Source: Nocardioides mesophilus (GTDB lineage: Bacteria; Actinomycetota; Actinomycetes; Propionibacteriales; Nocardioidaceae). From it: a stretch of DNA of 64,000 nucleotides. Position 1 is the first letter of the stretch. The number at the start of each line of letters is the position of its first letter. The position numbers and the translations under genes were made by a program. Location: positions 1,206,501 through 1,270,500 of the forward strand of contig NZ_CP060713.1 in assembly GCF_014395785.1 (NCBI RefSeq), read 5' to 3'. The notes beneath the pieces were generated by a model. That model was not told where the DNA came from, did no database searches, and saw only the letters and a list, made by a program, of their open reading frames with translations. Below, one piece after another: positions 1-64,000 of this stretch.

Positions 1-842
1 CCGGCGTAGGTGCGGAAGGCCGACGGGCCGAGGAACGACCACGCCGGGGTGAGCAGTCCGAACGCGACGCCGGCCAGCGTCGGGTGCACGCCGGACGCGT
101 GCAGGGCGTACCAGCACAGCGCCGCCAGCGCGAAGTAGGGCGGCAGCGCACGCACGTGGATGCGCTGCAGGGCATAGCCGAACCCGATCGTGGCCAGCGC
201 CAGCAGCAGCCAGGTCAGGGAGAGGCCGGCGGTGTAGAAGACCGCGATCACGATGATCGCGCCGAGGTCGTCGACGACGGCCAGGCTGAGCAGGAAGACC
301 CGCAGGCCGGCCGGGACCCGGTCGCCCGCGGCGGTGACCACGGCCACCGCGAACGCGATGTCGGTGGCCATCGGGATCCCCCACCCGCTGCCGCCGGGCC
401 CGCCGGCGTTGAAGCCGAGGTAGATCAGCGCGGGCACCACCATGCCGCAGACCGCGGCGATCACCGGCAGCGCGGCGGCCTTCGGGTCGCGCAGCTCACC
501 GGAGACCATCTCCCGCTTGATCTCCATCGCGACCAGGAAGAAGAAGAACGCCATCGCGCCGTCGTTGACCCACTCGCGCAGGTTCAGGTGCAGCGGCTCG
601 AACGAGCCCACCGCGAGCCGCACCTCGCTGCCCCAGAACGACTCGTAGGCCTGCGCCGACCCGAGGTTCACCCACAGCAGCGCGGCCAGCGCGGCGGCGA
701 GCATGACCAGCGCACCGGAGGCGCTGGTGTCCATGAAGCGCTGCACCGGCTGGACGACCACCCGGGGGACGAACCGGGCCGACTCGCTCCACCGGTGCCG
801 GACGGGAGTGTCCTGCGCGTGATCCTCGTCCACCGAGCTCAT
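1..842 (-). CDS. nhaA: Na+/H+ antiporter NhaA (3' end outside window)
   Basis: This is an integral-membrane antiporter that exchanges cytoplasmic Na+ for external protons. The visible N-terminal 280 codons show the NhaA hallmarks REWVNDGAMAFFFFLVAMEIKRE, the TDIAFAV segment and VVDDLGAIIVI; its paired Asp residues match the Asp163/Asp164 ion-binding site of the E. coli protein. The ATG at 842 overlaps the stop of the upstream lyase gene in an ATGA, so it is probably translated as the last gene of the acyl-CoA operon. The C-terminus lies beyond position 1. The family call is firm; the link to dicarboxylate metabolism is inferred from the overlap only. Confidence 0.93.
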   Translation of the reverse strand, partial: MSSVDEDHAQDTPVRHRWSESARFVPRVVVQPVQRFMDTSASGALVMLAAALAALLWVNLGSAQAYESFWGSEVRLAVGSFEPLHLNLREWVNDGAMAFFFFLVAMEIKREMVSGELRDPKAAALPVIAAVCGMVVPALIYLGFNAGGPGGSGWGIPMATDIAFAVAVVTAAGDRVPAGLRVFLLSLAVVDDLGAIIVIAVFYTAGLSLTWLLLALATIGFGYALQRIHVRALPPYFALAALCWYALHASGVHPTLAGVAFGLLTPAWSFLGPSAFRTYA

Positions 843-1657
843 GCACCCCATCCTGCCCGGAGCATCCGGCGGGCACGCTCCACGACCGGTTTGTCCACCA
901 TCTGGCCGTCGAGGAGGACCACCCCACCGCCGGCGGAGGCGGCCACGACCTTGCCGGCCCAGACCAGCTCGTCCTCCGAGGGCCGCAGCTCCTCGTGGAC
1001 GACCGGCACCTGGCGCGGGTGCACGCACAGCTTGCCGGTCAGGCCCAGCCGGGTGCCGTGGTGTACGTCGTCGCGCAGCCGGTCCGCGTCGCCGACGTCC
1101 CCGGTGACACCGTCGAACGGCCCGGGCAGCCGGGCCGCCGCGGAGGCGAGGACCAGCGCGCCCCGGGAGTACGCCATCGCGTCCCGGTCCTCCGGGGAGA
1201 CCCCGAGCTGGGCGGCGAGGTCGTAGCTGCCGAAGGCCAGCCGGGTCACCGCCGGCACCCGGGCGATCGCGGGCGCCGCCACGATCCCGGCCGCGGTCTC
1301 CACCAGCGCGAGCAGGCAGGAGCCGGGCGCCAGCTGCTTGGCGATCCGGCCCAGCACGGTGGCCGACTCGGCCTTGGGCACCATCACCACGCAGGGGTAG
1401 GCGGAGACCGCCCGCAGGTCCTCGTCGAACCAGTCGGTCCCCGGCGGGTTGATCCGGACCCCCCACGGACGGGTGGCGAGCCAGTCCGCCGCCTGCTTGC
1501 GGGCCTCGTCCTTCGCGGCCGGCGCCACGGCGTCCTCCAGGTCGATCACGACCAGGTCGGCGCCGGACTCCCCCGCCCGGGCGAACCGGTCCGGGCGGGT
1601 GCCGGGCACGAACAGCAGCGTGCGGGCGGTGCCGAGCACCTCGCGCGGCTCGATCAC
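839..1657 (-). CDS. CitE-like (citramalyl-CoA lyase type) HpcH/HpaI-fold lyase
   Basis: The 272-residue protein has the CitE/HpcH fold. Visible blocks are LLFVPGTRPDRFARA, DLVVIDLEDAV (metal/CoA site), RINPPGTDW, MVPKAES, the catalytic-type Glu in LALVETAAG, AFGSYDLAAQLG and the C-terminal GKLCVHPRQV. The family cleaves citryl-, citramalyl- or malyl-CoA to acetyl-CoA plus an oxoacid. Next to a mesaconyl/itaconyl-CoA-type hydratase and a CoA-transferase it best fits citramalyl-CoA lyase, giving acetyl-CoA and pyruvate. The GTG start at 1657 overlaps the hydratase stop (GTGA), and the stop overlaps the nhaA start. Malyl-CoA or beta-methylmalyl-CoA lyase activity is an alternative. Confidence 0.85.
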   Translation of the reverse strand: MIEPREVLGTARTLLFVPGTRPDRFARAGESGADLVVIDLEDAVAPAAKDEARKQAADWLATRPWGVRINPPGTDWFDEDLRAVSAYPCVVMVPKAESATVLGRIAKQLAPGSCLLALVETAAGIVAAPAIARVPAVTRLAFGSYDLAAQLGVSPEDRDAMAYSRGALVLASAAARLPGPFDGVTGDVGDADRLRDDVHHGTRLGLTGKLCVHPRQVPVVHEELRPSEDELVWAGKVVAASAGGGVVLLDGQMVDKPVVERARRMLRAGWGA

Positions 1658-2532
1658 GACGCCGGTTCCAACCGGCTCCGCGCGGTCACTGCGCCGGCCG
1701 CGGAGAACGCCTCGGCCTCCGGCGACGCGGTGTCCAGCCCCGCCTCGGCCGCCGCGACGGTCAGCGGCTGCGGGCCGATCATCGGCGCGACCAGCCGGTA
1801 GGCGTAGCGGCGGCCGACCAGGTCGACGCCGTTGCGTCGGAACAGCTCGCCCATCATCAGCGCCTGCAGCGGTCCGTGCACCACGAGGTCGGCGTACCCC
1901 TCGTGCGCCACGAACCCCCGGTCGTAGTGGATCCGGTGGGCGTTGTAGGTGAGCGCCGAGAACCGGAACAGCAGCGCCTCGTCCACCTCGAGCACCAGAC
2001 GCGGGCGGTCCGGCGGGGGCACGGCCCCGGTCGCCGCCGCAGGCAGCGCCGCACCGGGGCTGCGGTAGACGATGTCCTGCTCGTCGACCACCGCGACCGC
2101 GCCGTCCTGGCTGATCTCGCTGCGCACGGTGACGAAGGTCAGCGGTCCGGTGCGGCCCTGCTTCTCGGTGGTGCTGAGCACGCGGGTACGGCGTTCGGCG
2201 GGCCGGCCGAGGACGAGCGGGCGGCGGGTCTCGACGCGGCCGCCGGCGAACATCCGGCGCCGCCCCGGGCCGGGTGGCGCCGGGATGCCGGACACCGGGT
2301 GCCCGTCCGGGCCGAGGTCGCGCTGCGGGCGCCGCTCCAGCAGGTAGACCCAGTGCCACAGCGGGGGCAGCAGTCCGTCTGGGACCGGGTCGATGTCGAG
2401 CAGCCCGGCCAGCGCCTCGGCGGGCTCGGGGACCAGCGTCTCGGCGCGCACCGCCACCGCCTCCGGGTCGGTGTCGGCTGGGCCGGTCGGGCCGGTCGGG
2501 CCGGTCGGGTCGGGGAGCTCGGAGCCGGCCAT
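1654..2532 (-). CDS. FAS1-like/MaoC-type acyl-CoA hydratase (itaconyl-/mesaconyl-C4-CoA hydratase-like)
   Basis: The 292-residue double-hotdog dehydratase belongs to the HTD2/mesaconyl-C4-CoA hydratase group. The C-terminal half carries the signature ALTYNAHRIHYDRGFVAHEGYADLVVHGPLQA (about residues 192-223), with the His/Asp pair expected in the hydratase site. Homologues hydrate itaconyl-CoA or mesaconyl-C4-CoA to citramalyl-CoA, which the next gene product would cleave. The extreme N-terminus is an unusual GPTGPTGPTGP stretch encoded by 9-bp tandem repeats (about 2470-2515) and is probably a disordered tail. The start is 1 bp past the acyl-CoA dehydrogenase stop, so it lies within the operon. 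Confidence 0.82.
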   Translation of the reverse strand: MAGSELPDPTGPTGPTGPADTDPEAVAVRAETLVPEPAEALAGLLDIDPVPDGLLPPLWHWVYLLERRPQRDLGPDGHPVSGIPAPPGPGRRRMFAGGRVETRRPLVLGRPAERRTRVLSTTEKQGRTGPLTFVTVRSEISQDGAVAVVDEQDIVYRSPGAALPAAATGAVPPPDRPRLVLEVDEALLFRFSALTYNAHRIHYDRGFVAHEGYADLVVHGPLQALMMGELFRRNGVDLVGRRYAYRLVAPMIGPQPLTVAAAEAGLDTASPEAEAFSAAGAVTARSRLEPAS

Positions 2533-2533
2533 C

Positions 2534-3691
2534 TCAGGGAGCCACCGTGCCGCGGCGGACCAGCTGCCGGGCGATCACGTTGCGCTGGATCTCGTTGGTG
2601 CCCTCCCCGACGATCATCAGCGGTGCGTCGCGGAAGTAGCGCTCGACGTCGAACTCCGTGGAGTAGCCGTAGCCGCCGTGGATCCGGACCGCGTCCAGCG
2701 CGATCTGCATCGCCGCCTCGGAGGCGAACAGCTTGGCCATCCCGGCCTCCATGTCGGCGCGCTCGCCGGCGTCGTACTTGCGGGCCGCGTAGAGCGTGAG
2801 CTGGCGGGCGGCGGTCAGCTTGGTCGCCATCTCCGCCAGGTAGTTGCCGATCGACTGGTGCTTCCAGATCGGGACGCCGAAGCTCTCGCGCTCCTGGGCG
2901 TAGCGCAGGCTGTCCTCGAGCGCCGCGCGTCCGACGCCGAGCCCGCGGGCGGCGACCTGGAGCCGGCCCACTTCCAGCCCGCGCATCATCTGGCCGAAGC
3001 CGTCGCCCTCGGAGTCACCGAGCAGCGCCGCGGTCGGCACCCGCATGTCCTCGAAGGACAGCTCGCAGCTCTCGACGCCCTTGTAGCCGAGCTTCGGCAG
3101 GTCCCGTGAGACCGTGAAGCCGGGCCCCTTCTCGACCAGCAGGATGCTGATCCCCTTGTGGGCGGGCTCCGCGCGGGGGTCGGTCTTGCACAGCAGCGCG
3201 ACCAGGCCGGCGTGCCGGGCGTTGGAGATCCAGGTCTTCGAGCCGTTGACGACGTACTCGTCGCCGTCGCGCACGGCCGTGGTCCGCATCGCCTGCAGGT
3301 CCGAGCCGCCGCCCGGCTCGGTCAGCGCCATCGTGGCCCGCAGCTCGCCGGTGGCCATCCGGGGCAGGTAGGTGTCCTTCTGCTCCTGGGTGCCGTAGTC
3401 CAGCAGCAGCTTGGCCACCACCGTGTGGCCGCCCATGGCACCGGCGAGGCTCATCCAGCCGCGGGCCAGCTCTTCGGTGACCAGGACGTAGCACGGCGTG
3501 CTGACCTTCGCTTCCCCCCAGGGCTCCGGCACCGCGAGGCCGAAGACGCCCATCTCCTTCATCGCCTCGATCAGCGCTTCGGGGTAGGTGTTGGCGTGCT
3601 CGAGCTCGCTGGCGACCGGCTTGACCGAGCTGTCCACCCAGTCGCGCACCAGCCGGACGATCGCTCGCTCCTCCTGCGAGAGGTCTTCCAT
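2534..3691 (-). CDS. Acyl-CoA dehydrogenase (itaconate-type operon)
   Basis: The 385-residue FAD enzyme has the full acyl-CoA dehydrogenase layout: a helical N-domain, ATMALTEPGGGSDLQAMRT, GSKTWISNA, the RESFGVPIWKHQSI block and the C-terminal VRIHGGYGYSTEF / VGEGTNEIQRNVIA motif. The Glu of GEGT (about residue 363) is the catalytic-base position. A plausible substrate in this context is a branched C5-dicarboxylyl-CoA such as methylsuccinyl-CoA; this is inference. An equivalent gene sits in the Pseudomonas aeruginosa itaconate cluster. About 80 bp separate it from the upstream PrpD-like gene. The RBS AGAAGGAG lies 5-12 nt before the ATG. Confidence 0.9.
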   Translation of the reverse strand: MEDLSQEERAIVRLVRDWVDSSVKPVASELEHANTYPEALIEAMKEMGVFGLAVPEPWGEAKVSTPCYVLVTEELARGWMSLAGAMGGHTVVAKLLLDYGTQEQKDTYLPRMATGELRATMALTEPGGGSDLQAMRTTAVRDGDEYVVNGSKTWISNARHAGLVALLCKTDPRAEPAHKGISILLVEKGPGFTVSRDLPKLGYKGVESCELSFEDMRVPTAALLGDSEGDGFGQMMRGLEVGRLQVAARGLGVGRAALEDSLRYAQERESFGVPIWKHQSIGNYLAEMATKLTAARQLTLYAARKYDAGERADMEAGMAKLFASEAAMQIALDAVRIHGGYGYSTEFDVERYFRDAPLMIVGEGTNEIQRNVIARQLVRRGTVAP

Positions 3692-3771
3692 GTTTCGCTC
3701 CTTCTGTGGCCGGAGTCGGTCCGGCGGTTCGCGGGTGGGCGCAGGGGTCTGCGCGATCGGTCTGCGGGCGC

Positions 3772-5001
3772 TCAGGCGGTGAGGCCGGCGCCGTCGGCCC
3801 GTCGCCGGGGCAGGTGCCGGTGCAGCAGGTCGGCGGCGGTGTCCCAGCCGATCCGCGCCGGCTCGAGGTCGAGCCCGGTGAGGCAGTCGGCGAGCTTCAC
3901 CGCCAGCTCGGACCCGGTCGGCGGCCGCTGCGGCGAGCCCGGGGGCTGCGCCAGCGTGGTCGCGGCGACGCCGCCCGAGGTGTGCACCTCGATCTCGGCC
4001 TCGCCGGCGAGCAGCCAGTCGCCGCCGGGGGTCAGCTCGACCTCGACGAGCTCCAGGAGCCGCCGGGCCTCGGGACGCTGCACGGCCTCGTCGGTGAACG
4101 AGGCGAAGCCGGGGTGCCGGTCCAGCAGCGCGACGGCGACGGCGTACTCCAGGCTGAACTTGCTCTCCAGGCCGGTGCGTGGCCGCCGGTGGATCAGCGG
4201 GGTCACCGTCCCCTCCGGCGTGCGCACCACGATCCGCCGGACGTCGGCGAGGTCGACGCCGTCGGCCAGCGAGGCGGTCGCGGCGATCGGTCGCTGCAGC
4301 GCGTAGCAGCAGGGGTAGATCTTGATCGCGAGCCCGTCCGGCACCGCGGGTCCCCCGGCGTCGACCGGGGCGGGGGTGCCGCCGACCAGCGCCATCCAGG
4401 CGTCGACGGCCGCCGGCTCGGCGCTGGCACCCGCCGCGACCAGCTCCACGGCGCGGGTGCCAGACTCCACCGCGAAGCCGACCTGGAGCGACTTGGCGTC
4501 GGTGCCGAAGCTGCGCTGCACGCCCCCGGAGGCCGGGACCGCGAGGGCCAGCGCGCGGGCCGTCTGCTCGGCGTCGAACCCGCGGGCGTGCGAGGCGACC
4601 GCGGCCGCGGCCAGCGCCCCGGTGGTGGTGGTGGCGTGCCAGCCCGACGCGTAGTGGCGCCAGCCGAGCATCGTGCCGAGCCGGGCCATCACGCCGGCTC
4701 CGGCGAGGTAGCCGGCCGCCCCGGACCCGGTCGCCAGCGCGACCGGCACGCAGACGGTGCTGATGTGCGTGGTGGTCGGCATGTGCAGGTCGTCGAAGTC
4801 GAGGATGTGGGCCGCGACCGCCCAGCGACCGGCGTCCGACAGCGCTGCCGAGACCCGGTGGATGGGCTCCGCGCGGGAGGCGAGCGCGACCGCGACGGTG
4901 TCGGTCAGCGACCGGTCGGCGAGCTCGAGGTCCGCCGCGGAGGGTTGGTACGTCGTCGCCCAGCTCGCCAGCTCGGAGGCGGCCCGCACCGTGCCGCTCA
5001 T
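3772..5001 (-). CDS. MmgE/PrpD family protein
   Basis: The 409-residue protein is of the MmgE/PrpD (2-methylcitrate dehydratase/aconitate decarboxylase/IRG1) superfamily. It shows the family's helical core, HILDFDDLHMPTTTHISTVCVPVALA, YASGWHATTTTGALAAAAV, KSLQVGFAVESG and IKIYPCCYALQRPI. Family members dehydrate, decarboxylate or isomerise tricarboxylic and dicarboxylic acids, so a role on a C5/C6 acid is reasonable but the reaction cannot be assigned. I place the start at 5001: this ATG overlaps the CoA-transferase stop as ATGA, whereas the upstream in-frame extension is Arg/Gly/Pro-rich and looks non-coding. A PrpD-like gene also occurs in the P. aeruginosa itaconate cluster. Confidence 0.85.
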   Translation of the reverse strand: MSGTVRAASELASWATTYQPSAADLELADRSLTDTVAVALASRAEPIHRVSAALSDAGRWAVAAHILDFDDLHMPTTTHISTVCVPVALATGSGAAGYLAGAGVMARLGTMLGWRHYASGWHATTTTGALAAAAVASHARGFDAEQTARALALAVPASGGVQRSFGTDAKSLQVGFAVESGTRAVELVAAGASAEPAAVDAWMALVGGTPAPVDAGGPAVPDGLAIKIYPCCYALQRPIAATASLADGVDLADVRRIVVRTPEGTVTPLIHRRPRTGLESKFSLEYAVAVALLDRHPGFASFTDEAVQRPEARRLLELVEVELTPGGDWLLAGEAEIEVHTSGGVAATTLAQPPGSPQRPPTGSELAVKLADCLTGLDLEPARIGWDTAADLLHRHLPRRRADGAGLTA

Positions 5002-6155
5002 CGGAGCGCCTCGTCCGCGTCGAGGCCGAGCTCGGCCAGGATCGCCGCGGTGTGCTCCCCGACCCGCGGGATCGGCCCCATCACCGGCTCGGCGCCGACC
5101 AGGGTGGCGGGCGGGACCAGCGCCCGCAGCGGGCCGACCGGCGAGTCGACCTCGCGCCACCGGTCCCGCGCGGCGAGCTGGGGGTGCTCACCGAGCTCGA
5201 AGAGGTCGCGCAGCCGGGCGTTCGCGATCCCCGCCTCGTCGAGCCGGACCACGACCTCCTCGCTGCTCAGCGGGGCGAACCGGGCGTGGATCGCCTCGTC
5301 GAGCTGCTCGCGGTGGGTGACCCGGCTGGGGTTGGTGGCGAACCGGGGGTCCTTCTCCAGCGCGACGTCGTCGAGCACCTGCTCGCAGAACACCGCCCAC
5401 TCCCGCTCGTTCTGGATGCCGAGGAAGACCTGCTTGCCGTCGCCGCAGGCGAACGGCCCGTAGGGCGCGATCGCGGCGTGGGAGGCACCGCTGCGCGGGG
5501 GCGGCGTGCCGCCGTACAGCGCGTAGTACATCGGGAAGCCCATCCACTCCGCGAGCGCCTCGAGCATCGAGATCTCGATGGTCGCTCCCTCGCCGGTGCG
5601 CTGGCGCTGGAGCAGCGCGGTGAGCACGCCGGTGAAGGCGTACATGCCGGCGGCGATGTCGGCGATCGAGATGCCGACCTTCACCGGCTCCTCCGGGGTG
5701 CCGGTGATCGAGACGACGCCGGCCTCGCACTGCACGAGCAGGTCGTAGGCCTTCTTCGAGGTCGCCGGGCCGCCGACGCCGTACCCGGAGATCGAGCAGT
5801 GCACCAGCCCGGGGCGGGCGCCGCGCAGCTGCTCGGCGCCGAGGCCGAGCCGCTCGGCCGCGCCGGGGGCGAGGTTCTGCACGAAGACGTCCGCCTCCTG
5901 CACCAGCCGGTCCATGACCTTGCGGCCGTGCTCGCTCTTCAGGTCGATCGCGAGGGACTCCTTGGAGCGGTTGAGCCAGACGAAGTGGCTCGACATCCCG
6001 TTGACGGTCCCGTCGTAGTCCCGGGCGAAGTCGCCGGGGCCGGGTCGCTCGATCTTGATCACGCGGGCCCCGAGGTCGGCGAGCTGGCGGGTCGCGAAGG
6101 GCGCGGCGACGGCCTGCTCGATCGAGACGACGGTGACGCCTTCGAGCGGCCGCAT
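4998..6155 (-). CDS. CaiB/BaiF (class III) CoA-transferase, first gene of the operon
   Basis: The 385-residue protein starts MRPLEGVTVVSIEQAVAAPFATRQLADLGARVIKIERPGPGDFAR, typical of family III CoA-transferases. It has the NRSKESLAIDLK block, and the Asp in KKAYDLLVQ (about residue 138) is the position that carries the acyl-anhydride/CoA intermediate. It would activate a free dicarboxylate (itaconate, mesaconate or similar) using succinyl-CoA or another donor. The ATG at 6155 has a GAGGAG box 5 nt upstream. A TTGACA-17-TAATAT promoter lies at 6223-6251, overlapped by the putative operator. The exact acid is inferred from neighbours. Confidence 0.88.
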   Translation of the reverse strand: MRPLEGVTVVSIEQAVAAPFATRQLADLGARVIKIERPGPGDFARDYDGTVNGMSSHFVWLNRSKESLAIDLKSEHGRKVMDRLVQEADVFVQNLAPGAAERLGLGAEQLRGARPGLVHCSISGYGVGGPATSKKAYDLLVQCEAGVVSITGTPEEPVKVGISIADIAAGMYAFTGVLTALLQRQRTGEGATIEISMLEALAEWMGFPMYYALYGGTPPPRSGASHAAIAPYGPFACGDGKQVFLGIQNEREWAVFCEQVLDDVALEKDPRFATNPSRVTHREQLDEAIHARFAPLSSEEVVVRLDEAGIANARLRDLFELGEHPQLAARDRWREVDSPVGPLRALVPPATLVGAEPVMGPIPRVGEHTAAILAELGLDADEALR

Positions 6156-6204
6156 GCATTCTCCTCGGGGTGCGCACTCCGGGCCCGAAATACAGGCTGG
6201 GCCC

Positions 6205-6251
6205 TTGACGATTTGTACGGCCATATTAAAAATGGGCGCACAACGTGTCAA
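6205..6251. promoter_or_regulatory. Divergent promoters and shared operator (itaconate-type operon / dehydrogenase)
   Basis: On the minus strand TTGACA (6251-6246) and TAATAT (6228-6223) are separated by exactly 17 nt and drive the CoA-transferase operon. On the plus strand TTGACG (6205-6210) faces the dehydrogenase gene. The sequence GTACGGCCATATT (6215-6227) overlaps the minus-strand -10 box. The same 13 nt recur in reverse orientation at 11193-11205 before dctP, and its first 8 nt recur at 7693-7700 before gntR. The core TACGGCCATA is nearly palindromic around GGCC. It is likely the GntR operator. Confidence 0.7.
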
Positions 6252-6269
6252 GCACTCCAGGGAGCCGAG

Positions 6270-7229
6270 ATGACCGATCACGCCGCAGGCGCCACGCTGT
6301 TCGTGGGCCTGGGCCGGATGGGCGGACCGATGGCCCGCCGCTACGCAGCCACCCGACCGACGTACCTGTACGACGCCGACCCGGACGCCGCGCCCCGACT
6401 CGCCGGCTCGCTGCCCGCCACCGCGCTGGCCACCCTGCTACCGCCGCCACCGGAGGTGGACGTGGTCGTGCTGATGCTGCCGACCAGCGCGATCGTCGAG
6501 TCGGTCCTGCTCGGCGAGGGCGAGGGCGGGCTGCTGGACGCGCTGCCGGCGGGAGCGCTGGTGCTGGACATGGGCTCCTCGGTCCCGGCCAGCACGCGCC
6601 GGCTGGCGACGGTGGCCGCCGGCCGCGGGATCGACCTCGTGGACGCCCCGGTCTCCGGCGGGGTGAGCCGCGCCGAGACCGGCGAGCTCTCGATCATGGT
6701 CGGCGGGCGACGCGAGGCGGTCGAGCGGGCCCGACCGCACCTGGAGCCGCTGGGCACCAGCATCGTCACCGTCGGCCCCGCCGGCGCCGGGCACGCGGCG
6801 AAGGCGCTGAACAACCTGCTCTCCGCGACCAACCTGGCGGCCGCGGCGGAGGTCCTCTGCGTCGCCCAGCGGGCCGGGATCGAGCCAGAGGTGATGCTGC
6901 AGGTGCTCAACTCCTCCACCGGCCGCAGCCAGGCGACCGCCGTAAAGTACCCCCAGCACGTCCTGACCGGCACGTTCGGCTCCGGCTTCGAGCTGGACCT
7001 GATGGTCAAGGACCTCGCGATCGCCTCCGGCATCGCCGAGGAGGTGCAGGCGCAGGCCCCCGTCACCCGGGCCGCCGTGGCCAGCGCGAACGAGGCCCGC
7101 CGGCACCTCGACCGGGCCGGCCGCGACCACACCGAGATCGTGAAGTACTACGAGCACCTCAACCAGGCGCTGCTCCGGGCCACCGCGACCGCGGACGGCC
7201 CGACCCCCACCGAGAGGACCGCACCATGA
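6270..7229 (+). CDS. NAD(P)-dependent beta-hydroxyacid dehydrogenase (3-hydroxyisobutyrate dehydrogenase family)
   Basis: The 319-residue enzyme has an N-terminal Rossmann motif LFVGLGRMGGPMA, the substrate loop DAPVSGGVSRAETGELSIMVGG (about residues 124-145) and the catalytic Lys in GHAAKALNN (about residue 177). The helical C-domain is typical of 3-hydroxyisobutyrate, tartronate semialdehyde and related dehydrogenases. The ATG at 6270 has GGGAG about 6 nt upstream. It is divergent from the CoA-transferase operon and overlaps the next gene by ATGA. The substrate is unknown; oxidation of a hydroxyacid side product of the C5 pathway is possible. Confidence 0.85.
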   Translation: MTDHAAGATLFVGLGRMGGPMARRYAATRPTYLYDADPDAAPRLAGSLPATALATLLPPPPEVDVVVLMLPTSAIVESVLLGEGEGGLLDALPAGALVLDMGSSVPASTRRLATVAAGRGIDLVDAPVSGGVSRAETGELSIMVGGRREAVERARPHLEPLGTSIVTVGPAGAGHAAKALNNLLSATNLAAAAEVLCVAQRAGIEPEVMLQVLNSSTGRSQATAVKYPQHVLTGTFGSGFELDLMVKDLAIASGIAEEVQAQAPVTRAAVASANEARRHLDRAGRDHTEIVKYYEHLNQALLRATATADGPTPTERTAP

Positions 7230-7645
7230 GCACCACCGACCCGCAGGAGTACATCGACGACATGGCGCGCAAGCGCGGCTACGTCCTCGACTACCACAAG
7301 GTGATGGCCCGGCAGGACTTCGACGTCCTGCAGGCCACCAACGGGCTGGTGAACGCGGCCTACCTCGACCAGCGCACCCTGGACCGCCGCACCAAGGAGC
7401 TGATCTTCATCGTCAGCCTGACCGTGATGCGGGCGTCCAAGGGCCACATCCAGAGCCACATCCGGGTCGCGCTGGACCTCGGCGTCTCGCCGCAGGAGAT
7501 CCTCGAGGCGATCGAGATCTCCCTGCCGGAGGCCGGCATCGTGGCGTTCCAGACCGGCTTCGACGCATGGCGCGAGGTGGTCGGTGCCGAGGGCCTCGAG
7601 CCGACGGTCGCGGTGCACGAGGGCGGCAGCGGCGGCCAGGGCTGA
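7226..7645 (+). CDS. Carboxymuconolactone decarboxylase/AhpD-fold protein lacking CxxC
   Basis: The 139-residue all-helical protein matches the carboxymuconolactone decarboxylase family: DRRTKELIFIVSLTVMRASKGHIQSHIRVALDLGVSPQEILEAIEISLPEAG. The helix that in AhpD-type members carries a redox CxxC has RASKGHIQSH instead, so thiol peroxidase-type chemistry is unlikely; the conserved His positions remain. Its start overlaps the dehydrogenase stop (ATGA), so the two are probably co-translated. The function is unknown: a decarboxylase/lactonase-like partner of the dehydrogenase, or an accessory subunit. Confidence 0.8.
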   Translation: MSTTDPQEYIDDMARKRGYVLDYHKVMARQDFDVLQATNGLVNAAYLDQRTLDRRTKELIFIVSLTVMRASKGHIQSHIRVALDLGVSPQEILEAIEISLPEAGIVAFQTGFDAWREVVGAEGLEPTVAVHEGGSGGQG

Positions 7646-7682
7646 GCCGGCGGTTCCGCTCCGGTCCGAACCGGCCCCGTGG

Positions 7683-7700
7683 TTGACTTAACGTACGGCC
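7683..7700 (+). promoter_or_regulatory. Putative gntR promoter with partial operator
   Basis: TTGAC (7683-7687), 5 nt, then GTACGGCC (7693-7700) repeats the exact spacing TTGAC-N5-GTACGGCC found at 6205-6222 in front of the dehydrogenase. The right half (ATATT) is not conserved here. The location suggests autoregulation of the GntR gene. No convincing -10 hexamer was identified. Confidence 0.5.
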
Positions 7701-7738
7701 CTTCCGGATGTGGCCGGACCGCTGGAGGTGAAGCAGTC

Positions 7739-8515
7739 ATGGAGAGCGCACCGGGGCTGGTCATGCGGCCGTCCTACCCGGGCGAGTCGCGCTACCGGTT
7801 GCTCGCCAGATCGCTGCGCGAGGACATCCTCGAGGACCGCTTCGCCGAGGACGACCCGCTGCCCACCGAGGCGGCGCTGGCCCAGGAGCTCTCGCTGAGC
7901 CGGCAGACGGTACGACGTGCCTTCCTCGAGCTGGTCTCGGAGGGGCTCGTGTTCCGGGTCCCGGGCCGCGGCACCTTCATCACGCCCAAGGGGTCGCGCT
8001 ACCGCCGTCGCTTCAGCTCGGTCGACGACCTGATGAACCTCACGCTGGACACGGAGCTGGAGGTCCTGGACCCGCTCACCGGGACCTTCGACCAGGCCAT
8101 CGCCGAGCGGCTCCAGCTCAGCGGCCGCTCGATGTACTCCGTGCTGTTCCGCCGCCTGCACCGCGGCGAGGTCTTCTGCACCACGCGGGTCTTCCTGCCC
8201 CCGGCCATGGGGTCGACGCTGGAGCAGCTCCCGTTCCTGGTCGAGCCGGGGCACCGCAGCGGCATCACCATCATCGGGCTGCTGGAGTCGCAGGGGGTCA
8301 CGATCGCCGAGGCCGAGCAGATGACCACGGCGGTCGCGGCGACCGAGGAGCAGGCGGGGTGGCTCGGCTGCGCGGTGGGCGCGCCGCTGCTGCGCATCGA
8401 GCGGCTCTACATCGACGCCACCGACCAGCCCGTGGAGCTCGCGATCAGCGACTACCTGCCCGAGCACTTCTCGCACCGGCTGCGCCTCGGCCGGGCGACT
8501 GCCGCCGAGCACTGA
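7739..8515 (+). CDS. GntR/HutC-family transcriptional regulator
   Basis: The 258-residue regulator has an N-terminal winged helix (YRLLARSLREDILEDRFAEDDPLPTEAALAQELSLSRQTVRRAFLELVSEGLVFRVPGRGTFI, about residues 17-80) and a C-terminal UTRA effector domain that includes LLRIERLYIDATDQPVELAISDYLPEHF. UTRA domains bind small carboxylates or sugars. I chose the ATG at 7739 because GGAGGTGA lies 8-15 nt upstream. It is the only regulator beside the acyl-CoA operon and the best candidate for binding the GTACGGCC sites at 6.2, 7.7 and 11.2 kb. It converges on the thioesterase gene with 6 bp between stops. Confidence 0.9.
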   Translation: MESAPGLVMRPSYPGESRYRLLARSLREDILEDRFAEDDPLPTEAALAQELSLSRQTVRRAFLELVSEGLVFRVPGRGTFITPKGSRYRRRFSSVDDLMNLTLDTELEVLDPLTGTFDQAIAERLQLSGRSMYSVLFRRLHRGEVFCTTRVFLPPAMGSTLEQLPFLVEPGHRSGITIIGLLESQGVTIAEAEQMTTAVAATEEQAGWLGCAVGAPLLRIERLYIDATDQPVELAISDYLPEHFSHRLRLGRATAAEH

Positions 8516-8521
8516 GCGGGC

Positions 8522-8941
8522 TCACCCGTCGGCGCGCAGCACCATCTGGGTCTGCGTGACGATCGCCGCCGCGCGGCCCCGGTCGTCGGAGACGGTGGTC
8601 TGCCACACCGAGGTGCTCCTCCCCCGGTGCAGCGGCACGCACACCGCGCGCGCCGTCTCGCCGACCTTGATCGAGCGCAGGAAGTTGGTCTTGCTCTCGA
8701 GCGTGGTGGTCCTCGCGTCGGGCGGGAGGTTGAGGCTTGCCGCCGTACCCCCGAGGTTGTCGGCGAAGGCCATCACCGCACCGCCGTGCAGCACCCCGTT
8801 GCGGTTGGCCATCTCCTCGCTGACCACCAGCTCGGCGACCACCTCCTCGGCGCTGTAGCTGACCAGCCGGATCCCCAGGAACCGGGAGAACGCCGGCTGC
8901 GCCTCGGCCACCTCACGCAGCCGCTCCTCCGATGTCGTCAT
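8522..8941 (-). CDS. PaaI-type hotdog thioesterase
   Basis: The 139-residue single-hotdog protein contains NRNGVLHGGAVMAFADNLGGTAASLN, the HGG motif of the PaaI/YdiI/4HBT thioesterase group, followed by ESKTNFLRSIKVGETARAVC. These enzymes hydrolyse acyl- or aryl-CoA thioesters in the cytoplasm. The ATG at 8941 has GGGAGG 9 nt upstream and lies inside the 3' end of the MFS gene, overlapping it by 29 bp, so the two are co-transcribed. The substrate is not predictable. Confidence 0.85.
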   Translation of the reverse strand: MTTSEERLREVAEAQPAFSRFLGIRLVSYSAEEVVAELVVSEEMANRNGVLHGGAVMAFADNLGGTAASLNLPPDARTTTLESKTNFLRSIKVGETARAVCVPLHRGRSTSVWQTTVSDDRGRAAAIVTQTQMVLRADG

Positions 8942-10163
8942 GCTTTTTCGCCTCCCTGGTCGGCTGTGCTCGGCGCAGCAGCACCGCAAGCACCAGCGCC
9001 ACCGCGAGGAGGGTAGCGATGAACACCACGAGGCCCGGCCACCCGGCCCGCTCGTAGGCGACGCCGCCGCTGGCCCCGCCGATGCTGCTGCCGGCGTAGT
9101 AGCTGAACAGGTAGAGCGCAGAGGCCTGCCCGGGGGCCGTGACGGCGCGAGCGTTCAGCCAACCGCTGGCCGAGGAGTGCGCGCCGAAGAACCCCACGGT
9201 GTAGAGCACCAGGCAGACCAGGATCGCCGGCAGGAAGTCCGCCAGCGAGCCGACGGCTGCCAGCAGCGCCAGCACGATGCTGCCCCACAGGACGGTGAGC
9301 CGGCCGAAGCGGTCACCGAGCACGCCCGCGACCGTGGAGCTGACGGTGCCCGCGAGGTAGACCAGGAACACCAGCCCCACCAGGGCCTGCGGTACGTCGA
9401 ACGGCTCCGCGAGCAGCCGGTAGCCGAGGTAGTTGTAGACGGTGACGAAGGCCGACATCAGCAGGAAGCTGACCGCGCAGACCGCGCGGACGCCTGGGTC
9501 GCGCAGGTGCGCAGCGAGCTGGGCTCCGAGCTGTCGCACCGGCACCCGGGCCGGCGCGGCGCCACGAGCGGGCGGGATCAGCAGCCGGAAGCCGACCAGG
9601 CAGGCCAGGGAGAGCACGCCGACCCCGGCCATCGCCCACCGCCAGCCGGCCAGGTCGCCGAGCACCGAGGCGACCATCCGCCCGGACAGGCCGCCGATGG
9701 TGTTGCCGGCGATCAGCACCCCCATGGCCTGCCCGAGCGAGCGCCGGTCGACCTCTGCGGCGACGTGCCCCATCGCCAGGGCCGGGACCCCGGCCATCGC
9801 CACGCCCTGCAGGGCCCGGATCCCCAGCAGCACCTCGAAGGAGGGCGCCAGCGGGGCCAGCAGGCCGAGCAGGGCGCTCAGCGTGAGCGAGACCGTCATG
9901 ACCCGCACCCGGCCCCAGGACTCCGCGATCACGCTCACCGGGATGATCGCCAGCGCCAGCATGCCGGTGGCCGCGGACAGGGTCAGGCTGGACTCCGACG
10001 GGGAGACGTCGAAGGTCGCGGTGAACGAGGGCAGCAGTCCCTGCACCGCGTAGAGCAGGATGAACGTGCCCGCGCCGGCGCACCACAGCGCCAGGTTCAG
10101 CCGGCGGAACTCGGTGGTGCCCGCGCGATGGCCGCTCCACCGGACGGCGGTCGTCTCTGCCAC
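8913..10163 (-). CDS. MFS transporter (YnfM-like)
   Basis: The 416-residue protein has about 12 hydrophobic helices in two halves. The loop-2/3 region reads ESWGRVRVMTVSL, and the equivalent loop in the second half reads GDRFGRLTVLWGS. It resembles YnfM/arabinose-polymer-exporter-like carriers. It is divergent from a LysR gene with only 62 bp between the starts, an arrangement in which the LysR protein normally controls the exporter. The thioesterase gene follows with a 29-bp overlap. The substrate is unknown. Confidence 0.87.
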   Translation of the reverse strand: MAETTAVRWSGHRAGTTEFRRLNLALWCAGAGTFILLYAVQGLLPSFTATFDVSPSESSLTLSAATGMLALAIIPVSVIAESWGRVRVMTVSLTLSALLGLLAPLAPSFEVLLGIRALQGVAMAGVPALAMGHVAAEVDRRSLGQAMGVLIAGNTIGGLSGRMVASVLGDLAGWRWAMAGVGVLSLACLVGFRLLIPPARGAAPARVPVRQLGAQLAAHLRDPGVRAVCAVSFLLMSAFVTVYNYLGYRLLAEPFDVPQALVGLVFLVYLAGTVSSTVAGVLGDRFGRLTVLWGSIVLALLAAVGSLADFLPAILVCLVLYTVGFFGAHSSASGWLNARAVTAPGQASALYLFSYYAGSSIGGASGGVAYERAGWPGLVVFIATLLAVALVLAVLLRRAQPTREAKKHDDIGGAAA

Positions 10164-10198
10164 CCTCCGACGCTAGGTCCCGCCGGGCTATGCGTCCA

Positions 10199-10237
10199 AT
10201 GCATGAACGGCTCTAGACTCACCCGGTGATGCATGAA
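10199..10237. promoter_or_regulatory. LysR/MFS intergenic control region, leaderless lysR
   Basis: TAGACT (10214-10219) is a good -10 box only 7 nt before the GTG at 10226, so lysR is probably leaderless. The nonamer ATGCATGAA occurs twice exactly 30 bp apart (10199-10207 and 10229-10237), about three helical turns; the second copy is inside the first codons. The pair could form a LysR recognition/activation site pair. Confidence 0.5.
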
Positions 10238-11170
10238 TCGTCGGGGTCTCCGGCCGTGGCGCCGGACCTGCGGGGGCTGGCCGAGTTCGTGGCCGTCGCC
10301 CGGCTCGAGCACGTCACGCACGCCGCGGAGAGCCTCGGCATCCCCCAGTCCACGTTGAGCCGGCGACTGGCCCGGCTCGAGCAGGCGGTCGGCGTCCCGC
10401 TGCTGCACCGCCGGGGCCGTGGCGTGCGGCTCACGCCGACCGGGGAGGTGCTGGCCGCGGCCGCGGACCGGGCGCTCGGCGAGGTCGCCCGGGTCCTCGA
10501 GCAGCTCACCCGGGATCAGGACCCGCAGGCGGGCCTGGTCACGCTCGGGTTCCTGCACACGCTCGGTCCCGAGACGGTCCCCCGGGCGCTCGAACGGTTC
10601 GGCCGCAGCCACCCCCGGGTCCGGTTCCGCCTGGTGCAGGAGGGCCACGACACCGTGGTGGCGAAGCTCCGCGCCGGCGAGGTCGACGTCTGCCTGACCG
10701 CACCTCCCCCGGGCGGCGAGGACGTCGAGACCGTGCCGCTGGAGGTGCAGCGGCTCTGCCTGGCGGTTCCGCGCGAGCACCCGCTGGCCGGCAGGCGACG
10801 GGTGCGGATGCCGTCACTGGCCGGCGAGGCGTTCATCGGGTTCAAGCCCGGCTACGGGATGCGGCAGATCACCGACGACTGGTGCCGGCGGGCCGGCTTC
10901 ACGCCCGCCCTCGCCTTCGAGGGTGACGACATGGCGACGGTCCGGGGCCTGGTCGCCGCCGGCCTCGGGGTGGCGTTGCTGCCGTCGTCCGCGGCCCAGG
11001 TGCCGGCCGGCCTGGTGGAGGTGGACGTGGTCGCCCCCAGCGCCACCCGCACGCTGGCGATGGCCTGGCTGCGCGAGCCGGCCCTGTCCGCGCCGGCGGC
11101 AGCCTTCCGGGACTTCCTGAGGGCCGAGGGCCCGTCGCTGATGGCTGCGTCGACGCACAGTGATGCTTGA
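10226..11170 (+). CDS. LysR-family transcriptional regulator
   Basis: The 314-residue regulator has an N-terminal helix-turn-helix (LRGLAEFVAVARLEHVTHAAESLGIPQSTLSRRLARLEQAVGVPLLHRRGRGVRLTPTGEVL, about residues 15-76) and a periplasmic-binding-protein-like effector domain (GLVTLGFLHTLGPETVPRALERF onward). Starts at 10226 (GTG) or 10229 (ATG) are both possible. The TAGACT box 7 nt upstream of 10226 points to a leaderless message. It is divergent from the MFS/thioesterase genes, which it probably regulates. Its end is only 174 bp before dctP, but the TRAP genes have their own promoter. Confidence 0.9.
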   Translation: MMHESSGSPAVAPDLRGLAEFVAVARLEHVTHAAESLGIPQSTLSRRLARLEQAVGVPLLHRRGRGVRLTPTGEVLAAAADRALGEVARVLEQLTRDQDPQAGLVTLGFLHTLGPETVPRALERFGRSHPRVRFRLVQEGHDTVVAKLRAGEVDVCLTAPPPGGEDVETVPLEVQRLCLAVPREHPLAGRRRVRMPSLAGEAFIGFKPGYGMRQITDDWCRRAGFTPALAFEGDDMATVRGLVAAGLGVALLPSSAAQVPAGLVEVDVVAPSATRTLAMAWLREPALSAPAAAFRDFLRAEGPSLMAASTHSDA

Positions 11171-11215
11171 CACACTTTGAGTTGTCCTTTTGAATATGGC
11201 CGTACCTATTCGTCA
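11167..11215 (+). promoter_or_regulatory. TRAP transporter promoter with shared operator
   Basis: TTGACA (11167-11172), a 17-nt spacer and TTGAAT (11190-11195) form a promoter. The sequence AATATGGCCGTAC (11193-11205) overlaps the -10/start region and is the exact reverse complement of 6215-6227. Similarity continues past the core: a TGACGA-like block lies on the GTAC side and an A-rich run on the other side at both places. This ties dctPQM to the acyl-CoA operon. Confidence 0.72.
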
Positions 11216-11344
11216 CCAGCACCGCTTGTGACGGTTTCGCATAGTCCGGTCGGGGGCCAGGACGGACCGGCGAGACCAGGTGCCTGCCTCCCGTCACCGG
11301 GACCGGTTCATGTCGATGCACGACATCAGGAAGGGAATCAACAC

Positions 11345-12385
11345 ATGCGGATGAACCCTAGAGCTCGGGCCGTGATGGGCACCGCGACTCTGCTCTCCCT
11401 CGCCCTCGGCGCCAGCGCGTGCGGCGGCGCACGAAGCAGCAGCAGCGAGGCCAGCGACAGCTACACGATCAAGTTCTCCCACGTCGTGACCCCCCAGACC
11501 CCCAAGGGGCAGGCGGCGGAGAAGTTCGCCGAGCTGATCGACGAGGGCTGCGGCGACCAGATGAAGGTGGAGGTCTACCCGAACTCCGAGCTGTACGGCG
11601 ACGAGGACGAGCTGCAGGCCCTCCAGTCCGGCGCCGTGCAGATGCTCGCGCCGTCCAGCGCGAAGTTCACCACCATCGCCCCGCAGCTGCAGGTCCTCGA
11701 CCTGCCGTTCCTGTTCGACTCGGTGGACGACATCCCCAACGTGGTCTCGCCGGACTCGGCGGTCGGCAAGGCGATCTACGAGAACCAGGCGCTCGCCGAC
11801 AAGGGCATCAAGGTGCTCGGCCTCTGGGACAACGGCCTCAAGCAGCTGTCCTCCAACGACGAGATGCAGAAGCCCGCCGACCTCAAGGGTCTCCGCTTCC
11901 GGATCCAGCCCTCCGACGTGCTGCGCAGCCAGTTCGACGCCTGGGGTGCCCAGACCACGCCGATGGCCTTCGCCGAGGTCTACAACGCCCTCCAGCAGGG
12001 CGTGATCGACGGCCAGGAGAACCCGTACTCCAACATCGAGTCGCAGAACATGCACACGGTGCAGAAGCACATCACCGAGTCCAACCACGGCTACATCGGC
12101 TACGTGCACGCGATCAACAAGAAGTTCTTCGAGTCGCTGCCCGACGACCTCCAGACGTGCGTGACCGACGCCGCCGACGAGGCCGCCGCCTACAACCGCG
12201 AGATCGCCTCCGACCTGAACCAGAAGGCCAAGCAGACGATCGTCGACGCCGGCACCACCAAGATCACCGAGCTGACGCCCGAGCAGCGCCAGGCCTTCAA
12301 GGACGAGGTCGTCCCCTCGGTGTGGAACCAGTACGCCGACGTGATCGGCCAGGACCTGATCGACGAGCTCGTCTCCCAGCAGTAG
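11345..12385 (+). CDS. dctP: TRAP transporter solute-binding lipoprotein DctP
   Basis: The 346-residue protein starts with a lipoprotein signal: a hydrophobic stretch ending GASAC with the lipid-bearing Cys at residue 26. The mature part is a DctP-type binding protein (YTIKFSHVVTPQTPKGQAAEKFAELI, PQLQVLDLPFLFDS, KGLRFRIQPSDVLRSQFDAWGAQTTPMAFAEVYNALQQGVIDGQENPYSN). The Arg in RFRIQ sits where the family salt-bridges the substrate carboxylate, so an organic acid is expected; by regulon, a C4/C5 dicarboxylate. AGGAAGG precedes the ATG at 11345 by 8-10 nt. Confidence 0.92.
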   Translation: MRMNPRARAVMGTATLLSLALGASACGGARSSSSEASDSYTIKFSHVVTPQTPKGQAAEKFAELIDEGCGDQMKVEVYPNSELYGDEDELQALQSGAVQMLAPSSAKFTTIAPQLQVLDLPFLFDSVDDIPNVVSPDSAVGKAIYENQALADKGIKVLGLWDNGLKQLSSNDEMQKPADLKGLRFRIQPSDVLRSQFDAWGAQTTPMAFAEVYNALQQGVIDGQENPYSNIESQNMHTVQKHITESNHGYIGYVHAINKKFFESLPDDLQTCVTDAADEAAAYNREIASDLNQKAKQTIVDAGTTKITELTPEQRQAFKDEVVPSVWNQYADVIGQDLIDELVSQQ

Positions 12386-12403
12386 CACCGGCAGGAACCA
12401 CGC

Positions 12404-12429
12404 GGGGGCGGCTCGTCAGAGCCGCCCCC
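12404..12429 (+). terminator. Intercistronic hairpin between dctP and dctQ
   Basis: GGGGGCGGCTC (12404-12414) and GAGCCGCCCCC (12419-12429) pair perfectly over 11 bp with a GTCA loop. No U-run follows. Located after the binding-protein gene, it probably stabilises or attenuates the transcript so that DctP is made in excess over the membrane subunits. Confidence 0.7.
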
Positions 12430-12446
12430 ACGACCACGGAGGTCCG

Positions 12447-13022
12447 ATGAATCGACTCGACTCCATCCTGAGCAAGGTGGAGAACGTGCTGGCGGCCGGC
12501 TCGCTGGCAGCGGCGGCCCTGCTCGCCATCGTCGCCGTGCTCATGAGGACGTTCTTCAACGAGATCATCTTCTGGTCCGAGGAAGCGATCATCTACCTGG
12601 TGATCTTCTCGACGTTCTTCGGCGCGGTCATCACCATGCGCCACAACGAGCACGTCAACGTGGACGTGGTCGCGGTGTTCCTCAAGGAGCGCGGCAAGCG
12701 CGTCATGACGATCATCGCCACGCTCATCACGCTCGTCTACATGGGCGCGATCGGCTGGTTCGCCTGGCTGCTGATCTTCGAGCCGCGCTCGAGCGCCACG
12801 CTCACCCCGGCCCTGGAGCTGCCGCTGTGGGTGGTCACGCTGCCGCTGCCGATCGGGCTGACGTTGATGTTCGTGCGCTCCCTGGAGGTGCTGGTGCGGC
12901 TGTTCCGCGGTCAGGACCCCTACCCGCACGCCGCCGACACCCTCCTCGAGGCCGAGGGCGGCACCGCGCTCGAGATCGCCGACCTCCCCGCTGAGGGACA
13001 CGAGAAGGGACCCCTCCGATGA
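12447..13022 (+). CDS. dctQ: TRAP transporter small permease DctQ
   Basis: The 191-residue membrane protein has four hydrophobic helices (roughly residues 15-38, 48-66, 89-110, 127-150) and the DctQ features FNEIIFWSEEAIIYLVIFSTFFGAVITMRHNEHVNVDVV. It is the small subunit that joins DctM to the binding protein. The ATG at 12447 follows GGAGG by 5 nt. The stop overlaps the dctM start (ATGA). The C-terminal 35 residues are a hydrophilic tail. Confidence 0.9.
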   Translation: MNRLDSILSKVENVLAAGSLAAAALLAIVAVLMRTFFNEIIFWSEEAIIYLVIFSTFFGAVITMRHNEHVNVDVVAVFLKERGKRVMTIIATLITLVYMGAIGWFAWLLIFEPRSSATLTPALELPLWVVTLPLPIGLTLMFVRSLEVLVRLFRGQDPYPHAADTLLEAEGGTALEIADLPAEGHEKGPLR

Positions 13023-14302
13023 GCGACGCCGCGATCGCGCTGATCGTGATCCTCTTCGCCCTGCTGTTCTCCTCCGCTCCGATCGCGGTCGCGCTCGGGC
13101 TGACCACGTTCATCTACTTCTTCTACTTCACGACGATCCCGCTCACCCAGATCCCCGAGACGCTGTTCAACGCCCTCAACACCTTCCCGCTGATGGCGAT
13201 CCCGTTCTTCGTGCTCGCGGCCACCATCATGAGCCGCGGCGGCATCAGCGAGCGGCTGACCAACGCCGGCATCGCCGTCGTGGGCGGCTTCCGCGGCGGC
13301 TTGGCGATGACCGCGGTGATGTCGTGCGTCTTCTTCGCCGCGATCTCCGGGTCCAGCCCGGCCACCGTGGTGGCGGTCGGCACCCTGCTGATCCCGGCGA
13401 TGATCCGCAACGGCTACGGTCGGGACTTCTCCACCGGGCTCATCGCCACCTCGGGCTCGCTGGGCATCCTGATCCCGCCCTCCATCCCGCTGATCGTCTA
13501 CGGCATCGCCACCGAGCAGTCGATCGGCGACCTGTTCATCGCCGGCATCGTGCCCGGCCTCGTCGCCGGCGCCATGCTCATGGTCATGGTGGTCGTGATC
13601 TCGCGGCGCCGGGAGTACGGCACCGGCGAGTTCGCCGTGCACATGACCAGCAAGGAGAAGGTCCGCGCCTTCCGGGACGCCGGCCTCAGCCTGCTGCTGC
13701 CGCTGCTGGTCCTCGGCGGCATCTACGGCGGCATCTTCACCCCGACCGAGGCGGCCGCGATGGCGGTCTTCTACGCGCTGCTGATCTCGCTGCTGGTCTA
13801 CCGCGAGATCTCGGTGAAGGACCTGGGGACGATCCTGCTGGCCTCGGCGAGGACCTCGTCGATGGTCATGTTCATCATCGCCAACGGCATCCTGTTCTCG
13901 TTCGTGCTGACCTCCGAGCGGATCCCCAACGAGATCACCCAGGCGCTGGTCGGTCTCGACCTCCAGCCCTGGAGCTTCCTGCTGCTCGTCACGATCGTCC
14001 TGCTGATCGCGGGCTGCTTCATGGAGACCTCGAGCGCGATCCTGATCATCGCCCCGATCCTGCTGCCGATCGCGCTGGAGCTGGGCATCAACCCGATCCA
14101 CCTCGGCATCATCATGGTGATGAACCTCGAGATCGGCATGATCACGCCGCCACTGGGGCTGAACCTCTTCGTGGCCAGCGGGCTGTCCGGGATGAGCGTG
14201 CTGCGGGTCGCCAAGGCGGCGCTGCCCAGCGCCGCGGTGCTGCTGGTCGCGCTGCTGCTGGTCACCTACATCCCGTGGCTCAGCCAGGTGCTGATCGACT
14301 GA
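13019..14302 (+). CDS. dctM: TRAP transporter large permease DctM
   Basis: The 427-residue, roughly 12-helix protein is the ion-coupled translocating subunit. It shows MAIPFFVLAATIMSRGGI, SGSSPATVVAVGTLLIPAMIRNGYGRDFSTGLIATSGSLGILIPPSIPLIVYGI and the matching second-half block MNLEIGMITPPLGLNLFVASGLSGMS, both diagnostic for DctM. It completes a three-gene TRAP system with dctP and dctQ. It ends about 230 bp before a convergent oxidoreductase gene, with a 52-bp repeat array in between. Confidence 0.93.
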   Translation: MSDAAIALIVILFALLFSSAPIAVALGLTTFIYFFYFTTIPLTQIPETLFNALNTFPLMAIPFFVLAATIMSRGGISERLTNAGIAVVGGFRGGLAMTAVMSCVFFAAISGSSPATVVAVGTLLIPAMIRNGYGRDFSTGLIATSGSLGILIPPSIPLIVYGIATEQSIGDLFIAGIVPGLVAGAMLMVMVVVISRRREYGTGEFAVHMTSKEKVRAFRDAGLSLLLPLLVLGGIYGGIFTPTEAAAMAVFYALLISLLVYREISVKDLGTILLASARTSSMVMFIIANGILFSFVLTSERIPNEITQALVGLDLQPWSFLLLVTIVLLIAGCFMETSSAILIIAPILLPIALELGINPIHLGIIMVMNLEIGMITPPLGLNLFVASGLSGMSVLRVAKAALPSAAVLLVALLLVTYIPWLSQVLID

Positions 14303-14396
14303 CACGCCCTGGTCACAGCACGTGTCACGGCCGACGGCGGCCGACCCACAGGTACTCCACCTCGGGTCGGCCGCCGCCGCCGTACCGGGACCACAA

Positions 14397-14520
14397 CTGT
14401 GCGCGATTCCGGCGGCGGCGAGCGGCTGTTGCCGGACCGGCATCACGCCTGTGCCCGATTTCGGCGGCTGCGGACTGCTCCCGCCGTACCGGGACCACGG
14501 CTGTGCGCGATTCCGGCGGC
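14397..14520 (+). repeat. 52-bp-period intergenic repeat array, 3 units (family R52)
   Basis: The 20-bp core CTGTGCGCGATTCCGGCGGC begins at 14397, 14449 (two mismatches: C for G, T for C) and 14501, so the period is exactly 52 bp. The 32-bp remainders are related to each other (ccggaccggcatcac versus ccgtaccgggaccac), so these are not unique spacers. The same core in reverse orientation and with the same 52-bp period forms the array at 55160-55335. Confidence 0.85.
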
Positions 14521-14531
14521 TGCGGTTGCGG

Positions 14532-15563
14532 TCAGCGGGTCGGGTCGGGCCCGACCTGGACCAGCAGCTTGCCGAAGTTCGCGCCGCGGAGCATGCCGCG
14601 GAACGCCTCCGGCGCCTTCTCCAGGCCGTCCACCACGTCCTCGCGGTAGCGCACCGAGCCGTCACCGACCCACTGCGACATGTCGCGCAGGAAGTCCCGG
14701 CCGTGCGAGCGGGTGAACTCGTCCTGGATGAAGCCGCGGATCGTCAGGCTGCGCGAGAGGATCTGGCCCATGAAGCCGGGCAGCCGGTCCGGACCCTCGG
14801 GCGCCGAGGTCGCGTTGTAGTTGGCGACCAGCCCGCACACGGGCACCCGGGCGTAGGTGTTCAGCCGGCGGAACACCGCGTCCGCGACCGGTCCGCCCAC
14901 GTTCTCGAAGTAGACGTCGATCCCGTCGGGCGTCGCCGCGGCGAGCTCCTCGACGAAATCCGGGGAGCGGTGGTCCAGGCCCACGTCGAAGCCGAACTCC
15001 TCGGTCAGCGCCCGCCGCTTCTCGGGGCCGCCGGCGATCCCGACGGCACGGGCGCCCTTGACCTTCGCGATCTGCCCGACGGCCGACCCGACGGGACCGG
15101 TGGCCGCCGCGACCACGACGGTCTCCCCCGCCTGGGGGCGGCCGATCTCGAGCAGGCCGGCGTACGCCGTGAACCCGGGCATGCCGAGCACCCCGAGCGC
15201 GGTGGAGACCGGGGCGGCCGACGGGTCGAGGCGGCGTACGGCGCCCGCGTCCGCGACCGCGTGGCTCTGCCAGCCGGAGAACGACAGGACCAGGTCGCCG
15301 ACGGCCACGTCGGAGGAGCGTGACTCGACCACCTCGCTGACGGTGCCGCCGAGCATCACGTCGCCGATCTCGAGCGGGGCGGCGTAGGACCTGGCCGCGC
15401 TCATCCGACCGCGCATGTAGGGGTCGAGGGAGAGGTAGACGGTGCGCAGCAGCACCTGCCCGTCCTCCAGGGCCGGGAGCTCGACGGTCACGGTCTCGAA
15501 GCAGGTGTCGTCGGGCTCACCGACGGGTCGGGCGGCCAGGCGGATCTGGGTGGTCGTAGTCAT
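14532..15563 (-). CDS. NADP-dependent oxidoreductase (zinc-free MDR, CurA/PTGR-like)
   Basis: The 343-residue protein belongs to the leukotriene-B4-12-hydroxydehydrogenase/CurA group of medium-chain reductases. It contains YLSLDPYMRGRM near residue 46, GMPGFTAYAGLLEIGRPQAGETVVVAAATGPVGSAVGQIAKVKGARAVGIAGG (nucleotide-binding, about 127-180) and YFENVGGPVADAVFRRL. There are no structural zinc cysteines. Members reduce alpha,beta-unsaturated carbonyls with NADPH in the cytoplasm. It appears to be monocistronic, with the upstream DUF2254 gene ending 47 bp before its start. Confidence 0.88.
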   Translation of the reverse strand: MTTTTQIRLAARPVGEPDDTCFETVTVELPALEDGQVLLRTVYLSLDPYMRGRMSAARSYAAPLEIGDVMLGGTVSEVVESRSSDVAVGDLVLSFSGWQSHAVADAGAVRRLDPSAAPVSTALGVLGMPGFTAYAGLLEIGRPQAGETVVVAAATGPVGSAVGQIAKVKGARAVGIAGGPEKRRALTEEFGFDVGLDHRSPDFVEELAAATPDGIDVYFENVGGPVADAVFRRLNTYARVPVCGLVANYNATSAPEGPDRLPGFMGQILSRSLTIRGFIQDEFTRSHGRDFLRDMSQWVGDGSVRYREDVVDGLEKAPEAFRGMLRGANFGKLLVQVGPDPTR

Positions 15564-15610
15564 GACACCAGCCTGCCCGAACCGGGGCCGCTTCCAACGT
15601 GAGCCTGCCC

Positions 15611-16894
15611 TCAGCCGGGTCCGGCCACCGAGCGCTCGGCCGGGTCGCCGGCCGCTGCGGTCGCCTCCCACTCGAACGCGACGTCGTCGCGCCGGCGTCG
15701 CTCCAGGTGCCCCAGCTGAGCCCGCAGCGGCTCGGCGCGGTCCTCGTCGACGACGTCGAGGAGGTCGCGCAGCATCCGCTCGAGGCGCCGGTGCACGCGC
15801 ACCGAGTCGGCGCCCCAGTGCCGGACCTCGTCGCAGCACAGGCCCACGTACTCGGCCCAACCCGGCACCGGCACCCGCAGCCGCACCACGCCGTCCACGA
15901 CGGTGTCACCGACGGCGAGCTCCCGGCGGGCGATCCGGCGCAGCAGCGAGTGCAGCCGGTCCACGCACTGGACCGCGGTCGTCGGGTCGTTCACGCCCGG
16001 GGAGAGGGCCCGCTCGGCGATGTCGACGATCTGGCGGAACCCGTACGACGGATCGCGGGAGGTCTCGCGCTCCCGGGCCAGGCCGACGTGCGCCTGGAGG
16101 TCGCTGACCGAGCACTCCTCCTCGGCGGTCCGGACCCCCAGCAGCGGCTGTCCCTGGACCATCCACGTGCCCGGGTGCACCAGCAGCTCCACGGTCGCGT
16201 CGTGCCGGCCCGCCCAGGCGACCAGCGCGGCCCGGTCGAACCAGGCCAGCACCCCGTCGCCGTCGGAACGCACCAGCCGGCGGCTCCCCGGCGCCACCCG
16301 CCCCGGCCCGGCCCCGTCGGGGTCGTCCGCGTCGGGGTCGGCCTCGTCGGCGTACCAGCCGTCCAGGGCCCGCTGGGTCTCCTTGTGGATCCGGTCGATG
16401 ATCGTCACCACCCGCAGCGACTGCGCCATGTGGTGGATGAAGCCGACCAGCGTGCCGATGCTGGCCAGCCCGAGCAGCAGCGCCAGTCCCACCCCGAGGC
16501 CGGGCACGAACCCGTCGTCGCCGCCGCGGACCTCGCGCAGCACCAGCAGCGCGAAGACGAACGTGCCGACGAAGACCGCGAGCGCGGCCTGGGTCCACCG
16601 GTCCCGCAGCAGCGAGCTGAGCACCCGCGGGCTGAACTGGCTGGAGGCGAGCTGCAGCGCGACCACGGTGATCGAGAAGGTGAGCGCCGCGAAGGTCAGC
16701 ACCGAGGACGCCACCGTGCTGAGGATGGCGCGGGCCGAGTCCGGGCCGCCGCCGTAGAGCAGCCCGAAGTCGCCGCCGAAGGCCCGGTCCAGCCGCACCA
16801 CGACGAGCGCGGCCGCACCGGCCAGCACCGCTCCGACCGCCGGCAGCACCCAGAAGACGGTGGTGAGCCGGCTGAGCAGCATCCGAGGGTTCAT
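15611..16894 (-). CDS. DUF2254 family membrane protein
   Basis: The 427-residue protein has four predicted N-terminal helices (around residues 12-32, 60-85, 103-120, 128-150) followed by a soluble domain. The pattern STVASSVLTFAALTFSITVVALQLASSQFSPRVLSSLLRDRWTQAALAVFVGTFVFALLVLREV is characteristic of DUF2254. The C-terminal part (SYGFRQIVDIAERALSPGVNDPTTAVQCVDRL) is also conserved in the family. The function is unknown. I placed the start at the ATG at 16894; upstream in-frame sequence belongs to the MFS region. Confidence 0.85.
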   Translation of the reverse strand: MNPRMLLSRLTTVFWVLPAVGAVLAGAAALVVVRLDRAFGGDFGLLYGGGPDSARAILSTVASSVLTFAALTFSITVVALQLASSQFSPRVLSSLLRDRWTQAALAVFVGTFVFALLVLREVRGGDDGFVPGLGVGLALLLGLASIGTLVGFIHHMAQSLRVVTIIDRIHKETQRALDGWYADEADPDADDPDGAGPGRVAPGSRRLVRSDGDGVLAWFDRAALVAWAGRHDATVELLVHPGTWMVQGQPLLGVRTAEEECSVSDLQAHVGLARERETSRDPSYGFRQIVDIAERALSPGVNDPTTAVQCVDRLHSLLRRIARRELAVGDTVVDGVVRLRVPVPGWAEYVGLCCDEVRHWGADSVRVHRRLERMLRDLLDVVDEDRAEPLRAQLGHLERRRRDDVAFEWEATAAAGDPAERSVAGPG

Positions 16895-16914
16895 CGGGCC
16901 ACCGTAGTGGGCGG

Positions 16915-18237
16915 CTACTCCGACGGCTCGAGCTCCGCGCGTCGCAGCGGCACCAGCGCGGTCAGCCCGAGCAGCGCCAGGCCGGCGAGGAGCAGCAGCG
17001 CGCCGGGCATCCCCAGCGGGTGCGCGAGGCCGCCGACGACCGCGGAGCCGATGCCGCCGCCGACGAGGAACATCAGCGTGGCCAGCCCGAGGGCGACCCC
17101 GCGTACGTCGTCGTGCACGGCGTCGCCGACCACGGCCATCAGGGCCGGCTGCCCGAGGCCGAACGCGAAGGTGACCGCGACGACGGCCAGCACCAGCAGC
17201 ACCGCGGAACCGATCTCGGCGCCGCCGGCCGCGAGCACCATCGCCGCGGCGACGGTGAGGCCGGCGACGCCCAGCGCCGAGGTGCCGCCGATCCGGTCGA
17301 GCACGGGCGCGGCGATCCGCGGGGCGGCCAGCCCGGTCACCGCGCTCGGCAGCAGCGCCAGCCCCACCTGCCACGGCTCCCAGCCCTGACCCACCAGCAC
17401 GGCGGGGACGGCGATGAGCAGCGCGAACCACGAGCCCGGCACGGCCGCGGCCGCGATCGAGCTGCGGACCACCACGGTGTTGGACAGCACCGACATCGGC
17501 AGGAACCCGTGCGGGCGACGACGTACCCACCACGCCACCGCGGGCACCCCCATCGCCAGCAGCAGCGCCCCCGCGACCGCTACGCCGACGCCTGTGGAGG
17601 GCGACTGCACCAGCATGATCAGGCCGGCCGAGGTGCCCGCGACGAGCACCGCGCCCCACAGGTCCAGCCGGGCGCCGGAGCCGTCGGTGGGCAGCGAGCG
17701 CCACAGCAGCGGCACCAGCAGCACCCCGAGCACCGGCAGCGCGATCACGGCGCGCCAGCCGAGCAGCCCCTCGACGGTGCCGCCGGCCAGCGGCCCCACG
17801 CAGCTCAGCGCGGAGGCCACGCCGGCGACCCGGCCGAGCGCCGCGGACCGGTCCGAGCCGGTGTAGCGGCTGCTGATCACCGCGACGCCGAGGGTGGGTA
17901 CGGCGGCGGCGCCGGCGCCCTGGAGCACCCGGGCGGCGAGCAGCACCCCGAACGACGGCGCCAGCGCGCCCGCGATCGCGCCGACCGTCATCAGCCCGAC
18001 CCCGAAGAGCAGCGGGGTGCGGATCCCGACCAGGTCGGAGACCCGGCCGTAGACGGCGGTGGCGACGGCCAGCATCAGCGCGTACAGGCTCACCGCCCAG
18101 GCGCTCACCCCGGTGCTGACGCCGAGGCCGTCGGCGATGACCGGCAGGGCGATCGCGGCGGAGGAGCTGCCGAGCCCGGCGAGCCCGAAGAGCAGGCCGA
18201 CCAGGACGGAGACGCGGCGGGAGTCGGTGGTAGACAT
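16915..18237 (-). CDS. MFS transporter (multidrug-exporter type)
   Basis: The 440-residue membrane protein has the drug:H+ antiporter signature LYALMLAVATAVYGRVSDLVGIRTPLLFGVGLMTVGAIAGALAPSFGVLLAARVLQGAGAAAVPTLGVAVISSRY (motif A and the RxxQGxGaA motif) and 12-14 helices. It resembles EmrB/tetracycline-type exporters. It is 20 bp upstream of the DUF2254 gene in the same orientation and may be co-transcribed with it. The substrate is unknown. Confidence 0.87.
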   Translation of the reverse strand: MSTTDSRRVSVLVGLLFGLAGLGSSSAAIALPVIADGLGVSTGVSAWAVSLYALMLAVATAVYGRVSDLVGIRTPLLFGVGLMTVGAIAGALAPSFGVLLAARVLQGAGAAAVPTLGVAVISSRYTGSDRSAALGRVAGVASALSCVGPLAGGTVEGLLGWRAVIALPVLGVLLVPLLWRSLPTDGSGARLDLWGAVLVAGTSAGLIMLVQSPSTGVGVAVAGALLLAMGVPAVAWWVRRRPHGFLPMSVLSNTVVVRSSIAAAAVPGSWFALLIAVPAVLVGQGWEPWQVGLALLPSAVTGLAAPRIAAPVLDRIGGTSALGVAGLTVAAAMVLAAGGAEIGSAVLLVLAVVAVTFAFGLGQPALMAVVGDAVHDDVRGVALGLATLMFLVGGGIGSAVVGGLAHPLGMPGALLLLAGLALLGLTALVPLRRAELEPSE

Positions 18238-18359
18238 CCCGGGCGCAACACCATCAGCCCGGCGAGTCATTCCCGGTCCGCGTGGCCGATCGCGCCCGAG
18301 GCGCCGACTCAGCCCGGATGCGGTCCGCCCGGGAGTGCGGTCAGCCGGAGCGCGCCGGC

Positions 18360-18830
18360 TCAGGCCGGGGCACGGTCGGGCGGGAAGCCGCCGGTCGCGA
18401 TGGGACCCCACGACTCGACGGTGATCCGGATCAGCGACTTGCCCTGCCGGCGCATCGCCTCGCGGTACTCCTCCCAGTCCGAGTGCTCGCCGGCGATGCA
18501 CCGGAAGTACTCCACCAGGCCGTCCTCAGCCTCCTGCGAGGGCATGTCGAGCACCTCGGCGGTGCCGTCGACCTGCACGTAGGGCCCGTCCCAGTCGTCG
18601 GAGTGCACCAGCACCGAGACCAGCGGGTTGCGCCGCAGGTTCACGGCCTTCGCGCGGTCGGGGTACGTCGACACGACGATCCGGCCCTCGGCGTCCACGC
18701 CGCCCGACACCGGGGACATCTGCGGCCGGCCGTTGCGCCGGGTCGTGACGAGGGTCAGCTTGTGCCGGGTCCGGGCGAAGTCGAGCAGCGCGTCCCGGTC
18801 GACGCGGTCGGTGGTCGCGATGTTGGCCAT
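18360..18830 (-). CDS. PPOX-class (F420/FMN split-barrel) family protein
   Basis: The 156-residue split-barrel protein contains ARTRHKLTLVTTRRNGRPQMSPVSGGVDAEGRIVVSTYPDRAKAVNLRRNPLVSVLVHSDD and YVQVDGTAEVLD, matching the TIGR03618-type F420-dependent PPOX family (Rv1155/Rv2074-like). Such proteins bind F420 or FMN and reduce small molecules. The C-terminal IRITVESWGPIATGGFPP is also typical. It is a single gene; the 122 bp to the MFS start show no clear feature. Confidence 0.85.
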   Translation of the reverse strand: MANIATTDRVDRDALLDFARTRHKLTLVTTRRNGRPQMSPVSGGVDAEGRIVVSTYPDRAKAVNLRRNPLVSVLVHSDDWDGPYVQVDGTAEVLDMPSQEAEDGLVEYFRCIAGEHSDWEEYREAMRRQGKSLIRITVESWGPIATGGFPPDRAPA

Positions 18831-18998
18831 GCCCGCAGCCTACGACCCGGTGCCCGCGCGCCCCGCCCGCCGCCCGAGGCTCGGCCGGGCTGGGGCCCGC
18901 GCGCCGCTCGGTCGCCGGTCGGCCCGTGGCTGAGCAGCCGGCCGGGGCGGGGCCGGCCTCGCGCCGCGGCACCGCCGGCGTCCGCGACAATGGGCGCC

Positions 18999-19616
18999 AT
19001 GACCGACCCCGCCTCCGCGCAGCTCGGCGTCACGCCGACCCCGGCGCCCGCCGCCCGGCTCACCGACGAGCTGCTCTGGGACGAGTCGGCGCGTCCGCAG
19101 GTGGAACCGCTCCCGGGCACGACGTACGACGAGCGCGGGCGCGCCGAGGGCCGGCACCTGATCGACGTGCACGACCACCTGCGCGGCGAGATCGAGCAGC
19201 TGCGCGAGCTGGTCGGCCAGGTGGCGGCCGGACAGCTCGGCGCCGGAGCGGCCCGGTCGGCGATCAGCACGATGACGCTGCGGCAGAACAGCTGGACGCT
19301 CGGCACCTACTGCGCGACGTACTGCCGGGTGGTCACGACCCACCACACCATCGAGGACGTCTCGATGTTCCCGCACCTGCGCCGCTCCGACGCCCGGCTG
19401 GCCCCGGTGATCGACCGGCTGGAGGAGGAGCACCACGTGATCGCCGAGGTGCTCGAGCGCGTGGACGCCGCCCTGGTGGCGATGGTCGGGCACCCGGAGC
19501 AGGACGTGGCGCCGGTGCGGCACGCGGTGGACCTGCTGACCGACGTGCTGCTGTCCCACCTCGCCTACGAGGAGCAGCAGCTCGTCGAGCCGCTCGCCCG
19601 GCTCGGCTTCGGCTGA
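18999..19616 (+). CDS. Hemerythrin-like (HHE) domain protein, probably leaderless
   Basis: The 205-residue protein has metal-ligand-type motifs LIDVHDHLRGEIEQLREL (about residues 58-75), VVTTHHTIEDVSMFPHL (about 114-130), DRLEEEHHVIAEVLERV and LLSHLAYEEQQLVEPL. It fits the HHE cation-binding fold that carries a di-iron site for O2 or NO sensing or stress. GACAAT (18986-18991) is a -10 box 7 nt before the ATG at 18999, so translation probably starts there on a leaderless message, not at the ATG at 18990. Confidence 0.83.
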   Translation: MTDPASAQLGVTPTPAPAARLTDELLWDESARPQVEPLPGTTYDERGRAEGRHLIDVHDHLRGEIEQLRELVGQVAAGQLGAGAARSAISTMTLRQNSWTLGTYCATYCRVVTTHHTIEDVSMFPHLRRSDARLAPVIDRLEEEHHVIAEVLERVDAALVAMVGHPEQDVAPVRHAVDLLTDVLLSHLAYEEQQLVEPLARLGFG

Positions 19617-19639
19617 GCGCCGCCCGGGCCTGTCCGGTC

Positions 19640-19757
19640 CGGTCGGGACCGACATTGGTCCGCCGCTCCACGCCGAGCCGGACCGGGCCCAGCCGCGCCA
19701 CGCCGAGCTGGGTCAGGCCGAGCCAGGCCGACATCGGCCCGCCGCGCCAGCGTCCCG
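19640..19757. repeat. Degenerate short repeats in spacer
   Basis: Two copies of a roughly 22-bp motif (CCGACATTGGTCCGCCGC at about 19649 and CCGACATCGGCCCGCCGC at about 19729), plus two copies of CACGCCGAGC, fill the gap between the hemerythrin and DUF559 genes. No coding potential was recognised. The block runs directly into the palindromic element at 19757. Confidence 0.5.
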
Positions 19758-19828
19758 ACATGCACTTGCGTGACCTGCGGCGGTCGTTCAGGCGGAGCGC
19801 CGCTGCGCCGCGGGGCCGAGTGCATGTC
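19757..19828. repeat. 72-bp palindromic element, copy 1 (family P72)
   Basis: The ends GACATGCACTTGCG (left) and GAGTGCATGTC (right, 19818-19828) are inverted repeats enclosing about 50 bp. A second copy with the same ends and related flanking bases (gcg-acct; gccgcg) lies at 20867-20938, on the other side of the DUF559 gene. The right arm of copy 1 encodes the last residues of that protein (GQPLGHALGPAAQ). Confidence 0.75.
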
Positions 19829-20687
19829 CGAGCGGTTGCCCGGACAGCCGCGCCACCAGCGCGGCCAGCACGGACCGCACGTAGTCGGGGCGGAACATCA
19901 CGTGCTCCCACGCGAACCGGATCACCAACCACCCGTCAACGACGAACGCGTTGTACCGCTCGCAGTCGAGCTTGAGCGCCCGCCGCCGGCCATGGAACTC
20001 GAAGGAGTCCGCCTCGACCACGATGCCGAGCTGCTGGTCGACCAGGTCGGGCCGGCCGATGTCGCCCAGCCACACCTGAGGCTCCACGTGCAGGCCCGGC
20101 ACCGAGAGAGCGATCGCGCGCAGCACCGACTCGAACGCGTTCTCGGCCCGAACGTCGGCGGCCTCGGCCACCCGCACGCACCGGCTGCGGAACCGGACCG
20201 GCTCCAGGTGCGCCCGGCACACCAGCTCCTCCTGGATCACCGACCCCGACCGCAGCGCGTCGTCGGCGACGACCAACGCCTCGTCGAAGGGCATCCACGC
20301 TGCGCATCGGAGGACCGTCTCCATGGGCCGGGTCGCGAGGCCGTTCACGTCGTCCGGGTCCAGGTCCCGGAACCGTACGCGGACACCTGCGGTCCGGTCG
20401 GCGGTGAGATGGCGGTTGCGCGGCACCGCGATGCACGGGCTCCGGGGCGGGTGCTTGAGCTGCCAGCCGAGGTACTGCGCCGCACTGTCCTCGACCAGCA
20501 CCCCGCTCAGCCGGTTGGCGGCCCGCAGCGCCTCGTCCACGCCCGGCAACGAGTAGCGGCCACGCGCGTCGCGGACGACCAGTCCGCGGGCCACCGCCAG
20601 CTGGAGCCGGGCACGCGAGGTCACCCGCAGCAGGCGCTCGGTCGTCGCCACGCCGCCCAGCCGCTCCAGTGCCCGGTCCGATCTCAT
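19788..20687 (-). CDS. DUF559 (Vsr/restriction-endonuclease-fold) protein with AbiEi-like N-terminus
   Basis: The 299-residue protein starts RALERLGGVATTERLLRVTSRARLQLAVARGLVVRDARGRYSLPG, a winged-helix segment like the type IV toxin-antitoxin AbiEi antitoxin. It ends in a DUF559 domain (LHVEPQVWLGDIGRPDLVDQQLGIVVEADSFEFHG...LKLDCERYNAFVVDGWLVIRFAWEHVMF). The D...E-x-D pattern resembles the Vsr/PD-(D/E)XK nuclease core. Such proteins are common orphans in actinobacteria and their biological role is not established. No partner toxin gene is adjacent. The gene sits between two copies of element P72. Confidence 0.8.
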   Translation of the reverse strand: MRSDRALERLGGVATTERLLRVTSRARLQLAVARGLVVRDARGRYSLPGVDEALRAANRLSGVLVEDSAAQYLGWQLKHPPRSPCIAVPRNRHLTADRTAGVRVRFRDLDPDDVNGLATRPMETVLRCAAWMPFDEALVVADDALRSGSVIQEELVCRAHLEPVRFRSRCVRVAEAADVRAENAFESVLRAIALSVPGLHVEPQVWLGDIGRPDLVDQQLGIVVEADSFEFHGRRRALKLDCERYNAFVVDGWLVIRFAWEHVMFRPDYVRSVLAALVARLSGQPLGHALGPAAQRRSA

Positions 20688-21049
20688 GCCGGCGAGCCTG
20701 CCGCCAGGCGACGTCCGGCGCGAACGGCCGTCCACAGCGCCGCCCGGGTCGCCGTCGTCCTCCCCAGCCCCGGCCGGCCGGCTTGTCGTCCCCGCGTCCG
20801 GTCGGCTAAGCGCCACCGCGCCCCGCGGCGCCGGTGGCCGGCCGCGCGGGGCCGGCCCTCGCCCGGACATGCACTCGCGCACCTGGATCGACCGGCCCAG
20901 GCGTGACCCCGGCTGGCCGCGCGGTCGAGTGCATGTCCCACCGCAGGTGGCTGAGGCGCGGTGCGGCTGAGCGCCGCCCCGGCCGGAGCGCGTCCGTCCA
21001 CGCACGGCGGGCGCGGCGCGGAAAGGCCGCGCGACGCGACTAGGGTCAG
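20688..21049. other. 362-bp gene-free spacer
   Basis: The gap between the divergent DUF559 and TauE/SafE genes holds the second P72 palindrome (20867-20938). It also has a TAGGGT box (21041-21046) just before the permease start. Otherwise it is GC-rich sequence in which I recognise no gene. Confidence 0.7.
20867..20938. repeat. 72-bp palindromic element, copy 2 (family P72)
   Basis: GACATGCACTCGCG (20867 onward) and GAGTGCATGTCC (20927-20938) form inverted ends around about 50 bp, as in copy 1 at 19757-19828. The two copies lie about 1.1 kb apart and bracket the DUF559 gene. Confidence 0.75.
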
Positions 21050-21781
21050 GTGGTGGTCGTCTCGCTCGTGGTGCTCATCGTCTTCGTAGGAGCGCTCACC
21101 CGGGCGACGTTCGGCTTCGGCGAGGCCCTCGTCGCGATGCCGCTGCTCGCCCTGCTGCCGATCGGCCTGCCGACCGCGGCGTCGCTGATCGCGATCGTGA
21201 GCCTGACGCTGGCGGTGATCGGGATCGTCGGCGGCTCGGGCCAGGTCGACCGGAAGGTGCTGCTGCGGCTGTGCCTCGGCGCGGTGCTCGGCGTGCCGCT
21301 CGGCGTCGCGCTGGTCCTGCTGGTGCCCGAGCGTGCCGTGGCCGCGGCGCTCGGCTGCTTCCTGGTCGGCTACGGCTGGTACGCCGCCACCTCGCACCGA
21401 CCGGCCGGCACCGCCCCGCTCGAGGTCGCCTGGCCGGTCGGGGTGGTCGCCGGCGGGCTCGGGAGCGCCTACGGCTTCCACGGGATCCCGGTCGTCGTCT
21501 ACGGCACCCGGCGGGGCTGGTCACCGGCGATGTTCCGCGAGACCCTGCACGTGTTCTTCCTGGTCGCCGGCGTGCTGGTGGTGTCCGGCCAGGCGATCGG
21601 CGGGCTGTGGAGCGACGAGCTGCCGCTGCTGGTGGCGGTGTCGCTGCCGGTGGTCGGGCTCGCCGCGCTGCTCGGCCGGGCGCTGCACGCGCGGATCCCG
21701 GTCGACCGCTTCCAGCGCTCGGTGCACCTGCTGGTGCTGGTGCTCGGGGTGGTGCTGCTGACCCGCGCCGTCCTGTCCTGA
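21050..21781 (+). CDS. TauE/SafE (TSUP) family sulfite/anion exporter
   Basis: The 243-residue membrane protein has about eight helices. Two related halves each start with a conserved patch: FVGALTRATFGFGEALVAMPLLALL and GVVAGGLGSAYGFHGIPVVVYGTRRGWSP, the TSUP signature. The family moves sulfite, sulfoacetate or other organosulfur anions. The start is GTG at 21050 or 21053. TAGGGT (21041-21046) sits 7 nt before 21053, suggesting a leaderless message. It stands alone. Confidence 0.85.
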   Translation: MVVVSLVVLIVFVGALTRATFGFGEALVAMPLLALLPIGLPTAASLIAIVSLTLAVIGIVGGSGQVDRKVLLRLCLGAVLGVPLGVALVLLVPERAVAAALGCFLVGYGWYAATSHRPAGTAPLEVAWPVGVVAGGLGSAYGFHGIPVVVYGTRRGWSPAMFRETLHVFFLVAGVLVVSGQAIGGLWSDELPLLVAVSLPVVGLAALLGRALHARIPVDRFQRSVHLLVLVLGVVLLTRAVLS

Positions 21782-21898
21782 CCCCACGCCGCTGCAGCGC
21801 CAGCACCGGAGCGGGTCACGGGGCCGAAGCAGGTGGCCAACCGGAGCAGGCAGCGGGCCGCAGTCGGGCCGGCCGGGGCGGGCAGAGCAGCCGGCGGG

Positions 21899-22765
21899 TC
21901 AGTCCGCGCCGGCCACTTCGGCGGCGAACGCCGCCGCCACCCGGGTCATCTCCTCGACGAGGCCGTTCTGGGCGGCGCCGGCGAACCGCTCCGCCGGCCC
22001 GGACAGCGAGATCGCCGCCACGACGTCGGCCGCGCCGCCCACCGGCACCGCGACGCAGCGCACCCCGCGCTCCTGCTCCCCCTCGTCGACGGCCCAGCCG
22101 CGCTCGCGGGTCTGGTCGACCTCGGCGAGCAGCTCGGCCGGGTCGGTGATGGTGGTCTCGGTCAGCCGCGGCAGCGGGAGCCGGCGTACGACGGAGGCGG
22201 CGCGCTCCGGGGAGAGCCCGGCCAGCAGCACCTTGCCGGAGGCGGTGCTGTGCGGGGACACGTGCCGGCCGACCTCGGCGAACATCCGCAGGGTGTGCGG
22301 GGAGGACACCTGGGCGACGTAGACCACGTCGTCGCCCTCCAGGATGGAGAGGTTGGCGGTCTCCCCGGTGTCCTCGACCAGACGGGTCAGGAACGGCCGG
22401 GCGGTGTGCGCCAGGGTCTGGTGGGCGGCGTCGCCGAGCCGGAGCGTGGCGGCGCCGAGGGAGTACTTGCGGGCCGCGTCGTGCCGCACGTAGCCGCGGC
22501 TCCGCAGGCTCCGCAGCAGCCGGTGCGCGGTGCCCTGCGGCAACCCGGTCATCGCGGCCACCTCGCCGACGCCGACCGGGCCGCTGGACCGCGCCAGCGC
22601 CTCGAGGATGTCCAGGGCCCGGTCGACCGACTGGACCCCGCCCGCGGGACGGGCGCCTCCGGGACGGCCCACCGCTGCCGAGATCGCCGGCCGGGCAGCA
22701 GAAGGGCCGGCCGCGGGACCGGGCAGGGGACCGTCCATCGACTCGTCCCCTGCCTGCGCCCTCAC
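21899..22765 (-). CDS. IclR-family transcriptional regulator of the glycolate operon
   Basis: The 288-residue regulator has an IclR winged helix (VQSVDRALDILEALARSSGPVGVGEVAAMTGLPQGTAHRLLRSLRSRGYVRHDAARKYSLG, about residues 44-104) and the effector domain (SILEGDDVVYVAQV, SPHSTASGKVLLAGLS, RGWAVDEGEQERGVRCVAVPV). It is the last gene of the run aceB-glcD-glcE-glcF-permease, 24 bp behind the permease stop. It probably senses glyoxylate, glycolate or lactate and may bind the palindrome at 30517-30533. The start is GTG at 22765 or ATG at 22738. Confidence 0.88.
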   Translation of the reverse strand: MRAQAGDESMDGPLPGPAAGPSAARPAISAAVGRPGGARPAGGVQSVDRALDILEALARSSGPVGVGEVAAMTGLPQGTAHRLLRSLRSRGYVRHDAARKYSLGAATLRLGDAAHQTLAHTARPFLTRLVEDTGETANLSILEGDDVVYVAQVSSPHTLRMFAEVGRHVSPHSTASGKVLLAGLSPERAASVVRRLPLPRLTETTITDPAELLAEVDQTRERGWAVDEGEQERGVRCVAVPVGGAADVVAAISLSGPAERFAGAAQNGLVEEMTRVAAAFAAEVAGAD

Positions 22766-22789
22766 GACCGGCCTACCTCTGTCCGTGCC

Positions 22790-24544
22790 TCAGGGAATCA
22801 TCCAGCCGAGAACCGCGGTCGACTGCAGCCACACGATGACGCACATGAACAGCAGCAGCAGGATGCTCCAGCCGAACACCTTGCGGAACAGGTCGCCCTC
22901 GCGCCCGGCCATGCCCACGGCAGCAGCCGCGATGGCGAGGTTCTGCGGGCTGACCATCTTGCCCATGACACCGCCGGAGGAGTTGGCCGCGGCCATCAGC
23001 ACCGGGTCCAGCCCGGTACGGGCGGCGGTCTGCACCTGCAGCGCACCGAAGAGCGCGTTGGCGGAGGTGTCGGATCCGGTGACCGCCACGCCGAGCCAGC
23101 CGAGCATCGGCGAGAGCAGCACGAACAGTCCGCCGGCCCCGGCGAGCCAGGCACCGAGGGTGGTGGTCTGACCCGAGGAGTTCATGACGTAGGCCAGCGC
23201 GAGCACGGCCATCACCGTGAGGATGGCCCACTTCAGCTCGATGTAGGTGTCGACGTACGCCTTCAGCGCCCGGGCGGGCGAGACCTTCAGCACGATCGCG
23301 GTCAGGATGCCGGCGAAGATCATCAGGGTGCCGGCGGCCGGCAGCCAGTTGAAGTTGTAGGTCATCGACGACAGCGGGTCGCCCGCGACGTTGCGCAGGT
23401 CCAGGCCCGGCCACTGGAACGGGATCGTCCAGGGCTTCTCGGCGAGAGCCTCCTTGACCGCGGTGATGTTCGTGATCGAGAAGATCGCGATGATGATGAG
23501 GTACGGCGCGTACGCCTTCCAGACCTCGCCCCGGTCGGTCACCGACGGGCGGGCCGCTCCGGACGGGCCGGCCATCCGTCCACCGGGACCGGTCTCGGTC
23601 GCGACGTGGCCACGGTCCGCGTTGCCGGTGGCGGTGTTCGCGGTGACCCGGTCACCGGAGGTGCCGGAGTCGCCGACACCCGAAGGCGTCTCGGCGTGGG
23701 TGAAGGTCTCGGAGGGCTGCCAGACGCGCAGCAGGCCGACGACAGCAGCGGCGGCCACGAGCGAGGCCACGATGTCGGTCAGCGGCACCGAGATGTAGTT
23801 GGAGGCGACGAACTGGGAGATGCCGAACGCGAGGCCGGCGACGATGGCGGGCAGCCAGGTCTGCTTCACGCCGCGCTTGCCGTCGACGACGAAGACGAGC
23901 ACCAGCGGCACCAGGATCGCCAGGATCGGGGTCTGCCGACCGACCATGGCGCCGAGGTGGTCCACGTCCAGACGCGGGTCGTCGCTGACACCGGAGGTGA
24001 CGGTGGCCAGCGTGATGATCGGGGTGGCCAGCGCACCGAAGGCGACCGGGGCGGTGTTCGCGATCAGTGCGACCGCGGCGGCCTTGATCGGCTCGAAGCC
24101 GAGCGCCATCAGCATGACCACGGTGATCGCCACCGGTGTGCCGAACCCGGCGAGCGCCTCGAGCAGCGCACCGAAGCAGAACGCGATGATGATGGCCTGG
24201 ATCCGGTGGTCCGCGCTGACGCTCTCGAAGGAGTGCCGCAGCACCTCGAAGTGGCCGCTGGCCACGGTGAGGTTGTAGACCCAGATCGCGTTGATGACGA
24301 TCCACAGGATCGGGAAGAACCCGAAGGCGGCACCTTCGGAGCCCGCGAGCAGCGCCTGGCCGACCGGCATCTCGAAGAACGCGACGGCCACGACGATGGC
24401 CACCACGAGGGAGGTCACGCCGGCGACCCACGCCTTGGTCTTGAGCCCGCCGAGCATGACGAACAGCGTGATGAGTGGCAGCGCGGCGCAGAGGGCGCTG
24501 AGTCCGAGCGATCCGGCTACCGGATCGAGTGTCTGCTGGAACAT
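22790..24544 (-). CDS. LctP/GlcA-family lactate/glycolate permease
   Basis: The 584-residue, 12-14-helix protein matches the L-lactate permease family: GFFPILWIVINAIWVYNLTVASG, FCFGALLEALAGFGTPVAITVVMLMALGF, LALAYVMNSSGQTTTLGAWLAGAGG and GSDTSANALFGALQVQTA...LMAAANSSGGVMGKMVSPQNLAIA. A hydrophilic loop of about 60 residues sits mid-protein (about 285-345). The family imports lactate or glycolate with protons. Linkage to glcDEF and malate synthase favours glycolate (GlcA-like), but the lut genes nearby mean lactate is also possible. glcF starts the gene pair 7 bp upstream. Confidence 0.9.
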   Translation of the reverse strand: MFQQTLDPVAGSLGLSALCAALPLITLFVMLGGLKTKAWVAGVTSLVVAIVVAVAFFEMPVGQALLAGSEGAAFGFFPILWIVINAIWVYNLTVASGHFEVLRHSFESVSADHRIQAIIIAFCFGALLEALAGFGTPVAITVVMLMALGFEPIKAAAVALIANTAPVAFGALATPIITLATVTSGVSDDPRLDVDHLGAMVGRQTPILAILVPLVLVFVVDGKRGVKQTWLPAIVAGLAFGISQFVASNYISVPLTDIVASLVAAAAVVGLLRVWQPSETFTHAETPSGVGDSGTSGDRVTANTATGNADRGHVATETGPGGRMAGPSGAARPSVTDRGEVWKAYAPYLIIIAIFSITNITAVKEALAEKPWTIPFQWPGLDLRNVAGDPLSSMTYNFNWLPAAGTLMIFAGILTAIVLKVSPARALKAYVDTYIELKWAILTVMAVLALAYVMNSSGQTTTLGAWLAGAGGLFVLLSPMLGWLGVAVTGSDTSANALFGALQVQTAARTGLDPVLMAAANSSGGVMGKMVSPQNLAIAAAAVGMAGREGDLFRKVFGWSILLLLFMCVIVWLQSTAVLGWMIP

Positions 24545-24551
24545 GACCTGA

Positions 24552-26024
24552 CTACCCCTGGGTGGTGTGCTGGTTGGATGGAACCGGATTTGGTGCGGTG
24601 ACGGCCCGACCGGTCAGGGTGGTGGCGGGAAGGCCGCGCAGTGAGGCGTCGAGCACCTCGATCGTGTGGGCCATCCCCATGGGGTGACCGCTGCGCTGGA
24701 TGGCAGTGGTGACCTGCATGAGGCAGCCGGGGTTCGCCGTGACGAGCAGCTCGGCGCCGGTGGCGACGATGTTCGCCGCCTTGCGGTCGCCGAGCTCGCG
24801 GGCGGGCTCGGGGTTGAGGATGTTGTAGATGCCGGCCGAGCCGCAGCACAGCTCCGCCTCGGCGATCTCGCGCAGCTCCAGGCCGGGGATGCCGCGGAGC
24901 AGGTCGCGCGGCTGGCTGCGCACGCCCTGGGCATGCCCGAGGTGGCAGGCGTCGTGGTAGGCGACGGTGACCTCCAGCGGGTGCCGGGTGGCCACCGGGC
25001 CGAGCTCGACCAGGATCTCCGAGACGTCGCGCACCTTCTCGGCGAACTCGCGGGCGCGGTCGGCGTACGCCGGGTCGTCGGCCAGCAGGTCGGCGTACTC
25101 CTTCATCGTCGACCCGCAGCCGGCGGCGTTGACGACGATCCGCTCGACGCCGGCGTCGGCGAAGGAGTCGACGAGCGCGCGGGCGTACTTCTGCGCCTCG
25201 ACCTCGCGGCCGTTGTGCACCGACAGCGCGCCGCAGCAGCCCTGGCTCCGCGGGATCACCACCTCGCAGCCCTCGTGCTGCAGCACCCGGACGGTGGCGG
25301 CGTTGACGCCGGGGAAGAACTCGCGCTGGACGCAGCCGGTGAGCATCCCGACGACCATCCGCCGCTGCCCCGCCGGCAGCGCCCGGTCCGGCAGCTTCTC
25401 GGCCTTGCCGAGCCGCGGCGCCAGGCCCTCCATGGCCGCCAGCTGCGGCGCCATCCGCTCCAGCAGGCCGGTACGGCGCACCAGCCGGTCGAGGCCGGAG
25501 CGCTGGTAGCCGCGCAGCGGTCCGCGCAGCAGCCGGAGCCGCTTCGGGTGCGGGAACAGCGAGAAGATCAGGCCGCGCAGCGCCTTGTCGGCGGCGGTGC
25601 GGTCGTGGCGCCGCTCGACCTGCGCGCGGGTGGACTCGATGAGCTTGTCGTACTGCACGCCCGACGGGCAGGCGGTCACGCAGGCCATGCAGCCCAGGCA
25701 GCGGTCCCAGTGCTGGACCATCGAGTCCGACATCGGCTCGCCCTCGAGGCCCTCCTTCATCAGGTAGATCCGGCCGCGCGGGGAGTCCATCTCCTCGCCC
25801 CACAGCACGTAGGTCGGGCAGGTCGGCAGGCAGAACCCGCAGTGCACGCAGTCACCGACCAGCGCCGCGTCCGGCGGGTTGTGCTCGTCGAAGGCTCCGC
25901 CGGGGACCGGCATGCCGAGGTCCACGATCGGCGCGTCGGGCACCGCGTCCCCGTCGCTCACGCGGTGCATCCCGGCCCCGGCGTCACCGGGTCCCTGGTG
26001 CTGGCTGTCTCGGGTCTGGGTCAT
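24552..26024 (-). CDS. glcF: Glycolate oxidase iron-sulfur subunit GlcF
   Basis: The 490-residue protein has two [4Fe-4S] motifs: CVHCGFCLPTCP (Cys59, 62, 65, 69) and CLGCMACVTACP (Cys109, 112, 115, 119). Two CCG domains follow (LTGCVQREFFPGVNAATVRVL...GCCGALSVHNG and YHDACHLGHAQGV...ELCCGSAGIYNILNP). It passes electrons from the GlcD/GlcE flavoproteins toward the quinone pool. The N-terminal 45 residues are a low-complexity extension. I chose the ATG at 26024, 2 bp behind glcE. Confidence 0.92.
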   Translation of the reverse strand: MTQTRDSQHQGPGDAGAGMHRVSDGDAVPDAPIVDLGMPVPGGAFDEHNPPDAALVGDCVHCGFCLPTCPTYVLWGEEMDSPRGRIYLMKEGLEGEPMSDSMVQHWDRCLGCMACVTACPSGVQYDKLIESTRAQVERRHDRTAADKALRGLIFSLFPHPKRLRLLRGPLRGYQRSGLDRLVRRTGLLERMAPQLAAMEGLAPRLGKAEKLPDRALPAGQRRMVVGMLTGCVQREFFPGVNAATVRVLQHEGCEVVIPRSQGCCGALSVHNGREVEAQKYARALVDSFADAGVERIVVNAAGCGSTMKEYADLLADDPAYADRAREFAEKVRDVSEILVELGPVATRHPLEVTVAYHDACHLGHAQGVRSQPRDLLRGIPGLELREIAEAELCCGSAGIYNILNPEPARELGDRKAANIVATGAELLVTANPGCLMQVTTAIQRSGHPMGMAHTIEVLDASLRGLPATTLTGRAVTAPNPVPSNQHTTQG

Positions 26025-26026
26025 GC

Positions 26027-27325
26027 TCAGATGCCTCCCACGAAGCGTCCGGGTGCGAGCCGGTGGTCGGGGTCGAACTGGTCCTTGACGCGGCGCATCA
26101 GGTCGAGCGCCGGCAGCGGCCCCCACGGGTCGACGGCGGCCTTCACCGCGGCCGGCGCGTCGAGCACCACCAGGCTGCCGCCGTGGCGCAGGCAGGCGGC
26201 GCGCAGCAGGTCGACGGTGGCTGCGGCGGCCTGCGGCTCGGTGCCGGCCGGCAGGGCGCCGTACACGACGCCGACCCCGGCGGAGCCGCGCAGGTGCACC
26301 GGCAGGCCGGCGCTGCGGGCGGTGCGGAGCACGTCCTCGAGGCCGGACAGCGCGAAGGCGAGCTTCAGCGCGGTGGCCCGCTCGTCGCCCCGCGCGTCGG
26401 TGCTCCACGGCAGCCGGCCCCAGGTGTCGGGTACGTCGTCGGAGGCGGTGGCCGCGTCGCCGAGCAGCGCCAGCGTCGCCGCCGTCCGCCCGGCCACCCC
26501 GGCCTCGATGCCGTCGAGCAGCACCGTCAGCGTGGCTCCCTCGCCGTGCGGGGGTACGTCGACCTCGACCCCACCGGCGACCACCTGGGAGTGGATCACC
26601 GACTGGGCGAGCCGGTGGGCCTGCTCGGGGCTGTCGACGCCGACGCTCACGAACCGTCGGGCGGCCGGGAGCGGGTGCAGCCGGAACAGCGCCTCGGTGA
26701 CGACCATCAGGGTGCCGAACGAGCCGTGCACGAGCTTGCCGAGGTCGTAGCCGGCGACGTTCTTGACCACCCGGCCGCCGGCTTTGGCGACCACGCCGTC
26801 GGCGCGGACCGCGGTGACCCCGATCAGCAGGTCGCGCATCGTGCCGGTGGCCATCCGGCCGGGGCCGCTGGTCGCGGTGGCGAGCGCGCCGCCGACGCTG
26901 GCGCCGGGGACGAGCTCGTCGAGGGCGAGCCGCTGCCGGGCGCCGGCGACGGCGTCTTGCACGTCGCGGAGCGGGGTGCCGGCCTGCGCCTCGACGATCA
27001 GGTCGCCGGAGGCGTGGTCGAGCACCTGGTTCATCGCGCTGAGGTCGAGCACCAGGTCGACGCGCCGCGGCGGCCGTCCCCAGGTCATCTTGGTGCCGCG
27101 GCCGCGCGGGACCACGACGAGGTCGTGCGCCTGCGCTGCGCGCAGCACCTCGGCGACCTCGGCGGTCGAGCCGGGCCGGGCCACCAGCGCGGGGGCGACC
27201 CCGTCGACGGCGTCCTCGGGGAGCGCCTCGCGCACCTCCTGGCAGGCCGACTCCAGCGCGGTCGCCGCGGTGCCGTCAAGGCCACCGCGCGCTGGATGGC
27301 TCTCGGGGGTCCCCGGTCCGCTCAT
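26027..27325 (-). CDS. glcE: Glycolate oxidase FAD-binding subunit GlcE
   Basis: The 432-residue protein has the PCMH-type FAD domain: ALVARPGSTAEVAEVLRAAQAHDLVVVPRGRGTKMTWGRPPRRVDLVLDLSAMNQV, GALATATSGPGRMATGTMRDLLIGVTAVRADGVVAKAGGRVVKNVAGYDLGKLVHGSFGTLMVVTEALFRL. It lacks the longer GlcD C-terminus, as expected for GlcE. The start codon shares one base with the glcD stop (TGATG), indicating coupled translation. Confidence 0.9.
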   Translation of the reverse strand: MSGPGTPESHPARGGLDGTAATALESACQEVREALPEDAVDGVAPALVARPGSTAEVAEVLRAAQAHDLVVVPRGRGTKMTWGRPPRRVDLVLDLSAMNQVLDHASGDLIVEAQAGTPLRDVQDAVAGARQRLALDELVPGASVGGALATATSGPGRMATGTMRDLLIGVTAVRADGVVAKAGGRVVKNVAGYDLGKLVHGSFGTLMVVTEALFRLHPLPAARRFVSVGVDSPEQAHRLAQSVIHSQVVAGGVEVDVPPHGEGATLTVLLDGIEAGVAGRTAATLALLGDAATASDDVPDTWGRLPWSTDARGDERATALKLAFALSGLEDVLRTARSAGLPVHLRGSAGVGVVYGALPAGTEPQAAAATVDLLRAACLRHGGSLVVLDAPAAVKAAVDPWGPLPALDLMRRVKDQFDPDHRLAPGRFVGGI

Positions 27326-28881
27326 CAGAACACCTCCGCCAGTCCGGACTCCTGCAACGGGTGCGCGCCCTTGCGCCTGCCGGGCCGTTCGCCGCACAGC
27401 CGCGGGGTCGGGAAGACCTTGCCCGGGTTGGAGATGTTCTGCGGGTCGAACGCGCAGCGCACCAGCTGCATGGTGTCGAGGTCGTCGTCGTTGAACATCC
27501 GCGGCATGTACGCCGCCTTGTCGATGCCGACGCCGTGCTCCCCGGTGATCGAGCCGCCGTGGTTGATGCACAGGTCGAGGATCGCGCCGCTGACCTTCTC
27601 GGCGGCCGCGCCGGCACCCTCGACGGCGTCATCGAAGAGCACCAGCGGGTGCAGGTTGCCGTCCCCGGCGTGGAAGACGTTGGCCACCCGGACCCCGGAG
27701 GACTCCGAGAGTTCGGCGATCGCCCGCAGCACCTCGGGCAGCGCCGTACGCGGGATGACGCCGTCCTGGACGATGTAGTCCGGGCTGATCCGGCCGACCG
27801 CGGCGAACGCGGACTTGCGGCCCTTCCAGATCAGCGCGCGCTCGGCCGGGTCGGTGGCGACCCGGAGCTCGAAGGCGTGGTTCTCCCGGCAGAGCCGCTC
27901 GACCTCGCCGAACTCGTGCTCGACCTCGACCGCCGCGCCGTCGAGCTCGATGACCAGCACCGCGCCGGCACCGGCGGGATAGTTGCAGTGCACGGCCGCC
28001 TCGGCCGCCTCGATCGCGAGGGCGTCCATCATCTCGATCGCGGCCGGCACGATCCCGGCCGAGATGATCGCCGAGGTGGCGGCGCCGGCGTGGTCGGTGG
28101 ACTCGAAGCCGGCCAGCAGCGTGCGGACCTCCTCCGGCACTCGCACCAGTCGCACCGTGGCGGCGGTGACGATGCCGAGCGTGCCCTCGGAGCCGACGAC
28201 CGCGCCGAGCAGGTCGTAGCCCGGCGCGTCCGGGGCCATCCCGCCGAGCTCGACGACGTCGCCGTCGGGGGTGACCAGCTCGGCGCCGAGCACGTGGTTG
28301 GTGGTGAAGCCGTACTTCAGGCAGTGCGCGCCGCCGGAGTTCTCCGCCAGGTTGCCGCCGATGGAGCAGATCTGCTGGCTGGAGGGGTCCGGCGCGTAGT
28401 AGTAGCCGTACGGCGTCGCCGCGCGTGTCACATCGAGGTTGATCACGCCCGGCTCGACGACCGCCCGCTGGTCCTCACGGCGTACCTCCCGGATCGCCCG
28501 CATCCGCGAGGTGACGATCAGGATGCCGTCGGCCCGCGGCAGCGCGCCGCCGGAGAGGCCGGTCCCCGAGCCGCGGGCCACGAACGGCAGCTCGTGCTCC
28601 GCGCACGCCCGGACCACCGCCGCGAGCTGCTCGGTGGTCTCCGGGATCACGACGAGCGCCGGCGTCACCTTGTAGTGCGCCAGTCCGTCGCACTCGTAGG
28701 TGCGCAGCCGCTGGTGGTCGGTGATGATCCCCTCCTCGGGGATCACCTCCCGGGCGCGCCGGGTGACCGCGTCGAGAGCGTCCTGGCGGGCGCCGGCCTC
28801 CCCGGTGGCCGCGGTGGCCTCCGGGGGGACCGGGTCCGTCGTGGGACCTGCGGAGCTGGTGGTGCCGTGCGTGCCGCTCAT
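27325..28881 (-). CDS. glcD: Glycolate oxidase catalytic subunit GlcD
   Basis: The 518-residue FAD-linked oxidase shows PFVARGSGTGLSGGALPRADGILIV, GGNLAENSGGAHCLKYGFTTNHVLGAELVTPDGDVV, GSEGTLGIVTAATVRLV and the C-terminal NVFHAGDGNLHPLVLFD / GGSITGEHGVGIDKAAYM / DPQNISNPGKVFPT motifs with their conserved His residues. Together with GlcE and GlcF it oxidises glycolate (and often D-lactate) to glyoxylate. The malate synthase stop lies 7 bp upstream of the glcD start. Confidence 0.93.
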   Translation of the reverse strand: MSGTHGTTSSAGPTTDPVPPEATAATGEAGARQDALDAVTRRAREVIPEEGIITDHQRLRTYECDGLAHYKVTPALVVIPETTEQLAAVVRACAEHELPFVARGSGTGLSGGALPRADGILIVTSRMRAIREVRREDQRAVVEPGVINLDVTRAATPYGYYYAPDPSSQQICSIGGNLAENSGGAHCLKYGFTTNHVLGAELVTPDGDVVELGGMAPDAPGYDLLGAVVGSEGTLGIVTAATVRLVRVPEEVRTLLAGFESTDHAGAATSAIISAGIVPAAIEMMDALAIEAAEAAVHCNYPAGAGAVLVIELDGAAVEVEHEFGEVERLCRENHAFELRVATDPAERALIWKGRKSAFAAVGRISPDYIVQDGVIPRTALPEVLRAIAELSESSGVRVANVFHAGDGNLHPLVLFDDAVEGAGAAAEKVSGAILDLCINHGGSITGEHGVGIDKAAYMPRMFNDDDLDTMQLVRCAFDPQNISNPGKVFPTPRLCGERPGRRKGAHPLQESGLAEVF

Positions 28882-28888
28882 CGGTCCG

Positions 28889-30490
28889 TCACGGCATCCG
28901 CTCGTAGGCCGGCAGGGTGAGGAAGTCGGGGTACTCGTCGGCCAGCGCCATCTCCGTGAAGGTGTCGCGGGCGTCCGCCCAGCGGCCCTTCTCGAAGGCC
29001 TCCTCCCCGACCTTGTCGCGGATCGAGGCCATCTCCTGCTCGATGATCCCCTCGACGAGCTCGCGGGTCACGGTGTGCCCGTTGCTGAGCTCGACGTTGT
29101 TGTGCAGCCACTGCCACACCTGGCTGCGGGAGATCTCCGCGGTGGCGGCGTCCTCCATCAGGTTGTTGATGCCGACCGCGCCGCTGCCGCGCAGCCAGGA
29201 CTCGAGGTACTGGATGCCGACGCTGATGTTGGCGCGCAGGCCCTCCTCGGTGACGTCGCCGGGGGTGGACTTCACGTCGAGCAGCTGCTCGGCGGTGACG
29301 TGGACGTCCTCGCGCAGCTTGTCGAGCTGGTTGGGCCGGTCACCGAGGACCTTGGTGAACTCCTCCTTGCAGATCTCCACCATGCCGGGGTGGGCGACCC
29401 AGGAGCCGTCGAAGCCGTCGCCGGCCTCGCGGGCCTTGTCGTCGGCGACCTTCTTGAACGCCGCCTCGTTGACCTCGGGGTCCTTGCTCGGGATGAATGC
29501 CGCCATGCCGCCGATGGCGTGCGCGCCGCGCTTGTGGCAGCTGCGCACCAGCAGCTCGGTGTAGGCGCGCATGAACGGCACCGTCATCGTCACCGAGTTG
29601 CGGTCGGGGAGGAGGAACTCGTCGCCGCGGGTGCGGAAGCTCTTGATCACGCTGAACATGTAGTCCCAGCGACCGGCGTTGAGCCCCGCGGAGTGCTCGC
29701 GCAGCTCGTAGAGGATCTCCTCCATCTCGAAGGCGGCCGGGTAGGTCTCGATCAGCACGGTGGCCCGGATGGTGCCGCGCGGGATGTCGAGGAAGTCCTG
29801 GGCGAGGTTGAACGCGTCGTTCCACATCCGCGCCTCGAGGTGGGACTCCATCTTCGGCAGGTAGAAGTAGGGGCCCAGGCCGTTGTCGATCTGCTTCTGG
29901 CCGCACGCGGTCAGGTAGAGCGCGAAGTCGACGAGGCCGCCGGAGGTCTCCTCGCCGTCGACCTTGATGTGCTTCTCGGGGAGGTGCCAGCCGCGGGGCC
30001 GGACCACGATCGTGGCCAGGTCGCCGTCCTTGAGGGAGTAGCTCTTGCCCTCGGGGCTGGTGAAGTCGATGTTGCGGGTGACCGCGTCGAGCAGGTTCAG
30101 CTGGCCGCCGACGACGTTCTCCCACAGGGGGGTGTTGGCGTCCTCGTGGTCGGCGAGCCAGACCTTGGCGCCGGAGTTCAGCGCGTTGATCGTCATCTTG
30201 CGGTCGGTGGGGCCGGTGATCTCGACGCGGCGGTCGACGAGCCCGGGGGCCGGGTCGGCCACGCGCCAGGAGTCGTCCTCGCGGATCTGCCGGGTCTCCT
30301 CCAGGAAGCCCAGGGTGCCGCCGTTTGCCAGCGCCTCGACCCGCTTCTTCCGGGCGGCGAGCAGCTCCTTGCGGCGCCCGTTCAGCTCGCGGTGCAGGCG
30401 GCCGACCAGCTCGAGGGCGGTCGGGGTGAGGATCTCGTCGAACCGGTCGTGCATCGGGCCGGTGATCTCGATGCCGTCAGGGGTGTCCAT
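28889..30490 (-). CDS. aceB: Malate synthase A
   Basis: The 533-residue enzyme condenses glyoxylate with acetyl-CoA to give malate. It matches the A isoform in length and motifs: [48 protein letters not shown] (catalytic Arg region), [61 protein letters not shown] and the C-terminal Asp region [12 protein letters not shown]. It is the first gene of the operon with glcDEF, so glycolate-derived glyoxylate goes straight to malate. GAGGAG lies 4 nt before the ATG. No isocitrate lyase gene is nearby. Confidence 0.95.
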
Positions 30491-30516
30491 GGCTCTCCTC
30501 GGTCGCGGTCAGGCAA

Positions 30517-30533
30517 CTTCCACATCGTGGAAG
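30517..30533. promoter_or_regulatory. Perfect 17-bp palindrome, putative IclR operator of the glycolate operon
   Basis: CTTCCAC-ATC-GTGGAAG has 7-bp perfect arms and lies 27 bp upstream of the malate synthase ATG at 30490. IclR-family operators are commonly TTCCA/TGGAA-type palindromes, and an IclR gene closes this operon. The position downstream of any promoter suits repression. Confidence 0.6.
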
Positions 30534-30728
30534 CCTTCTTCTGTACAACGGAACAGTAAAGGACTGTGGCAGCCACCACAATGCCCGTACCCCGACTTTT
30601 TCGATCCGAACATCCGTTTGACCGTTACGGAAGTATCGGGTGGAAGAGGGGCGGTCCGGGCGCGTCGGCTCCCCTCGGCGCGTCGGCATCCCGACGCGCA
30701 TGCCCGCTGCACCCCACCGCACAGCAGC

Positions 30729-31027
30729 CAGCGGTCACGGTGCGCGCTCGTTGCACGGTCAACCCCCGCTTGGCAGCGACCAGCGGTCACCGTGCGCGCT
30801 CGTTGCACGCCGAGCCGCCCGCTGCCTGCCGATCCCTGCCGGACAGCAACCAGCGGTCACCGTGCGCGCTCGTCGCCGTTCCACGCCCCGAAAGCCGCAA
30901 TCGGCGGTCACCGTGCGCGCTCGTTGCTGGCCGCACCCCCGGACAGCAACCAACGGTCACCGTGCGCGCTCGTCGCTGTTCCACGGCCCTCAAGCCGCAA
31001 CCAGCGCTCACCGTGCGCGCCCGTTGC
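30729..31027 (+). repeat. Tandem repeat array, 6 copies, period about 50 bp
   Basis: The core GGTCACCGTGCGCGCTCG followed by TTGC or TCGC recurs with 26-bp units starting at 30729, 30781, 30851, 30902, 30951 and 31002 (steps 52, 70, 51, 49, 51). The interunit sequences are related in alternation (ggacagcaac; gttccacg-cc...aagccgcaa), indicating a roughly 100-bp higher-order unit. It lies between the divergent FAD oxidase end and aceB promoter. Confidence 0.85.
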
Positions 31028-31057
31028 ACCGACGCGCCCTCGCCGCGCAGGCGCGGC

Positions 31058-32437
31058 TCAGGGCAGCATCGAGCCCGGGTTGAGCAGCCCGTCGGGGTCG
31101 AGGGCGTGCTTCACCGCGGCGTGCACCTGCATCGCGACCGGGTCCAGCTCGTCCGCGAGCCAGCCGCGCTTCAGCCGGCCGACGCCGTGCTCGCCGGTGA
31201 TCGTCCCGCCGAGCTCGAGCGCCTTGCGGGTCATCTCGTCGAACGCGGCCAGCGCCGTCGCCCGGCTCTCGGGAAGGGCGTCCTCGAAGATCAGCGTCGG
31301 GTGCAGGTTGCCGTCCCCGGCGTGCCCGAACACCCCGATCGTGATCCCCCGGCGGGCGCTGATCTCCTCGACGGCGGCGATGAACTCGACGATCTTCGAG
31401 CGCGGCACCGCGACGTCGTCGAGCAGCCAGTCCCCCAGCCGCTCCAGGGCCGGCAGCGCCAGCCGGCGCGCCTCCATCAGCAGCGCCGCCTCCTCCGGGT
31501 CCGAGCTGCGTGCCACGTCGACGGCGCCGTGCTCCTCGCAGATCCCCTCGATCCGACCCAGCAGCTCCTCGGCGTGCGGGTCGTCGCTCTGCACGAGCAG
31601 CAGCGCCGCGACCTCCTCGCCGAGCCCCATGCCGGACATCGCGTCGACGGCCTGCACCGTGGTGCGGTCCAGGATCTCCAGCAGCGACGGGGTCAGCCCG
31701 GCGGCGACCACCGCGGAGACAACGGCGCCGGCGTCGGTCAGCGAGCCGAACGAGGCGACCACCGTGTGCGGCGCCAGCGGCTCGGGCACCAGCCGTACCG
31801 TCACCTCGGTGACCACCCCGAGGGTGCCCTCCGAGCCGACGAACAGGTGTGTCAGGTCGTAGCCGGCGACGCCCTTGACGGTACGGCGCCCGGTGCGCAT
31901 CACCCGGCCGTCGGCCAGCACGACCTGCAACCCGATCACGAAGTCGCCGGTGACGCCGTACTTCACGCAGCACATGCCGCCGGCGTTCGTCGCCACGTTG
32001 CCGCCGACGGTGCTGAACTCCACGCTGCCCGGGTCCGGCGGGTAGAACAGCCCGGACCGGCGCGCCGCGGCCCGCAGGTCGGCGGTCACCACGCCGGGTT
32101 GTACGACGGCGAGCCGGTCGGCCGCGTTGACCTCGAGGATCGCGTCCATCCGGTGCAGCGAGAGCACCACGCACCCGGCCGAGGCGTTGGCCGCACCGAC
32201 CAGGCCGCTGCCGGCGCCCCGCGCCACCACCGGCACCCCGGCGGCGTGCGCGGCCGCGAGGCACGCGCTCACCTCCTCGGTGCTGCGCGGCATCAGCACG
32301 GCCGACGGCATCGCGTGGTCGGTGAACCGGGACTGGTCGCGGGCGTAGCCCTCCATGACGTCCGGGTCGGTCACCACGATCTCCGGCGGAAGGACCTGCA
32401 GGACTCGCTCGACGGGTTCGACGCTCGTGTCGGTCAT
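31058..32437 (-). CDS. FAD-linked oxidase (GlcD/D-lactate dehydrogenase type)
   Basis: The 459-residue protein is a GlcD-like flavoprotein: PVVARGAGSGLVGAANASAGCVVLSLHRMDAI, GGNVATNAGGMCCVKYGVTGDFVIGLQVVLADGRVMRTGRRTVKGVAGYDLTHLFVGSEGTLGVVTEVTVRLV, FGHAGDGNLHPTLIFED, GGTITGEHGVGRLKRGWL. Coming after lutABC it most likely oxidises D-lactate (or glycolate) to the 2-oxoacid; the exact substrate is not determinable. It starts 143 bp beyond the lutC stop, across a small repeat block, so it may be either the last gene of the rhamnose-lactate operon or separately promoted. Confidence 0.88.
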   Translation of the reverse strand: MTDTSVEPVERVLQVLPPEIVVTDPDVMEGYARDQSRFTDHAMPSAVLMPRSTEEVSACLAAAHAAGVPVVARGAGSGLVGAANASAGCVVLSLHRMDAILEVNAADRLAVVQPGVVTADLRAAARRSGLFYPPDPGSVEFSTVGGNVATNAGGMCCVKYGVTGDFVIGLQVVLADGRVMRTGRRTVKGVAGYDLTHLFVGSEGTLGVVTEVTVRLVPEPLAPHTVVASFGSLTDAGAVVSAVVAAGLTPSLLEILDRTTVQAVDAMSGMGLGEEVAALLLVQSDDPHAEELLGRIEGICEEHGAVDVARSSDPEEAALLMEARRLALPALERLGDWLLDDVAVPRSKIVEFIAAVEEISARRGITIGVFGHAGDGNLHPTLIFEDALPESRATALAAFDEMTRKALELGGTITGEHGVGRLKRGWLADELDPVAMQVHAAVKHALDPDGLLNPGSMLP

Positions 32438-32469
32438 GCTCGGGACCGTACTCGCCGTGTCCACCCTTC

Positions 32470-32550
32470 CTCCGGCGCAACGGCCCGGCGGAGCGCCGCG
32501 CAACGACCCGCGAGAGCAGCTCGCAACGGCCCGCAGGAGCGCCGCGCGGC
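32470..32550. repeat. Short tandem repeats between lutC and the FAD oxidase
   Basis: Three imperfect units (GCGCAACGGCCCG...GCGGAGCGCC, GCGCAACGACCCG...AGCAGCT, CGCAACGGCCCGCAGGAGCGCC) occur within about 75 bp. They can form GC-rich hairpins and might attenuate transcription. No gene is present. Confidence 0.6.
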
Positions 32551-32580
32551 GGGCTCTTCCCGCTGCGGGGCGCGGCGGCG

Positions 32581-33237
32581 TCAGCCGACCAGCAGCACGT
32601 GCAGGGTGCGCGGGCCGTGGACCCCCTCGACCCGGTTCAGCTCGATGTCGCTGGTGGCGCTGGGGCCGCTGATCCAGGTCTGCGGGCGACCCGGGTCGAG
32701 CCGCCGGAACGCGGCCGGCACGTCGGGGACGACCTGGTCGACGCGCACCACGCAGACGTGCAGGTCGGGCACCAGGCTGATCGCGCGGCGGCCCTGGTCG
32801 GCCTCGTGGGTCAGCACGATGGTCCCGGTCTCGGCGATCCCGACCGCTGCCGCGGTGACGACGGCGGCGTACCCATCGAGCTCGGTCGACGACAGCGCCC
32901 GGCCGTCGCCGTCCGGTCCGCCGGCACCGGTCGCGGTGTTGCTGTCGACGGTTGTGTCCGCCCGCCCGGTCAGGTCCCACGGCAGCCCCGAGGGGACCAC
33001 CACCCGCCCGCCGTCGGGCAGCGCGGCCACGATCGCGTCGACCACCGCGGCCGGGTCGTCCCCGGGCACCCGGGTCACCGTGGCGCGGTAGTCCTCGACC
33101 CGTTCCACGAACCGCTCCACGTCGCCCTCGCGCTCGGGCCGGGAGCGGTACGCCGTCGGCACGTGCACCTCGCTGCGGTCCGCCTCCGCCAGCGCGGCGC
33201 GGACCCGGCCGAGGATCACCTCGCGTGCGTTCGTCAT
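32581..33237 (-). CDS. lutC: LUD-domain lactate utilization protein LutC
   Basis: The 218-residue protein is a LUD-domain subunit: GRVVVPSGLPWDL, VVTAAAVGIAETGTIVLTHEADQGRRAISLVPDLHVCVVRVDQVV and the conserved end RPQTWISGPSATSDIELNRVEGVHGPRTLHVLLVG. With LutA and LutB it forms the L-lactate-oxidising complex that yields pyruvate. Its ATG overlaps the lutB stop (ATGA). Confidence 0.92.
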   Translation of the reverse strand: MTNAREVILGRVRAALAEADRSEVHVPTAYRSRPEREGDVERFVERVEDYRATVTRVPGDDPAAVVDAIVAALPDGGRVVVPSGLPWDLTGRADTTVDSNTATGAGGPDGDGRALSSTELDGYAAVVTAAAVGIAETGTIVLTHEADQGRRAISLVPDLHVCVVRVDQVVPDVPAAFRRLDPGRPQTWISGPSATSDIELNRVEGVHGPRTLHVLLVG

Positions 33238-34814
33238 CGCTGCCCCGTCCTGTCGTCATTCGTGGCCGAGGACCCGTCGGTCCGGCCGCCGTCGGAACGG
33301 CTCCCGTCGGTCCGGCTCCCGTCGGTCCGGCCCCCGTCGGTGCGGCTCCACCAGGCGCGGAACGACTCGGTCGGCGGTGCCGGCAGGTCGCGCGCGTCGG
33401 TCCAGGCCGCCCCGGGTCCGGGGAGCCGGGGCATCGCGCGGCGGCCGCCGGGCGACGTACGCCGTCCCAGCCGCCCGGCGACCCGGCCGGCGATCCCGGA
33501 GGCCCGCTCCGCGGCCGCCATCCGTGCCGAGGACGAGAAGATCCACGACGTCGCCCGCATCGCCAGCGCCTCCGGCTTGGGCGGTCGCCGGTGGCCGGCC
33601 TCGGAGCGGTGGGCGTCGACGACCTGGGCGCGCAGGTCCACCAGCACCGACGGGATGTCGATGCGCACCGGGCAGGCCTCGAAGCAGGCGCCGCACAGCG
33701 AGGAGGCGTAGGGCAGCGAGTCGGTCTGCTCGTCGACCCCGACGCCCTTGAGCAGCGGGTTGAGGATCGCGCCGATCGGCCCCGGGTACACCGAGCCGTA
33801 GGCGTGCCCGCCGGTCCGCTCGTAGACCGGGCAGACGTTCAGGCACGCGGAGCAACGGATGCAGCGCAGCGCCTGGCGGCCGACCTCGTCGGCGAGGGCC
33901 CGGGTGCGGCCGTTGTCGATGAGGACGACGTGCACCTCCTGGGGGCCGTCGCCGGGGTGCACGCCGGACCACACCGACGTGTAGGGGTTCATCCGCTCCC
34001 CGGTCGAGGAGCGCGGCAGCAGCTGCAGGAACACGTCGAGGTCCGCCCAGGTCGGCACGAGCTTCTCGATGCCGACCACCGAGACCAGCACCTCCGGCAG
34101 CGTCAGGCACATCCGGCCGTTGCCCTCGGACTCCACGACCACCAGCGAGCCGGTCTCGGCGACCGCGAAGTTGGCGCCGGAGACGGCGACCTTGGCGCGC
34201 AGGAACTTCTCGCGCAGGTGCAGCCGCGCGGCCTCCGCGAGTCGCGGCGGGTCGTCGGTCAGCTCTTCGGGGGCGGGCCGGCCGGCGCCACCCATCCGGT
34301 CGAGGAAGATCTGCCGGATCTCGGCCCGGTTCCGGTGGATCGCCGGCACCAGGATGTGCGACGGCAGGTCGTCCCCGAGCTGCACGATCAGCTCGGCCAG
34401 GTCGGTCTCCCAGGCCGCGATCCCCTCGGCCTCGAGGGCCTCGTTGAGCCCGATCTCCTGCGTGGCCATGGACTTGACCTTCACGACCTCGTCGACGCCG
34501 TGCTTGCGGGCGACCTCGGCCACGACCGCGCAGGCCTCGGCGGCGTCGCGGGCCCAGTGAACGACGGCGCCCTGCGCGGTCAGCGACTCCTCGAGCCGGA
34601 CCAGGTGCTCGTCGAGGTGGCGCAGGGTGTTGTCCTTGATGGCGGCGCCGGCGAGCCGCAGCTCCTCCCAGTCGTCGACCTCGGCGACCACCTTGAGGCG
34701 CTTGGCGCGGATCGTGCCGGTCGCGTGCGCCAGGTTGGCCCGCAGCTGGGTGTCGGCCAACGCCGTACGCGCGGCCTCCGGGAACGCCGGCATCCCGACG
34801 AACGTGGCGCTCAT
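33234..34814 (-). CDS. lutB: Lactate utilization iron-sulfur protein LutB
   Basis: The 526-residue protein combines a LUD domain (VVKVKSMATQEIGLNEALEAEGIAAWETDLAELIVQL; AVAETGSLVVVESEGNGRMCLTLPEVLVSVVGIEKLVPT) with two [4Fe-4S] motifs (CIRCSACLNVCPVY and CGACFEACPVRIDIP). The C-terminus is an Arg/Thr/Asp/Gly repeat tail encoded by five 15-bp repeats at 33274-33348, probably dispensable. The start at 34814 overlaps the lutA stop (ATGA); upstream in-frame sequence is a shadow of lutA. Confidence 0.93.
   Translation of the reverse strand: MSATFVGMPAFPEAARTALADTQLRANLAHATGTIRAKRLKVVAEVDDWEELRLAGAAIKDNTLRHLDEHLVRLEESLTAQGAVVHWARDAAEACAVVAEVARKHGVDEVVKVKSMATQEIGLNEALEAEGIAAWETDLAELIVQLGDDLPSHILVPAIHRNRAEIRQIFLDRMGGAGRPAPEELTDDPPRLAEAARLHLREKFLRAKVAVSGANFAVAETGSLVVVESEGNGRMCLTLPEVLVSVVGIEKLVPTWADLDVFLQLLPRSSTGERMNPYTSVWSGVHPGDGPQEVHVVLIDNGRTRALADEVGRQALRCIRCSACLNVCPVYERTGGHAYGSVYPGPIGAILNPLLKGVGVDEQTDSLPYASSLCGACFEACPVRIDIPSVLVDLRAQVVDAHRSEAGHRRPPKPEALAMRATSWIFSSSARMAAAERASGIAGRVAGRLGRRTSPGGRRAMPRLPGPGAAWTDARDLPAPPTESFRAWWSRTDGGRTDGSRTDGSRSDGGRTDGSSATNDDRTGQR
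33274..33348 (-). repeat. 15-bp coding minisatellite in lutB
   Basis: Five units of CCGTCGGTCCGGCNC-type sequence on the plus strand encode RTDGG/RTDGS repeats at the LutB C-terminus. As 15 bp keeps the frame, copy number can vary without breaking the protein. Confidence 0.8.
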
Positions 34815-35674
34815 CGGCCCTCCTCCGGCGTGGTGCCCGGCCGGGCGTCCGGTGCGGACGCCGGATGACCCGACGGCGAGCCGATCGTGGCCTCCGCACG
34901 GGCGCCGACCGAGGCGGCGTCGACCGGGTGGTCGCCGCCGGGGGTCGACGCGGTGGTGGCGAGCACCTCGGCCAGGTGCATCACCCGGACGCCGGCCCGC
35001 TGCCGCGACAGCATCCCGCCGATGTGCATCAGGCAGGAGGAGTCGCCGGCGACCAGCACCTCGGCGCCGGAGGCGACGGCGTTGCGCGCCTTGTCCGCGC
35101 CCATCGCGATCGAGGTGTCGGCGTTCTTGACCGCGAACGTGCCGCCGAAGCCGCAGCACGACTCCGCGTCCGGCAGCTCGACCAGCCGGATGCCGCGCAC
35201 CTCGCGCAGCAGCGACAGCGGCCGGTCGCCGACGCCGAGCATCCGCAGCGAGTGGCAGGTCGGGTGGTAGGCCACCGCGTGCGGGAACGACGCCCCGACG
35301 TCGGTGACCCCGAGCACGTCGACGAGGAACTCCGTGAGCTCCAGCACCTTGGGCGAAGTCTGCTCGACGGCCGCGGCGAGCGACGCGTCGCCGGAGCGGC
35401 GGGCCACGATCGAGTGCTGGTGCCGGGCCGAGCCAGCGCAGGAGCCGGAGGGCGTCACCACGTAGTCGTAGCCGGCGAAGGTGTCCACGAAGTTGCGCAC
35501 CAGCGGCACCGCCTCGTCGAGGTAGCCGGTGTTGACCATCGGCTGCGCGCAGCAGGTCTGCGTGTTCGGGAAGTCGACCTCGACCCCCAGCCGGCGCAGC
35601 AGCGTCACCACCGCCTTCCCCGCATCGGGGAACATCGCGTCGTTGATACACGTCACCATCAGGGCCACCCGCAT
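34811..35674 (-). CDS. lutA: Lactate utilization protein LutA (CCG-domain oxidoreductase)
   Basis: The 287-residue protein carries two CCG domains: MRVALMVTCINDAMFPDAGKAVVTLLRRLGVEVDFPNTQTCCAQPMVNTGY and YHPTCHSLRMLGVGDRPLSLLREVRGIRLVELPDAESCCGFGGTFAVKNADTS. These bind [Fe-S] clusters and resemble the succinate:quinone oxidoreductase/GlcF C-terminal modules. The last 45 residues are a Pro/Ala/Gly tail. The ATG at 35674 gives the family-typical N-terminus. An alternative ATG at 35686 would overlap the rhamnulokinase stop by 7 bp. There is no room for a separate promoter, so it reads through from the rhamnose genes. Confidence 0.92.
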   Translation of the reverse strand: MRVALMVTCINDAMFPDAGKAVVTLLRRLGVEVDFPNTQTCCAQPMVNTGYLDEAVPLVRNFVDTFAGYDYVVTPSGSCAGSARHQHSIVARRSGDASLAAAVEQTSPKVLELTEFLVDVLGVTDVGASFPHAVAYHPTCHSLRMLGVGDRPLSLLREVRGIRLVELPDAESCCGFGGTFAVKNADTSIAMGADKARNAVASGAEVLVAGDSSCLMHIGGMLSRQRAGVRVMHLAEVLATTASTPGGDHPVDAASVGARAEATIGSPSGHPASAPDARPGTTPEEGR

Positions 35675-35679
35675 AGCGC

Positions 35680-37185
35680 TCACCATTGCACAGACTCGGC
35701 GCGACCGGACCGGGACGAGGCGATCCGCGTCTCGGCCGCGTCCCACCGGTCGGTGCCCAGACCTGCCGCTGAGGATTCGTAGCGCACGACGGCGTGCGTC
35801 TGGCGCACCAACGCCCGCATCGCCGCCGGGTCCGGCAACCGCGCACCCAGCGTCCGGACCTGGACCAGCACGTTGCCGAGCGCCGCCGCTTCCACGGGCC
35901 CGGCGAGCACCGGGACCCCGCACGCGGAGGCGGTGAGACCGCACAGGAGCGAGTTCTGGGAACCGCCGCCCACCACGTGCACCACGTCGACAGGGCGGCC
36001 CGAGAGCCCAGCGGCCTGCTTCACCGCGCGTCGGTAGGCCAGCGCCAGGCTGTCGAGGATGCACCGCACCACTTCGGTCCTCGACCGGGGCACCGGCTGC
36101 CCGGACGCCTCGCAGGCGGCGGCGATCCGTGCCTCCATGTCACCGGGCGGAAGAAACGCCGGCGCCTCGAGGTCGACCACCGACCTGAGCGGATGTACGT
36201 CGGCCGCCCCCGCCAGCACGTCTGCGAGCTCGACGCTCGCGCCACGGGAGCGCCACGTCCGCACCGCCTCGGAGAGCACCCAGAGGCCCGAGACGTTCCG
36301 CAGGAAGCGGATGGTTGCGTCCACGCCGCCCTCGTTGGTGAAGTCGGCTTTCCGCGCGGCCTCGCTGAGCACCGGCTCGTCGAGCTCGACGCCGACGAGC
36401 GACCAGGTGCCCGAGGAGATGTACGCCGCGCGCGAGCGATCCGTGAACGGCACCGCGACGACCGCCGAGGCGGTGTCGTGCGACCCGACGGCGACCACCG
36501 GGGTGGCGTCGGTCAGTCCGAGCTCGGCGGCGACCGCGGGCAGCAGGGTGCCGATGACGGCTCCGGGATCGCGCAGCGCAGGGAGGATCCGCCTCGGCAC
36601 GCCGACGTTCCCGGCCAGCCCCCACGCCCAGTCGCGCGAGCGGACGTCGTACAGCTGGGTGGTGGACGCGTTGGTCCGCTCGGCGCCGACCTCTCCGGTC
36701 AGCCAGTAGGCGAGGAGGTCGGGCACCAGGAGCATCGTCTCCGCGCGGTCGAGCATGGAGCCTTCGGAGGCCAGCTGGTAGAGGGTGTTGAACGGCAGCT
36801 GCTGCAGCCCTGTGGTGGCGTAGAGGTCCGCCTCCCCCACCCTGGAGACGACCCGCTCCCGGATCCCGTCGGTGCGGGAGTCGCGGTAGCAGACCGGGGC
36901 GCCGAGAAGCGTCCCGGAGGAGTCGAGGAGGCCGTAGTCGACGGCCCACGAGTCGATCCCGATGGCGTCGACCGGTCCTCCGGCTGCCGCCTTGCGGAGT
37001 CCGGCGAGCATCTCGGCCCAGATCCGCTCGATGGGCCAGCGGAGCGTGCCGTCGAGGTCCTCGGGCCCGTTGGGGAAGCGGTGCACCTCCTCGAGGTCGA
37101 GCCGGCCCGGTGCCACGCGGCCCACCATGACCCGGCCACTGGTCGCCCCGAGGTCCACCGCGACGACCCGCAGCGGCCGGGCCAC
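35680..37185 (-). CDS. rhaB: Rhamnulokinase (FGGY family)
   Basis: The 501-residue kinase phosphorylates L-rhamnulose to rhamnulose-1-phosphate. It contains VVAVDLGATSGRVMVG (phosphate-1 loop), DAIGIDSWAVDYGLLDSSG (with the catalytic-base Asp region), VAVGSHDTASAVVAVPF and VVHVVGGGSQNSLLCGLTASACGVPVLAGPVEAAALGN. The start is a GTG at 37185, 2 bp after the isomerase stop; longer in-frame extensions lie inside the isomerase gene. It is followed directly by lutA, which links sugar and lactate steps in one transcript. Confidence 0.9.
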   Translation of the reverse strand: MARPLRVVAVDLGATSGRVMVGRVAPGRLDLEEVHRFPNGPEDLDGTLRWPIERIWAEMLAGLRKAAAGGPVDAIGIDSWAVDYGLLDSSGTLLGAPVCYRDSRTDGIRERVVSRVGEADLYATTGLQQLPFNTLYQLASEGSMLDRAETMLLVPDLLAYWLTGEVGAERTNASTTQLYDVRSRDWAWGLAGNVGVPRRILPALRDPGAVIGTLLPAVAAELGLTDATPVVAVGSHDTASAVVAVPFTDRSRAAYISSGTWSLVGVELDEPVLSEAARKADFTNEGGVDATIRFLRNVSGLWVLSEAVRTWRSRGASVELADVLAGAADVHPLRSVVDLEAPAFLPPGDMEARIAAACEASGQPVPRSRTEVVRCILDSLALAYRRAVKQAAGLSGRPVDVVHVVGGGSQNSLLCGLTASACGVPVLAGPVEAAALGNVLVQVRTLGARLPDPAAMRALVRQTHAVVRYESSAAGLGTDRWDAAETRIASSRSGRAESVQW

Positions 37186-37187
37186 CC

Positions 37188-38633
37188 TCAGACCACGCGC
37201 AGTTCGAGGTCGAGCAGGTCGGCGACGGCCCGGAGATCGGGGACCCGGTGTCCGGTGCCGAGAGCCCAGTGGTGGCCGACCCCGCTCCCGGACCACTCGT
37301 CGGTCCACTCGCCCGGGTCACGCCCGAAGTCGACCCGGGAGGTCGTGTTGCCGATAGCCAGCAGCGGTCCGGGCACCACCTCCCCCTCGGAGGCGACGAG
37401 ACAGAAGGTTCCATCGCGGTGTTGACCCAGACCGCACAAGGTGACGGGGCCGTGCCGCACGTCGAACTCGACCGAGACACCCCATCCGCGCTTCCCGTGG
37501 TAGACCCCAAGACCACGGAGCAGGGGTCGCCGCGAGCTGATCGCCAGGTGGGCGGGACCGTCGTGGCCCATCTCGACCACGTCGTCCCGGAAGTTCAGCG
37601 CCTGCAGCTCCGTGAACGAGCCGCCGGCACCGAGCCGGTCCATGACCAGCATGGCCAGCGACGTCCGCAGCTCATACTCACCGACCGTGGGAATGCCTCG
37701 CGCCGTCAGCAGCGAAGCGCCGAGGATCAGACCCGCTCCCACCCGCTCATGCATCTCGCCGTCGAGGCCACGGTGGTAGTAGGCCAGGGAATCCAGCGCG
37801 AAGTCGGCGACCAGACGGTCCAGGGCGACCGACACCCTGGCCGCCCATCGGAAGTCGTCTACCGCCACCGACTCGTCCAGGGTGAACAAGTCCCGGGCGA
37901 GGTCCATCCGGGCCGCCGTCTCGTCGTCGGTGACCTGCTCGACCCTGACCCTCAGATCGTCGATCTCCAGGGTCTCGACGTGACCTCCGAGCTGCGAGGA
38001 GACCAGCGTCGGGTCGGACGAGACGTCCATCATCCCTGGATAGAGGTGACCCATGAGTCCGTGCCGCCCGTGACGGAAGGACGCACGGACTCCGGCCGCC
38101 TTGACCCAGCGGCCGATCCGCGTCCAGGCGCGCTCGTCCTCCACGTAGCCTGAGACGGACCGGAAGTCGATGCCACAACGCTCGAACGCGTTCGCCATCT
38201 CCGGCAGCGGGCACGCCCCGCAGTACGCCAGCCAGGCGCCGGTGTCGAAACTGGCATGGTCCATGGTCTCGCTCGGCTGCAGGTTGAGCAGCAGCACCGG
38301 AGCACCGCTGCGTTGCGCCACCGGCACCAGCATGTTCGCGGTCATGTACGTGGTCAGGAAGCCGATGATCAGGTCGCAGTCGGCCGCCCGCAGCTTCGCG
38401 GCAGCCTCTGCACCTTCCTGCGCGTCCGAGATGAACCCGACGTCGACGACCTCACAGTCCAGGTCCGAAAGCCGGGCGGAGACACGCCGGGCGGATGCCT
38501 GCAGCTGCGGGAGCAACGTCGGGAACTGCGGCCAGTAGGCACCGAGCCCACCCGACACGAGACCCACCCTCGTCTTGCGTGGGCTGATCCGTTCCAGGCC
38601 GGGGGTGATGGAGGCAGCTTCTGTCTGGGTCAT
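37188..38633 (-). CDS. L-fucose/L-arabinose-isomerase-family protein
   Basis: The 481-residue protein has the FucI/AraA-like N-terminal domain (RVGLVSGGLGAYWPQFPTLLPQLQASARRVSARL; DCDLIIGFLTTYMTANMLVPVAQRSGAPVLLLNLQP) and a C-terminal half with GIPTVGEYELRTSLAMLVMDRLGAGGSFTELQALNF...EMGHDGPAHLAIS, where family members place metal-binding Glu and His. It probably interconverts an aldose and ketose. The locus already has a dedicated rhamnose isomerase (40735-41901), so this enzyme may act on a second sugar (L-fucose, L-arabinose or similar). The start ATG is 11 bp after the upstream stop. Confidence 0.82.
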   Translation of the reverse strand: MTQTEAASITPGLERISPRKTRVGLVSGGLGAYWPQFPTLLPQLQASARRVSARLSDLDCEVVDVGFISDAQEGAEAAAKLRAADCDLIIGFLTTYMTANMLVPVAQRSGAPVLLLNLQPSETMDHASFDTGAWLAYCGACPLPEMANAFERCGIDFRSVSGYVEDERAWTRIGRWVKAAGVRASFRHGRHGLMGHLYPGMMDVSSDPTLVSSQLGGHVETLEIDDLRVRVEQVTDDETAARMDLARDLFTLDESVAVDDFRWAARVSVALDRLVADFALDSLAYYHRGLDGEMHERVGAGLILGASLLTARGIPTVGEYELRTSLAMLVMDRLGAGGSFTELQALNFRDDVVEMGHDGPAHLAISSRRPLLRGLGVYHGKRGWGVSVEFDVRHGPVTLCGLGQHRDGTFCLVASEGEVVPGPLLAIGNTTSRVDFGRDPGEWTDEWSGSGVGHHWALGTGHRVPDLRAVADLLDLELRVV

Positions 38634-38644
38634 CTTCGGTCCGA

Positions 38645-40711
38645 TCAGCGGAGGAACGCGGCGGCGACACCGGCGTCGACGGGAATGTGGAGTCCGGTGG
38701 TGTGGCTCAGACTGCCACCGGTGAGCGCGAAGACTGCTGCGGCGACGTTCTCGGGGAGGACCTCGCGCTTGAGCAGGGTCCGCTGGGCATAGAACTCGCC
38801 GAGCTCGGCCTCGGGAACCCCGTAGACGGCGGCTCGCTGCGACCCCCAGCCGTTGGCGAAGATGCCGGACCCCTGGACGACCCCGTCGGGGTTGACGCCG
38901 TTGACGCGGATCCCGTGTGCCCCGAGCTCCGCCGCGAGCAGTCGCACCTGATGGGCCTGGTCCGCCTTGGCCGCCCCGTAGGCGACGTTGTTGGGCCCTG
39001 CGAACACAGCGTTCTTCGAGGAGATGTAGACGATGTCACCCCCCATCGACTGGGCGATCATGGTCTTGGCCGCCGCGCGGGAGACCAGGAACGATCCCTT
39101 GGCCATCACGTCGTGCTGGAGGTCCCAGTCCTGCTCGGTCGTATCCACGAGCGACTTCGAGATCGACAGGCCGGCGTTGTTCACCACCAGGTCGACGCCG
39201 CCGAAGGCGAGCGAGGCGGCGTCCACGGCGGACTGCACCGCCGCGGCGTCCGTCACGTCCGCGGTCACTGCCACTGCTGCGTCAGGACCACCGATGCCCG
39301 CCGCGACCGCACTCGCTGAGTCCGCGTCGAGGTCGGCGACGACCACGCACGCCCCTTCTCGGGCCAGCCTCTCGGCGATGGCCTTGCCGATGCCCGATCC
39401 GGCCCCAGTCACCAGCGCCACCCGGCCGGCCATCGGCGCGGGGGCGGGCGCACGTCGCAGCTTGGCTTCCTCGAGCTCCCAGTACTCGATTCGGAACTTC
39501 TCCGCCTCGTCGATCGGGTCGTACGCCGAAACGGCCTCGGCCCCGCGCATGACGTTGATCGCGTTCACGTAGAACTCGCCGGCCACCCGCGCGGTCAACT
39601 TGTCGGCGCCGTAGCTGAACATCCCGACGCCCGGGACGAGAACGATCGCCGGATCGGCGCCGCGCATCGGCGGCGAGTCGGCGCCGGCGTACCGGCGGTA
39701 GTAGTCCTCATAGGCCCGGCGATAGTCCTGGTGCAGTTCCCGGAGCCTCGCCACCACCGCCTCGAGCGGGGCGTTGCCGGGGAGGTCGAGCACCATCGGA
39801 CGGACCTTGGTCCGCAGGAAGTGGTCGGGACACGACGTGCCGAGGGCCGCGAGCCGGGACAGCTCGGCTCGGGAGCAGAAGTCGAGGACCGCAGGAGCGT
39901 CCATGTAGTGCCCGACCTGACGCGCGTCCGTGGACACGAGACCCCGGATCACCGGCGCGAGTGCGGCTGCTCGATCCCACCGCTCCCGGTCGGGCAACGC
40001 CTCGAACCCCGGGACCTGTGGTCCGAACGGCTCACTGCGCCCGTGTTCGGCAAGGAAGGACTCGGCCGTTCGGATGATCTCCAGTGAGTTGGCTTCACAT
40101 TCGGCGGAGGTGTCTCCCCAGGCAGTGATGCCGTGGCCGCCGAGGATCACGCCGATGGCCGTCGGATTTGCCTCCCTGACCGCAGCGATGTCGAGTCCGA
40201 GCTGGAACCCGGGACGCCGCCACCCGACCCAGGCGACCCGGTCCCCGAAGCACTGCTTGGTCAGAGCCTCACCGTCGGCCGCCGTCGCCAAGGCGATGCC
40301 GGAGTCCGGATGCAGATGATCGATGTGCGCGGCTTCGACGAGGCCGTGCATGGCGGTGTCGATGGACGGCGCGGCGCTCGGCCTGCCGTGCAGGCAGTAG
40401 TCGAAAGCCGACACCATCTCGTCCTCTCGCTCGACTCCGGGATAGACCCGGGTCAGGGCACGGAGCCGGTCGAGGCGCAGCACCGCGAGACCCTCCGGCA
40501 CCAAGGTGCCGAGATGACCACCGGAACCCTTGACCCAGAGGACGTCAGTGAGCTCGCCGGTGACGGGATCGGGGATGCGGCCCTTGGCCGACGTGTTGCC
40601 GCCGGCGAAGTTGGTGTTGCGTCTGTCCGCCCCCAAGGCGTTGCTCCGGGCGATGAGGCTGCTCACCGGATCGTCGGTCGATCTCGCGGAGGAGGAGGGT
40701 GATGCGGTCAT
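38645..40711 (-). CDS. Bifunctional rhamnulose-1-phosphate aldolase / L-lactaldehyde dehydrogenase (RhaEW type)
   Basis: The 688-residue fusion has an N-terminal class II aldolase (TNFAGGNTSAKGRI; zinc-type ligands in HGLVEAAHIDHLHPDSG and GGHGITAWG, about residues 25-420). A C-terminal short-chain dehydrogenase follows (VALVTGAGSGIGKAIAERLA; NNAGLS; YISSKNAVFAGPNNVAYGAAK with the YxxxK pair, about 430-688). Known fusions split rhamnulose-1-phosphate to DHAP and L-lactaldehyde, then oxidise the aldehyde to L-lactate with NAD. The ATG at 40711 is preceded by AGGAG; an upstream TTG at 40738 is less likely. Confidence 0.92.
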   Translation of the reverse strand: MTASPSSSARSTDDPVSSLIARSNALGADRRNTNFAGGNTSAKGRIPDPVTGELTDVLWVKGSGGHLGTLVPEGLAVLRLDRLRALTRVYPGVEREDEMVSAFDYCLHGRPSAAPSIDTAMHGLVEAAHIDHLHPDSGIALATAADGEALTKQCFGDRVAWVGWRRPGFQLGLDIAAVREANPTAIGVILGGHGITAWGDTSAECEANSLEIIRTAESFLAEHGRSEPFGPQVPGFEALPDRERWDRAAALAPVIRGLVSTDARQVGHYMDAPAVLDFCSRAELSRLAALGTSCPDHFLRTKVRPMVLDLPGNAPLEAVVARLRELHQDYRRAYEDYYRRYAGADSPPMRGADPAIVLVPGVGMFSYGADKLTARVAGEFYVNAINVMRGAEAVSAYDPIDEAEKFRIEYWELEEAKLRRAPAPAPMAGRVALVTGAGSGIGKAIAERLAREGACVVVADLDADSASAVAAGIGGPDAAVAVTADVTDAAAVQSAVDAASLAFGGVDLVVNNAGLSISKSLVDTTEQDWDLQHDVMAKGSFLVSRAAAKTMIAQSMGGDIVYISSKNAVFAGPNNVAYGAAKADQAHQVRLLAAELGAHGIRVNGVNPDGVVQGSGIFANGWGSQRAAVYGVPEAELGEFYAQRTLLKREVLPENVAAAVFALTGGSLSHTTGLHIPVDAGVAAAFLR

Positions 40712-40734
40712 GTCGTCGGTGCTCCTGTGACTGT

Positions 40735-41901
40735 TCAAGCGTTCCAGCCGGCCTGTTGACCGTGCGCGCGGTCGGACTCGATCTGCGCCTGGTAGCCGCT
40801 GCGGTGGTACGCCGCGAGCGGGTCCGGGTCGCGTCCGGACTCCTCCCTCAGCTCCCGCAGCAGCGGCCTGACGTCGGTGTTGTAGGCGTCCATCAGCACG
40901 CCGTTGGCGCTCAGCACGTCACCGGACTGCTGCGCGTCCCGCAGAGCCCCTCTATCCACCAGGAGCGCCTTCGCGGTCGCCTCCTGGATGTTCATGACGG
41001 AGCGGATGATCGCCGGGATCTTCGCCTCGATGTTGTGACACTGATCGAGCATGAAGTTGATTCCGTAGGACGGCTCCAGGGCCTCCCCGCGCACGATCTC
41101 GTACATGATGCGGAAGAGTTGGAACGGATCTGCTGCCCCGGCCATCAGATCGTCGTCGGCGTAGAACCGGGAGTTGAAGTCGAAGGCCCCGAGCTTGCCC
41201 TGGCGCAGCAAGAACGCGACGATGAACTCGATGTTCGTCCCCGGTGCGTGGTGACCGGTGTCGATGCACACGAACGCCTTCGGGCCCAGCTCCACGCAGT
41301 GCGCGAACGAGGTACCCCAGTCGGGGACGTCGGTGGCGTAGAACGCCGGCTCGAAGAGCTTGTACTCCAAGAGCATCCGCTGGTTCGCGCCGAGCCGGTC
41401 GTAGGTCTCATGGAGAGCCGCGGAGAGGCGCTCCTGCCGATCGCGCAGATCGTCCTGGCCGGGATAGTTGAGGCCGTCGGCGAACCACAGCTTCAGATCC
41501 CGCGAGCCTGTGGCGTCCATGATCGAGACAGCCTCGAGCAGATGATCGGTCGCCTTCCGGCGGATTCTCGGGTCGGCGTTCGTCACCGAACCAAGCTTGT
41601 AGTCGTCGTCCTGGAACACGTTCGTGTTGATCGCGCCGATGCGGACTCCCGCGTCCTGGGCGAACAGGTTGAGCTTGGCGTAGTCCTCGACCGCGTCCCA
41701 CGGCACGTGGAGTGCGACGCTGGGTGCGACTCCGGTGAGGCGGTGCACCACCGCGGCGTCCGCGATCTTCTCCTCGGGTGTGCGCGGCACCCCGGGCTGG
41801 GCGAACACCTTGAAACGTGTCCCGGAGTTGCCGAACGCCCACGACGGTGTCTCGATCGCCTGCGCCGCAAGGGCTGCCTTCACGGTGGTCGGGTCAGGCA
41901 T
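40735..41901 (-). CDS. rhaI: L-rhamnose isomerase (RhaI type)
   Basis: The 388-residue TIM-barrel enzyme resembles the Pseudomonas-type L-rhamnose isomerase. Metal-ligand segments are LLEYKLFEPAFYATD, AFVCIDTGHHAPGTNIEFIVAFLL and LGAFDFNSRFYADDDLMAGAADPFQLF. It turns L-rhamnose into L-rhamnulose. The ATG at 41901 overlaps the mutarotase stop by 8 bp; a GTG at 41910 is a possible alternative. It sits between the mutarotase and aldolase genes in pathway order. Confidence 0.92.
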   Translation of the reverse strand: MPDPTTVKAALAAQAIETPSWAFGNSGTRFKVFAQPGVPRTPEEKIADAAVVHRLTGVAPSVALHVPWDAVEDYAKLNLFAQDAGVRIGAINTNVFQDDDYKLGSVTNADPRIRRKATDHLLEAVSIMDATGSRDLKLWFADGLNYPGQDDLRDRQERLSAALHETYDRLGANQRMLLEYKLFEPAFYATDVPDWGTSFAHCVELGPKAFVCIDTGHHAPGTNIEFIVAFLLRQGKLGAFDFNSRFYADDDLMAGAADPFQLFRIMYEIVRGEALEPSYGINFMLDQCHNIEAKIPAIIRSVMNIQEATAKALLVDRGALRDAQQSGDVLSANGVLMDAYNTDVRPLLRELREESGRDPDPLAAYHRSGYQAQIESDRAHGQQAGWNA

Positions 41902-42289
41902 CGTGATCACGCTGCTCGTGGCGGCCCTCGAGGTTCGCAGGTTCCGTCCCGTTCAAGGCAACAAGCTGGTCCTCCAGATGGAACACCTCGGGGAGCAGCA
42001 CGAGTCCTTCGTCCGGCGGACGGCCGTCGAGCCCGGTGAAGAGCGAGGCCATGGATTCCTGCCACAGGCCGTTGACCTCAGTGGCCGCCATAGCGGCCTG
42101 GGCCGCATCGAGATCGTCGGCGTCCACGTAGCCGACCAACAGCCCGTCGTCCCGCAGGAAGAGCGAGTAGTTGGACCAACCACTGTCGCGAAGCGCCGCG
42201 AGCATGTCCGGCCACACAGCCTGATGACGACGGACGTACTCGTCCATCTGGTCGGGTCGAACCTGGAGACAGAAGCAGTAGCGGGCCAT
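41894..42289 (-). CDS. rhaM: L-rhamnose mutarotase
   Basis: The 131-residue ferredoxin-like alpha/beta barrel protein shows ARYCFCLQVRPDQMDEYVRRHQAVWPDMLAALRDSGWSNYSLFLRDDGLLVGYVDAD, with the conserved His near residue 22 and the GWxNYSLFLR segment of RhaM. It speeds the alpha/beta anomer exchange of L-rhamnose after uptake. About 25 C-terminal residues extend past the usual family length. AGGAG lies 5 nt before the ATG at 42289. Confidence 0.9.
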   Translation of the reverse strand: MARYCFCLQVRPDQMDEYVRRHQAVWPDMLAALRDSGWSNYSLFLRDDGLLVGYVDADDLDAAQAAMAATEVNGLWQESMASLFTGLDGRPPDEGLVLLPEVFHLEDQLVALNGTEPANLEGRHEQRDHDA

Positions 42290-42296
42290 GGTGCTC

Positions 42297-44015
42297 CTAG
42301 ACGATCGGGAGGAGGAGTCGGCTGGGCCGTGCTGCGTCGTGGAAGACACGCTGCTCGGCCGTGACGAAGTCGGCGATGGTCGCCGTGGCTGGGTCGACCA
42401 TCGATTGCGGGTTGCGATCGAAGCGGGGAAAGTTGGAGCTGGCAACCTGGAGCCGGATCCGGTGACCTGCCCCGAAGGTGTGGCTGATGCTCCCCAGGGT
42501 GATCGTGAAGAGCTCAGGAGCTCCTGGCGTGAGCGGGGCAGGCCGGGCGCCCGCCCGGTAGCGGGAACGCAGGATGCCATCGATGATGCCGACGCTGACA
42601 CCGTCGGCGTCCACGTCCGTCAGCCGCCCGGTCCAGTCGCAGTCGACTGCCGACGACGACGCCCACAGCTCGAGCACGACCGGACCGGTGACCGTGCAGG
42701 GTTCGGTGAGCAGCTCGCTGGTGTAGATGAGCACGTCATCGCGATTCTCAACCGATGTCTGGTCCTTGTGGCCGGAGTTGCGTGCCACCAGCAGGCCGGG
42801 GAGGAAGGTCGCGCCACCGATCGTCGGGACAGGGTCGAGCGGGTCCGACACGAAGGCACGCGGCGCCGCCTCACCGACGGGCGGGTCGTAGGTGAGTGTC
42901 GACGGCCCGGCGTCGCCGGAGCCGAGGTAGAGCGGTGTCTCGACGACGCCCGGCAGCGGCCAGTCCTCGGCCTCGTGCCAGTCGTTGGTGCCGGTGGTGA
43001 AGTACGTGACTCGCGGCATCTCGGGCCTGCGTCCCGCCACCGCGGCCGAGAAGAACTCCAGCTGGCGACCGGTCAGGTCCAGGACCGCCGAGTGAGCGGC
43101 ATAGCCGAGCCAGGCGTCGCCCTGCCAGTCGCTCATGTTGCCGTGCGACCAGGGACCGACGATCAGGTACTGACCGTCCCGCGCGTCACTGGTCGCACTG
43201 CCGGTGCGCATCCCGACGTAATTGTTCAGGGATCCCTCGAGGAACAGGTCGTTCCAGCCGGCGATGTGCAGGGCGGGCACCTCCATGTCCCCGTATCGGC
43301 GGGACGGGTTCATCTCCTCCCAGTAATCGTCACGGGTCGGGTGCGCCAGCCAGTCGTCGGCGTACGGCGCCAGTTGCTTCAGGTGCCCGCTGCGCACGGG
43401 GAGGATCTCCATCGCCTTGGCCGGATCGGACAGCAGCTGGGCGAGCAGCTGCACCCCGCGGTCGGTCCCGTCGAGCTCGCGTCGGACCACGTCTGATGGG
43501 GCGAGGGACTCCATGATCCACAGGAGGATGAAGCCGAGCTGGAGTGCGCCAGACCGGTACGTCCAGTTCTCGTAGTAGTCGCCGGTCGTCACCTGGGGAG
43601 CCATGGCCACCAGGCCGGCCGGGCGCTCCTGCGCCAGCAACATCTGGGTGGCACCGATGTAGGACGCCCCGTAGGTACACACCTGCCCGTTGCTGAAGTC
43701 CTGGTCCCGCACCCAGCTGACCGCCGCGGCGCCGTCTGCCGCCTCGTGCGCGAACGGTTCGAAGTCGCCTTCTGAGGTGAACCGTCCCCTGGTGTCCTGA
43801 ACGACGACCGCGAAGCCGAGGTCGAGCGCCCTCACGATCTCCATGCCGACGGCGCTCTGGGTCATGAATGAGGACGACTTGTCATAGGGCAGCCGCTGGA
43901 GCAGCGTCGGGAAAGGCCCTTCGCCGGCCGGGATCCAGATGTCGGCCCGCAGGATCTCCCCCGACGGCAGCCGCATCTCGGCGTTTCGGCGCAGCGTGAG
44001 CTCCGTGGCCGCCAT
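42297..44015 (-). CDS. CocE/NonD-type alpha/beta hydrolase (X-Pro dipeptidyl-peptidase family)
   Basis: The 572-residue protein has the S15/CocE layout. The nucleophile elbow is VCTYGASYIGATQ (Ser118); AGWNDLFLEGSL supplies the Asp region and IVGPWSHGNMSDW the His region. A C-terminal jelly-roll lies within CTVTGPVVLELWASSSAVDCDWTGRLTDVDADG...SHTFGAGHRIRLQVASSNFPRFDRNP. No signal peptide is evident, so it acts in the cytoplasm. In a rhamnose operon it may remove acyl groups from imported rhamnosides. Coupling: TGATG overlap with the permease gene; ATG 44015, alternative GTG 44018. Confidence 0.88.
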   Translation of the reverse strand: MAATELTLRRNAEMRLPSGEILRADIWIPAGEGPFPTLLQRLPYDKSSSFMTQSAVGMEIVRALDLGFAVVVQDTRGRFTSEGDFEPFAHEAADGAAAVSWVRDQDFSNGQVCTYGASYIGATQMLLAQERPAGLVAMAPQVTTGDYYENWTYRSGALQLGFILLWIMESLAPSDVVRRELDGTDRGVQLLAQLLSDPAKAMEILPVRSGHLKQLAPYADDWLAHPTRDDYWEEMNPSRRYGDMEVPALHIAGWNDLFLEGSLNNYVGMRTGSATSDARDGQYLIVGPWSHGNMSDWQGDAWLGYAAHSAVLDLTGRQLEFFSAAVAGRRPEMPRVTYFTTGTNDWHEAEDWPLPGVVETPLYLGSGDAGPSTLTYDPPVGEAAPRAFVSDPLDPVPTIGGATFLPGLLVARNSGHKDQTSVENRDDVLIYTSELLTEPCTVTGPVVLELWASSSAVDCDWTGRLTDVDADGVSVGIIDGILRSRYRAGARPAPLTPGAPELFTITLGSISHTFGAGHRIRLQVASSNFPRFDRNPQSMVDPATATIADFVTAEQRVFHDAARPSRLLLPIV

Positions 44016-45033
44016 CACGCCTCCCTGACGAAGGTCTGGCGAAGCCGGTCGAAGGACACCGCCAGGATCAGCAGGGCGCCGGTCGCCACCTGCTGCCAGG
44101 AGGAGTCCACGTTGAGCAGAGTCAGGCCGTTGCTCAGCACCCCGACGATCAGCAGCCCCAGGACCGTTCCGAAGACCCCGCCGGTCCCCCCTGGAGGCTG
44201 GTGCCGCCGAGGATCACGGCGGTGATCGCTGCGAGCTCCAGCCCCGTACCGGTGGTTCCCGAGGTGGAGCCGACCAAGGACGCGTTCATGAGGCCCGCCA
44301 GTCCCATGCAGAGTCCCGAGACGACGAAGGCTGCGAACAGGTTGCGCCTGACCTTGAGCCCGACGAGCCGCGAGGCCAAGAGGTTCGATCCGATCGCGTA
44401 CATCGAGCGTCCGTACACAGTGAAGGTGAGAACCACGGCGAAGAGCACCGTCACGGCGACGAAGACCAGGACGGTGACGGGGATGTCGAAGGCGGGTCGC
44501 TTGATCCCCCAGGAGAAACCGTCGATCGCGATGTTCTGGCCGCCGCCGATCGCCAGCGTCAGACCCCGGAAGATTGCCATCGCCCCGAGCGTCGTGATGA
44601 GCGCGTTGACCCCCACGACCGTGACGAAGAAGCCGTTCACAGCACCGATGCCGATCCCGGCCAGAACCGCGATGACCAGTGCGGTCGTGACGCCGACGTC
44701 CGGTGCCAGAGTCGCGAGGACGACCCCCACGAACGCGATCCCGCTGCCGACCGACAGGTCGAACTGGCCAGCCACCAGCAGCAGGGTCATGCCGCATGAC
44801 AGCACGCCCACCACTGACATTGCGGTCAGGATGTTGGTCCAGTTGCTCCAGTTGAAGAAGTAGGGCGACCGCAGCGCGAAGAAGATGACTTCCAGGAGCA
44901 GGAACGCCAGCAGGGCCGCGCTGTTGGGGACGGAGAGCCGTCTGCCACCGCGGGTCTCGGCTGTCGGTGGCGAGTTCGGCGCCGCCATCTCGGCTCCGGT
45001 CGGGCCGAGGGTCTTCAGCTGGGGGTCAGACAT
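44015..45033 (-). pseudogene. CUT2 sugar ABC transporter permease, interrupted by a -1 frameshift
   Basis: The reading frame from ATG 45033 encodes an RbsC-like permease (SVVGVLSCGMTLLLVAGQFDLSVGSGIAFVGVVLATLAPDVG; NGFFVTVVGVNALITTLGAMAIFRGLTLAIGGG; YGRSMYAIGSNLLASRLVGLKVRR; GLELAAITAVILGGTSLQGG). At the G6 tract near 44186-44191 the frame is lost. Protein sequence resumes in another frame as TGGVFGTVLGLLIVGVLSNGLTLLNVDSSWQQVATGALLILAVSFDRLRQTFVREA to the stop at 44015. One additional G restores a full-length protein of about 339 residues. This may be a real mutation, a slippage site or a consensus error. Confidence 0.85.
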
Positions 45034-46542
45034 GACTGGTTCCTCCTGACAGCGACGCGCCGCCCGCGGAGCGGGTGAGCGCATCGACCGTGATCGCGTC
45101 ACCCGTGTGCCGGGCGACGACCTCTCCTCTGACCATGACCAGGGCTTCGTCTGCCATCGCCACGACGTCCTCGTAGTCCGAGGTCGCCACGAGGACGGCG
45201 CTGCCCCGGTCAGCCAGTTCGCGGACGGACTGGTAGATCTCCTGGCGGGCTCCCACATCGACGCCTCTGGTCGGCTCGGCGAGCACCAGGACGCGAGAGC
45301 CGCACTCGAGCCATCGCCCGAGAAGCACCTTCTGCTGGTTGCCGCCCGAGAGCGTCCCGATCGGCTGACGGGGGTCGTTTCTCGACCGCACGCTCAGGAC
45401 GTCGTGCCAACGTCGGTATGCCGCCGCCTCCAGTCCGCGGGTGACGCCGACGCCGGCCTTGCCGAGCCGTCTCCAGCTCGGCGCGGACACGTTCTCGGCC
45501 AATGACCGTCCGGTCAGGATTGCCTGGCTCTTGCGGTCGGGAGGCAGGAAGCCGATACCGCGGCCGATCGCGTCCGACGGGTCCTTGAGCCGCACCGGCG
45601 TGCCGTCGACCAACAGTTCCCCGGAACTGAGACGCCCGACCCCGAAGATGACCTCCGCGACCTCCGGAACGCCTGACCCGATTTTGCCGTAGAGGCCGAC
45701 GACCTGCCCCGGACGGACCGCGAAGCTGACGTTGTGCAGGTATGCCGAGCTCGCGGCTCGCAGCTCGACACCCATCCGGTCGTCGAGACCCCCCTGGCCG
45801 GACCGCCCATATCGCTTGCCCACGATGCTCCGCCCACCATGGCCTCGACGACGCTGGTGGTGTCCACCTCTGCCGTCGCGGCGTTCATGGAGACGACGCC
45901 GTCACGAAGGACGCAGATGCGTCCGGCGATCTGGAAGACCTCGTCCAGTCGGTGAGTGATGTAGACCACCGCGACGGACCGTTCGCGGAGACGTTCGATG
46001 AGGCGGAACAACCGTTGCGCCTCGGTGTCTGAGAGGGCTGCGGTGGGCTCGTCGAAGATGATGCATCGGTTGTCCCCGGCCAAAGCCCGGGCGATCTCGA
46101 TGATCTGACGCTCCCCCAGACGCAGTCCACCCACCGGCTGGTCAAGTGGGATGTCGGCGCCGAGCTCGGCAAGCAGCTCCTCGGCCCGTCGACGCATGGC
46201 CCGCCGGCTGACCAGGCCGCCTCGGCTGGGCCAGTTCCCCAACGAGATGTTCTCGGCCACGCTCAGGTCGGGAGCGTCGCTGATCTCCTGTGAGATCAGC
46301 CGGATGCCCCAAGCCCGCGACGCGGCGATACTTCCGAACCGCTCCTCGTGCCCGTCGATGCGAAGCTGTCCGGAGTCCGGGTTCTGGTCGCCGGCGAGGA
46401 TTCGCACCAGCGTGGATTTGCCGGCGCCGTTCTCCCCGAGGAGAGCGAGGACCTCCCCTGCCTGGACGTCGAGATCGACGCCATGCAGGACTTCCACAGG
46501 ACCGAAGGACTTCCGCACGTCGCGGACACTGAGGAACGGCAT
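45026..46542 (-). pseudogene. CUT2 sugar ABC transporter ATPase (RbsA-like), interrupted by a -1 frameshift
   Basis: The first nucleotide-binding domain reads from ATG 46542 (Walker A LLGENGAGKSTLVRIL; signature LRLGERQIIEIARAL; Walker B CIIFDEPTAALSD). The second lies in another frame (VVGLYGKIGSGVPEVAEVIFG; TLSGGNQQKVLLGRWLE; VLVLAEPTRGVDVGARQEIY) and ends at 45026. The frames meet at CCAGGGGGG near 45788-45793, in the linker after VVEAMVGG. Adding one G joins them into about 505 residues, the normal RbsA length. The same CCAG6 context breaks the permease gene. Confidence 0.87.
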
Positions 46543-46550
46543 CGGACGCC

Positions 46551-47639
46551 TCAGCAGCTGTAGTCGGGGTAGAAGTCGGTGACCGTGTCGGCTGTGACGA
46601 ACTCGTGCGGGACTAGCAACTCGCTCGGGATCTGCTCACCCTTGATCGCCTTGATCAGGTAGGGAACCAGCAGCTCCCCGTAGTGCTCGGGGAAGTAGGC
46701 GACGCTGCCCAACCAGTGCGGAGCGTCGTAGATGACGCAGTTGTCGGGGTTGAGGTTCTGCACCCCGAGGTACAGGTCATCCTCGCGACCCTGGGTGCGG
46801 GCCGCCGCCAGCGCGCCGATGATGACGTCTTCGTTGATGCCGACGACGATCACCTTCTTGGCCCCGGGGAGTGCTGTGAGCGTGTCGGTCATCTGCTTCT
46901 GCGCCACGTCGGTCTGGCCGCCGGCCCCGGTGTCGACCTGGCGAAGGTCGTGGACCTTGCCACAGACGCTCTCGAAGCCCTTGCGGATCCCGCCCATCCG
47001 GAGCTCGTTGACCTCGCCTACTGCCTCGGACTCCAACGACACGAAAGCGTCGTAGTCACAGTTCTCCTTCTCGAAGAAGTACTTGCCGACGTTGTAGCCG
47101 ATCAGCTCGCCGGCGTACTCGTTGGCAGCGCCCACGAAGGCGGTCTGGCACGGATCCTGCGTGATGTCGACCGCCATCACGGGCACGTCGGGGCCGGCCG
47201 CACAGATCCGCGGCGCAGCGTTCGTGTCGGCCTGGAAGGTGATGAGACCGTCTGCTCCCTGGACCTTGAACTGCTTGGCGCAGTCCAGAGCCCGGGCCGC
47301 GTCGCCCTTCGAGTCGCAAGTGATCAGCTCAGCGCCCGAGTTCGCGATCTGCTCCTCGACGCTCTTCTGGACCGCCTGCACGAAACCGACCGAGAGGTCG
47401 AGCTCGGTGATGCCGATCTTCAAACCCTCCCCGCTGCCTGCCTTCGCGTCCTCGAACGGGACGACCCCGGTCGGCGGCGTGGGCGGCTTGGCCTCAGCAC
47501 CTTGGCCACCCTGGCCAGCTTGGCCGCCCGCTGCCGCTCCCGCGTCAGAGGCCTCGGAGCTACCACATCCCCCGAGGACAGCTACGAGCGCGCATGCGGT
47601 GAGCAATGAGCCCGCGCGCTTCAGTTTGACGATGGTCAT
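46551..47639 (-). CDS. Sugar ABC transporter substrate-binding lipoprotein (putative rhamnose)
   Basis: The 362-residue protein has a lipoprotein signal with lipobox VLGGC (Cys25), a Gly/Gln/Ala-rich linker and a periplasmic-binding-protein type 1 domain (KIGITELDLSVGFVQAVQKSVEEQI; QGADGLITFQADTNAA; VPVMAVDITQDPCQTAFVGAANEYAGELIGYNVGKYFF; KKVIVVGINEDVIIGALAAARTQGR). It is the first gene of the rhamnose operon. ATG 47639 is chosen because GAGGAG sits 5-6 nt upstream. A LacI-type palindrome lies 14 bp before the start. Confidence 0.9.
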   Translation of the reverse strand: MTIVKLKRAGSLLTACALVAVLGGCGSSEASDAGAAAGGQAGQGGQGAEAKPPTPPTGVVPFEDAKAGSGEGLKIGITELDLSVGFVQAVQKSVEEQIANSGAELITCDSKGDAARALDCAKQFKVQGADGLITFQADTNAAPRICAAGPDVPVMAVDITQDPCQTAFVGAANEYAGELIGYNVGKYFFEKENCDYDAFVSLESEAVGEVNELRMGGIRKGFESVCGKVHDLRQVDTGAGGQTDVAQKQMTDTLTALPGAKKVIVVGINEDVIIGALAAARTQGREDDLYLGVQNLNPDNCVIYDAPHWLGSVAYFPEHYGELLVPYLIKAIKGEQIPSELLVPHEFVTADTVTDFYPDYSC

Positions 47640-47652
47640 GACCACTCCTCGA

Positions 47653-47664
47653 TGAAACGTTTCA
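47653..47664. promoter_or_regulatory. LacI-type operator O1 of the rhamnose operon
   Basis: TGAAACGTTTCA is a perfect 12-bp palindrome with the central CG typical of LacI-family operators. It lies between the RBS of the binding-protein gene and its expected promoter. Related sites occur at 47813-47824 and 52894-52905. Confidence 0.8.
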
Positions 47665-47812
47665 GTAGGTGAGCGAACGATATGGCCAGCGTCACATCCT
47701 CGTCAAGCATCGAGGCCGCTTCCGCGACAAAATATCTGCGCCACGCCCCACGCGTCTTTCCCGGCAGTGCTGGTCCGCGACCCGCCGCATCGTCGTATGG
47801 TGGTGGCTGAGT

Positions 47813-47824
47813 AGTCACGTTTCA
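47813..47824. promoter_or_regulatory. LacI-type operator O2 in front of lacI-type gene
   Basis: AGTCACGTTTCA keeps the right half ACGTTTCA of O1 and is degenerate on the left. It lies 14 bp before the GTG of the regulator and would allow autoregulation and looping with O1 about 160 bp away. Confidence 0.55.
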
Positions 47825-47838
47825 AAGGAGCAGTTCAC

Positions 47839-48903
47839 GTGCCGCAACGTGTCAGCGACGAGCCGCCGCCCCACCGCGTGGTTGGCGCGCCCCGGACCGC
47901 CGGCGTCAAGGAAGTAGCGGCGCACGCAGGTGTCTCGCTCGGCACGGTGTCCAACGTGCTCAACCGGCCGGAACGAGTGAGCAGCCGGACCCGGGCTCGG
48001 GTAGAGGCAGCCATGAGCGAGCTCGGCTTCATGCGCAACGAGTCGGCCCGGCAGCTGCGAGCCGGGAGCAGCCGAACTCTCGGTTACGTGATGCTCGACG
48101 CGACCAACCCGTTCTTCACCGACGTGGCACAGGGAATCGAGGAGGCTGCGGACGAGGCCGATCTGTCGTTGTTCATCTGCAACAGTGACAACCGGTCTGA
48201 GCGCGAGCGCACCTACCTGGACCGTCTGCAGCAACAGCGGGTGCAGGGCATCTTGATCACCCCCGTTGACCCGGACGCCGCGATCCTCGACGAAGTGTCG
48301 GCCCGCGGAACCCACATCGTGATCGTCGACCGGACCCGGCACAACGAGACGCACTGCTCAGTCGCTGTCGATGACGTCCTCGGTGGTGAGCTGGCGATCG
48401 AGCACCTCATCGAACTGGGGCATCGCCAGATCGCCTTCGTCGGTGGACCGGACACGGTAGGGCAGGTCCTGGACCGGCGGCTCGGAGCGAAGAACGCCCT
48501 CGTCCGCGCCGGCCTCGGGGAGTCGAACCTCACGGTGGTGCCCACCTTCGCCATGACCGCCGCCGAAGGACGCGGTGCCGGTGAACGCATCGCCGGCCTG
48601 CCCGCTGCAGCCCGACCGACTGCCGCCTTCTGCGCCAACGACCTGCTGGCCTTCGGGCTGCTCCAGCAGTGCGTCACCCTCGGGATGCGCGTTCCCGAAG
48701 ACTTGGCGATTGTGGGCTACGACGACATCGAGTTCGCCTCCGCCGCGGCTGTGCCCCTGACGTCGGTTCGTCAGCCTCGGCGTCAACTCGGCAGAACCGC
48801 AGCGGAAATGCTGCTGGACGAGGCGAGCCCGGGGCACGAGCACCGCCAAGTGCTCTTCACCCCGGAACTCGTCGTCCGCGCCTCCACCCGCCACTCGGGC
48901 TGA
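47839..48903 (+). CDS. LacI-family transcriptional regulator (putative rhamnose regulator)
   Basis: The 354-residue repressor has an N-terminal LacI helix-turn-helix and hinge (GVKEVAAHAGVSLGTVSNVLNRPERVSSRTRARVEAAMSELGFMRNESARQLRAG, about residues 22-76) and a sugar-binding core (LGYVMLDATNPFFTDVAQGIEEAADEADLSLFICNSDN; ELGHRQIAFVGGPD; AFCANDLLAFGLLQQC; VPEDLAIVGYDDIEFA). AAGGAG precedes the GTG at 47839 by 7 nt. It is divergent from the rhamnose operon and convergent with the large secreted protein, both of which carry operator-like palindromes. Confidence 0.92.
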   Translation: MPQRVSDEPPPHRVVGAPRTAGVKEVAAHAGVSLGTVSNVLNRPERVSSRTRARVEAAMSELGFMRNESARQLRAGSSRTLGYVMLDATNPFFTDVAQGIEEAADEADLSLFICNSDNRSERERTYLDRLQQQRVQGILITPVDPDAAILDEVSARGTHIVIVDRTRHNETHCSVAVDDVLGGELAIEHLIELGHRQIAFVGGPDTVGQVLDRRLGAKNALVRAGLGESNLTVVPTFAMTAAEGRGAGERIAGLPAAARPTAAFCANDLLAFGLLQQCVTLGMRVPEDLAIVGYDDIEFASAAAVPLTSVRQPRRQLGRTAAEMLLDEASPGHEHRQVLFTPELVVRASTRHSG

Positions 48904-48909
48904 GCCGAT

Positions 48910-51900
48910 CTACCTACCGAGAACCTCCAGCTCGGCGACCTGCACCCCTCGGGGGTCCCATCCAGCGGTCACGCTCAGCCGCACGTACCGGGCCGTCGCA
49001 CTGACATCGAGGGAGTCGCTCGTGGCCAACCGGGGACGGCTGCGGTTCCCCAGCGTTGTCCAACCACCTGCGCCGTCATCCACCTGCCACGCGAACTCGG
49101 ACGGGCCGTAGTCGTTGGTCGAGTTGATTCGTGGCACCATCCGTAGCTGGGAGAGCTCCACGGTGCGACCCAGGTCGACGATCACCCATTGGGGGGACGT
49201 AGGCGTGGCAGGCGCCCCGCTGACCCAGAAGGTAGCTGCGATCCCGTCCACCGCGTTTGTGGCCGGATAGAGAGCCTGGCTCGATGAAGCAGTGGCGACG
49301 GCCCCCACGGCCACGTTGGTCGGCGGCACCTGGTCGCTGATGCTGACTTCGGCCACCTGCACCGACCGGCTCGGCGAGATGCGGTCGTAGGCCGAGGTGA
49401 TGCGCAGCCTGAGAGCATCCACCTGGCTGAGCGGAACCGCGTGCTCCTCCGTGGCATTGGCCTGCGACACGTCGCGGGCAAGAGTCACCCACTCACCTTC
49501 AACCCGCCCTTCGATGTCCATGGTCTTGGGTCCGAAGCCGAGGCGAGGCTGGACCGTGACCGATCCGACTTGGACAGTTGCACCAAGCTCCAGGGTCAGG
49601 AGCTCGGGGTCCGCCGCCGTAGGACCGTCACCGGCAACCCAACCGTTGCTCACCCAGAACGTCGACCCGTCACCGTCGTTGGCGTTGGCCGGCAGGTAGT
49701 CCTCCGTCTGGGTGCTGGAGGCAGTCATCCGCGGGAACCCGGTGCCGAACCGATTCAGTGCCATCTGAGGAGACGCGAAGAAGTCGACCGTCGCCACCCC
49801 GTCGGGCAGGGTCTCCTCCGTCGCGGTCACCCTGACCTCCATCCTGTGCAGGCCGTCGGTCACTCCGGCCCGAACCAGGTCGGTCGACAACTCGGTTTCA
49901 CCGTGAGCGGGCACCGAGACGACGGCTCCCTTGCTGGTGGCATCCACCCCCTCAGGGATGTCGAACGTCACGTCGGCGACAACAGGGCGGGACAGTCTGT
50001 TCTGCACCGTCGCCCGGACCGACCGCTCGATCGACCCACCCAAGGAGACCTGGCGCGGCGAAACGGCCACGACCAGAGGATCGAGGACGCTCACCCTGGT
50101 GGAGTCGCTGAGTGTCAACGTCCCCGGACCGATCTTGACCGACGCCCGGGCGACAACAGTTCCGTCCTCGGACGTGGGGTCTGCGTGCAGTTCGACCGAG
50201 GCGACGAGCTCGTCCCCCGCCTTGAACGTGTCGGTGGTGGCCGTGACCGGACCGGCCGCGAGGTCGCTGGTCACGGTCAGCTTCGCGGGCGCCGCCGTCC
50301 GCTCACCGAGCTGACGCGTCAGCCGGACCGGCACCATGGTCGGGGTCTCACCCCGCACCAGCGAGACGTCCTCGGGGACGTGGAGCGAGATGCCGACCAG
50401 GCCCGCAGCCGCCCGGCTCAGGGGTGCGGTTGTCGGAGACGTTGCATCACGCAGCGCCACCATGATCTGGTCGAGTGACTCGCTTTCATCCCCTGCGGCG
50501 AGCGCCGTGATGGCTTGCCACACATGGTTGTCGACCTTGGGGTCGACGCCCAGCGCGTCGACCAGGTCGACCAGTGCGGGGCTACCGAAGAACGCTTGCG
50601 TCCCGGAGACGACGGCTACCGCCCGCTCCCCCGGGGCGATGCTGCCCTGTGCGACCTGGCCGCCGGCGAACGTCACCGTCACCTCGGCGACCTGGTCGCC
50701 CTCGTTGCTCAGCTTCACCACGTCGGCGCGGGGCGCCGAAGCGATCACGGGCGCAGTCGAGCTGGCCTTCGCCGGGGCCACCTGCGCACGGGCTTCCACG
50801 GCGCTCGCCGAGAGGTGCCAGGTGGACACCGAACCGTCAACGACGACACCAGAGGGGATCACCGGTCCGCCGGCCAGCTCGAGGTCGGTCTCGACCGGGC
50901 CGGCGAAGCGAGCGGCCAGCACCCCGACGCTGCCGTCCGGTGCCGTCGCCTGCACGGCTTGCCAGCCGTTCGGTGTCGCCGGCCGGCTGGTCGAGGCCGC
51001 CAACGCTGCCATGTCCGCGTCGGTCAGGTCAGGGGCCAACACCGCCGCACGACGGCCGTCACCTCCTGCGACCGAACCACTGATGCTGTCCAAGAAGTTC
51101 TCACCCGAGCGAATCCCCCTCTGGACGTCGATACCGGCTCCACCGCTGACCACCATGCCAAGCCGGCTGTCGATGTTGAACCACGGTACGTCGGACACCC
51201 CTGCGGGAAGCGGGCCGTCGGGGCCGCTGATCGGCCGGTCACCGGTCAGCCCGGCAATCCGTTCGAGCGTCACGGGGAACGTCCGTCCCTTACCGGCTTC
51301 CAGGACCGGCATCAGCCCGTTGGGCAGCGACCCAACAGCAAAACCCCGGCCTCCTACGATCTGGGCGACGGCGTACTTGTCCTCGTCGCATTCGCACGAC
51401 GCTGCGGTCACCGACGATGCCGGAGCGCCGATCAGGCTCCCGATCGCGTAGTTGACGAGCACAGGATCGGCGGGGTGCAGGGTCCCGTCGGGGATCAGGA
51501 GGCCCATGGGGCGGGCGCTGGTCCAGTTGATGCTGCGAAGAGTGCCGTCCTGACGATCCAATGCGAACTTGCTGGCCTCGTAGGTGTGGACACCCTCACG
51601 CGAGCCCTCGATCTTCGACATGCCAGCCGCGTCTGTCACCGCCGCGGGCCCGAGGTTCTGTCGCATCAGGTAGGCGTAAGACATCCGCTTGATCAAGACC
51701 GATTCGTAGCCAACGTCGGCTTGACCGATGATCGCGCCGTCGGACCGAGCATCTTGACGGGCCTTCACCGCAGCCAACGCACGACTGGCGTACTCGGTGG
51801 CGTCGGGGCGCTGGAACCAGGTGCCCATCAAGGCGAGGTAGCCCAGGTGCTGGTAGTCCTTGGCCACCCAGTCCTGGCCATGAGTCATCAGCAGGTCGCC

Positions 51901-52872
51901 GTCGGGCGTGATGAGAGGAGCGAGGATCTTGTCGTAGATCTTCTCGACCCGGAACTCGAACGCCTCCGGGACGGGCTGACCGGTCAACCTGCTGGTCAGG
52001 ATGGCCTCACCCATGTCGTAGCCGATCACTTGCTGGTACAGCGGGTTGAAGAACCCGTGGTTCTCCAGCGTCAGGTCAGGCAGCAGGTTGGACGACTCGG
52101 TCCAGTCGGCGACCGTCCTGCCGTCCACGACGTCCTCGGTGTTGCTGACGTCTGAGGGCACCGTCGAGGCGTTCACGGCAAGCCGCTGTGCGGTCCTGCG
52201 CCAGGCCGGGGCGTGAGGATTCGTGGGCCACCAGCCTGCGGCGAGCTCCGGCAACGGGGTGTTCCAGCCATTGTCCTCACCGCCGGTATTGCCCGGCGTA
52301 GCTGTGGCAGCCTTCTTGTTGATCAGGATGTCTGCCTCATAGCGGATCACCTTCCCGGCGACGTCGAGCGTCCGGTCAGACAGTTGGTCACGCAGCATGT
52401 AGGCGGCGGTGCCCCAACCGGAGGTCTCCAGCGCGGCCTGCCAAGTCCCGCCTCCCCAGTTTCCGCCCTGGCTCTTGTTCGTCATCGCTGCGTCGAAGAT
52501 CGTCCGGTCGACGTGGTCGAGCAGCTCACTGCGCGGGTGTCGTTCCTCGCCGAAGAACTGCTGGTCCGGGCGAGCTGTCAGCAACGTCGCGTATGCGATC
52601 GCGATGTTGCCCTTGCCACGCGGCTGGGTCACTCCGGCACCGTTCGCATCGAAGGTCCCCGCCGACTCCTGCCAGAAGTCCTCCGCGCGGTCGACGAAGC
52701 GCTCGATGACCTGCAACATCGTTTCACTGTCGTCGGCCGGGGCCGGCGTTTCCGCGGCCCCGGCTGATGCCGGGCCGAGCGCGAGAGCCGCGAGCGACAG
52801 GGCGAGAACCCCTCTCAGAGAAGTTCGATCTATGCGAATTCTTCGACTCTGACGCGCATGCGGTAAGCCCAT
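48910..52872 (-). CDS. Large secreted multidomain protein, probable polysaccharide-active enzyme with two F5/8C-type domains
   Basis: The 1,320-residue protein begins with a signal peptide (basic start, then GVLALSLAALALGPASAGAAE). An N-terminal module (about residues 45-600) is rich in Trp, His and helices (GGNWGGGTWQAALETSGWGTAAYML; EDNGWNTPLPELAAGWWPTNPH; TLENHGFFNPLYQQVIGYDMGEAIL; MTHGQDWVAKDYQHLGYLALMGTW) and looks like an alpha/alpha-toroid. A beta-rich NEW3-like stretch follows at about 960-1045. Two discoidin/F5-8C-like domains end the protein (about 1055-1180 and 1185-1320, each with NDGDGSTFWVS/VDGIAATFWVSG). I cannot assign a CAZy family. A LacI-type operator before the gene suggests a rhamnose-containing glycan. 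Confidence 0.8.
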   Translation of the reverse strand: MGLPHARQSRRIRIDRTSLRGVLALSLAALALGPASAGAAETPAPADDSETMLQVIERFVDRAEDFWQESAGTFDANGAGVTQPRGKGNIAIAYATLLTARPDQQFFGEERHPRSELLDHVDRTIFDAAMTNKSQGGNWGGGTWQAALETSGWGTAAYMLRDQLSDRTLDVAGKVIRYEADILINKKAATATPGNTGGEDNGWNTPLPELAAGWWPTNPHAPAWRRTAQRLAVNASTVPSDVSNTEDVVDGRTVADWTESSNLLPDLTLENHGFFNPLYQQVIGYDMGEAILTSRLTGQPVPEAFEFRVEKIYDKILAPLITPDGDLLMTHGQDWVAKDYQHLGYLALMGTWFQRPDATEYASRALAAVKARQDARSDGAIIGQADVGYESVLIKRMSYAYLMRQNLGPAAVTDAAGMSKIEGSREGVHTYEASKFALDRQDGTLRSINWTSARPMGLLIPDGTLHPADPVLVNYAIGSLIGAPASSVTAASCECDEDKYAVAQIVGGRGFAVGSLPNGLMPVLEAGKGRTFPVTLERIAGLTGDRPISGPDGPLPAGVSDVPWFNIDSRLGMVVSGGAGIDVQRGIRSGENFLDSISGSVAGGDGRRAAVLAPDLTDADMAALAASTSRPATPNGWQAVQATAPDGSVGVLAARFAGPVETDLELAGGPVIPSGVVVDGSVSTWHLSASAVEARAQVAPAKASSTAPVIASAPRADVVKLSNEGDQVAEVTVTFAGGQVAQGSIAPGERAVAVVSGTQAFFGSPALVDLVDALGVDPKVDNHVWQAITALAAGDESESLDQIMVALRDATSPTTAPLSRAAAGLVGISLHVPEDVSLVRGETPTMVPVRLTRQLGERTAAPAKLTVTSDLAAGPVTATTDTFKAGDELVASVELHADPTSEDGTVVARASVKIGPGTLTLSDSTRVSVLDPLVVAVSPRQVSLGGSIERSVRATVQNRLSRPVVADVTFDIPEGVDATSKGAVVSVPAHGETELSTDLVRAGVTDGLHRMEVRVTATEETLPDGVATVDFFASPQMALNRFGTGFPRMTASSTQTEDYLPANANDGDGSTFWVSNGWVAGDGPTAADPELLTLELGATVQVGSVTVQPRLGFGPKTMDIEGRVEGEWVTLARDVSQANATEEHAVPLSQVDALRLRITSAYDRISPSRSVQVAEVSISDQVPPTNVAVGAVATASSSQALYPATNAVDGIAATFWVSGAPATPTSPQWVIVDLGRTVELSQLRMVPRINSTNDYGPSEFAWQVDDGAGGWTTLGNRSRPRLATSDSLDVSATARYVRLSVTAGWDPRGVQVAELEVLGR

Positions 52873-52893
52873 GGTGACCCCGATCCTCGATAT

Positions 52894-52905
52894 TGAATCG
52901 TTTCA
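52894..52905. promoter_or_regulatory. LacI-type operator O3 upstream of the secreted protein
   Basis: TGAATCGTTTCA differs from the perfect O1 palindrome TGAAACGTTTCA at a single position. It lies 22-33 bp upstream of the ATG at 52872, where it could block transcription. It links the extracellular protein to the rhamnose regulon. Confidence 0.7.
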
Positions 52906-53058
52906 GATTCGAGAATCTCCCACCACTGGTTCCGGAGCGTCAAGAGGTGGTGACCGCTTGATGAGACGCAGGTCACTCGGACCGAGGGCGTCTTGCGACC
53001 TCACACCCCGGTGGCCGGCCGCGCGAGCGGCCGCTTCGGAGATACTCGGACGTCCAAC

Positions 53059-53064
53059 TAGAGT
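53059..53064 (+). promoter_or_regulatory. -10 box of leaderless acyl-CoA dehydrogenase gene
   Basis: TAGAGT lies 7 nt before the ATG at 53072. With no Shine-Dalgarno-like sequence between, this fits a leaderless transcript. Confidence 0.5.
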
Positions 53065-53071
53065 GCTGGCC

Positions 53072-54247
<1,176 letters not shown>

Positions 54248-54359
54248 CCTGTCGCGCCCGGACCGCTCTCGGTCCCGCCACGCTCCTGCTCCAGCCGCGC
54301 CACCCGACCTGATCCACCCGACCCGACCTTCCCGATTCCAGACCTGACCAGGAGAACCG

Positions 54360-55112
54360 ATGCAGCTCGCCGACACCGCCGCGATCGTCACCGGAGGGGC
54401 GTCCGGACTCGGCGCCGCCACCGCGCAGGCGCTGGCCAAGCAGGGGGCGCAGGTGTTCGCGCTCGACCTCAACATCGACCAGGCTCCGGCCGTGGACGGC
54501 GTGACCTACGTCGCCGCCGACGTCACGGAGCCTGCGCAGGTGCAGGCCGCGGTCGACCAGGCCGCCGACGCCGGCGTACCCCTGCGCACGGTGGTCAACT
54601 GCGCCGGCATCGGGCCGTCGGCCCGGATCCTGGGGAAGAAGGGCGTGCACGACCTCGAGCTCTACGCCACCGTCGTCCGGATCAACCTGATCGGCACGTT
54701 CAACGTGCTCACGCTGGCCGCCGAGAAGATCGCGGCCACCGAGCCGCTCGCGGACGGCGCCCGTGGCGTGGTCATCAACACCGCGTCGATCGCGGCGTAC
54801 GACGGACAGGTCGGCCAGGCGGCGTACTCCTCCTCCAAAGGCGGGATCGTCGGGCTCACGCTGCCGGCGGCCCGGGACCTGGCCCAGTACGGCATCCGGG
54901 TGCTGACCATCGCGCCCGGGATCGTGGAGACGCCGATGCTCGCCACCGTGTCCGAGGAGTTCCGCGCCAGCCTGGCCGCCGGCGTGCCGTTCCCGCAGCG
55001 GCTCGCGCGTCCGGAGGAGTACGCCCAGCTGGCGCTCGCGATCATCGACCACGACTACCTCAACGGCGAGGTCATCCGGATGGACGGCGCGCTGCGGATG
55101 GCGCCGCGCTGA
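54360..55112 (+). CDS. Short-chain dehydrogenase (3-hydroxyacyl-CoA dehydrogenase type II-like)
   Basis: The 250-residue SDR has [32 protein letters not shown] (NAD site with Asp), [12 protein letters not shown], the active site [27 protein letters not shown] and [38 protein letters not shown]. This pattern matches HSD17B10-like 3-hydroxy-2-methylbutyryl-CoA dehydrogenases. AGGAG lies 6 nt before the ATG. Its partner is the acyl-CoA dehydrogenase upstream. Confidence 0.9.
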
Positions 55113-55159
55113 CCGAGCCCGGACGGCGTCGCGCCCGCGCCGGCGCCGCCTGATCCCGC

Positions 55160-55335
55160 GCCGCCGAAATCGAGCACAGCCGCGCGTCCGCCCCCGCACA
55201 GCCACCCCCGCGCCGCCGAAATCGCACACAGCCGCGAGTTCAACCCCGCACAGCCACCCTCGCGCCGCCGAAATCGCGCACAGCCGCGAGTCCGGCCCCG
55301 CACAGCCACCCCCGCGCCGCCGAAATCGCACACAG
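55160..55335 (-). repeat. 52-bp-period intergenic repeat array, 4 units (family R52)
   Basis: The core GCCGCCGAAATCGCACACAG (reverse complement of the 14.4-kb core) starts at 55160, 55212, 55264 and 55316, exactly 52 bp apart. Only two core positions vary. The remaining 32 bp are almost the same in all units (ccgcgagt...cccgcacagccaccc). Orientation is opposite to the array at 14397-14520. Confidence 0.88.
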
Positions 55336-55380
55336 CCGCGAGATCCGCGCGCGACACGAGATCCGTCCCGAGGCACAGCA

Positions 55381-55414
55381 CGAGGGTGGGAAGCCGACCG
55401 GCTTCCCACCCTCG
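55381..55414. terminator. Bidirectional terminator hairpin
   Basis: CGAGGGTGGGAAGCCG (55381-55396) and CGGCTTCCCACCCTCG (55399-55414) are perfectly complementary over 16 bp (in practice about 15 bp with a 4-nt loop). It sits between two convergent genes, 21 bp from the LPXTG-like stop. Confidence 0.85.
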
Positions 55415-55434
55415 TCCGCGCTCGGTGCGGCGCG

Positions 55435-56424
55435 TCAGACGCGGTTCAGCTTCCGCTGCAGGACCAGCGTGAGCACACCGGTCAGCAGCAGCGCGATCCC
55501 CGCCCCGGCGAGCATCCCCATCAGGCTGCCGGCGCCGGTGTTCGGAAGCACGCCGGCGGCAGGCTGGACCTCCGACTGCGGCGCTCCGGCGGCCGGCGCG
55601 ACCCCGGACTGCGGCGCGGCCGCGAACGCCTCGGTGCCGAGCACCACGGACGGTCGGTTGTCACCGGGGTTCATCTGGTCGTCCTCCCCGGCGATCTCGG
55701 GGCCGTCGCAGTCCTCCACCGCCGCATCGCACGGCGGCACCGACCCGTCACAGTCCTCCACCGCCGCGTCACACGGTGGCACCGACCCGTCACAGTCCTC
55801 CACCGCCGCGTCGCACGGCGGGACCGACCCGTCACAGTCCTCCACCGCCGCATCACACGGCGGCACCGACCCGTCACAGTCCTCCACCGCCGCATCGCAC
55901 GGCGGGACCGACCCGTCACAGTCCTCCACCGCCGCGTCGCACGGCGGCACCGACCCGTCGCAGTCCTCGACAGCGGCGTCGCACTCGTCGGCCGGGCTGG
56001 AGACACAACCGGTGTGCGCCGGGTTGGTCTTGCCGATGCCGTTGTTGTCGTCGCACTCGTAGCCCCGGTTGCCGTCGGTCCCGGCGTCGGGCAGCTGCCC
56101 CTTCGGGTTCTTGTTGTCCGCCTTGCCGACACAACCGGCGCATGGCTTGCCGGTGGCCTTGCCGCCGCCGTTGCCGTTGCGGGACGCCGATCCGTCGCGG
56201 GTCGAGCAGTACTCCCCTCCGGTGCACTGCCCGTTGGCGCCGCCGGTGTTCTGGTCGGCGGTGCTGAGCGGCTGGTGGTGCGCGACGTCGCCCGACGTAC
56301 CGGCGGTGCCCCGGGTCGAGTGCCCCACCGCGGTCGACGATCCACCCCGGTCGGACTGCTGGGCGGGCGCAGCCTTCGCGGACCCCCGCTTCGGCGCCGT
56401 CGACGAGGACTTGTCGGACCTCAT
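55435..56424 (-). CDS. LPXTG-like surface protein with Cys/Asp-rich repeats (mature part, separated from its signal peptide by a frameshift)
   Basis: The 329-residue frame ends LPNTGAGSLMGMLAGAGIALLLTGVLTLVLQRKLNRV: a sortase-type motif, membrane helix and basic tail. Most of the middle is seven tandem copies of a 14-residue unit, CDAAVEDCDGSVPP, with paired Cys and many Asp/Glu. Upstream are further Cys and Asn/Gly-rich segments (CTGGEYCSTRDG, CAGCVGKADNKNP). The frame has no signal peptide, although the protein must be exported; one lies just upstream in another frame (56421-56594). Adding one G in the G5 tract near 56462 fuses them. No sortase gene is in the window. Confidence 0.75.
   Translation of the reverse strand: MRSDKSSSTAPKRGSAKAAPAQQSDRGGSSTAVGHSTRGTAGTSGDVAHHQPLSTADQNTGGANGQCTGGEYCSTRDGSASRNGNGGGKATGKPCAGCVGKADNKNPKGQLPDAGTDGNRGYECDDNNGIGKTNPAHTGCVSSPADECDAAVEDCDGSVPPCDAAVEDCDGSVPPCDAAVEDCDGSVPPCDAAVEDCDGSVPPCDAAVEDCDGSVPPCDAAVEDCDGSVPPCDAAVEDCDGPEIAGEDDQMNPGDNRPSVVLGTEAFAAAPQSGVAPAAGAPQSEVQPAAGVLPNTGAGSLMGMLAGAGIALLLTGVLTLVLQRKLNRV
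55709..56002 (-). repeat. 42-bp coding minisatellite, 7 copies
   Basis: Units start at 55709, 55751, 55793, 55835, 55877, 55919 and 55961, each 42 bp. The first six are nearly identical and the last is diverged. They encode the CDAAVEDCDGSVPP repeats. The length is a multiple of 3, so other frames stay open too and are artefacts. Confidence 0.9.
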
Positions 56425-56594
56425 GTTCGAGTCCTTCTGCGTCGTCGCGGCGTCGCGGCCCCCGCGGTGCCATTCCCGTTGCTCTTCCCGTTGCCTGCGG
56501 CGCTCGCCGGACCGACGAGGCCCAGGCTCAGAATCACCAGCACCAGTGCTGCCACCAGCGCGATCGGGCGCGCAAGAACCCCTGACTTGACCAT
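56421..56594 (-). CDS. Signal-peptide fragment of the LPXTG-like protein
   Basis: ATG 56594 opens a frame encoding MVKSGVLARPIALVAALV, then VILSLGLVGPASAAGNGKSNGNG, a clear Sec signal peptide with an ASA-A cleavage site. It then runs into Arg-rich out-of-frame sequence and stops at 56421. The stop overlaps the ATG of the next frame as ATGA. A standalone signal peptide makes no sense, so this is almost certainly the 5' end of the LPXTG-like gene split by a -1 shift. Confidence 0.65.
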   Translation of the reverse strand: MVKSGVLARPIALVAALVLVILSLGLVGPASAAGNGKSNGNGTAGAATPRRRRRTRT

Positions 56595-56863
56595 GTACGA
56601 CCTGCTCTCCCCCCAGCCACTTCCCGGCCGGATCAACAAATGCGTCGAAAGTTCCCCACAGGACGCATCACCCGCCCCACCCAGCCAAACGACGCAGTCC
56701 TCGACAAGTCACGGCTACGGACCAGGTCTTTACCCAACTGGCTGTATCCCTGGTGCCGTGGCGGAGCCGGTCGTCACCGTGCGCGGCAGGTCATGCACGC
56801 CCCACGCGGAATGCGGCCATGAGCGTCGACGGTGGGCTCGTTGCGCGGTTGGCCCGGCGTCAG

Positions 56864-57676
56864 CTACTTCTGCTCGATGCCCGCGGGGGTGACAACGGTC
56901 GTCTTGTCGGTGCGCCAGATCGAGACGAGCACGAGGATGCCCAGGACGAGGCCACCGGCGAGAAGCAGGAGGTTGGCGGGGCCCAGCCAGTCGCGGCCGT
57001 CGCTGTCTCCCAGGAACAACGACGCGTCCCACAGGCCGTGGGCGATCATGGCGGTCAAGATGAGGCCCCGGTAGCGCCGGAACGTGTACAGGGTGGCGCC
57101 GGAGATGGCCGCGAGGAAGATCTGGACGATCTGGGTCGGCCCGGCGCCGACGACGAGGTTCGGCAGGTGGAAGAGCCCGAACGCGATCGCGGTCCACAGC
57201 GCGGCTGCGGCCTCGGTGCGACCCTGGGTCCGCATCGAGCGCAAGAAGATCCCACGAAAGAGCGTCTCCTCGGCGAACCCGACCAGAGCGCCTGAGGCGA
57301 GCACCACGAGCAGCAGGTCGGCATCCACCGCGCCCCAGTCGATCCCCACGGCACGGACGAGGAGGCATGCGACGAAGAAGTAGACCGCGACCTTCATGAC
57401 CGTCGTCATCGGCAGCCGGCCCGGGTCGCTCCAGATCATGTCCCAGCGCGCCATCGCCAGGAAGCCGATGAGCAGCACCGACCCCAGGGCGAGGGGAAGG
57501 ACGGCGGTGCGCAGGCCGTGGGCCGGTGTGCTGACCCAGTCCACGTACGGGATCCCGGAGCTCAGCTGGAGGCCGAAGACCACCACGACGTAGGCGACGA
57601 TCATCGCGACACCCACCAGCGGCGCGGGCTTGACGCGGTACCGGGACGACCTGCTCGCCACCTCGTGAACTGCCAT
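56864..57676 (-). CDS. CPBP-family intramembrane metalloprotease (CAAX protease-like)
   Basis: The roughly 270-residue membrane protein has the CPBP/Abi motifs: EETLFRGIFLRSM (motif 1 EExxxR), FGLFHLPN (motif 2 FxxxH) and AHGLWDAS (motif 3). It has about eight helices. In bacteria such proteins act in bacteriocin self-immunity, envelope processing or protein maturation. ATG 57676 has AAGGGA upstream; in-frame ATGs at 57718 and 57748 would add 14 or 24 residues. It is monocistronic. Confidence 0.83.
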   Translation of the reverse strand: MAVHEVASRSSRYRVKPAPLVGVAMIVAYVVVVFGLQLSSGIPYVDWVSTPAHGLRTAVLPLALGSVLLIGFLAMARWDMIWSDPGRLPMTTVMKVAVYFFVACLLVRAVGIDWGAVDADLLLVVLASGALVGFAEETLFRGIFLRSMRTQGRTEAAAALWTAIAFGLFHLPNLVVGAGPTQIVQIFLAAISGATLYTFRRYRGLILTAMIAHGLWDASLFLGDSDGRDWLGPANLLLLAGGLVLGILVLVSIWRTDKTTVVTPAGIEQK

Positions 57677-57765
57677 CAGGAGCTTCGTTCCCTTCGAGAG
57701 CTGAGCACCAGCGCTCATCGACGGCGGCGAGTGCGTGAAGGGGATCATCGCCGGGGCGTTGACGA

Positions 57766-57798
57766 CCCGGCATCACCCCGGTGGGGTGAGAAGCCGGG
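57766..57798. other. Two-tier hairpin upstream of the CPBP gene
   Basis: CCCGGC / GCCGGG (57766-57771 and 57793-57798) enclose TCACCCC / GGGGTGA (57773-57779 and 57783-57789). The structure is interrupted only by small bulges and lies 18 bp beyond the most distal possible CPBP start. It could be a leader structure or a terminator. Confidence 0.5.
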
Positions 57799-57973
57799 CC
57801 GGCCGGTCGGCGCGAACGCGGTGTCTCCGGCCAGATCCGGTAGACGCGCCTGCCTGGAGGCCGGCCGGCAAGAGGGCACCCAGCAAGAACTTGCCGGGGA
57901 CCGCAGTCGTTCGGCGCAGATCGCAGCGAGCGGTACGTCGTCGCGCCCGAACGTGACGAGCCGGGACAGGGAA

Positions 57974-58008
57974 GCGGCGGGCGCACCCTCCCCGGTGCGA
58001 CCCGCCGC
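57974..58008 (-). terminator. Terminator hairpin of the collagen-like gene
   Basis: GCGGCGGGCGCACC (57974-57987) pairs with GGTGCGACCCGCCGC (57994-58008), apart from one bulged A. It starts 16 bp past the stop codon of the collagen-like gene. Confidence 0.7.
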
Positions 58009-58023
58009 CCTCTGTCGTGACCG

Positions 58024-58737
58024 TCAGCCGGCCTGCGCGCAGGTGGCGAAGGCCGTGGCGACGAACGCACCCTTGCCGGTGGCCCGCTTGAACTCGACGG
58101 TCCAGCCGCTGCCGTCCGTCTTCGGGTAGGAGCTGTCGAGCAGCGTCGCGGCGTCGCCGTTCACGCCGCCGCCGAGGGCAAGCGCCCCGTCGGGGCAGCT
58201 CACGGTGACGACCTTGACGCCGCTGCCGGACAGGGTGCTCCTAGTGGTCACCACCTTGTAGCCCGAGACACCGGCCGGACCGGTCTCTCCCTGCGGCCCG
58301 GCGGGACCGACCGGGCCGGCAGGACCGACCTCGCCAGCTGGGCCGAGCGGACCGACGGGACCGGTCTCGCCCGCGGGACCCTGGGGGCCGGCGGGGCCAC
58401 CCGCAGGACCGGCGGGTCCGGCGGGTCCGGCCGGGCCGGGCGCGCCGGCCGGACCGGTGACGGCCGTCGCGATGAGCTGGCGGACGCCAGCCGACAGGTC
58501 CAGCGTGGACACGGACCCGTCCTTGACGTCCGCCGAGCCGACGGCGTCGTTCTTGATCTTCTTGGTGGTGACGGCGTTCTTGTGCAGGTCGACGGTCTGG
58601 ATGGAGCCGTCCTTGATCTGGCTCGAGCCGATCTGACCGGCGGCGACGGCGCCGCCCACTCCACCGAGGGCGACGAGGAGCGACGCCCCCACGACGACGG
58701 CACCGGTGCGACTCGTGAACAGGTTCTCCTTGGACAT
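58024..58737 (-). CDS. Secreted collagen-like (Gly-X-Y) protein
   Basis: The 237-residue protein has an N-terminal signal/anchor helix ([25 protein letters not shown]). A segment follows of the type [41 protein letters not shown], the repeat-like region often preceding actinobacterial collagen-like tracts. About 20 Gly-X-Y triplets come next ([16 protein letters not shown]...[10 protein letters not shown]), then a C-terminal domain ([20 protein letters not shown]...[26 protein letters not shown]) with a Cys pair. ATG 58737 was chosen because the upstream extension is low-complexity. It is likely an exported envelope or appendage protein of unknown role. Confidence 0.83.
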
Positions 58738-59015
58738 GGCGGTGCTGATCCCCTCTGCAAACACGACTCCACCCCGGACCGCCCGGCGTGAAGGGCGGTT
58801 CACCAACCCCTGTGGTGCTCCCCCAGCGGCCGATGCCCCCAAGAAGGCCGCTGCCACCAGTGAAAAGCCCCAGATGAGAAAGACAGGAAAATCAGGGCGA
58901 AACCAGCCCGATCCGGCCATCAAGGCGGACCACCCGTCCGGCGTGGTAGTGCCTGCGGGTCAGGACACACGCCCCCCGTTGGGGTGACGGCGGCCCGTTT
59001 TCCATGGGGGTCGGC

Positions 59016-59519
59016 TCAACCACCCACCGCGGCGACCAGCGAGTGGTACGTCGTCGCGCCGAACGCGACGAGTCGGGCCTCCTCGACCGCGGTGGAGCCG
59101 GCCGCGGCGCGCAACGTGTCGACGGCGACCTGCACGGCGTCGTCGTGCGGCCAGCCGTAGATGCCGGCCGAGACGAGGGGGAAGGCCACCGAGCTGGCAC
59201 CGAGCTCGTCGGCGACCGCGATCGCGTTGGCGTAGCAGGAGATCAGCAGCGACCGGTCCTGCTCCCCGGCCCGCCAGTTCGGCCCGACCACGTGGATGAC
59301 CCAGCGAGCGGCGAGCCCGTGCCCGGTGGTCCACCCGGCCGCTCCGGTGGCCAGGCCGGTGGGGAACCGCTTCCGGCACTCGCGCAGCAGCCCCGGGCCC
59401 GCGGCGGCGTGGATCGCGCCGTCGACCCCGCCCCCGCCGCGCATCGCCCGGTTCGCCGCGTTGACCACGGCGTCCACGTCCTGACGGGTGATGTCCCCCT
59501 CGACGACGGTCAACCTCAT
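59016..59519 (-). CDS. Macro-domain protein (O-acetyl-ADP-ribose deacetylase type)
   Basis: The 167-residue macro domain contains VVEGDITRQDVDAVVNAANRAMRGGGGVDGAIHAAAGPGLLREC, FPTGLATGAAGWTTGHGLAARWVIHVVGP and VAFPLVSAGIYGWPHDDAVQVAVDTL, the ADP-ribose pocket of the YmdB/MacroD group. It removes ADP-ribose or acetyl groups from modified targets. The start ATG is at 59519. Neighbours give no functional clue. Confidence 0.92.
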   Translation of the reverse strand: MRLTVVEGDITRQDVDAVVNAANRAMRGGGGVDGAIHAAAGPGLLRECRKRFPTGLATGAAGWTTGHGLAARWVIHVVGPNWRAGEQDRSLLISCYANAIAVADELGASSVAFPLVSAGIYGWPHDDAVQVAVDTLRAAAGSTAVEEARLVAFGATTYHSLVAAVGG

Positions 59520-59533
59520 GGCTGGATCACCTT

Positions 59534-59631
59534 CCCCGGCCGGCTCGACGGATCCGGCCGTCCCCGGCCGGCTCGACGGATCCGCCCGTCCCGGCCCGGC
59601 GGGACCGCCCGTCCCGGCCCGGCGGGACCGG
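59534..59631. repeat. Short GC-rich tandem repeats
   Basis: Two 28-bp units (CCCCGGCCGGCTCGACGG...) are followed by two 23-bp units (CCCGGCCCGGCGGGACCG...), between the macro-domain and VOC genes. They are non-coding. Confidence 0.7.
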
Positions 59632-59657
59632 GCACCTCCCGCTCACGACACCCCGCC

Positions 59658-60434
59658 TCAGCCGCCGGCCGGCGGCGTCATCAGCCGCAGCACGGCGCCG
59701 GTGCTGTCGGTGATGGTGGCCATCCGACCGTAGGTCGTCGTCTCCGGCTCGGTCACCACCGAGCCGCCCAGCGCTGCGACCTGGCCGCAGGTCTCGTCGC
59801 AGTCGTCGACGGCGAAGTACACCGCCCAGCCGAGGTCCGCCTCCGGTGCCCAGCTGGAGGCGTCCATGATCCCGGCGGCCGAGAGGGACTCGCGGCCCAG
59901 GGTCGTGTAGCGGAAGCCCGGCCCGTCGGCCAGCACGTGCAGCTCCCAGCCGAACACGTCGCGGTAGAACGCGACGTCGCGGTCGTAGCTGCGCGTGTGC
60001 AGCTCGAACCAGACCGGCGCACCCGGCTCGTCGGCGACCTCGATCCCGGCGAACCCACCCGGCTGCCACGCTCCGATGCCGGCGCCGCTGGGGTCGGACA
60101 GGAACAGCATCGTCCCGCGTGCGGGCACCTCGTGCGGCCCGGCGTGCACCTGGCCGCCGCGCTCGAGCGCGGCCGCCGCGGTCGCTGCGGCATCGGGGCT
60201 GAGCAGGTAGACCGACCAGAGGTCAGCGGGACCGTCCTCGACCATCACCGGCATGCCCCCGGCGACCGCCCGGCCGCCGAGGCTGAAGGTGGTGTAGCCG
60301 CCGTACTCCCCAGAGCCCCGCTCCGCCTCCCAGCCGAGCAGGTCCCGGTAGAAGGCGATGGAGGCGTCGAGGTCCGAGCTGGTCAGCTCGATCCAGCAGG
60401 GCGCCCCGGTCGGACGGGTGATCGGTGTCGTCAT
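59658..60434 (-). CDS. Two-domain VOC (glyoxalase/bleomycin-resistance fold) protein
   Basis: The 258-residue protein has two VOC modules. The first is PCWIELTSSDLDASIAFYRDLLGWEAERGSGEYGGYTTFSLGGRAVAGGMP (about residues 11-125). The second is PVWFELHTRSYDRDVAFYRDVFGWELHVLADGPGFRYTTLGRESLSAAGIMDAS (about 136-255). It resembles the actinobacterial 27-kDa antigen Cfp30B-like hydrolase/lyase family. The substrate is unknown. The ATG at 60434 is preceded by AAGGGGA. Confidence 0.88.
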   Translation of the reverse strand: MTTPITRPTGAPCWIELTSSDLDASIAFYRDLLGWEAERGSGEYGGYTTFSLGGRAVAGGMPVMVEDGPADLWSVYLLSPDAAATAAAALERGGQVHAGPHEVPARGTMLFLSDPSGAGIGAWQPGGFAGIEVADEPGAPVWFELHTRSYDRDVAFYRDVFGWELHVLADGPGFRYTTLGRESLSAAGIMDASSWAPEADLGWAVYFAVDDCDETCGQVAALGGSVVTEPETTTYGRMATITDSTGAVLRLMTPPAGG

Positions 60435-60519
60435 GTTCGTCCCCTTCTCCAGCCACCAGGGCGCCGTCGTCGCGGCGGGCGCCCGGGGTCGCGAGCCTAC
60501 GCCGACGCCCGTCGCCGGC

Positions 60520-61377
60520 TCAGTCGCGCGAGCGTCGGCGGAAGGCCCGCACGGCCAGCGGCGCGAACACGGCCGTCAGCAGCGCGCACCAGAACAGCGT
60601 CACCGGCACCGCGTGCTGTAGCGGCCAGGCGGCGTCGTCCGGCGCCGGCAGGCCGTTGCCCCACAGCTCGCGGGTCGCCTGCACCAGCGCCGAGATCGGG
60701 TTCCACTCCGCGATGAAGCGCAGCCCGGAGGGCATGTTCTCGGTGGGGGCGAAGGTGTTGGCCAGGAAGGTCAGCGGGAAGATCGTGGTGAACATGAAGC
60801 CCTGCACGGCCTCGACCGAGCGCATCGTGGAGCCGACCAGGATCCCGGCCCAGATCATCGCGAACCCGAAGGCCAGCATCAGCGCGAAGGCGAGCACGGC
60901 GTCCCAGAACCCGTTGCGGATCCGCCAACCGACCACCAGGCCGGTCAGGGCCATCACGGTGATGCCGATGCTGGAGTGGATCAGGCTGGACACGCTGCGG
61001 CCCACCAGGATCGAGGAGCGGTGGATCGGCAGCGACTTCAGCCGGTCCACGATGCCGTTGCCCAGGTCGGTGGTCAGCCCGATCGCGACGATGAACGAGG
61101 AGAACGCGATCGTCTGCGCCATGATCCCCGGCACCAGGAACTCGCGGTAGTTGGAGCCGTCGACGGCGATCGAGCCGCCAAAGACGTAGGCGAAGAGCAG
61201 CACGAACATGACCGGCTGGATGGTCACGTCGAGCAGCATCTCCGGCATCCGCTTGATGTGGATCAGGTTGCGGCGCACCACGACCAGCGAGGACTCCAGC
61301 AGCGAGAGCCGGTGCATCTCGGGCCGCTCGCGGGTGGCGGGCGCCCTCTCGTCGAGCGGTTGCACGGCGGTGCTCAT
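60520..61377 (-). CDS. ABC-2 type permease (DrrB-like)
   Basis: The 285-residue protein has six helices and the DrrB/daunorubicin-exporter features RRNLIHIKRMPEMLLDVTIQPVMFVLLFAYVFGGSI, YREFLVPGIMAQTIAFSSFIVAIGLTTDLGNGIVDRLKSLPIHRSSILVGRSVSSL and FLANTFAPTENMPSGLRFIAEWNPISALVQATRELWG. It pairs with the ATPase gene through an ATGA overlap. It probably exports a hydrophobic compound or lipid. Confidence 0.9.
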   Translation of the reverse strand: MSTAVQPLDERAPATRERPEMHRLSLLESSLVVVRRNLIHIKRMPEMLLDVTIQPVMFVLLFAYVFGGSIAVDGSNYREFLVPGIMAQTIAFSSFIVAIGLTTDLGNGIVDRLKSLPIHRSSILVGRSVSSLIHSSIGITVMALTGLVVGWRIRNGFWDAVLAFALMLAFGFAMIWAGILVGSTMRSVEAVQGFMFTTIFPLTFLANTFAPTENMPSGLRFIAEWNPISALVQATRELWGNGLPAPDDAAWPLQHAVPVTLFWCALLTAVFAPLAVRAFRRRSRD

Positions 61378-62489
61378 CGGCGTGCTCCTTCCAGGGAGTG
61401 GTCGTCGGGCCGGTCGTCGGAGCGGCCATCGGGTCGGTCGTCGGGCCGGCCGCCCGTGCCCGCGACCTGCTGCAGGTCCGCGGTGTCGGTGAACGCGCCG
61501 GGGTCCTCGGGCGTCCCGGCGCCCGAGCCGTCGGCGCTGTCCTCGGCCCGGTGGCCGGTGAGGTGCAGGAACACGTCGTCGAGGCTGGGTCGCTGCAGCC
61601 CGAGGTCGTCGACCCGGATCCCGGCGTCGCCGATGACGGTGCTGATCCGGTTCATCTCGGTCAGGTCCTCCGCCGGCACGGTGAGCCGTCGGGCGCCCGG
61701 CTCGACGTACACCTCCGAGGCGACCCCGCGGACCACCTGCTCGGCGCGGTCGAGGTCGGCGGGGTCGGAGACGGTGAGGACGACCGACGCGCGGCCGGCC
61801 TGGTCCTTGAGCTGGGTGGGCGTGCCCTGCGCGATCACCCGGCCGCGGTCGACCACGACGATGTCGTCGCAGAGCTGGTCGGCCTCCTCGAGGTACTGCG
61901 TGGTGAGCAGCAGCGTGGTGCCCTCCCGGACCAGGTCGCGCAGCACCTGCCACAGGTCGTTGCGGCTGCGCGGGTCGAGGCCGGTGGTCGGCTCGTCGAG
62001 GAACAGCACCGGCGGCGCCGCGATCAGGCTGACGGCGAGGTCGAGTCGGCGGCGCATGCCCCCGGAGTAGGTCTTCACCACCCGGTCGGCTGCGTCGCTC
62101 AGCGCGAACCGCTCGAGCAGGTCCTCCCCCGCGGGCCGGATCCGGCGGCGGGGCAGCCCGGCGAGGCGGCCGATCAGCCAGAGGTTCTCCCGGGCGGTGA
62201 GCAGCTCGTCGACGGTGGCGGCCTGGCCGGTCAGGCCCATGCTGCGGCGGACCAGGTCGGGCTCGCCGACCACGTCGTGACCGGCCACCCGGGCGCTGCC
62301 CGAGGTGGGGACCGACAGCGTGGTGAGCATCCGGACGGTGGTGGTCTTGCCGGCGCCGTTGGGACCGAGCAGGCCCAGGACGGTGCCCTCCGGGACGGTG
62401 AAGCTGACCCCGTCCACGGCGGTCGTCTCGCCGAACCGCTTGACGAGGTCCACGGCCTCGACGGCCGGGCCGGTGTAGGGGGTGGTCAT
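61374..62489 (-). CDS. ABC transporter ATP-binding protein (DrrA-like)
   Basis: The 371-residue ATPase shows Walker A LLGPNGAGKTTTVRMLTTL, signature KTYSGGMRRRLDLAVSLI, Walker B PVLFLDEPTTGLDPRSRNDLW and the H-loop (TTQYLEEADQLCDDIVVVDRGRVIAQGTP), with the DrrA C-terminal domain (VEPGARRLTVPAEDLTEMNRI...LQRPSLDDVFLHLTGH). The last 45 residues include a D/R/P repeat tail (RPDDRPDGRSDDRPDD). It works with the downstream permease. Confidence 0.92.
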   Translation of the reverse strand: MTTPYTGPAVEAVDLVKRFGETTAVDGVSFTVPEGTVLGLLGPNGAGKTTTVRMLTTLSVPTSGSARVAGHDVVGEPDLVRRSMGLTGQAATVDELLTARENLWLIGRLAGLPRRRIRPAGEDLLERFALSDAADRVVKTYSGGMRRRLDLAVSLIAAPPVLFLDEPTTGLDPRSRNDLWQVLRDLVREGTTLLLTTQYLEEADQLCDDIVVVDRGRVIAQGTPTQLKDQAGRASVVLTVSDPADLDRAEQVVRGVASEVYVEPGARRLTVPAEDLTEMNRISTVIGDAGIRVDDLGLQRPSLDDVFLHLTGHRAEDSADGSGAGTPEDPGAFTDTADLQQVAGTGGRPDDRPDGRSDDRPDDHSLEGARR

Positions 62490-62632
62490 GGGCTCACCTC
62501 AGCAGGGGCCGCCGACAGTTCCGCGGGCGGGGTCGGGAAGTGGTGCACGAGGTCCTCCGGGGTCGGGCGGACGGGACGCTGCTGCCCATCCTTGCGAGGT
62601 GAGACCGGCCGCGGCCACCGAATTCATCGGCC

Positions 62633-62705
62633 CGGTGCGGCCCGGTGCGGCCCACAGCGACCCCGCGCGACCCAGCGCGACCCCGCGCGACCCGGCGCGA
62701 CCCAG
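62633..62705. repeat. 10-bp GC-rich tandem repeats
   Basis: GCGGCCCGGT-type and CGCGACCC(C/A/G)G-type decamers recur about seven times in the spacer between the ABC ATPase and the sugar transferase. They are non-coding. Confidence 0.65.
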
Positions 62706-62710
62706 GACGC

Positions 62711-64000
62711 TCAGTAGGCCCCGGAGGAGCCGAGCACCGCCCGCACCGTCTTGGCCATGATCACGAAGTCGCTGGTCATCGACCAGTTGTCGACGTAGTA
62801 CAGGTCGAGGCGGACCGACTCCTCCCAGGTCAGCTCCGAGCGCCCGGAGACCTGCCACAGCCCGGTGACACCGGGCCGGACCAGCAGCCGGCGCCGGACG
62901 TCGATCTCGTAGGCGTCGACCTCGCGCTGCAGCGGCGGCCGCGGACCGACCAGGCTCATCTCGCCGCGCAGCACGTTGACCAGCTGCGGCAGCTCGTCGA
63001 GGGAGTAGCGGCGCAGCAGGGCGCCCACCGGGGTGACCCGCGGGTCCTGGCGCATCTTGAACAACACCCCGGCGCCCTCGTTGTGCTCGTGCAGGTGCGC
63101 CAGGCGGGACTCGGCGTCGACCACCATCGAGCGGAACTTCAGCATCCGGAACGGCTCGCCGTGCCTCCCCACCCGGGCCTGGTGGAAGAACACCGGTCCG
63201 CCGTCGTGCCGCTTGACCAGCACCGCCACGACCAGCAGCAACGGGGAGAGCAGGACCAGGAGCACCGCGGCGACGGTGACGTCGAAGACCCGCTTGGGCA
63301 GGCCGCCCGCCTCGCTGGCCTGCGGCTGCTCGACGTGCAGCAGCGGCAGCCCGGCCACCGGCCGCATCGAGATCCGGGGACCGGCGACGTCGGTGAGCGA
63401 GGGCACCACGACCAGGTCGATGTCGGAGCCCTCGAGGTGCCAGGCGATCCGGCGCAGCTGACCGGCGCTGTCGTAGGCGCCGCGGGCGACCAGCACCGTG
63501 TCGGCGCCGGCCTCGCGGCAGGCCGCCCGGATCTCGGCGGTGGTGCCGAGCACCGGCAGCCCCAGGCTCTCCTCGACCAGCCCGCCGGGCGGCAGGCAGA
63601 CCCCGACGACCTGGTAGCCGACGTACCGCTCCCGCTCGAGGACGGCGGTGACCTCGGCGATACCGCTGGGACCGCCGACCACGATCACCCGGTGCAGCAG
63701 GTGTCCGCGCATCCGCAGCGCGTGCAGCACCTTGCGGACGGCGTACCGCTCGAGCAGCAGCAGCGGCGTGCCGAGGGCGAAGGCCAGCAGCACGAAGCCG
63801 CGCGAGAGCGGCACCCCGACGAGGTAGCAGAACATGCCGACCAGGCCGGCGGTGATCACCGACGCGAGCGAGACCGCCCGGAACTCCGCGGGCCCGGTGC
63901 CGAACAGCCGCACGGCGTAGCCACCTTCGGCGGCCAGGATGGCCAGCCAGGTGAGCACGATCCAGGGGCCGGCGGAGAGGAACGGGGTGGCGGGGCCGCC
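62711..64000 (-). CDS. Exopolysaccharide polyprenyl-phosphate glycosylphosphotransferase (5' end outside window)
   Basis: The open frame runs off the window end, so the first residues are missing. Visible are N-terminal membrane helices, a CoA-binding/nucleoside-like middle domain (HRVIVVGGPSGIAEVTAVLERERYVGYQVVGVCLPPGG) and the C-terminal WbaP/PglC-type catalytic domain (PKRVFDVTVAAVLLVLLSPLLL; FRMLKFRSMVVDAE; RRYSLDELPQLVNVLRGEMSLVGPRPPL; RPGVTGLWQVSGRSELTWEESVRLDLYYVDNWS). It transfers a sugar phosphate to undecaprenyl phosphate to start a surface polysaccharide. It probably belongs to a glycan cluster outside the window. Confidence 0.92.
   Translation of the reverse strand, partial: GGPATPFLSAGPWIVLTWLAILAAEGGYAVRLFGTGPAEFRAVSLASVITAGLVGMFCYLVGVPLSRGFVLLAFALGTPLLLLERYAVRKVLHALRMRGHLLHRVIVVGGPSGIAEVTAVLERERYVGYQVVGVCLPPGGLVEESLGLPVLGTTAEIRAACREAGADTVLVARGAYDSAGQLRRIAWHLEGSDIDLVVVPSLTDVAGPRISMRPVAGLPLLHVEQPQASEAGGLPKRVFDVTVAAVLLVLLSPLLLVVAVLVKRHDGGPVFFHQARVGRHGEPFRMLKFRSMVVDAESRLAHLHEHNEGAGVLFKMRQDPRVTPVGALLRRYSLDELPQLVNVLRGEMSLVGPRPPLQREVDAYEIDVRRRLLVRPGVTGLWQVSGRSELTWEESVRLDLYYVDNWSMTSDFVIMAKTVRAVLGSSGAY

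What the first reader, a model, noticed from the sequence alone, without database searches (positions are those of the whole stretch)
47653..52905. LacI operator set connects the rhamnose operon with a giant secreted protein
TGAAACGTTTCA (47653), AGTCACGTTTCA (47813) and TGAATCGTTTCA (52894) precede the transporter operon, the regulator gene and the 1,320-residue exported protein respectively. The three-site regulon implies that the extracellular protein releases or modifies the sugar that the operon consumes.
Basis: partly seen in the sequence, partly recalled or inferred. Interest (0 to 1): 0.7.

Follow-up and report, generated by a model that had tools for sequence, protein, structure and literature searches.

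The report
Rhamnose repressor controls secreted lyase-like protein
An actinobacterium appears to have added a huge secreted, polysaccharide-lyase-like protein and its matching sugar importer to its existing rhamnose-use switch, so the tool that frees the sugar and the genes that eat it should turn on together; the switch is of a known kind, but the secreted protein family is uncharacterised.

Summary
The three sites are at the stated places; the two strong ones are the only exact TGAAWCGTTTCA sites in the 4.49 Mb genome (0.04 expected). The third is a half-conserved operator, but about 20 of 28 related LacI regulators have a like site at the same place, and all 28 have a strong one. The regulator fits the known actinobacterial LacI-type RhaR. 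The shared-regulation claim is well supported. New here: the 1,320-residue protein and the importer at the head of the operon are orthologous to a pair of neighbours in Conexibacter and Actinomadura, and neither has an ortholog in the related genomes searched. A same-genus locus lacks both and keeps the normal rhamnose importer. So a secreted protein plus its importer was grafted around a resident regulator. The protein matches no Pfam or NCBIfam catalytic family; its model has an (alpha/alpha) toroid plus beta domain whose best structural matches are family 8 polysaccharide lyases (low TM-scores). The genome has no GH78 rhamnosidase. Best guess, untested: an exo-type lyase freeing a monosaccharide, perhaps L-rhamnose, from uronate-linked ends. 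In both relatives rhamnose genes lie elsewhere, so the sugar is not settled.

The parts
47653..47664 (.). Operator O1, perfect palindrome TGAAACGTTTCA, upstream of the importer/rha operon
47813..47824 (+). Operator O2, half-conserved AGTCACGTTTCA, 14 bp before the regulator start
   Evidence: same kind of site in most LacI orthologs
52894..52905 (.). Operator O3, TGAATCGTTTCA (TGAAACGATTCA on the - strand), 21 bp before the giant gene
   Evidence: no such site between lacI and the acyl-CoA dehydrogenase gene in the giant-free same-genus locus L099
47677..47706 (-). Promoter-like TTGACG-18-TATCGT of the operon; O1 begins 13 bp after it
   Evidence: consensus scan only
52914..52943 (-). Weak promoter-like TTGACG-18-GAGATT of the giant gene; O3 begins 9 bp after it
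   Evidence: read by eye; did not pass the scan
47839..48903 (+). LacI-family regulator (RhaR-like); recognition stretch GVSxGTVSN as in nearly all orthologs
48910..52872 (-). Giant secreted protein, 1,320 aa, signal-peptide-like N-terminus
51643..52710 (-). (alpha/alpha) toroid domain of the giant protein, residues about 55-410; H272 invariant in the alignments, Y279 invariant in the 16-member one, N201 in the six-member one
50563..51075 (-). Beta-sheet domain, residues about 600-770, well predicted
48949..49731 (-). Two F5/8 type C (discoidin, carbohydrate-binding-like) domains, residues about 1048-1308
46551..47645 (-). RbsB-like sugar-binding protein; 49-52% identical to the one beside the giant's orthologs in Actinomadura and Conexibacter
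45026..46542 (-). AraG-like importer ATPase, read in two frames (shift at the G6 run 45789-45794)
44015..44980 (-). AraH-like importer permease, read in two frames (shift at the G6 run 44186-44191)
42297..44018 (-). CocE/NonD family hydrolase, role unknown
41894..42289 (-). L-rhamnose mutarotase (RhaM)
40735..41910 (-). L-rhamnose isomerase (RhaI), above the TIGR02635 cut-off
38645..40738 (-). Rhamnulose-1-phosphate aldolase/dehydrogenase (RhaEW), above the TIGR02632 cut-off
37188..38633 (-). AraA/sulfoquinovose-isomerase-like protein, 78% identical to one in an Actinomadura rha cluster
35680..37308 (-). FGGY kinase, rhamnulokinase-like (RhaB); true start probably near 37180

Best explanation
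A LacI-type rhamnose repressor (RhaR) represses two promoters, and probably its own, from operators O1, O3 and O2, and is released by rhamnose or a catabolite of it (inferred from the family). Under O1 lies the rha catabolic operon led by a monosaccharide-type (CUT2, RbsB/AraGH-like) importer; under O3 lies a secreted protein of an uncharacterised family with a polysaccharide-lyase-like toroid plus beta domain and two discoidin-type binding domains. The secreted protein and the importer form a module that occurs together in distant actinobacteria and was inserted on both sides of a resident rhaR, displacing the usual RhaSTPQ importer. Most likely the secreted protein is a lyase that frees a monosaccharide (L-rhamnose is the first candidate) from uronate-linked ends of a plant or microbial polysaccharide, and the importer brings it in. 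Shown: sites, regulon structure, module linkage, displacement, absence of GH78, GH88 and PL8 matches in the genome. Inferred: repression and inducer, fold class (from a model), catalysis, the sugar.
For: Operators. Rha genes over curated cut-offs. Known RhaR precedent with uptake and rhamnosidase genes in the regulon: PMC3870299. Module linkage: giant orthologs about 40% identical with an importer 45-58% identical beside them in L103 and L105. Neither has an ortholog in the window's family: giant in 1 of 295 genomes apart from four weak partial matches at 28-35% identity, binding protein in 1 of 150. Giant-free, RhaS-keeping locus in the same genus. GC 68.1% against 72.5-72.8% in the flanks. 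Fold: Foldseek best five hits all PL8 lyases, E 1e-5 to 1.6e-4. No GH78 (PF17389), GH88 or PL8 match in the genome. Exo-release of a monosaccharide by PL8 xanthan lyase and of L-rhamnose from Rha-1,4-GlcA by other lyase families are precedents.
Against: No direct evidence of catalysis. Profile comparison with PL8 is not significant; global TM-scores are low (0.25-0.29 for the five PL8 hits) because domain packing and the middle of the model are poor; the toroid alone matches several (alpha/alpha)6 families about equally. Actinomadura keeps a separate rha cluster with its own importer and large proteins that look like rhamnosidases by eye, and the giant's ortholog in Actinopolymorpha has no such importer beside it. 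The importer genes are frameshifted in this assembly.
Confidence: 0.55

Rival explanations
1. Co-regulated but different sugar: the giant protein frees, and the importer carries, a monosaccharide other than rhamnose; RhaR control reflects a polymer that contains both sugars.
For: In Conexibacter and Actinomadura the module sits with enolase-superfamily dehydratases, a MocA oxidoreductase and an SDR while rhaI/rhaEW clusters lie elsewhere with their own importers.
Against: A RhaM-like mutarotase lies in the Actinomadura cluster; in the window the importer is first in the operon of rhaI, rhaEW and rhaB and no canonical RhaS exists in the genome. An SDR plus a dehydratase could also be the non-phosphorylated rhamnose route.
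Confidence: 0.27
2. The giant protein is not a lyase: it is a hydrolase, epimerase or glucuronate dehydratase on an (alpha/alpha)6 scaffold, or a non-catalytic polysaccharide-binding protein.
For: Toroid-only model matches a beta-glucuronate dehydratase, GH154 and GH88 before PL8; no significant sequence match to any enzyme family.
Against: The two-domain model ranks PL8 first and an N...H...Y pattern lies in register with the PL8 motif; H272 is invariant in both alignments of the family.
Confidence: 0.2
3. Site 52894 is a chance match or serves the acyl-CoA dehydrogenase gene on the other strand, and the giant gene is not in the regulon.
For: The site lies between two divergent genes.
Against: 0.04 exact sites expected genome-wide, two found, both in this cluster. 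The same-genus locus has the dehydrogenase gene directly after lacI with no giant gene and no site there.
Confidence: 0.05
4. The cluster is decaying: the frameshifted importer genes are real and the module is non-functional here.
For: ATPase and permease ORFs are each broken once.
Against: Both breaks lie at G6 runs, typical of homopolymer errors in an assembly; giant, regulator and catabolic ORFs are intact and two operators are perfect.
Confidence: 0.08

Closest known systems
LacI-type RhaR regulon of Actinomycetales (Rodionova et al. 2013, PMC3870299)
   Same: LacI regulator, palindromic operator, rhaI/rhaEW/rhaB/rhaM genes, and co-control of genes for rhamnose-containing oligosaccharides
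   Different: Importer replaced by an RbsB/AraGH-like one; the co-controlled secreted protein is not an alpha-L-rhamnosidase of a known family
Polysaccharide lyase family 8 (hyaluronate, chondroitin AC, xanthan lyases)
   Same: Predicted N-terminal (alpha/alpha) toroid followed by a beta domain; His and Tyr motif in matching register; secreted
   Different: No Pfam Lyase_8 match, no significant profile similarity; F5/8 C-terminal domains; about 10-13% identity to solved structures
L-rhamnose-alpha-1,4-D-glucuronate lyases, PL27 and PL42 (PMC8377490)
   Same: Proposed reaction: release of L-rhamnose from uronate ends
   Different: PL42 is a beta-propeller; PL27 has the beta domain first and the barrel last; here the toroid comes first
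GH78 alpha-L-rhamnosidases in rha clusters
   Same: Would play the same part in the pathway
   Different: No PF17389 match in this genome and no GH78 domain in the giant protein

Membership tests
Actinobacterial LacI-type RhaR regulon | LacI-family regulator next to rha genes | tested here: met
Actinobacterial LacI-type RhaR regulon | Conserved palindromic operator upstream of the rha operon across orthologs | tested here: met
   28 of 28 orthologous loci
Actinobacterial LacI-type RhaR regulon | rhaI, rhaEW, rhaB and rhaM in the operon | tested here: met
   (RhaI and RhaEW above curated NCBIfam cut-offs; RhaM above Pfam's; RhaB and RhaM below NCBIfam's)
Actinobacterial LacI-type RhaR regulon | RhaSTPQ-type importer | tested here: not met
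   no RhaS over cut-off in the genome; other importer. Not defining in the source paper, where transporters vary
Actinobacterial LacI-type RhaR regulon | Operator matches the published RhaR logo | tested here: inconclusive
   the logo is a figure, not held as text
Actinobacterial LacI-type RhaR regulon | Repressor binding and rhamnose induction | not testable with these tools
   needs bench work
Polysaccharide lyase family 8 | Sequence match to Lyase_8 models | tested here: not met
Polysaccharide lyase family 8 | (alpha/alpha) toroid plus beta-sandwich fold | tested here: inconclusive
   model agrees, PL8 top five, but low TM-scores and a poorly modelled middle
Polysaccharide lyase family 8 | Catalytic Asn, His, Tyr and Arg | tested here: inconclusive
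   N201, H272 and Y279 fall near the register of the PL8 motifs in a non-significant alignment
Polysaccharide lyase family 8 | Beta-elimination on a uronate polymer | not testable with these tools
   needs enzyme assay
GH78 alpha-L-rhamnosidase | Bac_rhamnosid domains | tested here: not met
   for the giant protein, for the genome (PF17389)
PL42 / PL27 rhamnose-glucuronate lyases | Beta-propeller (PL42) or N-terminal beta-sandwich with C-terminal barrel (PL27) | tested here: not met
   predicted toroid lies N-terminal

The most novel reading that the evidence does not exclude
The giant protein founds a new polysaccharide lyase family, related in fold to PL8, that frees L-rhamnose from rhamnosyl-uronate ends and travels between bacteria with its own monosaccharide importer as a two-part module that can be plugged into a resident repressor circuit.
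Probability: 0.25. Interest if true: 0.65.

Novelty: new variant of a known kind. Interest (0 to 1): 0.5.

Why it matters
It gives a testable function to a family of secreted proteins found in many actinobacteria that no library searched here names, and shows a secreted protein and its importer being added to an existing regulon, with operators for the resident repressor. If the activity is confirmed it would add an enzyme for removing rhamnose caps from plant gums or for cutting rhamnose-containing polysaccharides.

Tried and rejected
Sequence searches of the giant protein's catalytic part against PDB, Pfam and NCBIfam named only the C-terminal discoidin (and, in relatives, NEW3) domains. A first scan of genome contigs with the single sequence found nothing; a two-sequence alignment found five loci. 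Viral contigs gave nothing. A 16-member alignment was too diverse for the scan. Profile comparison with PL8 is not significant even with 40 family members. The toroid-only model did not discriminate among (alpha/alpha)6 families. Rejected: chance operator; O3 serving the dehydrogenase gene; GH78; PL42 and PL27. A literature search for the family in Nocardioides-like bacteria found nothing.

Full report
The observation. O1 (47653-47664) is a perfect palindrome just before the start of the binding-protein gene; O2 (47813-47824) lies 14 bp before the LacI gene; O3 (52894-52905) lies 21 bp before the 1,320-aa ORF. In the whole 4.49 Mb genome the pattern TGAAWCGTTTCA has only two exact matches, O1 and O3, and no further place with a single mismatch. 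A first-order Markov model of the window expects 0.04 exact sites per genome and about one in a million per 100 bp. O2 differs from the consensus at three positions.

Comparative test. LacI orthologs in the family were read for operators. Of 28 loci all have a full operator 96-351 bp before the aligned start of the regulator (TGAAAGGTTTCA, TGAAACGTTTCA or TGAATCGTTTCA, some with one mismatch). Most (about 20, depending on how degenerate sites are counted) have a second, often half-degenerate site, commonly ending in CGTTTCA, nearer the regulator. The recognition stretch GVSxGTVSNVLN is the same or nearly so in all regulators, including the one here. O2 is therefore most likely a genuine, asymmetric operator, and the set of sites is a regulon. 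A TTGACG...TATCGT promoter-like pair stands just before O1; a weaker one, read by eye, stands before O3. Both place the operator about where a repressor would block transcription (inference).

The operon. RhaI and RhaEW pass curated cut-offs; RhaM passes Pfam's, and the kinase is the best match to rhamnulokinase models but below their cut-off. Lactate-oxidation genes (LutB/LldF-like) follow, as described for some RhaR regulons that extend to lactate. A LacI-type RhaR that co-regulates rhamnose uptake, catabolism and oligosaccharide-processing genes in Actinomycetales is published (PMC3870299). The regulatory kind is known.

What is unusual. The importer is not RhaSTPQ. Its binding protein is RbsB-like and its ATPase and permease AraGH-like. 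G011 of the same genus and G050 of the same family carry RhaS over the cut-off in their rha loci; the window's genome has none. The order in G011 is SDR, acyl-CoA dehydrogenase (87% identical to the window's), lacI (73%), importer, rhaI, rhaEW, rhaB, with about 44 bp between lacI and the dehydrogenase gene. In the window the giant gene sits exactly there. The giant has no ortholog in 294 other genomes of the family, only weak partial matches in four; the binding protein has none in 149 others. Yet in Conexibacter arvalis (L103) and an Actinomadura (L105) giant orthologs of 1,228 and 1,233 aa stand next to, or a few genes from, a binding protein, ATPase and permease 45-58% identical to the window's. 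Two proteins absent from relatives but paired in distant genera are best read as one transferred module. The locus has 68.1% GC against 72.5-72.8% in the flanks. A third ortholog, in Actinopolymorpha alba (L104, the same place as G311), has no such importer beside it.

The giant protein. It has a Sec-type signal sequence (read from the sequence), an N-terminal domain of unknown family, and two F5/8 type C domains. The N-terminal domain recurs, at 22-35% identity, in proteins of many actinobacteria, and matches no Pfam or NCBIfam family. R85, W139, E179, W203, N271, H272, Y279 and E390 are invariant in a 16-member alignment; H272 also holds in distant Fibrobacterota-type homologs, while Y279 does not in the alignment. 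AlphaFold on six sequences gives a confident helical toroid and a confident later beta domain, with a poor middle (mean pLDDT 65.6, pTM 0.54). Its five best PDB matches are all PL8 lyases, then dermatan sulfate epimerase and alginate and glycosaminoglycan lyases. TM-scores are low (0.25-0.29). The toroid alone (pTM 0.82) matches beta-glucuronate dehydratase, GH154, GH88 and PL8 about equally. Profile comparison with PL8 is not significant, though a greedy alignment places N201, H272 and Y279 near the register of the PL8 Asn-His-Tyr motifs. I read it as a probable lyase of a new family, not as a PL8 member.

How it probably works. RhaR represses both promoters; rhamnose or a catabolite releases it. 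The secreted protein binds a polysaccharide through its discoidin domains and frees a sugar; a CUT2-type importer, a class that carries monosaccharides (established knowledge), takes it in. That points to exo-type release. PL8 xanthan lyase frees terminal mannose from a uronate (PMC10881899), and PL27 and PL42 free L-rhamnose from Rha-1,4-GlcA (PMC8377490). The genome has no GH78 match to PF17389, no GH88 and no PL8 match, so among the families tested the giant is the only candidate rhamnose source. The weak point is the sugar: in Conexibacter and Actinomadura the module keeps company with enolase-type dehydratases, a MocA oxidoreductase and an SDR, with a RhaM-like protein seen in Actinomadura only; their rha genes lie elsewhere.

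Verdict. Observation confirmed; interpretation partly supported. Known regulatory kind, uncharacterised secreted component and new arrangement.

Noticed in passing
45789-45794 and 44186-44191: The importer ATPase and permease ORFs each lose frame at a run of six G; probably homopolymer errors of the assembly, possibly decay.
   Followed up: partly
37188-38633: AraA/sulfoquinovose-isomerase-like protein of unknown role inside the rha operon; 78% identical to one in an Actinomadura rha cluster and 48-49% to one in Conexibacter, absent from G011 and G050.
   Followed up: partly
42297-44018: CocE/NonD-type serine hydrolase between the importer and rhaM; not found in the related loci compared.
   Followed up: no
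L111:10298-19001: Three very large secreted proteins that look like alpha-L-rhamnosidases (by eye, not scanned) follow rhaI, rhaEW and the isomerase-like gene in Actinomadura.
   Followed up: no
L052-L097: An unnamed toroid-domain family of secreted proteins in dozens of actinobacteria, some with N-terminal repeats, without any Pfam or NCBIfam model.
   Followed up: partly
55435-56424: Wall-anchor-like protein (LPNTG near the C-terminus) with about seven tandem CDAAVEDCDG repeats.
   Followed up: no
58024-58923: Protein with collagen-like GPAGPAG repeats.
   Followed up: no
35680-52872: Whole rha locus is lower in GC (68.1%) than its flanks (about 72.7%); RhaI is closer to Actinomadura (75%) than to the same genus (66%), so the locus is a mosaic.
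   Followed up: partly
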